Positions 1 to 27,098 of a stretch of 27,098 nt of DNA are shown one piece after another. Source of the DNA: a virus. The stretch is from IMG/VR virus record IMGVR_UViG_3300017753_000074, positions 1 to 27,098 of that record; one strand, given 5' to 3'. A model generated the notes under the pieces. It made no database searches and was not told the origin of the DNA. It saw nothing but the letters and a program-made list of their open reading frames with translations. Every line of letters begins with the position of its first letter. Positions within the stretch are counted from its first letter, which is position 1. The position numbers and the translations under genes are program-made.

Positions 1-516
1 GAGAAGTTTGCAGATACTGCCTCCCTAGTATTCGCTCACCACTTTGCCAAGGGTGACATGACTAGCCGGGATCCGATTGACCGGTGTTCCGGGGCGGGAT
101 CCTTTGCCCGGGATCCGGATGCGGTTCTATCCTGTACCCGCCATGAGGTGGACCGGTGTTTAACCGTGGACCTATCCATCCGAAATGATAAACCAATCAA
201 ATCTTTTGTAGTAAGATTCGATAGTGATAAGTTGTGCATGGTACAGGAATCAGATTTAGATCCGGACAAGTTACACAAGCCGGGCCAACCCTTTAAAACA
301 TTAGAAGAGGCCACCATTACCCAAGCTAAGACCCTCGAGAATCTATCCTCCTTATGTGAACCGGTACCACATAGCCGGGAGACATTACAGGGTGTAGCAA
401 TTGGAGCGGGATGGACCCGCCGAGATTTCGATCAAGCCTTACTAAATAAGGACGAGCTAGATAAATGGTTCCTTTATGAGACCCGGGGAAGAGCTTCCGT
501 CTATACTCCTAAGTGA
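1..516 (+). CDS. RepA-like AAA_25 ATPase, C-terminal part (5' end outside window)
   Basis: The frame is open from base 1 and ends in TGA, giving the last 171 residues of a larger protein. Near the visible start it has an AHHFAKG motif, followed by a DPIDR-C-SGAGSFARDPDA stretch. This is the signature found after Walker B in RepA/AAA_25-type hexameric ATPases, which act as plasmid or phage replicative helicases or helicase-like initiators. The following strand-rich segment (LTVDLSIRND, SFVVRF) also fits. The tail (GWTRRDFDQALL, LYETRGRASVY) looks like a small winged-helix end, as in the family. Walker A and B must lie upstream. It is presumably part of the replication module to the left. The family is fairly certain; the exact role in replication is inferred. 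Confidence 0.8.
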   Translation, partial: EKFADTASLVFAHHFAKGDMTSRDPIDRCSGAGSFARDPDAVLSCTRHEVDRCLTVDLSIRNDKPIKSFVVRFDSDKLCMVQESDLDPDKLHKPGQPFKTLEEATITQAKTLENLSSLCEPVPHSRETLQGVAIGAGWTRRDFDQALLNKDELDKWFLYETRGRASVYTPK

Positions 517-517
517 T

Positions 518-736
518 ATGAGGGCCCCAATATATTTAGAACCCCGGTCAAAGTTTGATGAGGCTATCACCGCAATCAAATCATATCGAATAGTGTACTC
601 AAGGGAGAAGATCCTAAAGGTATTCATGGAATGTGACGGAATGGATCGGGATGAGGCCGTAGAGTTTTACGACTATAATGTTATGGGAACCTTTGATGGT
701 ATGGATAACCCTAACAAACCTATCTTCATTGAGTAA
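518..736 (+). CDS. small conserved phage protein (72 aa)
   Basis: I start this at the ATG one base after the upstream stop, because the longer frame from 476 would overlap the ATPase gene by about 40 bases for no gain. The protein has a helical middle with MECDGMDRDEAVEFYDYN and ends NPNKPIFIE. The pattern 'F-x-E-x-D-G-M-(x)-EAVE-(Y/W)-x-(D/E)YN ... PI(F/I)' recurs in short phage proteins of unknown function, often near replication or early genes. No catalytic motif is visible. It is the last plus-strand gene before the convergent terminator region and is probably co-transcribed with the ATPase. Confidence 0.75.
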   Translation: MRAPIYLEPRSKFDEAITAIKSYRIVYSREKILKVFMECDGMDRDEAVEFYDYNVMGTFDGMDNPNKPIFIE

Positions 737-743
737 CCTTGAT

Positions 744-796
744 TCATCACAAGTATTAATCTCTCTATACGAGAGATTATATAGCATCCGTGATGA
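744..796. repeat. nested inverted repeat (cruciform-like) between convergent gene blocks
   Basis: An outer perfect 7-bp arm pair (TCATCAC at 744-750, GTGATGA at 790-796) encloses an inner perfect 9-bp pair (TAATCTCTC at 757-765, GAGAGATTA at 771-779) with a 5-base loop. No clear T-tract follows on either strand, so it is not a textbook terminator. It could be an RNA structure at the 3' end of the replication transcript, an operator, or a single-strand origin-like element. The structure is seen directly; its function is not. Confidence 0.6.
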
Positions 797-830
797 GTGT
801 CAATAGACCATACAAATATACCGAAAGATA

Positions 831-858
831 AAAAGGGGCCCCTTATTGGGGGCCCTTC
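831..858. terminator. bidirectional rho-independent terminator
   Basis: GC-rich arms AAGGGGCCCC and GGGGGCCCTT pair over nine base pairs with one G-G mismatch around a short TTATT loop. On the minus strand the stem is followed by TTTTTATC; on the plus strand by TTCTTTG. It lies between the last plus-strand gene (ending 736) and the last gene of the minus-strand block (ending 884), as expected for a shared terminator. The minus-strand orientation has the better U-tract. Confidence 0.8.
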
Positions 859-883
859 TTTGTATCCCTCTGTAGGTAGGGGA

Positions 884-1141
884 TTAAATATAATCCTTAC
901 TATTTCCTGTAAGATATAACTTAACCTTACCGGTAGTAAGGAGCTTATCCATTATCTCCCCAAAGGATTTATCTTCCTTATAACATAGCCTCTCTAAGTT
1001 ATCCCTTGCATCCTTCGTAAGGAGCAAACTTGTTTGCACTCTTCTATCCTCCTCCGGGATAGGTTTCCTACCCGCTCGTGATCGTTTACCTCCTCTAGCC
1101 ATATCACTAGAGGTGTACTCATTTGGTTCCATATTGTCCAT
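884..1141 (-). CDS. ribbon-helix-helix-like small DNA-binding protein (85 aa)
   Basis: The start is the ATG at 1141, preceded by AAAGGAA at good spacing; a TTG codon just upstream is a less likely start. After a disordered basic N-terminus (RGGKRSRAGRKPIP) comes RRVQTSLLLTKDARDNLERLC, a strand-helix-helix pattern typical of CopG/MetJ-like ribbon-helix-helix proteins in which the short strand binds DNA. It is the last gene of the minus-strand array and overlaps the upstream gene by about 20 bases. An early transcription regulator is a reasonable guess, but the target is unknown. Confidence 0.6.
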   Translation of the reverse strand: MDNMEPNEYTSSDMARGGKRSRAGRKPIPEEDRRVQTSLLLTKDARDNLERLCYKEDKSFGEIMDKLLTTGKVKLYLTGNSKDYI

Positions 1142-1334
1142 CAATTATTCCTTTCTCTTTTATGTGTGAAAATTCTAAGCCTACTACCTTCAATAGATTC
1201 CTTCCCTTTTTCTCAGCCTCCTCCGGGGAGTGGACCGAGAGGGTTGCAATAGATTCGGAGGTTCTAATTCCTTTCCTAGCATACAGGACAAAATCTTTTT
1301 TAGTTTTATGGGTCCTCCGTTGTCCTTTAGCCAC
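1119..1334 (-). CDS. hypothetical small basic protein (71 aa, GTG start)
   Basis: Starts at GTG, six bases after a strong TAAGGAGG ribosome binding site, which is better support than any internal ATG. The N-terminus is very basic (KGQRRTHKTKKD). It is followed by a compact alpha/beta-looking segment (VLYARKGIRTSESIATLSVHS, then EEAEKKGRNLL). I do not recognise the family. The 3' end overlaps the start of the ribbon-helix-helix-like gene, indicating translational coupling within the array. Confidence 0.6.
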   Translation of the reverse strand: MAKGQRRTHKTKKDFVLYARKGIRTSESIATLSVHSPEEAEKKGRNLLKVVGLEFSHIKEKGIIDGQYGTK

Positions 1335-1785
1335 GGCCTACCTCCTTATATTTATATTCGGTTGACCATTCATGGGTGTTATAACTCCACCGGAATTGAA
1401 AGTATCCAACGCCGTAAGTTATGTAGTGTGTCATAGCTTTCCTCATCTCATTCTTATCGTCCCGGGTCATCACTCTAAGCATTGGGTTCACAGTAAACAT
1501 ACCTCCAAGGTACCTATTTAGGTAGCCGGATCTCTTACCATAGAAAACAAACTCCTCCTTTGGTTCGTCCGGATCTCTCCAATCCATAGCAAAGATTCTC
1601 CCGCCATCACCAACCGGATCCACCACTAGCTCGAAGTCAGTATCTTCCACCGGCCACCCGGGTCTATGCCTAATCTTTTCAATATCTGATTTCTTAAATG
1701 ATATTGTGAGCTTAGTCTTGAGCTTTCGCTTTGGTTTATCCGGTACCGACATAGGTACATCTTTAATATTAAAGCTCTTCTTCAT
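1327..1785 (-). CDS. hypothetical protein (152 aa)
   Basis: I chose the ATG at 1785 because GGAGGAAGAC precedes it directly; the frame extends another 20 residues upstream but those would overlap the neighbouring gene further. The N-terminal third is lysine-rich (KPKRKLKTKLTISFKK). The rest is aromatic and charged, with FELVVDPVGDGGRIFAMDW and a C-terminus rich in Tyr/Trp (YGVGYFQFRWSYN). No signal peptide, membrane helix or known catalytic motif is visible, and I do not recognise the family. It overlaps both neighbours by 8-17 bases, as elsewhere in this array. Confidence 0.6.
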   Translation of the reverse strand: MKKSFNIKDVPMSVPDKPKRKLKTKLTISFKKSDIEKIRHRPGWPVEDTDFELVVDPVGDGGRIFAMDWRDPDEPKEEFVFYGKRSGYLNRYLGGMFTVNPMLRVMTRDDKNEMRKAMTHYITYGVGYFQFRWSYNTHEWSTEYKYKEVGRG

Positions 1786-2098
1786 GTCTTCCTCCAAATA
1801 AGGGCCCGCCATTCTCCTCGATAGCTTTCTTATACTCTCCCGCATTCTCCTGTGCGGAAGTAAGGGCCATGTTTATAATCTTCTCGGCCTCCTCCTTGTT
1901 CGGGGCACAGATGTACATGGTCTCAAAGAGTGTGGTTGCCATGCCATACAACAGGCTCGGCATACTTGGTAGTTTCATACCGGCATCGGTGTATGCTTTC
2001 TTTATTGTCGTGATAGATTCATGGACCGCGTCCATGCCTACCCTTATATAGTTTTCTGTGAGGTTGGTTGCTTCCTCATCGCTCATATCTTTATCCAT
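1769..2098 (-). CDS. hypothetical all-helical protein (109 aa)
   Basis: ATG start preceded by AAGGAG at about eight bases. The protein looks entirely helical: an acidic N-terminus (MDKDMSDEEATNLTENY), then amphipathic helices including LLYGMATTLFETMYICA, and a polar C-terminal tail ending GGRHEEEL. The Met/Leu/Phe-rich central helix is amphipathic rather than clearly transmembrane. The 3' end overlaps the next gene by 17 bases and the 5' end overlaps the gene upstream by 8. The family is not recognised. Confidence 0.6.
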   Translation of the reverse strand: MDKDMSDEEATNLTENYIRVGMDAVHESITTIKKAYTDAGMKLPSMPSLLYGMATTLFETMYICAPNKEEAEKIINMALTSAQENAGEYKKAIEENGGPLFGGRHEEEL

Positions 2099-2465
2099 TT
2101 TGTGATCTCCTTAGTGCGGTTATTATTATGTTAAAGTTTTCGGGGGTGAACTCACCCATCTCGCTTATGTCTATGTCATATGCATGAATTATCATGTTGT
2201 CATGGATGTCGGGCGTACCATCTGCATTCATTGGACCAATGGCTAACTTGTCCGGATAGAAAAAGACTCCGGCCTCCTCCATTGGGATCCGCTTGTCATC
2301 CCAAGTAACCCATGGCTTGGTGTGGTCCCTTTCCATTTGCTCCTTGGCTTTACGCAACCGCTCCTCTCTGTTCTCCTCCCGCATACAAAAGTCGGGGTGC
2401 TTTGGGTTGGACCAATTCCTTTGGGACTCTTTGGTCCTCTCCCATAATTCTTCTATTTGACTCAT
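2091..2465 (-). CDS. hypothetical protein (124 aa)
   Basis: The start is the ATG at 2465, which shares bases with the stop codon of the 26-residue peptide gene upstream (ATGA); a TTG five codons earlier is less likely. A G-rich stretch seven bases upstream may serve as ribosome binding site. The N-terminal half is highly charged and helical (REENREERLRKAKEQMERDH). The C-terminal half is more globular, with WDDKRIP, VFFYPDKLAIGPM and a DIDISEMGEF segment. I do not recognise the family, and no enzymatic motif stands out. Confidence 0.6.
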   Translation of the reverse strand: MSQIEELWERTKESQRNWSNPKHPDFCMREENREERLRKAKEQMERDHTKPWVTWDDKRIPMEEAGVFFYPDKLAIGPMNADGTPDIHDNMIIHAYDIDISEMGEFTPENFNIIITALRRSQNG

Positions 2466-2542
2466 AGCTTGGCCCCCCAATAGAAGAAGATTAATAATGA
2501 TATCACCGGACCGGTGAAGATTAGGTAATCGTATGGGTTCAT
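2462..2542 (-). CDS. 26-residue single-pass membrane peptide
   Basis: This very short gene fills an otherwise empty gap. Its ATG overlaps the stop of the upstream gene (TAATG), a GGAGG lies about ten bases before it, and its TGA overlaps the ATG of the downstream gene (ATGA). The product begins MNPYDYLIF and continues as one hydrophobic helix (VISLLIFFYWGA) ending in a single Lys, so it is probably membrane-inserted. Small early phage membrane peptides often interfere with host envelope or superinfection functions, but that is only an analogy. Both couplings and the SD make it unlikely to be chance. Confidence 0.6.
   Translation of the reverse strand: MNPYDYLIFTGPVISLLIFFYWGAKL
2503..2517. 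repeat. 15-base perfect inverted repeat
   Basis: TCACCGG-A-CCGGTGA forms two 7-bp perfect arms around one central base. It lies inside the 26-residue peptide gene, where it also encodes residues around FTGPV. Such a centred palindrome could be a protein-binding operator, or a chance product of the high CCGG frequency in this genome. Confidence 0.5.
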
Positions 2543-2895
2543 TATATTTTTTCCTCCACTATATAATTATAATCTTTGAGCTCGTTGGTTACCCACTCCA
2601 CTAGATCGGCGAGGGCCTCATCGTTCCGAGAGTTGGCTCGGATACTTGCATCCTTTAGGAACCGGTAATCTGAATGCCATGAGGAGTAAGGTCCGGGCAC
2701 CCGGATGATTGCTCCTCCTCCCTCTTTCTTTGGGGTAGTAGGTAGCTTGAAGATTTCCTTGTGCTCTAGTACCTCGTAAAGGAAGTCTAAGTCTCCTCCA
2801 ATACCTCCCTCCCTTTCTATAACTTTGGGCTCCTCCTCGGTCTCACCCTCGGATCTTTTGAAATCTTTAAGTGTCATGTCTTGGTCAATGCTCAT
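2542..2895 (-). CDS. hypothetical acidic protein (117 aa)
   Basis: I chose the ATG at 2895, which overlaps the TGA of the upstream gene (ATGA). The longer frame has a Cys/Arg-rich extension (MCRIRCPKYRKP) that is read from the neighbour's coding sequence and looks spurious. The protein has a charged N-terminus (KRSEGETEEEPKV), a glycine-rich linker (GGIGGDLDFLYEVLE), a 'KKEGGGAIIRVPGPYSSWHSDYRFL' type segment with possible loop character, and a helical C-terminus (NDEALADLVEWVTNEL). The family is not recognised. Its last codons supply the ribosome binding site for the 26-residue peptide. Confidence 0.6.
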   Translation of the reverse strand: MSIDQDMTLKDFKRSEGETEEEPKVIEREGGIGGDLDFLYEVLEHKEIFKLPTTPKKEGGGAIIRVPGPYSSWHSDYRFLKDASIRANSRNDEALADLVEWVTNELKDYNYIVEEKI

Positions 2896-3197
2896 GTTAA
2901 TTGGCTTTCTATATTTAGGGCATCGGATCCGGCACAATGCTCGGACGATTCAATTGTTATCCCGAGGGGCGTGTTCATCTGATTGATAAGTTGGTCTGCA
3001 TCTATGGCCTCATCTACTAGATGATCATGGGCCCATGTTTCCATCTCCTCCTCGAGCTCATCCTCCTCTTGAGAATACCCATCGGCATCCTGTTCGAGGG
3101 TATAATCTACCTTATACTTTACCTCATACATTTTAGCTACTGATACGAACATGGTCTTGACCATACCGGTACGATTTTCGATCTCCTCCTCAGTCAT
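2892..3197 (-). CDS. hypothetical acidic protein (101 aa)
   Basis: Start chosen at the ATG at 3197, two bases past the upstream stop, with GAGAGGGGG about nine bases before it. An in-frame ATG at 3206 is possible but sits directly against that SD. The product is strongly acidic (EQDADGYSQEEDELEEEME) and predicted helical, with no membrane segment. Strong acidity in an early phage protein could mean DNA mimicry or partner binding, but no family is recognised. It is coupled by ATGA to the next gene. Confidence 0.6.
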   Translation of the reverse strand: MTEEEIENRTGMVKTMFVSVAKMYEVKYKVDYTLEQDADGYSQEEDELEEEMETWAHDHLVDEAIDADQLINQMNTPLGITIESSEHCAGSDALNIESQLT

Positions 3198-3198
3198 A

Positions 3199-3711
3199 TT
3201 ATTCATCCCCCTCTCTGTGCGGTTGGTAGTTGGCAACCTGTTCATCGATTGAGGTATCTTGGCCCTCCTTATAGATCTCATTATGTTGGGCTCGCACAAG
3301 CAGATCAAGATTCTTCTCCTCAATGTTTTTCTCGAGCTCTTGGATATACTCAAGGTCCTTGTCCGCCTGTTTTTGGTAGTTGGCAAGGGCTAGGGCTTGC
3401 TTATTAAGTTGGCGTTCCATCTCGAGGGCCCTCTCGTTTTGATCGAGGATTGTTTTATTCTTATCGTCTACCGCATCTCGAAGAGCCTGTAATGGTATGA
3501 GGTTAAGGTCCTTTTTTTCCTCGAGGATCTCCTTGGCATCATCTAATTTGATACCCAAGTCTATGATCTCCTCCCGGGCTAATGCTTCCCCGGTGTTTGT
3601 CCCATTAAGTAGGGCCTCAATTGACATTCTAGCAACTGATTCCCATGTTGGCGTTATTGATACCCGGTAGGATTGGTCTCCTCCGGCGTTGGTTTGATCT
3701 CCTGTATTCAT
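3199..3711 (-). CDS. coiled-coil protein with TWESVARMSIEALLNG motif (170 aa)
   Basis: The N-terminus carries ITPTWESVARMSIEALLNGT followed by AREEIIDLGIKLDDA. This motif recurs in short phage and bacterial proteins of unknown function. From about residue 50 to 145 the sequence is a continuous heptad-like coiled coil rich in Lys, Glu and Gln, so it is probably oligomeric. The C-terminus ends in acidic REGDE. It is the first gene downstream of a promoter-like TTGACA element at 3733-3746, so it may head its own transcription unit. The SD is weak. The function is unknown. Confidence 0.65.
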   Translation of the reverse strand: MNTGDQTNAGGDQSYRVSITPTWESVARMSIEALLNGTNTGEALAREEIIDLGIKLDDAKEILEEKKDLNLIPLQALRDAVDDKNKTILDQNERALEMERQLNKQALALANYQKQADKDLEYIQELEKNIEEKNLDLLVRAQHNEIYKEGQDTSIDEQVANYQPHREGDE

Positions 3712-3719
3712 ATTCTTAT

Positions 3720-3746
3720 ATTTGATTATTCAATTTGATTTGTCAA
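3720..3746 (-). promoter_or_regulatory. candidate promoter (shared TTGACAAATCAAAT element)
   Basis: Reading the minus strand, TTGACA at 3746-3741 begins a 14-base element, TTGACAAATCAAAT, repeated exactly at 5838-5825 before the first gene of the array. An AT-rich run with TATAAG-like sequence follows before the ATG at 3711, though a canonical 17-base spacer would place the -10 at AAATAT. It lies in the largest gap of this part of the array. Confidence 0.45.
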
Positions 3747-3752
3747 CTATTA

Positions 3753-4145
3753 TTATTTTTTTGTTTTGGGGTCATAGATATTGGTAACCATATCCACCTT
3801 GAGCCCGAGCCTCCGGCCAATTTTGATGGCCCCCTCTAGGTCTACATTGGCCGAGTAAAACTCGAGTTGTCCTTGGTCTGTAATTGAAAAGCAATGTCTA
3901 TCCCTTACCGGAATGTTAGCGGTCGGCCCATATTCTCCTCCGGCGTTCACCTTAATTCCTCCACGCTCATTCAAGATATCCTCGGCTACATATAGAGGGC
4001 CGTCATCAGTCTCATCCGGATCTCTTCCGGAATCGTCATAGATGAATACCTTACCCTCTTTGAGGGCGATATGATTATGGTATTTTGAGCGGTGAAGTGG
4101 GATATAGCCGTTGGGTGTCCTTGTGTGATTTTGTGCGTCATTCAT
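3753..4145 (-). CDS. hypothetical protein (130 aa)
   Basis: I start it at the ATG at 4145, preceded by CAGGAGGAAATCAAA, an excellent SD; the frame continues 18 codons upstream but without such support. The protein opens with a polar stretch (NDAQNHTRTPNGYIPLHRS). It appears to be mainly beta with later helix: HIALKEGKVFIYDDSG, an acidic DPDETDDG, CFSITDQGQLEFYSA and a GAIKIGRRLGLKVD segment. No catalytic motif or membrane helix is evident and I do not recognise the family. It lies directly downstream of the ArdC-like gene with 23 bases between, and may be expressed with it. Confidence 0.6.
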   Translation of the reverse strand: MNDAQNHTRTPNGYIPLHRSKYHNHIALKEGKVFIYDDSGRDPDETDDGPLYVAEDILNERGGIKVNAGGEYGPTANIPVRDRHCFSITDQGQLEFYSANVDLEGAIKIGRRLGLKVDMVTNIYDPKTKK

Positions 4146-4168
4146 TTTGATTTCCTCCTGTATGTTAT

Positions 4169-5086
4169 TTATATGGTTTGATAGGATCCTGTGATCCATT
4201 GGTGAGCCTTACTCGCTTGAGCCGAGGCCGTAGCAAATAGTTTCTTGTCGGCTTTTAATTTCTTACTCCATGACTCAATATATGAGGCGGAATTATCGAA
4301 TGACTCTTTGCCCATTTTGCAATCGGACAAAAGGAAACAGGCCCCGAGCTCGGCAACCAACTCCTCCCGAGAATAATCGGCGGATCCGAAAGGTTTCGGG
4401 GCCGAGTCTAATTTTCGATCTAATCGGGTTGAATGGCCTGTGGCATGGACAAGCTCATGCATGGCCGTCTTATAATACCCTTCTCCTGTTTTGAATTGCT
4501 CCCGCTTGGGTAAATGTACGCTATCGGTAGAGGGGCGATAAAAGGCCCGATTCCCTCCATCATGGTTTATTTTTGGCACTAGCTTACCCGCTACCGCCTC
4601 CCTTATGAGATCCTCGGCCAATTTCTTAGGATTCCACTCGTTAAGATCCTCCGAGGTTTCCCCGAATGCATCTACAGGGAGCTTGTCGGGATCTATACCC
4701 TCGGTTTGCTCCAAGTTGAAGACCGCATCAGCTTTTAAGTATGGAATCAATTTCTGCTTGTCCTCGGGTACAGGATTGCCGTCCCGATCCTTATCCGCCT
4801 TGAACATTTTAAAGAAGGTAACGAAGGAAGACTTTTCCCCCTTCTTAATGGTTCCCCCAAGCTCCTTGGCCTTCCTGTAAGTCAACCAATACGGCGAGGT
4901 CTTCCCCTCCATCATTAGAAGCATGAAATTAAGGCCCCTATAAGCCTTTTTTGAGGCCAAGCTAGTAGGTACCCCTCCCGAGGTATCCCAAGGCCGTTCC
5001 CATGGTACTACGCCCGCTTCGAGGGCCTTTAAAATTTTATCTGTTACCCTTTGGTATGGGCATTGTGCTTTATATTTCTTGGTCAT
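4169..5086 (-). CDS. ArdC-like antirestriction protein with zincin metallopeptidase domain
   Basis: ATG start after CAGGAG at eight bases. The first ~125 residues match the ArdC N-terminal single-strand DNA-binding domain: ILKALEAGVVPWERPW (19-34), a Y-x-GLN motif (49-53), YWLTYRKAKELGG (66-78) and KGEKS. The second half is a zincin-like peptidase: HELVH at 210-214 is the HExxH zinc site and EELVAELGA at 241-249 supplies the downstream glutamate, as in the MPTase-type domain fused to many ArdC proteins. ArdC from plasmids protects incoming DNA from type I restriction and binds single-stranded DNA; the peptidase's substrate is not settled. Length (305 aa) is normal for the family. Its early-region position fits a role in surviving host defence. 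Confidence 0.85.
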   Translation of the reverse strand: MTKKYKAQCPYQRVTDKILKALEAGVVPWERPWDTSGGVPTSLASKKAYRGLNFMLLMMEGKTSPYWLTYRKAKELGGTIKKGEKSSFVTFFKMFKADKDRDGNPVPEDKQKLIPYLKADAVFNLEQTEGIDPDKLPVDAFGETSEDLNEWNPKKLAEDLIREAVAGKLVPKINHDGGNRAFYRPSTDSVHLPKREQFKTGEGYYKTAMHELVHATGHSTRLDRKLDSAPKPFGSADYSREELVAELGACFLLSDCKMGKESFDNSASYIESWSKKLKADKKLFATASAQASKAHQWITGSYQTI

Positions 5087-5102
5087 AATTTTAATCTCCT
5101 GT
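5084..5102 (-). promoter_or_regulatory. recurrent SD leader, copy 1 (before ArdC-like gene)
   Basis: Minus strand: ACAGGAGATTAAAATTATG, identical in 18 of 19 positions to the leader before the next gene upstream (5350-5332). A third, looser copy (ACAGGAGGAAATCAAAATG) precedes the 130-aa gene at 4145. The SD core is AGGAG, spaced about eight bases from ATG. Confidence 0.6.
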
Positions 5103-5121
5103 TTTTAGTTTATTTCTCTGA

Positions 5122-5334
5122 TCATTGGTTTGATTCCTTTTCTTTAGTTATTTTCCAAAATTCCCCTCCTAATAATTTTTTAATATCTTCAATGATCATG
5201 CTTTGATCTTTTTCGTACTCATCTATAATGAGCTCTAGGCCGTAAATAAGGGCCTCTCGAGAGGGTGTTTTGCTAAGAATGCGAAAGTCGGAATTAATGG
5301 ATTTGGTCGAATCGGTCGTATTGTCTTGTGGCAT
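5122..5334 (-). CDS. hypothetical small protein (70 aa)
   Basis: ATG start behind ACAGGAGATCAAAATT, a strong SD. The product has a polar Ser/Thr/Asn-rich N-terminus, then RILSKTPSREALIYGLELIIDEYEKD and IEDIKKLLGGEFWKI, which read as two amphipathic helices. It ends in a charged tail. No family is recognised. It lies 35 bases upstream of the ArdC-like gene with a near-identical leader, so the two are probably translated at similar levels from one transcript. Confidence 0.6.
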   Translation of the reverse strand: MPQDNTTDSTKSINSDFRILSKTPSREALIYGLELIIDEYEKDQSMIIEDIKKLLGGEFWKITKEKESNQ

Positions 5335-5350
5335 AATTTTGATCTCCTGT
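5332..5350 (-). promoter_or_regulatory. recurrent SD leader, copy 2
   Basis: Minus strand: ACAGGAGATCAAAATTATG before the 70-aa gene, differing by one base from the copy before the ArdC-like gene. This is the best defined ribosome binding site of the array. Confidence 0.6.
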
Positions 5351-5353
5351 ATT

Positions 5354-5539
5354 TTATTGGTCTTGGGTTATTCCTGTAGCGGGAGCCTCGGTCTCGAGAC
5401 TATACCCGCAAAAAGTCATTATTTTTTTCATCTGTGCTACCATTGGCTCGGGTACAATTACCGAGTGGTATTGAAGGCCAAAATTGGTACGGCCTAGTTT
5501 CTCGTTTGAAAAGTTAAGTGCTATTAGATTGTGTTCCAT
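5354..5539 (-). CDS. hypothetical small protein (61 aa)
   Basis: The gene fits exactly between its neighbours (8 and 19 base gaps) but has no clear SD before its ATG. The product contains NFGLQYHSVIVPEPMVAQMKKIM followed by FCGYSLETEAP. The central part reads as a beta strand then a helix. I do not recognise it. Position and tight packing in the array are the main reasons to accept it. Confidence 0.5.
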   Translation of the reverse strand: MEHNLIALNFSNEKLGRTNFGLQYHSVIVPEPMVAQMKKIMTFCGYSLETEAPATGITQDQ

Positions 5540-5547
5540 ATTATTTA

Positions 5548-5802
5548 CTATTTGAGGGTGTTAACATATTGAAGAAAATCGCCTAAACATTCGTAAGATT
5601 TCTTTTTTTGTTTCCTAAGCTCTTTAGTGCTTTCGATCTTCTCATTTGTTGAGCGGGTTGAATTTATTATCTTATAAAGGCCCTTAGAATATTCTTGGGC
5701 TCTCATTAATTGGTTGTGTGCATTTATGATGTCATCATTTGCGTTTTTGCATTGCATTTGAAGATTCTCAATCGGCGTTAAACTAAGTGTAATATTGTTC
5801 AT
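5548..5802 (-). CDS. hypothetical helical protein (84 aa), first gene of the minus-strand array
   Basis: The first ATG of the array after the 246-base non-coding region; no SD is visible, but a TATAAT and a TTGACA lie just upstream, so it may be read from a short leader. The product looks like a helical hairpin: IENLQMQCKNANDDIINAHNQL, AQEYSKGLYKIIN, then a Lys/Glu-rich helix (NEKIESTKELRKQKKKSY) and a C-terminal FLQYVNTLK. It is unlike known families I can recall. Confidence 0.55.
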   Translation of the reverse strand: MNNITLSLTPIENLQMQCKNANDDIINAHNQLMRAQEYSKGLYKIINSTRSTNEKIESTKELRKQKKKSYECLGDFLQYVNTLK

Positions 5803-5804
5803 GG

Positions 5805-5838
5805 TTATAGTTATGAATTATTATATTTGATTTGTCAA
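5805..5838 (-). promoter_or_regulatory. candidate promoter of the minus-strand array
   Basis: On the minus strand TTGACAAATCAAAT (5838-5825) runs into TATAAT (5826-5821), ending about 18 bases before the first ATG at 5802. The 14-base element is shared with the promoter-like site at 3733-3746. TTGACA and TATAAT are too close (7 bases) to be a sigma-70 pair, so either a weaker hexamer (TTTATC, 17 bases upstream of TATAAT) is the -35 or the element is a factor-binding site. Confidence 0.5.
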
Positions 5839-5874
5839 ACATGATAAACAAACAGGTAAATAGATTTACGCCCC

Positions 5875-5890
5875 GAGCCCTGTATTCATG
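5875..5890 (+). repeat. 16-bp direct repeat, copy 1
   Basis: GAGCCCTGTATTCATG, repeated exactly at 6038-6053. The following bases are also similar (AGGGGTTCCG here, CGGATTCCGG there). A degenerate inverted copy (CCTGTATTTAAG on the minus strand) lies between them near 5981-5992. Confidence 0.75.
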
Positions 5891-5902
5891 AGGGGTTCCG
5901 CC

Positions 5903-5937
5903 GATTCAATAAACAGTAAAAAAAACTTTTTTGAATC
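5903..5937. repeat. inverted repeat with A/T-rich loop
   Basis: GATTCAA (5903-5909) pairs with TTGAATC (5931-5937). The intervening A8-C-T6 run can extend the pairing internally. It could act as a terminator-like hairpin for the minus-strand candidate terS transcript or as an easily melted site. Confidence 0.45.
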
Positions 5938-5973
5938 CTGTTAAAAAACAATTAAAGCGAAGGCGAAGCTCTG

Positions 5974-5988
5974 AGACCCGCTTAAATA
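5974..5988 (+). repeat. 15-bp direct repeat, copy 1
   Basis: AGACCCGCTTAAATA, repeated exactly at 6706-6720 on the other side of the minus-strand candidate terS gene. Here ACAGGCC follows the repeat; at the second copy ACAGGCC precedes it. Confidence 0.7.
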
Positions 5989-6037
5989 CAGGCCGTCAGC
6001 CGTTTTTGAACTTTTCAGTTTTTACCCGAAAAGCCTA

Positions 6038-6053
6038 GAGCCCTGTATTCATG
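6038..6053 (+). repeat. 16-bp direct repeat, copy 2
   Basis: Second exact copy of GAGCCCTGTATTCATG. It overlaps the stop codon of the candidate small terminase gene, which ends at 6049. Confidence 0.75.
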
Positions 6054-6564
6054 CGGATTCCGGCACTTCTATGATGTCCCGATCTCGTTCTTTTCGTAGG
6101 GCCTCGAGGTGTCCTTTTACATCTTCAAGGGAAGCGGTTTTTTTGATCTCTACTACCTGTGATGCTTGGCCAAGATCCGCTTTTTCCTTATCTCTTAGAA
6201 CCCCGAAAGTAATACCTAGAGCCCCCGCAGGAATCTTGCCCGCTTCAGCCTGTTCGATGATCTTCAACAATATAGTTTGACTAGCAATTGTATTAAGGCC
6301 CTGTGTGAGCTTTTGGGCCCCTTCAATAGATTCTTTTTCCCGCTTCAAGATTATTGCTACCGATTCAGTTGCTACCTTTTCCGCTTTAGAGATCGATAGT
6401 GCAGATTTACCCTGTGCAAGAGCTTGGGCTATCCTAGCATATTTGTCGGGCTCCTTCTCGAAGATCTGATCAGCGGTATAAGTAGAAGGGCAGATCTCCC
6501 CCGCTTCTAGATTAGCGGGTAAATTATCGGGTAGGTTTTTCACTCTTTTTTTATCTGTTGGCAT
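6049..6564 (-). CDS. HTH-containing protein, candidate small terminase subunit (TerS)
   Basis: 171 residues, ATG start. After a polar N-terminus, residues 42-75 form a helix-turn-helix-like segment (YARIAQALAQGKSALSISKA, then a second helix). This is followed by a long helix (residues 77-105), then IPAGALGITFGVLRDKEKAD (111-130), and a charged C-terminal helix with IIEVPESA. N-terminal DNA-binding HTH, helical oligomerisation region and a 'gil-DK' segment are the usual layout of phage TerS-like proteins. It lies beside the large subunit gene, but on the opposite strand and diverging from it, which is unusual. An alternative is a transcription regulator of the divergent promoters. The repeats on both sides are candidate binding sites. 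Confidence 0.5.
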   Translation of the reverse strand: MPTDKKRVKNLPDNLPANLEAGEICPSTYTADQIFEKEPDKYARIAQALAQGKSALSISKAEKVATESVAIILKREKESIEGAQKLTQGLNTIASQTILLKIIEQAEAGKIPAGALGITFGVLRDKEKADLGQASQVVEIKKTASLEDVKGHLEALRKERDRDIIEVPESA

Positions 6565-6705
6565 AATCGGTGTACCCTAGAAAAAATGTAAAGATAACTA
6601 GACCTCGAGGCGGTAAGATCCAAGCTCCCCGCCCCGCTCTTTTTTCAACCCCTAAATCCGGCCCCTTCCTGTGTTTTAGCGACATTCCGAGGCGACAACA
6701 GGCCA

Positions 6706-6720
6706 AGACCCGCTTAAATA
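6706..6720 (+). repeat. 15-bp direct repeat, copy 2
   Basis: Exact second copy of AGACCCGCTTAAATA, preceded by ACAGGCCA, 732 bases from the first copy. Confidence 0.7.
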
Positions 6721-6812
6721 GTGGGGTTACCGAGGGACTAATACTCCCCTCAAGGCTCCTCCCTAGGATTATTGTGCATACTATTTTAATTAATTGACCA
6801 CTCTTCTCCGAT

Positions 6813-6847
6813 GGGGGGGAGGGGGGGGTCATGCGGGCGAGGATGGG
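6813..6847 (+). other. guanine-quadruplex motif
   Basis: Four G-tracts (7, 8, 3 and 3 Gs) are separated by loops of 1, 6 and 7 bases, which satisfies the canonical G3+N1-7 rule. A 7-G/A/8-G run is unusual in a genome of moderate GC. It lies upstream of the large terminase gene on the plus strand. Confidence 0.7.
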
Positions 6848-6884
6848 ATTTTACCCCTATCGATTAACTCTCATAAAAAAATTT

Positions 6885-6896
6885 GGACAATTGTCC
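6885..6896. repeat. 12-bp perfect palindrome
   Basis: GGACAATTGTCC, 32 bases before the large terminase start. This is the size and symmetry of an operator or a terminase nicking half-site pair, but its function is unknown. Confidence 0.55.
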
Positions 6897-6927
6897 CCGG
6901 TCGAAAATTTTGGTACACTTGGTACAG

Positions 6928-8547
6928 ATGTTGTCTTGGACTAACCACCCCTTGTTACCGGTACCTTCTAAGGAAGAGATGCTAACCATGGGTGAAGATA
7001 AGTTACTCGAGTTTCATAGAACTAGAGAAGATGCCATCTTACGAGAAAAGGATGACCCTTATAGACACGGTTACGAGCCTCCTAATTGGTCTATGGTAGA
7101 CGATGAGATCCGAACGCATAACGAAGTTCTACTTATGGGCGGAAATCGTGCGGGGAAAACAGAGCTATTTTCTAAGCGAGTCGTAGAGTGCGTATGTAAG
7201 AACCCTAACACTATTATATGGTGCCTTACGGAAAATATGCAGAACTCTATACAAGTACAACAGAAAGCTATCTTTAAGTACCTACCTAAAGAGTACAAGA
7301 ACCTTGGTAGATCTAAGACCGGATATATCGTGTTCTCAATTCGTAACGGATTTACCGCCGGGAAGTTCTCATTGCCTAACGGAAGTCAAGTAATTTTCAG
7401 GAATTGGTCCCAAGATTTGAGTACGGTAGAGGGTGGAGAGATCGGAGTGCCCACATGGGAGAACGGTTTAGCCGAAGGTACACATAATATAGGATTTTGG
7501 GCAGATGAACTTATACCTCTTTCATGGCTCGAGACATTACGCTTTCGTACCATAACTCGAGGTGCTACCGGTCTCGTGAGCTTTACTGCCGTGACAGGGT
7601 GGAGCCCAACGGTTAAGAGTTTACTAGCCGGAGCAAGCACAACCAAGTGGGGGAAAGCGGAACTTCTCGATAACGAGAAAGTCCCACTAATTCAGCAACC
7701 AACTCGGTCCGCCTCTAGCGTTGTGTACTTCCATACTAAGGACAATCCCTATGGAGGGTGGGCCCACATGAAGAAGCAACTATCCGGTGAGAACCGTGAC
7801 ACTATTTTATGTAGGGCTTATGGTGTACCAACGAAGAGTGCCCAAACGGTTTTTGCAAAATTTGGGGAGAACAACATAAAGGACCCTAAATCTATACCAA
7901 TTCTTGAGGACCCGGTAAACAATCCGGCTATATGGTTAACGGTAGTGGATCCGGCGGGAGCAAAGCCATGGTTCATACTGCACATGGGGATAGATGCTCA
8001 TGGTACATATTGGGTTGTCGATGAGTTTCCTTGTTTCGAGGAGGAAGGTCTTTGGTACGATCCGGCTAGAGGTGACCGGGGTAAACCGGGAGACGGTGCA
8101 AGAGCAAATGGATTTGGGATCTCTGATTATGTGGAAGTAATTAATCGTATGGAGAAGGGCCGTGATTGCATGAGGTATGTGGATCCTCGTTTAGGGAATG
8201 CAACTTATCAGAAGGCCGAAGGTACATCTAATATCATAGATGATCTTAATGAAGCGGGTATAGTTTGTTATCCGGCAGAGGGTTTGGATATAGAGACCGG
8301 GGTACAATCTATACAATCTTTATTAGCGTGGGACCAAAGTAAGCCGATGGATCTGACTAACCGGCCCCGCTTAATGGTCTCCACCCGGTGTAGGAATCTG
8401 ATTATCTGCATGGAGAATTGGCCTAGTGATGGGAATTTAAAGCATGGGGCAAAGGATCCCATCGATTGTTTACGCTACGGAGCGATTATGAATCACGAGT
8501 ATTATGCTAAGGAGGACATGATACAAACAGGAACAGGGGGATACTAG
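6928..8547 (+). CDS. terL: terminase large subunit (packaging ATPase/nuclease)
   Basis: Motor that cuts concatemeric DNA and pumps it through the portal. From the chosen ATG the protein has 539 residues. Walker A is GGNRAGKT (71-78) and Walker B with catalytic Glu is GFWADE (189-194). A coupling motif FTAVTGW follows near 219-225. The C-terminal RNase H-like nuclease has acidic residues in VVDPAG (D341), RYVDP (D419) and KDPIDCLRYG (D511/D514). The frame is open upstream from 6883 (TTG), but those residues would be read from a palindrome. ATGs at 6979 and 6988, after AAGGAAGAG, are alternative starts. The preceding text (HPLLPVPSKEEM) resembles a normal TerL N-terminus, so I keep 6928. Confidence 0.92.
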   Translation: MLSWTNHPLLPVPSKEEMLTMGEDKLLEFHRTREDAILREKDDPYRHGYEPPNWSMVDDEIRTHNEVLLMGGNRAGKTELFSKRVVECVCKNPNTIIWCLTENMQNSIQVQQKAIFKYLPKEYKNLGRSKTGYIVFSIRNGFTAGKFSLPNGSQVIFRNWSQDLSTVEGGEIGVPTWENGLAEGTHNIGFWADELIPLSWLETLRFRTITRGATGLVSFTAVTGWSPTVKSLLAGASTTKWGKAELLDNEKVPLIQQPTRSASSVVYFHTKDNPYGGWAHMKKQLSGENRDTILCRAYGVPTKSAQTVFAKFGENNIKDPKSIPILEDPVNNPAIWLTVVDPAGAKPWFILHMGIDAHGTYWVVDEFPCFEEEGLWYDPARGDRGKPGDGARANGFGISDYVEVINRMEKGRDCMRYVDPRLGNATYQKAEGTSNIIDDLNEAGIVCYPAEGLDIETGVQSIQSLLAWDQSKPMDLTNRPRLMVSTRCRNLIICMENWPSDGNLKHGAKDPIDCLRYGAIMNHEYYAKEDMIQTGTGGY

Positions 8548-8548
8548 A

Positions 8549-8887
8549 ATGGTGGATAATGAAAAGCGGGTAAAGATTGTTGAGATGTTGGAATCGGGGG
8601 AGAGTCCTACGAAGATAGCTCGGGAACTGAAGACAAGTAGGAACACGGTATACCGTGTAAAGAAGGAGGCTAAAGACGGACACATCAAAGATCTTAAAAA
8701 GAACGAGCCTAAGACGGTTGGCATAGAGGAGGCCGAAGTAATTAAGTTGGTTCCTAATGAAAGATTAGTGTTAGCGAGGATAGGGGAACGCTTCGTTCGT
8801 GTGGTAAAACAACCTAAAGTAAGACCAAGGATTAGGTCTAAGATTAGGGTAATGGAAATTACAGATGACTTATACAGATTGGTATGA
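8549..8887 (+). CDS. small HTH protein (112 aa)
   Basis: The ATG lies one base after the terminase stop, with GGGGG about eight bases before. Residues 8-40 (KIVEMLESGESPTKIARELK, then TSRNTVYRVKKEA) are a resolvase/Hin-type helix-turn-helix. The second half is very basic and strand-rich (LVLARIGERFVRVVKQPKVR). No recombinase catalytic domain is present, so it is a stand-alone DNA-binding protein. Sitting between terminase and portal, it could be a late regulator or a packaging accessory. Confidence 0.7.
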   Translation: MVDNEKRVKIVEMLESGESPTKIARELKTSRNTVYRVKKEAKDGHIKDLKKNEPKTVGIEEAEVIKLVPNERLVLARIGERFVRVVKQPKVRPRIRSKIRVMEITDDLYRLV

Positions 8888-9110
8888 AAAAATCGAAGCG
8901 AGATCTAACCGAATCGATACTCTATTGGATTTTATGGTGTGTCGGGCGGGGATACAGACTTTGGAAACGGGTGCTACCCCAAGTTATACGCTTGAAGAGA
9001 TTGCTGATTTCGTGGGGTGCGACATTATGGTCATTAAGAAAGCGGAAGCCTCGGCCATGAAGAAGGTTAGGTCTAATAATCCGGAATTAAAGCTATATTT
9101 ACCGGAATGA
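8865..9110 (+). CDS. sigma-70 region 4-like HTH protein (81 aa)
   Basis: Overlaps the previous gene by 23 bases; GGAAATTACAG precedes the ATG. Residues 42-69 (YTLEEIADFVGCDIMVIKKA, then EASAMKKVR) match the region 4 helix-turn-helix of sigma-70-type factors, where the second helix reads the -35 element. Regions 2 and 3 are absent. Similar short proteins occur in the morphogenesis modules of podophages. The family assignment rests on the HTH pattern only; a role in late transcription is inferred. Confidence 0.65.
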   Translation: MTYTDWYEKIEARSNRIDTLLDFMVCRAGIQTLETGATPSYTLEEIADFVGCDIMVIKKAEASAMKKVRSNNPELKLYLPE

Positions 9111-9235
9111 AAAAAAGGGGACTATACGCCAATATCAATGCGAGGAAGAAAAAAGGGATTAGTAGACCCAAGTCTAAGTCCACTATTTCTAAAAAAGCCT
9201 ACGCAAATATGAAACGAGGTTTTAAAAAGAAGTAA
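9107..9235 (+). CDS. tiny lysine/arginine-rich protein (42 aa)
   Basis: Short gene with ATGA overlap at its start (9107-9110) and a TAATG overlap at its end (9233-9237), preceded by CCGGA. The sequence begins MKKRGLYANINARKKKGISR and ends KRGFKKK; about 40 percent is Lys or Arg. A very similar opening (KKGLYANI-A-R/K) is found in tiny conserved podophage proteins located between terminase and portal genes. It could bind nucleic acid or neutralise packaged DNA; the function is not known. Confidence 0.75.
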   Translation: MKKRGLYANINARKKKGISRPKSKSTISKKAYANMKRGFKKK

Positions 9236-9483
9236 TGCCTGTAAAAAAGAAAAATGTTTCTTTACGCATGGGCGTTCACAAATCTCGTAAAGGTGGCTTA
9301 ACGGCCAAGGGCCGTGCTAAGTATAATAAGGCTACCGGCTCTAAGTTAAAGGCCCCGCAACCGGGAGGGGGCTCAAGGAAGAAATCTTTTTGTGCTCGTA
9401 TGGGTGGAGTCAAAGGACCCATGAAAAAACCTAACGGTAAACCTACTAGGAAAGCGTTAGCTTTAAAACGATGGAAATGTTAG
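9235..9483 (+). CDS. conserved small basic phage protein (82 aa, DUF6321-like)
   Basis: ATG overlaps the stop of the 42-aa gene (TAATG). The protein is strongly basic and contains KGGLTAKGRAKYNKATGSKLK and SFCARMGGVKGPMKK, with a C-terminal LKRWKC. The pattern 'GGL-A-GRAKYN-ATG-LK ... SFCARM ... RWKC' is characteristic of a conserved phage family of unknown function that I recall as DUF6321. It is usually found near the portal gene, as here. Basic composition suggests DNA contact during packaging, but that is inference. Confidence 0.75.
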   Translation: MPVKKKNVSLRMGVHKSRKGGLTAKGRAKYNKATGSKLKAPQPGGGSRKKSFCARMGGVKGPMKKPNGKPTRKALALKRWKC

Positions 9484-9484
9484 T

Positions 9485-11569
9485 ATGAACGAATATGATA
9501 ACAAAGCCCGGGTCTTTTCAGACAAACCGGATGTAGATGAATTACGGCACGATTACAATCGTGTCAGAAATGAGCTAGGTTGGTGGTTAACTCGTTCGGA
9601 AGAAAACCGGGATGTACGCTACAATCTTTGGCCGAACAAATCTGACGATGGCAGAAAGCATGGACCCGAAGCATGGCCATGGGATAATGCAAGTGACCTT
9701 GAAGTTTTCCACACCGATAATTTAATTACTTCCTCGGTGGCAATGTTAAAGTCCGCCTTAAAAAAAGCCAACTTGATAGCCTCGCCGGTAGAAGCTAGTG
9801 ATACTGCAAATGCTTCGTTAGTAACTCAATTTTTGAGGTGGTTAGTGTTCAGTCAGATGGATGAGCTAAACCGTGAATCAGAAGTCTTAGCTAACCATAT
9901 TTTAGAAAAAGGTTTAGGGATACTTGGTGTATATTGGAAACGAGAGATTCAAAAAAATTACAAGACCCTAACAATGGTAACGCTAATGCGGGATCCGGAC
10001 CTAGCAACGGCTTTGCAGGAAGCGGATGTCGCAGTAATAGCAGAGATAATGCGTGGTAAAGATCCGAGCATTGTGGACGAAGACCTTGAGGAAAAGATCA
10101 TGGAAGTCTTAGACGGTAAGGCTAATGTAAAGTATACCGTTAATGTTATAACTTGTAACCGACCTTACCTTAAAACTTATGAGTTAGGTAAAGATATACT
10201 GATTGATTCTAATGTGATGGATCTTCAATCCGCTAGAAGTATTTATTGTTTACATTGGTTCACACCGGAAGAGTTAAAGGGCAAGGTCCACTCAGATGGT
10301 TGGGACCAAAAATTTGTGGACGATGCTATAGAGAACTATACCGGCGATACGCCAACAGTTCAGCAAGCCAACTCGAATCTATTCCCTAGCCGGGACAATA
10401 ACCTTAAACAGAACTATGAGGGATTAGTTCAAGTAGTTTGTTGTTACCGGAGGGAAGTGGACGAGAATGGTGTACCAATTATGTCGATGACCGTGTTTAC
10501 GGAGCGAGGAGAAGAGGAACTATACGCCATACATGAAACGATCCAAACCGTCCCGGCTCAGTTTCCGTTCATCGCATTTCCTAGGGAAAGCATAAGCCAA
10601 CGCTTATTTGATTCTCGGGGTTGGCCTGAATTACTTCGGGGTAATGAGTATGGAATTAAGACCGAGCGTGATGCCCGAAGGGATCAAGCAAGTCTTAGTA
10701 CGGTGCCACCTTTAGAATATATGGTTGGCCGGGCCCCCGCCTCGATAGGTCCCGGGGCAAAGATTCCTGTGCGTAGGCGTGGAGAAATTGGTTACATGGA
10801 AATTCCTAGGTATAGCCCGGCCTCTACGGAAGTAGAGCAAAGTTTAATACTTCAATCTTATAAGATGACGGGTAGGCCAACCGATGAAGCGGATGCGGTT
10901 TTTGCAAATGTTCAAACTCAAGCTATGGTTGACAATTGGTTAACAGGGTGGAAACAAGTACTTAACCAAATTTGGACTCTCCAAAAAAGTTACGGTGACG
11001 ACAAGGTTTGGTTCCGTGTCACTAATAACGAAAAAGGGGTAGAGCTTTTAATGGATGATACCGGTAACAAGTATGACATTGATTTGAGTTGGAACACTTT
11101 AAATGCGGACGAAGAAAAGCAACTACAGAAACTTGAAAAAGTTGGCACAATCATGTCGCAGTTCGATAGATCCGGGCAAGTTGACTTTGGTGAGTTCACA
11201 AGAGTATTCGTTGAAAGCATTGACCCGAACCTTGCTACTCAGCTTATCACTCCGAAGGAGACCGCCACGCAGAGAGAAGAAGAAGAGACTTCCGCAGACA
11301 TTGCTAAGATCGTGTCGGGGCAAGTTGTAAACGCACCGCCGAACGCTAATGCAGAACTAAGGCTACAAGTTATAGAGAATTGGTTGAAGGGAACGGAAGA
11401 GATCCCCGGAAACGACAATCAAGAAAAGCTCGAGAAAAATGAAGGTTTACAACAGAGACTTCAATTATATGCCGGGCAACTTCAACATTCTATTCAACAA
11501 CAAAAAAATGCTATGACCGGAAAACTAGGTACACCCCCCGGTAATGTGCAAGCAACTTCATTAAGATGA
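9485..11569 (+). CDS. portal protein
   Basis: 694 residues, ATG one base after the upstream stop. The N-terminal third contains GPEAWPWDNASDLEVFHTDN and a long helical region, with MRGKDPSIVDEDLEE later: the 'PWPNASD(I/L)' block is typical of portal proteins of podoviruses that lack recognisable similarity to HK97 or T4 portals. Then come beta-rich wing/stem segments (WPELLRGNEYGIKTERDARR, a conserved stem-like stretch) and a Gln-rich helical C-terminus (QRLQLYAGQLQHSIQQQ) like the portal barrel. It forms the 12-subunit DNA channel at one capsid vertex. Location after terminase and before scaffold and capsid supports this. Confidence 0.88.
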   Translation: MNEYDNKARVFSDKPDVDELRHDYNRVRNELGWWLTRSEENRDVRYNLWPNKSDDGRKHGPEAWPWDNASDLEVFHTDNLITSSVAMLKSALKKANLIASPVEASDTANASLVTQFLRWLVFSQMDELNRESEVLANHILEKGLGILGVYWKREIQKNYKTLTMVTLMRDPDLATALQEADVAVIAEIMRGKDPSIVDEDLEEKIMEVLDGKANVKYTVNVITCNRPYLKTYELGKDILIDSNVMDLQSARSIYCLHWFTPEELKGKVHSDGWDQKFVDDAIENYTGDTPTVQQANSNLFPSRDNNLKQNYEGLVQVVCCYRREVDENGVPIMSMTVFTERGEEELYAIHETIQTVPAQFPFIAFPRESISQRLFDSRGWPELLRGNEYGIKTERDARRDQASLSTVPPLEYMVGRAPASIGPGAKIPVRRRGEIGYMEIPRYSPASTEVEQSLILQSYKMTGRPTDEADAVFANVQTQAMVDNWLTGWKQVLNQIWTLQKSYGDDKVWFRVTNNEKGVELLMDDTGNKYDIDLSWNTLNADEEKQLQKLEKVGTIMSQFDRSGQVDFGEFTRVFVESIDPNLATQLITPKETATQREEEETSADIAKIVSGQVVNAPPNANAELRLQVIENWLKGTEEIPGNDNQEKLEKNEGLQQRLQLYAGQLQHSIQQQKNAMTGKLGTPPGNVQATSLR

Positions 11570-11793
11570 ATTTAAACGATGCCGTTAAAAGACTAAAAAC
11601 ATCCGAAGAATATCGGATAATACTCGAGCACCTTACAATAGTCCGAGAGAATTTAATTGTAGAGTTTAAAGATCCGCAAGCTATGGAAAACCCCCAAAGC
11701 CTAGCTAACATTGCCGGCAAGATAGATCAAACAGATACTATCTTATTGGAGATGGGGGGACCGGTATACCCCAAGGATGTCAAATCAGAATAA
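11566..11793 (+). CDS. small conserved head-module protein (75 aa)
   Basis: ATGA overlap with the portal stop. The helical product has EEYRIILEHLTIVRENLIVEFKDPQ and SLANIAGKIDQTDTILLEMG. Small helical proteins with an 'E-R-ILEHL---RE-L' start are common directly after podophage portal genes. It may be a minor head or assembly factor. No motif defines its function. Confidence 0.6.
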   Translation: MNLNDAVKRLKTSEEYRIILEHLTIVRENLIVEFKDPQAMENPQSLANIAGKIDQTDTILLEMGGPVYPKDVKSE

Positions 11794-12211
11794 AAAAAAT
11801 GGTATCTACTATGAACAACTTTTCATAGCCGAAGCGTTAAAGCGTGGGTTAGATGTTTGCTTTACGGTGGGGGATAACCTTCCCTACGATGTAATAATAA
11901 TGAATGGAGCCAAATCAACTCGTGTTCAAATAAAAGGAACGGCGGGTTGCGGAACCGAAGATAGTGGTAAACCTCGATATCAATACACCATGGCAAGGGG
12001 TAGACATCCGTGTAAGCATATAAATATTGAGTACGATATCTTTGCGGGATTCGCTCGCCATAACAATGGTGAGTCTTGGTACATAATCCCTAAAAGATTT
12101 TTGAAGTATAAAACTATAAAAGTGTATCCGGACAATTTAAATAGCACCGGTAAGTACGAAAAGTTTAAGGGAGATTGGTCTCAGTTTAAAAAGTTCGGTC
12201 TAAAAAAATAG
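11777..12211 (+). CDS. PD-(D/E)XK superfamily endonuclease-like protein
   Basis: 144 residues, starting 17 bases inside the previous gene after AAGG. The fold signature is complete: an N-terminal helix with Glu13 (YYEQLFIAEALKRG), YDVII with Asp38, and RVQIKG with Gln51/Lys53, the D-(Q/E)xK core of PD-(D/E)XK nucleases. The arrangement is closest to the small 'intron-endonuclease/Holliday-type' group with a GE--- first helix, (Y)D(L/V)I and VQ(V/I)K. The later KGDWSQF is outside the core. It could be a homing-type insertion or a packaging/resolution nuclease. It sits between the head protein and scaffold, which is not a usual place. Confidence 0.75.
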   Translation: MSNQNKKNGIYYEQLFIAEALKRGLDVCFTVGDNLPYDVIIMNGAKSTRVQIKGTAGCGTEDSGKPRYQYTMARGRHPCKHINIEYDIFAGFARHNNGESWYIIPKRFLKYKTIKVYPDNLNSTGKYEKFKGDWSQFKKFGLKK

Positions 12212-12281
12212 TACACTTTGTTATTAATGTCTACGGCTCATCTGAGCAGAAGGGAAGACAAACCCTCCAAATTGTAGATTT

Positions 12282-13193
12282 ATGACTGATAACACAGACA
12301 CGGCCACGGCAACCGAGCCAACTGAATCGGATGCAGAGAATATAACGCAGTTAGGATTATCTCAAATTTTTGAGGGACAGACTAACGAAGCCGAATCTAC
12401 GGAGGAGGAGTCACTCACGGAGGAGACACCCGAAACCGAAGACGAGGAAGTTCTTTCACAGTTAGAAGAAGAGGAAACCGAATCTGAAGCAGAAGAGCAA
12501 GTTCCTAAAAGCGTTCAGAAACTCGTTAAGCAAGTAGGGAAACTTACTGCTCGAGCGAAAGATGCAGAAGAGAAACTTGAAGCCCTTCAGCAACAGAAGA
12601 TGGCAAGCGGTAACGAAGGTACTCAAATCTTATCGGACATTCACACGCCCGATGATTTAGAGAAGTACAAAGAAACCGCAATGCGAGCTAGAAAGTTTGC
12701 GATGGCTAATATCGGTAAAGACTATGTCGAGCATAATGGGGAGGAGTTTGATTCTGAAAAGATTTCGAGCCTTCTCGAAGAAGCAGACGAGGCTTTAACT
12801 AAGCACATCCCGGAACGAGAAAAGCACATCTATCAAAAAGCACAGATTCAGCAAAGTATGCCGGACCATTTCGATTGGTTAAATGACGAAGATCACAAAG
12901 TAAATGAGTTCTTCCATATAGCTAGGGGTATGCCGGAGATAAATAAAATCCATACTTTGCCACAAGGTGACTTTTTGTTTGGCTTGTTAGCCGAAGGTTG
13001 GAACGCAATTCAAAGCAAAGCAAATGCTAGGAAGAAAGCACCAACCGTTGCAAAAGCTAAACCTAAACCACCAAGTAATATATCTAACAATACGGCACCT
13101 CCGACTCAAACTAAAAAGAAATCCGACATCTTAGGTAATGGGAATGTTGACTTCAAAACATTCAGTAAATTTTTAGAAACAAACAAGGAATAA
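12282..13193 (+). CDS. scaffolding protein
   Basis: 303 residues. The first ~80 residues are extremely acidic (TEEESLTEETPETEDEE and neighbouring blocks), followed by a coiled-coil helix (VQKLVKQVGKLTARAKDAEE), a helical middle and a Lys/Pro-rich C-terminus (KKAPTVAKAKPKPPSN) ending in a small amphipathic helix. A disordered acidic N-terminus, coiled coil and basic C-terminal capsid-binding tail directly before the capsid gene is the classical scaffold layout. It would form the procapsid core and leave on maturation. No protease domain is seen. The upstream 70-base gap has no recognisable promoter. Confidence 0.8.
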   Translation: MTDNTDTATATEPTESDAENITQLGLSQIFEGQTNEAESTEEESLTEETPETEDEEVLSQLEEEETESEAEEQVPKSVQKLVKQVGKLTARAKDAEEKLEALQQQKMASGNEGTQILSDIHTPDDLEKYKETAMRARKFAMANIGKDYVEHNGEEFDSEKISSLLEEADEALTKHIPEREKHIYQKAQIQQSMPDHFDWLNDEDHKVNEFFHIARGMPEINKIHTLPQGDFLFGLLAEGWNAIQSKANARKKAPTVAKAKPKPPSNISNNTAPPTQTKKKSDILGNGNVDFKTFSKFLETNKE

Positions 13194-13199
13194 AACACT

Positions 13200-14309
13200 A
13201 TGGCACAATCAACCGCTTATAACATGGACTCATCTCGCGGAGCGAGAGAAGATCTATCCGACCAACTCCGAAGAGTTGAACCACAAGAAACCCCATTATT
13301 TTCTCTACTACCATCTAGTAGTGCTCCTAATGCACTTTTTACAGAATGGAATGTCGATGACCTTGGGGCTCCAAATATAAATCCCGTACTTGACGGTACT
13401 GACCTTCAGTTTACCGGATCTGTATCTGTTGCTTCTACAGGGTCTCCCGGACTTGCCGGAAACGGTGACTTCGCGGACAAGTTCACAAACAAGGCTAGGA
13501 TGGGTAACCGCATTCAGCAACTTAGGAGTGGGTATACCGTTTCTCCTTTGTCTGAACAGATCGCAATTGGCGGTCTTGGAAATATCTACGCAGACGCAAA
13601 AGCCAAAGCCTCTTTAGAATTAAAAAGAAGTATTGAAGTGATGCTTGGATCTGACGAAGTTGGAGCAAGTGCAACTTCTACATTAGGTGACATTAGTGCC
13701 GGTCTTGGTGCTTTAACAAACCCTTCTAATGGGTCGGGTACTTATTGGCACTCTAGTGGGATTGGAGCAAGTGCTTCTGCTTACCGCCCTGTTGCGGGGT
13801 CTCGTTTAGATTTAACAACTGCTATTGGAGCGGGGGCTAACTTAATCGAAGGTTTTGGCACCGTTGGTTCTAATGTTAGCTTGAGAGCGATGTTACAAGC
13901 AGTTTATGAAGCTAGTGGGATGAAAGCCAACTTTAGGCTTTTTGCTTCACCTTCAGTTATAAACGCTATCTCGGATTTTACCCGTACTTCTGCCGGATCT
14001 ACTCGATTCAATCAGCAGATTTCCGGAGGTGGTTCCGTGTCATTATCAGTTAAAGAATATGAAAGCGATTATGGAACTTTGACCGTGATCCCTGATCTTT
14101 TTCTTGGACGATCCATCGCAAGCCCCGCTACCCCGGTAGCTAATCGTGCGTATCTCTTACCCTCGGATGACACAGTAAGTGTTAAAACACTTCAAGGTGT
14201 GACTGCGGTAGACCTCCCCGATATTGGTGGTGGTGGTAAAAGAGGTTATGTTACCTTTACCGGTACTCTTTGTGCTCTTAACGGAAAGCACTTGGGAAGT
14301 ATTGTTTAA
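13200..14309 (+). CDS. major capsid protein (SU10/DUF5309-like)
   Basis: 369 residues. It starts with a short N-terminal arm, then AREDLSDQLRRVEPQETPLFSLL, a typical SU10-like capsid opening (DUF5309). A Gly/Ser-rich beta region (residues 80-190) follows, with helices ASLELKRSIEVMLG and an A-domain like stretch (FRLFASPSVINAISDF, YGTLTVIPDLFL). The end has KTLQGVTAVDLPDIGGGGKRGYV. Family members adopt the HK97 fold and form icosahedral shells. It lies directly after the scaffold and before a terminator. The composition is CCGG-rich like the portal. Confidence 0.85.
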   Translation: MAQSTAYNMDSSRGAREDLSDQLRRVEPQETPLFSLLPSSSAPNALFTEWNVDDLGAPNINPVLDGTDLQFTGSVSVASTGSPGLAGNGDFADKFTNKARMGNRIQQLRSGYTVSPLSEQIAIGGLGNIYADAKAKASLELKRSIEVMLGSDEVGASATSTLGDISAGLGALTNPSNGSGTYWHSSGIGASASAYRPVAGSRLDLTTAIGAGANLIEGFGTVGSNVSLRAMLQAVYEASGMKANFRLFASPSVINAISDFTRTSAGSTRFNQQISGGGSVSLSVKEYESDYGTLTVIPDLFLGRSIASPATPVANRAYLLPSDDTVSVKTLQGVTAVDLPDIGGGGKRGYVTFTGTLCALNGKHLGSIV

Positions 14310-14332
14310 TCAAATTTCCGCTACACTTGGTT

Positions 14333-14362
14333 GGCCGGTCTCTTTTAGGGGCCGGCCTTCTT
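14333..14362 (+). terminator. rho-independent terminator after capsid gene
   Basis: GGCCGGTCTC pairs with GGGGCCGGCC (ten pairs including two G-U) around a TTTTA loop, followed by TTCTT. It lies 23 bases after the capsid stop. It probably attenuates transcription, making capsid the most abundant product of the upstream unit. Confidence 0.8.
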
Positions 14363-14399
14363 AGTCTAAAAGATTAAGTTAAATAGTTATAACATCCCT

Positions 14400-14696
14400 A
14401 TGAGTTTAAACATAATTGTTAAAGGCGGGAAGAGACGAGTAAGTTCCGGTGAAATGGCAAGAAATCTGTACGCAAAAAATAGTGAAGCAATGGCACGAGA
14501 AAAAGCGGGTTACATGGATCGCCAATTAAGGGCAAGAAAGCAGATGGAAAGAGAGACAGGTTCTGACAACATTCGGCCATCTGCTTGCATCGATGCTAAA
14601 ACTTATTTTCGCCACGAACAACAAAACCCCGGGTGTATGTCCGACTCTAGCTACCGTAAAGAATTTTTTAGGGATAACCCTGAAACTAAACTATGA
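14400..14696 (+). CDS. hypothetical basic protein (98 aa)
   Basis: First gene after the capsid terminator. It is rich in Arg, Lys, Glu and Met, with helical AREKAGYMDRQLRARKQMER in the middle and two cysteines (SACIDAK, GCMSDS) in the C-terminal half. No family is recognised. It ends in an ATGA overlap with the connector gene, so it is translated with it and may be an assembly factor or a minor head protein. No clear promoter or SD is visible before it. Confidence 0.6.
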   Translation: MSLNIIVKGGKRRVSSGEMARNLYAKNSEAMAREKAGYMDRQLRARKQMERETGSDNIRPSACIDAKTYFRHEQQNPGCMSDSSYRKEFFRDNPETKL

Positions 14697-15691
14697 AGAC
14701 GGTTTCCTTCTTTTCTATCCGAAACCGGTTTCAAAATGTTGCCGGTATATCTGCGTTAGATTCGTGGGAAAAAGGTTTTTTTGAAAACACTTTAAATCGC
14801 CGGTTAAAAGAAGCGTGGGAATTTTCTGAGTGGAGTCAATTAAAAGAAATTAAAGAAACAACTTTAAGTGATGCAATGGTAGTAGGGTCTTTAGTAAAGT
14901 GCTTATCTGCTCATGGTACAAAGACTCCACCTGTTACGGGTTTAGCTATTGGGGACATTGTAGAAATAACAGGTAAATATTCTGATGGTACTTTAAAATG
15001 GTCGTGGCCAAAAAATTCTGATGGTTTTATCGGGGAGGTTCGTACCGTAACTCAAGCGTGGGAAAATAGTACTGATGGAACTTTAAAAACCGCAGTTGTA
15101 GGTGAATCTTTAACGGTCGTCCTTATAAATGATGACAACGGAAAAAAGTATAGCCGTGCTGACGGTAGTTTTATATGGTCTAGTCATGGTCAGTACCGTG
15201 ATTATACTCAAGGAATAAACGCAAGTGATGGGGTGGGTGGTTTTGACTTAGCAAATCTTCTTGGTGCCGGTGGAAATGATAGTTGGGAATACTACGCTTT
15301 CCCTGACTTAGACATTTTAGGTATATTCAATAAGAACCCTTATACTAATAGAGATGCAAGTAGCATTGACTTTAAACTTTTAGATGGTCAAGTTTATCTA
15401 GACACAAACTATACTCAAGGGGGCACAATTTGGATGTTGACTAGGAAAAAATATGCCGAGGTTTACCCGGGTGGGGATGTGCCGGCAATCTTTGAAGGGT
15501 TTCTAGTTTCAGCTATTCTTGCGGATTTCTACCGTGCCGATGGCCAACAAAATAAAGCTATGTACGAAGACCAACAAGCTGAAAAATCTTTACTTGATCA
15601 AATAGATCGTAGCGAAAGGCAGAACCTACAAGATCAAATATCTATTATTACTTACAACTCTCCAAACACACAACGATATGTACAATTATGA
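14693..15691 (+). CDS. head-tail connector/adaptor protein (podovirus type)
   Basis: 332 residues. The N-terminus has SISALDSWEKGF-like text followed by NRRLKEAWEFSEWSQL, and the C-terminal domain has FEGFLVSAILADFYRADGQQ with a long charged helix. 'LN-RLKEAWE---W' is a repeated signature of small podophage connector proteins that bind the portal base. Between them lies an unusually long beta-rich section (about residues 70-250: VTGLAIGDIVEITGKYSDG, GQVYLDTNYTQGGTIWMLTR), perhaps an inserted domain. The position after capsid and before fibres supports a neck role. ATGA overlaps on both sides tie it to neighbours. Confidence 0.65.
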   Translation: MKTVSFFSIRNRFQNVAGISALDSWEKGFFENTLNRRLKEAWEFSEWSQLKEIKETTLSDAMVVGSLVKCLSAHGTKTPPVTGLAIGDIVEITGKYSDGTLKWSWPKNSDGFIGEVRTVTQAWENSTDGTLKTAVVGESLTVVLINDDNGKKYSRADGSFIWSSHGQYRDYTQGINASDGVGGFDLANLLGAGGNDSWEYYAFPDLDILGIFNKNPYTNRDASSIDFKLLDGQVYLDTNYTQGGTIWMLTRKKYAEVYPGGDVPAIFEGFLVSAILADFYRADGQQNKAMYEDQQAEKSLLDQIDRSERQNLQDQISIITYNSPNTQRYVQL

Positions 15692-15930
15692 ATGTTAATG
15701 TAAACAATTTAAGTGGCCTTGCCGGTGGTATTTGTATTGATTCAACGGACGGTGCAACCGCCGGCGATTTTAATGCGGTACAATTTTTAAGTGAGGGGAC
15801 TTTATCTAATGTCCAAGGTAATGTTAGTGGTCTAGTTGGTAAAACTTTTACCGCCGGTACCATTTTATATGGGCGGTACAAAAGCATAACCGTTGCAAGC
15901 GGTGATGTAGTTCTTTATAACCATGGCTAG
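15688..15930 (+). CDS. small conserved virion-associated protein (80 aa)
   Basis: ATGA overlap with the connector. Contains NNLSGLAGGICIDS, then FTAGTILYGRYKSITVASGDVV, a pattern ('PAGT-LYG-Y-S-TLASG-V-(A/L)Y') frequent in small proteins next to podophage tail and fibre genes. It is probably all beta. It may be a minor structural or decoration protein; this is a guess from family context. Confidence 0.65.
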   Translation: MNVNVNNLSGLAGGICIDSTDGATAGDFNAVQFLSEGTLSNVQGNVSGLVGKTFTAGTILYGRYKSITVASGDVVLYNHG

Positions 15931-16690
15931 TTTAGCCATATCTTTAAGCATATCTTCTCCTATAGTTGGAGTCGGGGGAAGCGGTGAAACTTTTACATCG
16001 CGGAGTCTTTCTGCCACTAATAGTAATGCGACAGGTACAAATAATACCTATACCTTAACTTTTCGACCAAGTGTTGCAATTGTCGCAGGTAGTAGCATTG
16101 CAATTATTGGACTTACAGGTTCATCAACAGGGGACAATAGCAATTTAGGAATCGCAGGTGCTAATTCAGCTTTATTTGGTTCAGCAGGGGCATGGACACA
16201 GTCGAGTGGAACTTTAGTTTTAACTGTTGCTAGTGGTCAAAGCATACCCACAGGATCGGACACAGTTATTACTTTTGTCATTGCGAATCCAAATTCTGTA
16301 ACAGGTGGGGTTTCAAGTGTTAGGCTAACTTCAAGCGGATTTTCTGCATCTAGTTTGGCGGGAACATTTTTAAATGCAGTCGCTACATTTAATGTCACCA
16401 CAATAAACACCGAAGTAAACATTTTAGCAAGCACACCTACTAATCCGAGTGGTGAAGTTAACATCGCAATTGGTACGGACACAGGTGATTTTTATATTTA
16501 TACTCCTGTGGGTTCTTGGCTTATTTACAACAATGATGTAACTGACCCTGTTATAATTTCAGCAACCAATACGGAAGCTACTATATTAGCTTCAACCCCT
16601 GCTTCTTACACACTTGAACAAGCAACCGACACGGATGATTTATATGTTTATGACGGGAATGTTTGGTACACTTACAACAACGATTCTTAA
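15923..16690 (+). CDS. beta-rich fibre/adhesin protein with two terminal TDT-YIYDG modules
   Basis: 255 residues, starting eight bases inside the previous gene. The N-terminal ~155 residues are Ser/Thr/Gly/Asn-rich and look like a beta-sandwich or Ig-like fold (TYTLTFRPSVAIVAG, TLVLTVASG). Residues 163-205 and 217-255 are two copies of a ~40-residue module: NILASTP ... GTDTGDFYIY ... SWLIYNND, and TILASTP ... ATDTDDLYVYDGNVWYTYNND. Related modules open the next two fibre proteins. Similar 'DT--LYIYDG--W' repeats occur in many phage fibres. No signal peptide, since virion proteins need none. Its composition is CCGG-poor. Confidence 0.65.
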   Translation: MASLAISLSISSPIVGVGGSGETFTSRSLSATNSNATGTNNTYTLTFRPSVAIVAGSSIAIIGLTGSSTGDNSNLGIAGANSALFGSAGAWTQSSGTLVLTVASGQSIPTGSDTVITFVIANPNSVTGGVSSVRLTSSGFSASSLAGTFLNAVATFNVTTINTEVNILASTPTNPSGEVNIAIGTDTGDFYIYTPVGSWLIYNNDVTDPVIISATNTEATILASTPASYTLEQATDTDDLYVYDGNVWYTYNNDS

Positions 16691-16693
16691 TAC

Positions 16694-17617
16694 ATGAGTA
16701 CGATTACACCAACCACATCTTCAACTAGACCAACTGCACAGGCAGGTAGAATTGCATTTGAAACAAACACTAAAAACATCATAGTCAACGATGGAACCAA
16801 TTGGTATGCCTATAACTACGATGACACAACTGCTTTTAGTAATAACCTGTCGCTTAGTTTTGATGGAGCGGATGATTTACAGACTACTTATAATGCTGCA
16901 ACTAGCACATTCAGTATGAGTGTTTGGATTAAGGCATCATCAGGTACAAGTATGTCATTTGGTGCTACTAGTGGTAATAATTCAGTAGGTAGTAAAGGTG
17001 TAAACATACTTACTTCCACCACGGCAGGGAATGGTTTTCTTATAGCATGGAAAGGTTATAATACAGGACACGCACCAGCAGGACTAGGTGGAGCAAATGC
17101 CGCTTTAGATATATTGGACGGTGAATGGCATCACTTAGCTTATACGATAAACGGAACATCCATTAAACTTTACAAAGATGGAGGAGATGCCGCTATTAAT
17201 TCAAGCAACCCATCGAATACACAGGGTTCTCCATTTGGGACTTTTACTGCGGGTACCGCTTTAAGTGCCGGTGGGTTTGATTCACTTCATCCTTACACAA
17301 TAGGGAGTTTAGTAAATGGATACTTTTTTACAGGTAAAATGGATGAATTAGCTTTTTTTGAGAGTGAACTTTCAGGGTCAGATGTTTCAGCAATTTATAA
17401 TTCGGGAGTACCTACCGATGTTGGATCACAAGGATTAAACCTTTCACCTAGTGCTTACTTTAGAATGGGTGATGGATCGAGCGATACAAATAGTTCAGGT
17501 GCTACACCTAGTAATCTTGACTCAGTAGGTACACTTACTTCATTGGTTGGGGGTTACACCGCCACTCAAAGCACTCCCTCTCGAAAACCAACCTATTCAA
17601 ACGATACCCCAAGCTAA
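16694..17617 (+). CDS. receptor-fibre protein with LamG (concanavalin-like) domain, copy 1
   Basis: 307 residues. The N-terminal module (residues 1-44: SSTRPTAQAGRIAFETNTKN, IIVNDGTNWYAYNYDD) matches those in the neighbouring fibres. Residues 50-240 are a LamG/concanavalin A-like jelly roll: LSLSFDGADD, MSVWIKAS, DGEWHHLAYTINGTSIKLY and GKMDELAFFESELSG. The W-HH-A and D-(L)-FFE elements are the family hallmarks. Such domains bind glycans, so this is a likely host-surface adhesin. There is no SD; the start follows TAATAC. It pairs with the LamG gene at 17887. Confidence 0.75.
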   Translation: MSTITPTTSSTRPTAQAGRIAFETNTKNIIVNDGTNWYAYNYDDTTAFSNNLSLSFDGADDLQTTYNAATSTFSMSVWIKASSGTSMSFGATSGNNSVGSKGVNILTSTTAGNGFLIAWKGYNTGHAPAGLGGANAALDILDGEWHHLAYTINGTSIKLYKDGGDAAINSSNPSNTQGSPFGTFTAGTALSAGGFDSLHPYTIGSLVNGYFFTGKMDELAFFESELSGSDVSAIYNSGVPTDVGSQGLNLSPSAYFRMGDGSSDTNSSGATPSNLDSVGTLTSLVGGYTATQSTPSRKPTYSNDTPS

Positions 17618-17626
17618 TTTAATACT

Positions 17627-17884
17627 ATGAAATATATTTTATACAGTACCGAAACGGCATGGAATGCGAGTAACAATGCGATAAATAATTTGTTTGGTTT
17701 GCCTGACAGTAATGGAAACGAAAGGTACGCTGAAATTTCCCAAGTTACTAACGAAGATAATGCTAACTATGGAAAGTATATTTTTCCTGTCACTACTGAG
17801 GGTAGCTTCATCACAGTCGATCAATTTAATGTAAATGAAATGGTTGAATTTGATTCTACTTGGTCACCTGAAGAACCCATTTAA
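17627..17884 (+). CDS. small fibre-associated protein (85 aa)
   Basis: The product starts KYILYSTETAWNASNNAIN and later has NYGKYIFPVTTEGSF, ending EFDSTWSPEEP. Short proteins with a 'KY(I/V)LYSTE' start and W-x-PE end accompany LamG-type fibres in some phages, though I cannot name the family. It may be a fibre chaperone or capping subunit. It lies between two LamG genes with 2-9 base gaps and no SD. Confidence 0.55.
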   Translation: MKYILYSTETAWNASNNAINNLFGLPDSNGNERYAEISQVTNEDNANYGKYIFPVTTEGSFITVDQFNVNEMVEFDSTWSPEEPI

Positions 17885-17886
17885 TT

Positions 17887-18675
17887 ATGCCAACTACAAT
17901 TCCATCCATAACTTCATCGAATCGTCCGGGTAGCCCCTCGGCAGGAGATGCTTATTTTGAAACAGATACTAATAACTACATTATTTACGATGGGTCAAAT
18001 TGGCGAGGGTATATTAGTGACGGAGAAACTTTAGGAGCAAATGGTTACTCGCTAGATTTAGACGGAACAGATGACAGAGTTGAATTAGGAAACATTTCAA
18101 CTCTAAATAATGCTACTGCTTTTTCAATTACATTTTGGGTTAAACTTTCCTCATCAGCACCTCTACCTTCGTATTTTTATCAGTCGGGTAGTGATACATT
18201 TTATAATACCATAGGTTTTTGGCAAAGTAGTAATTTAGACTTTATGGTGGGAACAGGTTCAAATTATGCACTCACTCGATATAATGGTAATATAAGAGAT
18301 GACCAATGGCATCACTTGGCCGGTGTATATAACGGATCGACTTTGGTTACTTATATTGACGGAGTTGCCCCAACCCAAACTAATGAAGGGGTAACAATAC
18401 CTTCATCAACTTTATCTACGGCAGGAAATAACCCACACATTGGAAGTAAGACTGACGATTCAGCATCGCTTCCGGGGAAAATGGATGACTTTTCTATTTT
18501 TAATGCCGCACTAACCGCAGACGAAGTTTTAAATATTCGCAATAGTAGACTATACCCCCAATCAAAACTAATTCATCAGTATCAATTTGAAAATAACTAC
18601 AACGACTCAAAAGGTAGTTTAAATGGTACTGCACAGGGCAATCCTACTTTTGATTCCTCCGATAAACCTTACTAA
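17887..18675 (+). CDS. receptor-fibre protein with LamG domain, copy 2
   Basis: 262 residues with the same architecture as the gene at 16694: an N-terminal module (TSSNRPGSPSAGDAYFETDT, IIYDGSNWRGYISDG) and then a LamG domain (about residues 55-225) with YSLDLDGTDD, FSITFWVKLS, RDDQWHHLAGVYNGSTLVTY and GKMDDFSIFNAALT. The C-terminal FENNYNDSKGSLNG is a common end of such fibres. The two LamG genes share short identical DNA runs (for example TGGCATCACTT at the WHHL site) but diverge elsewhere, indicating old duplication or independent recruitment. Likely a glycan-binding receptor protein. Confidence 0.75.
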   Translation: MPTTIPSITSSNRPGSPSAGDAYFETDTNNYIIYDGSNWRGYISDGETLGANGYSLDLDGTDDRVELGNISTLNNATAFSITFWVKLSSSAPLPSYFYQSGSDTFYNTIGFWQSSNLDFMVGTGSNYALTRYNGNIRDDQWHHLAGVYNGSTLVTYIDGVAPTQTNEGVTIPSSTLSTAGNNPHIGSKTDDSASLPGKMDDFSIFNAALTADEVLNIRNSRLYPQSKLIHQYQFENNYNDSKGSLNGTAQGNPTFDSSDKPY

Positions 18676-18677
18676 TT

Positions 18678-18908
18678 ATGAGCCGACAATATGTAATATT
18701 AAACACAGATGAAATCGACTCTGTTGAATTTGATCAGGTAATGGAAACAGAAGCATCAAAGGTAAGAAAGTCAGTTGATGGTTCTAAATTCTTCGTAAAG
18801 TTCGTAGGGGATGTTCCTAGCTTTCTTGAAGGTAAAACAATTTATTCCCACTCCGAAATATTAGCTATTCTAGCGACTGACGAATGGTCACCACCTGACC
18901 CTGTGTAA
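18678..18908 (+). CDS. small conserved fibre-associated protein (76 aa)
   Basis: Begins YVILNTDEIDSVEFDQVMET, with KVRKSVDGSKFFVKFVGD and ILAILATDEWSPP. The pattern 'SVDG(S/T)-(F)(V)KF-GD-P-FL-G--(Y/T)-(H)-EILAILAT-EW' is found in short phage proteins beside tail-fibre genes; no function is established to my knowledge. Together with the 85-aa gene after the first LamG protein it makes a repeated 'LamG fibre + ~80-aa protein' layout. Chaperone or accessory fibre function is a reasonable guess. Confidence 0.65.
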   Translation: MSRQYVILNTDEIDSVEFDQVMETEASKVRKSVDGSKFFVKFVGDVPSFLEGKTIYSHSEILAILATDEWSPPDPV

Positions 18909-18910
18909 TA

Positions 18911-19345
18911 ATGGTTTACCCTCTACTAGTACTAGGGTTAATATTCCTAAGCTCGTGCTCAATAAAACAGTTTTACCCAACTGCGGGAGCTATGTTAGGT
19001 GGGGGTGCCGGTGCTCTTACAGGTAACCCTGCAATCGCCGGACTGACGGCAGGGTCCGGGGCTCTACTTGGTGAGATGGCTAAAGGTAATGCTGAACTAG
19101 AGGAGGCCCAAGAAACTATTAGTGCGTTATCTCATGGTGATGTTGAGGCTTTAGTGGCTCAAGGTATGGGTCAACATCAAACTTTGTTTGAAACATTTGT
19201 CAGTCGAATCCAATACATCTTAATAATTGCCGGGCTTTGTTTAGTGGCTTACCTTGCAATACCTATTTTTGTAGCTAAGAAATGTTCTAAAACAGAAGCA
19301 AAAAAACATCTTACTCGACCTCCTTTTCCTCCTAGAGAACTATGA
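18911..19345 (+). CDS. lipoprotein with glycine-zipper and C-terminal membrane helix (possible lysis protein)
   Basis: 144 residues. N-terminal signal MVYPLLVLGLIF with lipobox LSSC (Cys16), then a Gly/Ala-rich zipper (GAMLGGGAGALTG and AGLTAGSGALLG), a helical segment and a second hydrophobic helix at about 100-122 (IQYILIIAGLCLVAYL), followed by a basic Pro-rich tail. The zipper and lipidation suggest envelope insertion. Phages use lipoproteins as spanins or immunity factors, but this one has an inner-membrane-type helix as well, which is atypical for Rz1. It overlaps the next tiny membrane gene by ATGA. Confidence 0.65.
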   Translation: MVYPLLVLGLIFLSSCSIKQFYPTAGAMLGGGAGALTGNPAIAGLTAGSGALLGEMAKGNAELEEAQETISALSHGDVEALVAQGMGQHQTLFETFVSRIQYILIIAGLCLVAYLAIPIFVAKKCSKTEAKKHLTRPPFPPREL

Positions 19346-19458
19346 AAAATTTTAAACTATTAAAAGATGCTTATGTTAACATGAGTCCTAACGCAAGAAT
19401 TGTAACGATGGCAATACTTTGTTTAGGTCTCGCTTGTTTGTTAGGTTTTATAATGTGA
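19342..19458 (+). CDS. 38-residue single-pass membrane protein
   Basis: ATG overlaps the lipoprotein stop (ATGA at 19342-19345); its TGA shares a base with the next ATG (TGATG at 19456-19460). The product has a short charged N-terminus (MKNFKLLKDAY) and one hydrophobic helix (IVTMAILCLGLACLLGFIM). The coupling on both sides makes it a gene rather than a gap. A small holin-like or accessory membrane peptide is possible. Confidence 0.6.
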   Translation: MKNFKLLKDAYVNMSPNARIVTMAILCLGLACLLGFIM

Positions 19459-19682
19459 TGGAAGATTACTCTTCATTACTTCAATGGATCAGCGGTGTGT
19501 TATTTGCCATAACCGGGTTTGTTATAAAAGGTTTGTATAGTCGGTTGGATTTAAGTGACCTTCGTTTAAATAGACTTGAGGTCAATATGGCTAAGAACAC
19601 TACGGAAAATGAGACTTTGTTTCATCGCTTAGATGGGATTGAAGCAAAGCTAGATCGATTACTTGAGAAGGATTGGAAATGA
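19458..19682 (+). CDS. membrane-anchored coiled-coil protein (74 aa), holin-like candidate
   Basis: I start at the ATG at 19458, coupled to the stop of the 38-residue gene, rather than the longer in-frame start at 19419, which would overlap it. Residues 8-28 form one membrane helix (LQWISGVLFAITGFVIKGLY). Residues 29-72 are a charged coiled coil (RLDLSDLRLNRLE, HRLDGIEAKLDRLLEK). Short 'TM + LE-KLDRILEK' proteins are common in phage genomes and sometimes called holin- or XhlA-like. No endolysin lies in the window, so the lysis assignment is tentative. Confidence 0.6.
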   Translation: MEDYSSLLQWISGVLFAITGFVIKGLYSRLDLSDLRLNRLEVNMAKNTTENETLFHRLDGIEAKLDRLLEKDWK

Positions 19683-21874
19683 GCGAGGGTAGCTACAGAG
19701 ATTATGGTAGCTTAGACGACCGAATTGGCGGAGAAGGGGATGTAATATTCCGTAGGATAAACTCGAGACTTCGAGGTAACCAACTTAATGAAGGTGAGGT
19801 ACAAGTTAGCGAAAACGGTAGGATGGATGTTAGCGGTAGTTGGCAACCTAGAAAAGGGTTATCAACTCTCTACGGTTCCATTACACAAACGGTAACACCT
19901 TCCGTTACTTTACCTGTTGCTTTACCTTTTACTTTAGGCACATCCTCACCTAATTTAGTATTTGGTGCTTGTGTATTTACAGACCCTACTAGTGCCTTGC
20001 CGGATGATTTTATATTTTCCGCTCGGGCAGATTCTTGTACGATTATACGGCCAAAAGACAAAGTTGTTTTTCAAACTAAGTACCCTACAAATTATTCGGT
20101 GAACCGGCGGGTTTCTATGGTTCAAGCGTTTAATAAAATTTTTTTATTTCAAGCTAGTAAAACGCCTTTAGAACTCAGCCCAACTTTAACGAGGGCTACC
20201 ATAACAAGTGCTACTAGATTAAGCTCCGTAATTACTATAAACTCTCCCGCTCACGGTCTTGTGTCAGGGGACTTAGTTACGCTAACCGGCTTATCCGGTC
20301 AAGCTAGTACAGACCCTGACCCTAACGGCCTTTATACGGTGTCAACATCCGGAGGCCCGGATGTTTTTACAATCGTAAAGGACCACTCTAGTGCGAGTGT
20401 AAATTCTATTACCTACTCCGCCTCCGGTGCTTATGCTGAGTATTGGAACTCCTTTCAAGAAGTGCAGTCCGGTTATTATGTAATGCCTTCACAACTAACA
20501 GACACGGTAACTGCTAGTAATGGGGAGTTATTGTTTACGGTTAACAACCATGGTTTAACTTTAGGTCAAAGTTTAACCTTAATCCAAGGGACGGATGGGT
20601 TTTCAGGGGTCCCGGAACAAGAAGTCCGTGCTACTTTTATAACTCCCAATACTTTTAAAGTGAACTTGGCGGTTAAAGATAATACTACGGGTATTGTTAC
20701 TTTAGTTCAAAAAAAACCTGTAAGCTATTTAGTGCATATGCCTTCAACTCCTTTTGGTGTAGTAAATCAAAGAAGATTTTGGATGCCTTATTTTTACGAG
20801 GAACTAAACCGAGGGGCTACGCAAGTGACTTGGAAGGATCGCTCGAACAAAGATGAAATAATTTGTTCGGATGTATTAGATGAAAACACTTACGATGTGG
20901 TAGGGCAAAGGCTTCGCATAACGGGAGGTAGCAATGATTTTGTACAAGCTATTGAACCTTTTACGGAAGACACTTTAATTGTATTTGCCCGGCGTTCTAT
21001 TCATAAAGTTAGCGGGGTCTCGGGAAGCCTTAAAGATGTGTCCGTCAATGTGGTCACTCCCGATCTTGGATGTACTGCTCGTAAATCTATTGCACAAGTA
21101 GGGTCTAAGATCTTATTCCTTTCTGACCGGGGGGTGTACATGATCGAGTACTTTGATCAATATAATTTAAGAGGTGCGGAAATCCCTCTATCTGAATCGG
21201 TACAACCTATTTTTGACCGTGTTAATGTTAATTATATGGACAAGGCAGTTGGAGTTTATTTTAATAATCGCTACTATTTAGCTTTAAGTTTAGATGGAAA
21301 TACCGAAAACTCTCACATTGTGATTTATAATTTTATTAATCAAGGTTGGGAGTCATTAGATTTCGTAGACTCTACTGCTTTCTTTGTGATTGATTTTTTA
21401 GTTGCTCGAGAGAACCGACAAAATAACCTTTATGTAACTACGACTGAAGGAGGTATTCACCGGCTAGACTCAGTTGAGGGTGGGGACGAGACTACGACCA
21501 CGGGAGGCACCACTCTACCTGTAAAAAGTTTATTTGAAAGTCGTGCCTACGACCTAAACACTATGGATAGGAAACAATTTACACGGGCTGAGATTCAAGT
21601 AAAGAGTTCCGATAGTGCTAGTTCAAACGCGGATATTTCTTTTCACATTAAGGACCCGGATGCTACGGTTGAAGGGTTATCAATAGCAAATCTCTTAGCT
21701 GAACAATATGCCTCAAACCTAAGTGCAAGCAAAGATGCTTCTCTTAGGAGCTCTGTTCGTAGTAAAGGGTTTTCAGCTAGTGTGAGGATTAAGCCTACTG
21801 CGGGTAGGCCCTTAGTTACCGCCTTAAAAGTAGACGGTAGAATTACCAACCGATCAACCATTAGTAAAACATGA
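19679..21874 (+). CDS. tail nozzle / tail tubular protein B-like protein
   Basis: 731 residues. Start at the ATG overlapping the previous stop (ATGA), preceded by AAGGATTGG. The N-terminus has RRINSRLRGNQLNEGEVQVS and MDVSGSWQPRKGLSTL, typical of proteins that begin podophage tail nozzles ('R---R--P-QL--GEV--ENG-----G---R-G---'). The middle is beta-rich (Ig-like, ADGLxxV repeats). The C-terminal half contains TARKSIAQVGSKILFLSDRGVYMI and HIVIYNFINQGWESLDF, as in the beta-propeller/nozzle domains of T7 gp12- or P22-like tails. Role: tail tip channel. The exact homologue is unsettled but structural identity is strong. Confidence 0.75.
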   Translation: MSEGSYRDYGSLDDRIGGEGDVIFRRINSRLRGNQLNEGEVQVSENGRMDVSGSWQPRKGLSTLYGSITQTVTPSVTLPVALPFTLGTSSPNLVFGACVFTDPTSALPDDFIFSARADSCTIIRPKDKVVFQTKYPTNYSVNRRVSMVQAFNKIFLFQASKTPLELSPTLTRATITSATRLSSVITINSPAHGLVSGDLVTLTGLSGQASTDPDPNGLYTVSTSGGPDVFTIVKDHSSASVNSITYSASGAYAEYWNSFQEVQSGYYVMPSQLTDTVTASNGELLFTVNNHGLTLGQSLTLIQGTDGFSGVPEQEVRATFITPNTFKVNLAVKDNTTGIVTLVQKKPVSYLVHMPSTPFGVVNQRRFWMPYFYEELNRGATQVTWKDRSNKDEIICSDVLDENTYDVVGQRLRITGGSNDFVQAIEPFTEDTLIVFARRSIHKVSGVSGSLKDVSVNVVTPDLGCTARKSIAQVGSKILFLSDRGVYMIEYFDQYNLRGAEIPLSESVQPIFDRVNVNYMDKAVGVYFNNRYYLALSLDGNTENSHIVIYNFINQGWESLDFVDSTAFFVIDFLVARENRQNNLYVTTTEGGIHRLDSVEGGDETTTTGGTTLPVKSLFESRAYDLNTMDRKQFTRAEIQVKSSDSASSNADISFHIKDPDATVEGLSIANLLAEQYASNLSASKDASLRSSVRSKGFSASVRIKPTAGRPLVTALKVDGRITNRSTISKT

Positions 21875-22992
21875 CACAACAAATTTCAAAGGGTAACACT
21901 TTTATAGCCGGTGATACCGTCACGGCAGATTCTTTAAATGCTCACATAGATAATGCAACTTTTGTTTCGGGTGCGGGTAATACCACGGATGATGTGACTT
22001 TAGAGGTGCACACGGACGGTTATTTAAAAGTTAAAGACGGTGCAAATCTAGTGGCAAGTAACCTTAGTGCATCGACTGCAAGTGTCGGAAATTATTGGTT
22101 AACTGAGTTTTCTTTAAATTTTTGGAACAGGCCCTTTGTGTTTTTGGACCAAGCACAGGAAACACTTTTGCAAAATAAAACTATAGCACAAATTGATGTA
22201 GACCACTCCGTGCATTTAGTCAAAGTTGATGGTGCTAAAACTTTGCGTTTACAAAGTTATTTAGTAAACGAAGATACTAGATTTGATGTGGAGGGTACGA
22301 TTAGTGCGTCAGGTTTTGGCACAAGTCAGAATGCACAGATTTGGCTAAGGGCAGTAGCTAGTAATAATAGTAGCAGGTTTTGGTTAAACACTTCTAGGCA
22401 TGACGATGCTATTTATAATCTTTACCCTGACCAAACAAATACACCAAGTGGGTCAAGGGCTTTAGTTGAAGTGGGACTTTCATCAAGTGGCAATGCATCA
22501 GATTTAAAAGTTCATGGGGATGTTTTACCCGGCACACACAACACCTACCATTTAGGTTCAAGTAGTCTTAGGTGGGACAACTTATGGAATGACGGAAGTT
22601 TTAGCAATTCCGATGAAAACCTGAAACAGGACATTGAAGAATTAGATGAAGCAGAAAAGCGTGTGGCAGTTAAAGCGAAAGCATTAATTAAAAAATATCG
22701 TTTTAAAAGAGCCGTTGCTAAAAAGGGAGACGAGGCAAGGATTCATGTAGGTATAATAGCACAGGAATTACAAAGTGCATTTGAGAGTGAAGGGCTAGAT
22801 GCGTTTCGTTATTCCATGATTGGTAAAGATACTTGGTGGGAAAAGGAATTTGAAATTGATGACAAGATTGGTAAACGCACCGAATTAAAAACTTACGATT
22901 CAGCAGAAAAAGCACCTTCAGATGCCATCAAGAAAACACAGATGAGTGTAAATTATTCAGAGCTTCTTGCTTTTATAATCTCGGCTATGTGA
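21871..22992 (+). CDS. tailspike/fibre with S74 intramolecular chaperone domain
   Basis: 373 residues, ATGA overlap with the nozzle gene. The N-terminus (ISKGNTFIAGDTVTADSLNA) resembles a tail-attachment domain. The middle is beta-rich, ending in a YHLGSSSLRWDNLW beta-helix cap. From residue 247, SDENLKQDI begins the S74 self-cleaving chaperone: Ser247 with Lys252, then HVGIIAQEL (292-300) and VNYSELLAFI (360-369) define the family. Such domains trimerise the fibre and cleave themselves before the Ser. It is another receptor-binding protein, and its DNA is CCGG-poor like the LamG genes. Confidence 0.85.
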   Translation: MTQQISKGNTFIAGDTVTADSLNAHIDNATFVSGAGNTTDDVTLEVHTDGYLKVKDGANLVASNLSASTASVGNYWLTEFSLNFWNRPFVFLDQAQETLLQNKTIAQIDVDHSVHLVKVDGAKTLRLQSYLVNEDTRFDVEGTISASGFGTSQNAQIWLRAVASNNSSRFWLNTSRHDDAIYNLYPDQTNTPSGSRALVEVGLSSSGNASDLKVHGDVLPGTHNTYHLGSSSLRWDNLWNDGSFSNSDENLKQDIEELDEAEKRVAVKAKALIKKYRFKRAVAKKGDEARIHVGIIAQELQSAFESEGLDAFRYSMIGKDTWWEKEFEIDDKIGKRTELKTYDSAEKAPSDAIKKTQMSVNYSELLAFIISAM

Positions 22993-23378
22993 TGTCTAGT
23001 ATTAAGGCTCACTTAATAAAAAAAACAACCGGCTTAAAACCGATAGACCATATTCATCGTTTGTATGAGGATAAAAAAGAATTTAATTTAGACTTACAAA
23101 GTTACTTGCAATATGGATACTTACATTCTTGTGATGATTTATTCTTAATGGCAAAGAAAGTAGATTGCAATGTCGATCCGTTTGAGCAATGGCTTAGTCC
23201 TAATCCTAATTGTTGGTTTGTAAGATGGGCCTCCGGTGTCGGGGGTCTAAAAAAGATGATGGATTCGGTAAAACCTATGGAGTGGGTAATGTTCAGAAGA
23301 GTTCGAGAGAACGGTCACGAAACGGAATACCGTATATGTCGGTGGACACGGTTGTATAAATTAATAGAAAGAATTTAA
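22992..23378 (+). CDS. hypothetical protein (128 aa)
   Basis: Starts at the ATG sharing a base with the S74 gene's stop (TGATG); an upstream GTG is less likely. Contains DPFEQWLSPNPNCWFVRWASGVGG and PMEWVMFRRVRENGHETEYR, ending in a basic helix. The 'DP---WL--N---W-VRWA-G' pattern occurs in uncharacterised proteins near phage tail genes. No membrane helix. I cannot assign a role; tail accessory or host-interaction protein is possible. Confidence 0.6.
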   Translation: MSSIKAHLIKKTTGLKPIDHIHRLYEDKKEFNLDLQSYLQYGYLHSCDDLFLMAKKVDCNVDPFEQWLSPNPNCWFVRWASGVGGLKKMMDSVKPMEWVMFRRVRENGHETEYRICRWTRLYKLIERI

Positions 23379-23379
23379 A

Positions 23380-23730
23380 ATGGGAGGATCAGCAGTTAGA
23401 ACACCGGCACAGAACACTCAAGCGTACCAACCGGTATATCAAAAAGATGGTAATTATTATAAGCGGGATGCCCCGAAACAATCCGACAAAGGTAAGGCTA
23501 TGGGTGGCCCGGCCCAACATGGCGGTAATCCTATGAGGGCTACTAACAATAAAGGTAAAGCCTCTGTACCTAGTTACAGTCAAGTGGGAGGTAGGATGCA
23601 AAGTATGGGTAAGCCCCGCCGACCTAGTCAGGCCATGCAGTTAGATTTAGGTAAGTATCAAGGTAACCAAGCATCAAAGGCAACAAGACAAGCACAAGGT
23701 CCTAGTTTTTATGGGATAAACCGATTCTAA
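23380..23730 (+). CDS. hypothetical low-complexity basic protein (116 aa)
   Basis: The protein is disordered in appearance: rich in Gln, Gly, Asn, Lys and Pro, with GGPAQHGGNPMRATNNKGKAS and MGKPRRPSQAM, ending in SFYGINRF. No motif is visible. It lies between the tail and internal-virion genes and could be a packaged internal protein or an assembly linker. Codon frame, tight spacing and start context (AATTTAAAATGG) support a real gene. Confidence 0.55.
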   Translation: MGGSAVRTPAQNTQAYQPVYQKDGNYYKRDAPKQSDKGKAMGGPAQHGGNPMRATNNKGKASVPSYSQVGGRMQSMGKPRRPSQAMQLDLGKYQGNQASKATRQAQGPSFYGINRF

Positions 23731-23732
23731 TT

Positions 23733-24689
23733 ATGGGAAGCACTAAAGTAGAAGCACCTCCACCAAGAGACTACGGGAAAGAAACCCGCGATGCCCTCGA
23801 GGCTCAAGTAGAACTTGCCCCCCAACTATTTGCGAATGAGATGAAGTATCGTCCGCAGTATGCGGATTTAGAGAGGCAAATGCAATTGGATCAACTAGGC
23901 ATAGACTCTAGTAAGGGTTTACTGCAAGCTATGATCGAGGATATTGTCCCCGCTCAAGCCCTAATGAAGGAACAAAGTACTGCGGGTGAAATCGAAACTA
24001 TTCGTAAACTTGCTCCAAGTTTAATTGAAGCTCAAAGAAGTGCTGACCCTGAGGCAGAGAAATTAAGACAAGCTATTATGGGGAGAGCTCAATCCGGGTT
24101 AGAGGCAACCTCCGAGTTTGATACAATTTTAGAACAGGCTAAAGAAGATTACTTAGCGGGTGAAGGTCTGACCTCGCAAGAAGAAAGAGAATTAGAACAA
24201 CAAGTTTTAGAGGGGGCTTCGGCTAGAGGTATGTCGGGTCAAGCCTCTACTTTAGAAGACATGATCTCATCTCGTTTGAGTGCTAACCGGGAGATCGGTC
24301 GTCAACGGTCGCAGGATTATTCTCGTGCCATTAGTAACATGATTGAGGCAGAGCAAGTGGCTTTGCGTAATGCGGGTGGTGCGTACCAAATGGGTAACTT
24401 TGATGTACTTAAAGCGTTGACCGGACGAAGTGGCAACTCACCGGTCATGGCTCAACAGGGGTTTGGGTCCGCTAATTTTGCCTTGAATTCTTCTCCGGCT
24501 TTATTTAACCCTGAAAGTTCTATGGCTCAAGCAATCGGTGCGGGTAATTACCAAGCTGAGATGGATGCTAGAACTGCTACCGCAAGCAACAAGGCTAGTT
24601 TAATGTCCGGTATGTTAGGTTTAGGCGGTTCAGTTTTAGGCGGGATGGCAACAGGAGGAACAGGCTTCTTTAAACCTAAAGGACCATGA
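23733..24689 (+). CDS. probable internal virion / ejection protein 1 (318 aa)
   Basis: The N-terminus has PQLFANEMKYRPQYADLERQ, a feature of a podophage internal-protein family, followed by long helices (residues 60-215, Glu/Gln/Ala-rich coiled-coil). Then comes an aromatic Asn/Ser/Gly region, and a Gly-rich hydrophobic end (MSGMLGLGGSVLGGMATGG) that may insert in the membrane. This layout fits T7 gp14-like ejection proteins that open a conduit across the host envelope. The next gene overlaps by ATGA, indicating a co-translated set. Confidence 0.6.
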   Translation: MGSTKVEAPPPRDYGKETRDALEAQVELAPQLFANEMKYRPQYADLERQMQLDQLGIDSSKGLLQAMIEDIVPAQALMKEQSTAGEIETIRKLAPSLIEAQRSADPEAEKLRQAIMGRAQSGLEATSEFDTILEQAKEDYLAGEGLTSQEERELEQQVLEGASARGMSGQASTLEDMISSRLSANREIGRQRSQDYSRAISNMIEAEQVALRNAGGAYQMGNFDVLKALTGRSGNSPVMAQQGFGSANFALNSSPALFNPESSMAQAIGAGNYQAEMDARTATASNKASLMSGMLGLGGSVLGGMATGGTGFFKPKGP

Positions 24690-25735
24690 GCAGACAACCT
24701 TTCTATGGAAGAACGCCCGGGATACAAGCTCGGGGGATGAATATGCAAGTCGCTACTCAAGGAGCCCGAGACATGGCTCGAGGTTTACAGAGTTTCGGTC
24801 AAGCCGTGGGTGGTATGATGCAAAAGTTTAAGGCCAAGAAAGAGAAAGAAGAGATGGAAGGTAAGGCCGAGCAAGCTCTATTAACCATGGGCCTCCCACC
24901 CGAGGTGGCCAAAGCCGGTTCTAAAGATAAGAGTTTGATTAGTTCGTTCGTTCAGACCGAAAACCTAAAACTTGATCAAGAACGAACCGATGCATACAAG
25001 GCGGGTATGAAAGCGAAGACTCAGATTGATGCCATGCAAAAGAAGATGGATGGATTTTTAGCAAACGAAAAATCAGCTAAAGAAGTTTTATATAAAGAAG
25101 ATCCGTATGGTAATACACAAGCCCAAAATCTGTATGGCAACCTTTCTAATCTTGCTCCCGAAAACCCCGAGGACCAACCGCCGGGTACATTTTCTGCAAC
25201 CCTTAAACACATTCAATCCTTACACGCTGACAAAGAAACAAGAAACGCTTTTGATAATTTCACCGGAGATGTAACAACGCTTATGGATCCGTCTGATAAA
25301 AACTATGCCGAGGCTTCGGCAAAATTTTTAAGGTTAACAGGGGAAAAGGGCCCGGGTATGCTTAGTTCCTTTGCCACTATTGGTGAAAATCAGAGAAGGA
25401 CTCAAGCCTTGGCTAAAGAGGATAAACCTTTTGAACCCGGGGCCCCTGTACCGGTTGATCTAGATGGAGACACTAAACCGGATTACTTCGGTATGCGTAC
25501 TACAAAAAATAGTATGCAATATGTCGATGCTAGTGGTAAAACTCAAAATGTACCTACTACCATTTTAGAGAATCAAGACATCCAAAGGATGATTGCAGAG
25601 GGGGATGTGGATGGTCTTACAATTGCATTTAGGAAAAGCATACGAACTGAAGAAGATGAAGAACTAAGGGATGTATCTAAATTACCTTCGATACTTCAAG
25701 CCTTAATCGAGAAAGCTAAACAGAATCAGCCATGA
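24686..25735 (+). CDS. probable internal virion protein 2 (349 aa)
   Basis: Overlaps its neighbours by ATGA on both ends; AAGGACC precedes the ATG. The N-terminus is basic (QPFYGRTPGIQARGMNMQ) and followed by a Lys/Glu helix (MMQKFKAKKEKEEMEGKAEQ). The rest is helical with DGDTKPDYFG and a DASGKTQNVP segment that may be a small calcium-loop or hairpin. No enzyme motif. Its place between two internal-type proteins suggests an ejected core protein. Confidence 0.55.
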   Translation: MSRQPFYGRTPGIQARGMNMQVATQGARDMARGLQSFGQAVGGMMQKFKAKKEKEEMEGKAEQALLTMGLPPEVAKAGSKDKSLISSFVQTENLKLDQERTDAYKAGMKAKTQIDAMQKKMDGFLANEKSAKEVLYKEDPYGNTQAQNLYGNLSNLAPENPEDQPPGTFSATLKHIQSLHADKETRNAFDNFTGDVTTLMDPSDKNYAEASAKFLRLTGEKGPGMLSSFATIGENQRRTQALAKEDKPFEPGAPVPVDLDGDTKPDYFGMRTTKNSMQYVDASGKTQNVPTTILENQDIQRMIAEGDVDGLTIAFRKSIRTEEDEELRDVSKLPSILQALIEKAKQNQP

Positions 25736-27098
25736 ATAAATTTGACTTCGGTAACTTTAATGAGGAACCGGACGAATACGATCTGTTTCCCGATGCTTCC
25801 TCAAACCGCACAAACCTACTAGAAAACTTTGCTTACGAACTTCCCGCCCCGGGCGGTGGGACCATGGCAAATAGAGACATCGTCTTTAATAAAGCCCGGA
25901 GTCCCGAGCTCGAGGGTGAGCGACTAGAGGTGGCCGATAGACTTCTCAAGGAAGAAGAGAAGAAACAATTAATCAAAGATGCGGTACAAGATGAAGTAGA
26001 GAACTTTCAGACCGGGCGTAGATTCTCTGATGGATTTATTGGAGGCTACGGTAATGCATTAGCCGGCGGTTTAAGGATGCTCGGTGGGGATGAAGGTGCG
26101 GATAGGATTCAAGAAGGTATGCGTACCCCGCAGATCCAAATGAACCAACAGAAGTTAATGGAGATGGCTCGTAAATATTCTCCGGACCAAGCAGATATAT
26201 TAGAAGAAGAACTAGAAGAAACTTTTGTAGGTGACCTAGCAACAGGAGCGGGTCAACTTGTTGGACAAGTAGGAGCCGTTGGAACTGCTTCAGCCGTAGC
26301 CGGTCCTTATGGTGGCGGGGCTATGTTAACCGGCCTAGTGGTAGGTAATAATTTTGAAGGTAACTATAACCGTTCAATAGAAGAACGCACGGTTAAGTTA
26401 ATGGATTCTTATCAGAAGGAAGGTAGATTTGTTGAGCCCGAAGTTCTTGAACAGGAAGTCGCTGACATTAAAAAAGAAGCTAAGAGTGATGCGTACCGAA
26501 ACTTGCCCGGTGCGATACCCGAGTTAGCTCTTGAAGCTATCTTTATGAAAGGTGCGGGTAAGCTACTTCGAGGGAAGGCCGGAACTACCTCAGATAAACT
26601 AGCTACCTTTACTATTGGTTCATTAGCGGAGGGATCTTCTGAAGCCTTATCCGCCGGGCTACAGAACTACATGGTCAAAAACAACATTAACCCGGAGCAA
26701 GAAGTTAGCGAGGGTATGTTAAGAGACTTTGCACTAGGCACCATACTAGGTACCACGGTTAACACGGCCTCCGGCCTAGCCGGTGAGTTCGATGCTTCGG
26801 GTCAACACTCTATACTTGGAGATGTTCAAAAGCTACAGAAAGATATTTACAAGAGAGCGGTTAAGGATGCCAAGAATGGTGACAAGGTATCTCAACAATA
26901 TGTAGAAGATTATAACAACGCCGTTGAATCCGTCATCGTAGAGGAGAACGGAGATATAATAAAAAGTGTATCTACTAAAGGAGCGAACAATACCTCCGGC
27001 GGTATGAGCCAAGATGCTATCTTAAAAGTTGTACAGAAACAAATGGGTAAGAGTGATCTCGATATCCATGTGGTGGATACACTAGCGAATGCATCTAA
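25732..27098 (+). CDS. large internal virion / polyvalent-like protein, N-terminal part (3' end outside window)
   Basis: The frame is open from the ATG (overlapping the upstream stop) to the window end: 455 complete codons, no stop. An acidic N-terminus precedes a helical region with Gly/Ala-rich hydrophobic stretches (TGAGQLVGQVGAVGTASAVA, and later TIGSLAEGSSEALSAG), typical of membrane-penetrating ejection proteins. The end (KSDLDIHVVDTLANAS) resembles the 'v-VVDs---L' linker seen in very long polyvalent phage proteins, which may carry several enzyme domains downstream. The class is inferred; length and remaining domains cannot be seen. Confidence 0.65.
   Translation, partial: MNKFDFGNFNEEPDEYDLFPDASSNRTNLLENFAYELPAPGGGTMANRDIVFNKARSPELEGERLEVADRLLKEEEKKQLIKDAVQDEVENFQTGRRFSDGFIGGYGNALAGGLRMLGGDEGADRIQEGMRTPQIQMNQQKLMEMARKYSPDQADILEEELEETFVGDLATGAGQLVGQVGAVGTASAVAGPYGGGAMLTGLVVGNNFEGNYNRSIEERTVKLMDSYQKEGRFVEPEVLEQEVADIKKEAKSDAYRNLPGAIPELALEAIFMKGAGKLLRGKAGTTSDKLATFTIGSLAEGSSEALSAGLQNYMVKNNINPEQEVSEGMLRDFALGTILGTTVNTASGLAGEFDASGQHSILGDVQKLQKDIYKRAVKDAKNGDKVSQQYVEDYNNAVESVIVEENGDIIKSVSTKGANNTSGGMSQDAILKVVQKQMGKSDLDIHVVDTLANAS

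Follow-up and report, generated by a model that had tools for sequence, protein, structure and literature searches.

A variable accessory slot holding an ArdC gene and small unplaced families in an uncultivated tailed phage

Comparison with described anti-restriction loci

Phage anti-defence or early accessory islands include, for example, early regions that carry ocr or Mom-type genes. The array described here lies on the minus strand at positions 884-5802 of the window (the whole stretch of DNA analysed, 27,098 nucleotides of the virus record IMGVR_UViG_3300017753_000074). It shares with these islands a run of small same-strand genes, promoters of apparent host type, known anti-restriction genes and a variable cargo. 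It differs from them in its fixed site between g15/TerL and RepA, in the retention of an RHH-like gene, in a promoter element of apparently leaderless type, and in unknown families seen, within the collections searched, in this clade alone. Mom proteins (Pfam PF25680, PHROG 1384) are found in the same slot of the relatives L080 and L046 but are missing from this array, inside which the Mom profile found no match. Phage C75C1 (OQ984151) is similar in TerL (30% identity), portal (32%) and capsid (29%). No array homologue was found in it, and replication and other genes adjoin its terminase.

Among the array products, curated protein libraries (Pfam etc.) recognise ArdC alone. This is g11 (4169-5086), a protein of 305 aa with an ArdC-N domain and a zincin-like domain carrying HELVH, and its original placement as ArdC-like is confirmed by matches to Pfam ArdcN (111.3 bits, cut-off 22.6 bits) and MPTase-PolyVal (126 bits). 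It resembles the ArdC of R388/pSa and PHROG 7245 in both domains, in motifs and in approximate length, with a similarity of 5.5e-49 to the solved R388 protein. HELVH and EELVAE both align with R388 ArdC, and the HExxH plus glutamate-helix motif is present. Identity to the ArdC proteins of phages on record is about 40% or less and, in contrast to the plasmid-borne R388/pSa protein, g11 resides in a phage whose lineage is poorly sampled. R388 ArdC has published anti-HsdRMS activity and binds ssDNA (PMC7213743), and ArdC-N is described as rare among phage-type polyvalent proteins (PMC5512222). Among the relatives of this phage, ArdC is restricted to the close clade.

The gene array and its relatives

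ORFs of at least 60 aa span 96.7% of the array strand, whereas 300 dinucleotide shuffles averaged 13% and never exceeded 31%. Because coverage so far exceeds that of the shuffles, the array is considered genuine. It consists of 14 genes rather than the 13 originally counted, namely 13 ORFs of 61-305 aa and one of 26 aa. The overlaps noted earlier hold from g9 to g1, where neighbours overlap by 1-23 nt or sit 1 nt apart, but gaps of 8-41 nt separate the genes from g14 to g9. Similarly, good Shine-Dalgarno sequences precede g12, ArdC, g10, g8, g6, g4, g3 and g2, while those of g14, g13, g9, g7 and g1 are absent or weak, so that the description of strong sites applies only in part. The array is flanked on one side by an HTH/terminase module and on the other by a convergent replication module. 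The upstream boundary of the slot is g15 (6049-6564, minus strand, outside the array count), a conserved HTH-like gene divergent from the terminase. Homologues of g15 occur at 62 viral loci, with TerL present in nearly all where the contig extends that far.

The first gene of the array, g14 (5548-5802), encodes a basic protein of 84 aa with a homologue in L005 (47% across 59 aa). It is followed by g13 (5354-5539, 61 aa) and g12 (5122-5334, acidic, 70 aa), neither of which has a detected homologue. Adjoining ArdC on its other side is g10 (3753-4145), a beta-rich protein of 130 aa with homologues in L086 (60%) and L084 (50%). The next gene, g9 (3199-3711, 170 aa), has a conserved N-terminus and a predicted coiled-coil-like C-terminal half, and is about 50% identical to its homologues in L086 and L084. 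Two acidic proteins come next, g8 (2892-3197, 101 aa; 48% in L086) and g7 (2542-2895, 117 aa; 33-36% in L080, L084 and L086). Small acidic proteins are frequent in this phage. The hydrophobic 26-aa peptide g6 (2462-2542) has a homologue at the equivalent position in L084 (64%), and the unplaced family g5 (2091-2465, 124 aa) has homologues in L084 (56%) and L086 (50%). The acidic, helical-looking g4 (1769-2098, 109 aa) is matched in L080 and L084 (29-36%). The basic, unplaced g3 (1327-1785, 152 aa) has a more distant homologue in L084 (26%, E 2.9e-9), and the L084 and L086 members of its family match each other at 1e-11. A viral scan using g3 alone found a near-identical contig as the sole match, and a 131-aa cargo protein of L084 was compared with g3 and is unrelated. 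The basic g2 (1119-1334, 71 aa, GTG start) has no detected homologue. The final gene, g1 (884-1141, 85 aa), is RHH-like (CopG-type) and recurs in the slot of relatives, being 38-55% identical in L080, L081, L084 and L086.

In all, g1 and g3-g11 have homologues in other uncultivated phages at 26-80% identity. Syntenic arrays occupy the same slot in L084, L086 and L080; L081 and L005 carry fragments. The content of the slot differs between relatives, and its length ranges from about 0.5 to 5.5 kb. In L080 it holds a Mom-like DNA-modification gene (Pfam Mom, 9.6e-26), as it does in L046 (PHROG 1384, 8.8e-18). Among 42 related records, ArdC and Mom-like genes are confined to this slot. Known anti-defence genes thus share one conserved g15-RepA site that varies in length and content.

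Most array genes carry no functional clue. The genes had been called unrecognised, which stands for all but ArdC in curated libraries but not for uncultivated phages, where the homologues above exist. A tblastn search of 50,697 phage records gave no match for g3, g4, g5, g7, g8, g9 or g10, profile searches of solved structures gave nothing credible for g10, g7, g5 or g8, and an NCBIfam search of the array proteins gave nothing usable. The model of g10 (pLDDT 78) had no Foldseek match at E<=0.001. Its FACT/PH-like similarity (Z 4.5) is within the range that the comparison tool calls common, and no stretch of an ankyrin match (0.0066) passes by itself. Weak PADLOC matches to HamA (14.5 bits) and PDC-S50 (14 bits) were treated as chance.

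Promoter-like elements and flanking signals

Two promoter-like elements had been predicted, and these promoter- or operator-like sites prove to be exact copies of TTGACAAATCAAAT on the minus strand, one upstream of g14 (5825-5838, read 5838-5825) and the other just upstream of g9 (3733-3746, read 3746-3733). They recur in relatives, where the distance to the start codon is kept. The distance to ATG is 35-36 nt at g14 and g9, neither of which has a Shine-Dalgarno sequence, and 35-37 nt at seven of eight element sites when relatives are included. This spacing is as expected for leaderless sigma-70 transcripts, to which the elements may give rise; their -10 hexamers are weak. The element was not seen in distant slots that carry the RHH-like gene. 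A promoter dyad, TTTGACAAATCAAA, is present in two copies. A further motif, GACCCGCTTAAATA, lies upstream of g15, and although two exact copies exist it does not exceed chance at 3 mismatches.

A bidirectional terminator-like hairpin (834-857) marks the convergence of the array and the replication operon, and is conserved with covariation. It falls within a covarying two-hairpin element (737-885) beside the array, for which there was no Rfam match at gathering thresholds. Some relatives carry CTGATGA...CGAAA in the hairpin at 744-800, but the bases concerned form covarying pairs and there is no Rfam match, so a hammerhead ribozyme was rejected. A 12/12 promoter on the minus strand at 803-776 was likewise rejected as the array promoter, as it sits downstream of the array and is directed away from it.

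Interpretation of the array

Judged from sequence, the array seems best explained (probability about 0.6) as an early-type operon of anti-restriction and accessory cargo, a locus of known kind in which the families are new. The operon would be accessory and specific to its lineage, occupying a tailed-phage slot of variable cargo between the packaging module (g15/TerL) and a replication module with a RepA-like ATPase. Promoter type and position are the features that bear on a putative early timing. Host sigma-70 RNA polymerase probably reads the operon from the two near-identical promoters, whose messages would begin without a leader at g14 and g9; transcription would stop at the bidirectional terminator. 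ArdC may bind phage DNA as it enters the cell and thereby shield it from type I enzymes. A number of the small proteins that would share its transcripts most likely have a related task, either countering host defences or tuning the host early in infection. Nothing in the array points to effects on CBASS, Gabija or similar systems. Regulation of the operon is probably the task of its final gene, g1, perhaps by way of the candidate TTTGACAAATCAAA dyad. The original prediction of an accessory anti-defence block beside ArdC gains support from the Mom-like genes in the slot of relatives and from its variable content and length. Since the relatives' block holds a second type of anti-restriction gene, the unknown neighbours are good candidate counter-defence genes; the anti-restriction theme comes from few cases, with ArdC in the close clade only and 2 of the 42 records holding a Mom-like gene.

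The slot is of interest as a variable site in uncultivated phages at which known anti-restriction genes sit among small, conserved, unplaced families. It offers g3, g4, g5, g7, g8, g9 and g10 as a short candidate list for counter-defence screens, and g15 and RepA as anchor genes for locating further cargo. A bolder and rather doubtful proposal is that these seven represent several new anti-defence or host-takeover families, expressed together with ArdC through host-type promoters that give leaderless messages, under an RHH/TTTGACAAATCAAA switch, in a group of phages from a bacterial phylum whose viruses are little studied. Weak evidence suggests that the host phylum is probably Verrucomicrobiota; if so, the locus gives a view onto restriction conflicts in that phylum, of which few phages are known.

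The array could instead be a general accessory or replication-support operon, with ArdC mainly a replication ssDNA-binding protein and the Mom-like genes of relatives coincidental cargo. We consider this unlikely. The replication module does adjoin the array, ArdC binds ssDNA (PMC7213743), and most array proteins lack a defence-related match in protein-library and PADLOC searches. However, the array is on the opposite strand to the replication genes and has its own promoter-like elements, ArdC is missing from most relatives with the same type of replication module, and two independent Mom-like genes occupy the same slot. The RHH-like g1 touches on another alternative. Its earlier assignment is only partly sustained, as Pfam RHH_7 matches (E 0.0011, 19.7 bits) but under the cut-off of 27 bits, and none of its homologues matched Pfam; of 42 related records, 15 contain a match to the g1 profile. 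RHH proteins often serve as antitoxins, g1 overlaps g2, and g6 is short and hydrophobic, so that g1/g2, perhaps with g6, might form a toxin-antitoxin pair in which g1 would be the antitoxin. This is very improbable, as the neighbour of the RHH-like gene varies (g2 here, lipoprotein-like in L080, Mom-like in L046 and other small genes elsewhere) and no toxin family was matched in the array in protein-library or PADLOC searches.

A narrower alternative concerns g8, which is as acidic as first described (26 D/E, 5 K/R; net charge about -21 over 101 aa) and had been suggested as a DNA mimic. A mimic inhibiting restriction enzymes, like Ocr or ArdA, would suit its location in the neighbourhood of ArdC, and the L086 homologue retains most of the charge (24 D/E, 7 K/R in 98 aa). 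Acidity is nevertheless the only property of the protein that favours mimicry, small acidic proteins are common in this phage, and the suggestion now appears improbable. Protein libraries, Pfam included, and solved structures gave no sequence match. The predicted fold, from a low-depth alignment (pLDDT 73), is beta-beta-alpha-beta and has no convincing structural counterpart, with no Foldseek match at E<=0.001 and an SPFH similarity (Z 7.0) in the range that the tool calls common. Both g8 and its L086 homologue keep a compact core, and their best-conserved part includes the uncharged motif ISSEHC.

Array genes and their relatives

The array consists of 14 genes, as opposed to the thirteen originally predicted, and occupies minus-strand positions 5802 to 884 of the window, a 27,098-base virus record in which no tRNA genes were found. 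ORFs of at least 60 aa cover 96.7% of this strand between 884 and 5802, compared to a mean of 13% and a maximum of 31% in dinucleotide shuffles (n=300). The predicted overlaps are present from g9 to g1 (the last gene, 884..1141), where genes overlap by 1–23 nt or sit 1 nt apart, but g14 (the first gene, 5548..5802) to g9 are spaced by 8–41 nt. Similarly, good Shine-Dalgarno sequences occur at eight starts, but none at g14, g13, g9, g7 or g1. These small corrections aside, the original prediction is essentially right.

The sole strong library match in the array is ArdC (g11, 4169..5086), and its assignment is upheld by Pfam (ArdC-N, 111 bits; zincin-like MPTase, 126 bits), PHROG 7245 'anti-restriction' (8.6e-77) and the solved R388-type ArdC (5.5e-49, with HELVH and EELVAE aligned). 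The ribbon-helix-helix (RHH)-like assignment of g1 (85 aa) is less secure, as its RHH match falls under the Pfam cut-off. For the remaining genes, which were run against varying subsets of Pfam, PHROGs, NCBIfam and PADLOC, no convincing match emerged, and g3, g4, g5, g7, g8, g9 and g10 have no match among 50,697 phage records. The lineage as a whole is poorly sampled, since the terminase large subunit (TerL) matches one annotated phage only, C75C1, at 30%.

The close clade was found by RepA scans, and 62 viral loci by a g15 profile. The array is near-complete in L086 (a 41.7-kb contig) and L084, and partial in L080, L081 and L005, the L080 contig stopping inside ArdC. Homologues were identified by tblastn for ArdC (75, 55 and 80%), g10 (50 and 60%), g5 (56 and 50%), g9 (about 50%), g7 (33–36%), g4 (29–36%) and g1 (38–55%), as well as for g8 (48%, in L086), g3 (26%, in L084), the 26-aa g6 (64%, in L084) and g14 (47%, in L005). 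The g3 homologues of L084 and L086 match each other at 1e-11. No homologue of g2, g12 or g13 was found in the relatives by this method. Most of the array genes without a family are therefore conserved protein families rather than spurious ORFs. The genes largely keep their order, with g8 placed after g5 in L086 and with differing insertions.

A variable slot with anti-restriction genes

The array is preceded by g15 (6049–6564, minus strand), which is divergent from TerL (6991–8547, plus strand; PHROG terminase, 1.7e-8). A 17.3-kb contig that is nearly identical to the window (99.8% over 14.2 kb) lengthens it leftward, and there we read a replication module with a putative PolA-like C-terminal part, primase-like protein and RepA-like ATPase, names that stand without library matches. 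The module is encoded on the window's plus strand and is convergent with the array.

For the window, the stretch from g15 to RepA measures 5.5 kb, and for L086 4.6 kb, compared to about 0.5–2.8 kb between the two matches in 22 contigs from beyond the close clade, selected as having g15 and a convergent RepA homologue at most 3 kb away. The slots of L080 (Pfam Mom, 9.6e-26; PHROG 1384, 2.8e-35) and L046 (PHROG 1384, 8.8e-18) each carry a Mom-like DNA-modification gene. ArdC-N occurs in 3 of 42 related records, the L080 contig ending where the ArdC N-terminus would fall, and Mom-like genes in 2, in every case inside the slot. The g1 profile is present in 15 of the 42, and the RHH-like gene is last or nearly last before RepA in the slots laid out. 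Together, this is the pattern of a variable cargo site whose theme is anti-restriction. Upstream of ArdC, L084 contains five or six extra small cargo genes (8091–9652), one of them zinc-ribbon-like, with no counterpart in the window.

The locus is phage anti-restriction/accessory cargo of an already-known kind, in which several protein families are new and worth testing. The accessory or anti-defence role first proposed holds in part: Mom-like genes and ArdC occupy the variable slot, but for their neighbours we infer function. R388 ArdC binds ssDNA and enables a plasmid to overcome HsdRMS in the recipient, the protease activity being dispensable for this (PMC7213743). By homology, the ArdC of the window would shield incoming phage DNA. 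The array may be expressed early from host-type promoters, with at least some of the co-transcribed proteins potentially acting in counter-defence or takeover and g1 as a putative regulator. The ArdC-N domain is characteristic of conjugative elements and has been described as uncommon in phage-type polyvalent proteins (PMC5512222), yet the ArdC of the window has matches in 57 phage records.

The wider g15/TerL group includes two members (L094 and L095) that occur in bacterial assemblies carrying the labels Opitutaceae (NZNM01000165.1) and Verrucomicrobia isolate AH-558-J18 (JAOLZO010000020.1), with TerL 50–56% and portal 43–49% identical to those of the window. A Verrucomicrobiota host is therefore plausible, and may apply to the whole phage group, bearing in mind that binning can misplace phage contigs.

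Promoter-like elements and the acidic protein

The sequence TTGACAAATCAAAT occurs as two exact copies in the window, at 5838–5825 and 3746–3733. Elements of this type, with 0–3 mismatches, lie ahead of g9 in three relatives (L080, L084 and L086) and, in the last two of these, also ahead of the first array gene. At 7 of 8 such sites an ATG lies 35–37 nt downstream of the element's first base; the exception is a copy 64 nt ahead of the L084 ArdC, which has a Shine-Dalgarno sequence. Assuming a 17-nt spacer, a sigma-70 start would land on or beside those ATGs. This geometry, together with the missing Shine-Dalgarno sequences at g14 and g9, suggests that their messages are leaderless and made by host polymerase, the -10 hexamers being weak. 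TTTGACAAATCAAA also forms a dyad (TTTGA-N4-TCAAA) that could hypothetically be an RHH repressor site; no such element was seen in those distant slots that carry an RHH-like gene, which weighs against this link.

The 101-aa protein g8 (2892–3197), originally suggested as a DNA mimic, is strongly acidic (26 D/E, 5 K/R), as is its L086 homologue (24 D/E, 7 K/R), and the pair also keep a core including SSEHC. The conserved charge favors mimicry, but the AlphaFold2 model (two-sequence input; pLDDT 73, pTM 0.56) is beta-beta-alpha-beta, its matches among known folds lie within the noise range, and no solved protein was matched by sequence. Such a role is improbable. The g10 model is beta-rich (pLDDT 78, pTM 0.72) and has no credible structural match.

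Conserved elements flanking the array

The convergent array and replication operon meet at a two-hairpin element (window 737–885) common to six loci (L080 11126–11268, L081 3725–3875, L084 3210–3348, L085 5287–5425 and L086 4320–4455). It consists of a nested 9+9-bp hairpin followed by a bidirectional terminator lengthened by conserved flanks. Both sides change at 14 of the 39 pairs, 96.5% of cells pair compared to 42–49% with partners slid by 1–3 columns, and the observed covariation score was reached by none of 500 shuffles. Since the structure itself was built from these six sequences, the controls are somewhat biased in its favor. The element has no Rfam family match at gathering thresholds, and a covariance model search of the records found it in this clade only. 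Its minus strand in the window carries TTGACA-16-TATAAT, a perfect (12/12) promoter match directed away from the array. It could act in a 3'-UTR, as an antisense promoter with operator, or as an origin.

At the other end of the array, the HTH-like g15 adjoins terminase divergently in about 60 contigs and has no Pfam match; it could be the small terminase subunit or a switch regulator. Repeated motifs flank g15 (window 5870–6059 and 6706–6720 region): a 24-nt sequence of the CCGCATGAATACAGGGCTC type recurs as two near-copies 163 nt apart, and GACCCGCTTAAATA as two exact copies at a distance of 732 nt. Comparable motifs can be seen upstream of the L084 array. These are possibly packaging, origin or operator sites. 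Elsewhere in the window, a 144-aa protein in the head-gene block (11777–12211) matches PHROG 5018 (6.9e-11, unknown function) and looks like a PD-(D/E)XK nuclease, and two adjacent paralogue-like proteins in the tail region (16694–17617 and 17887–18675) appear to contain LamG/concanavalin-type domains.
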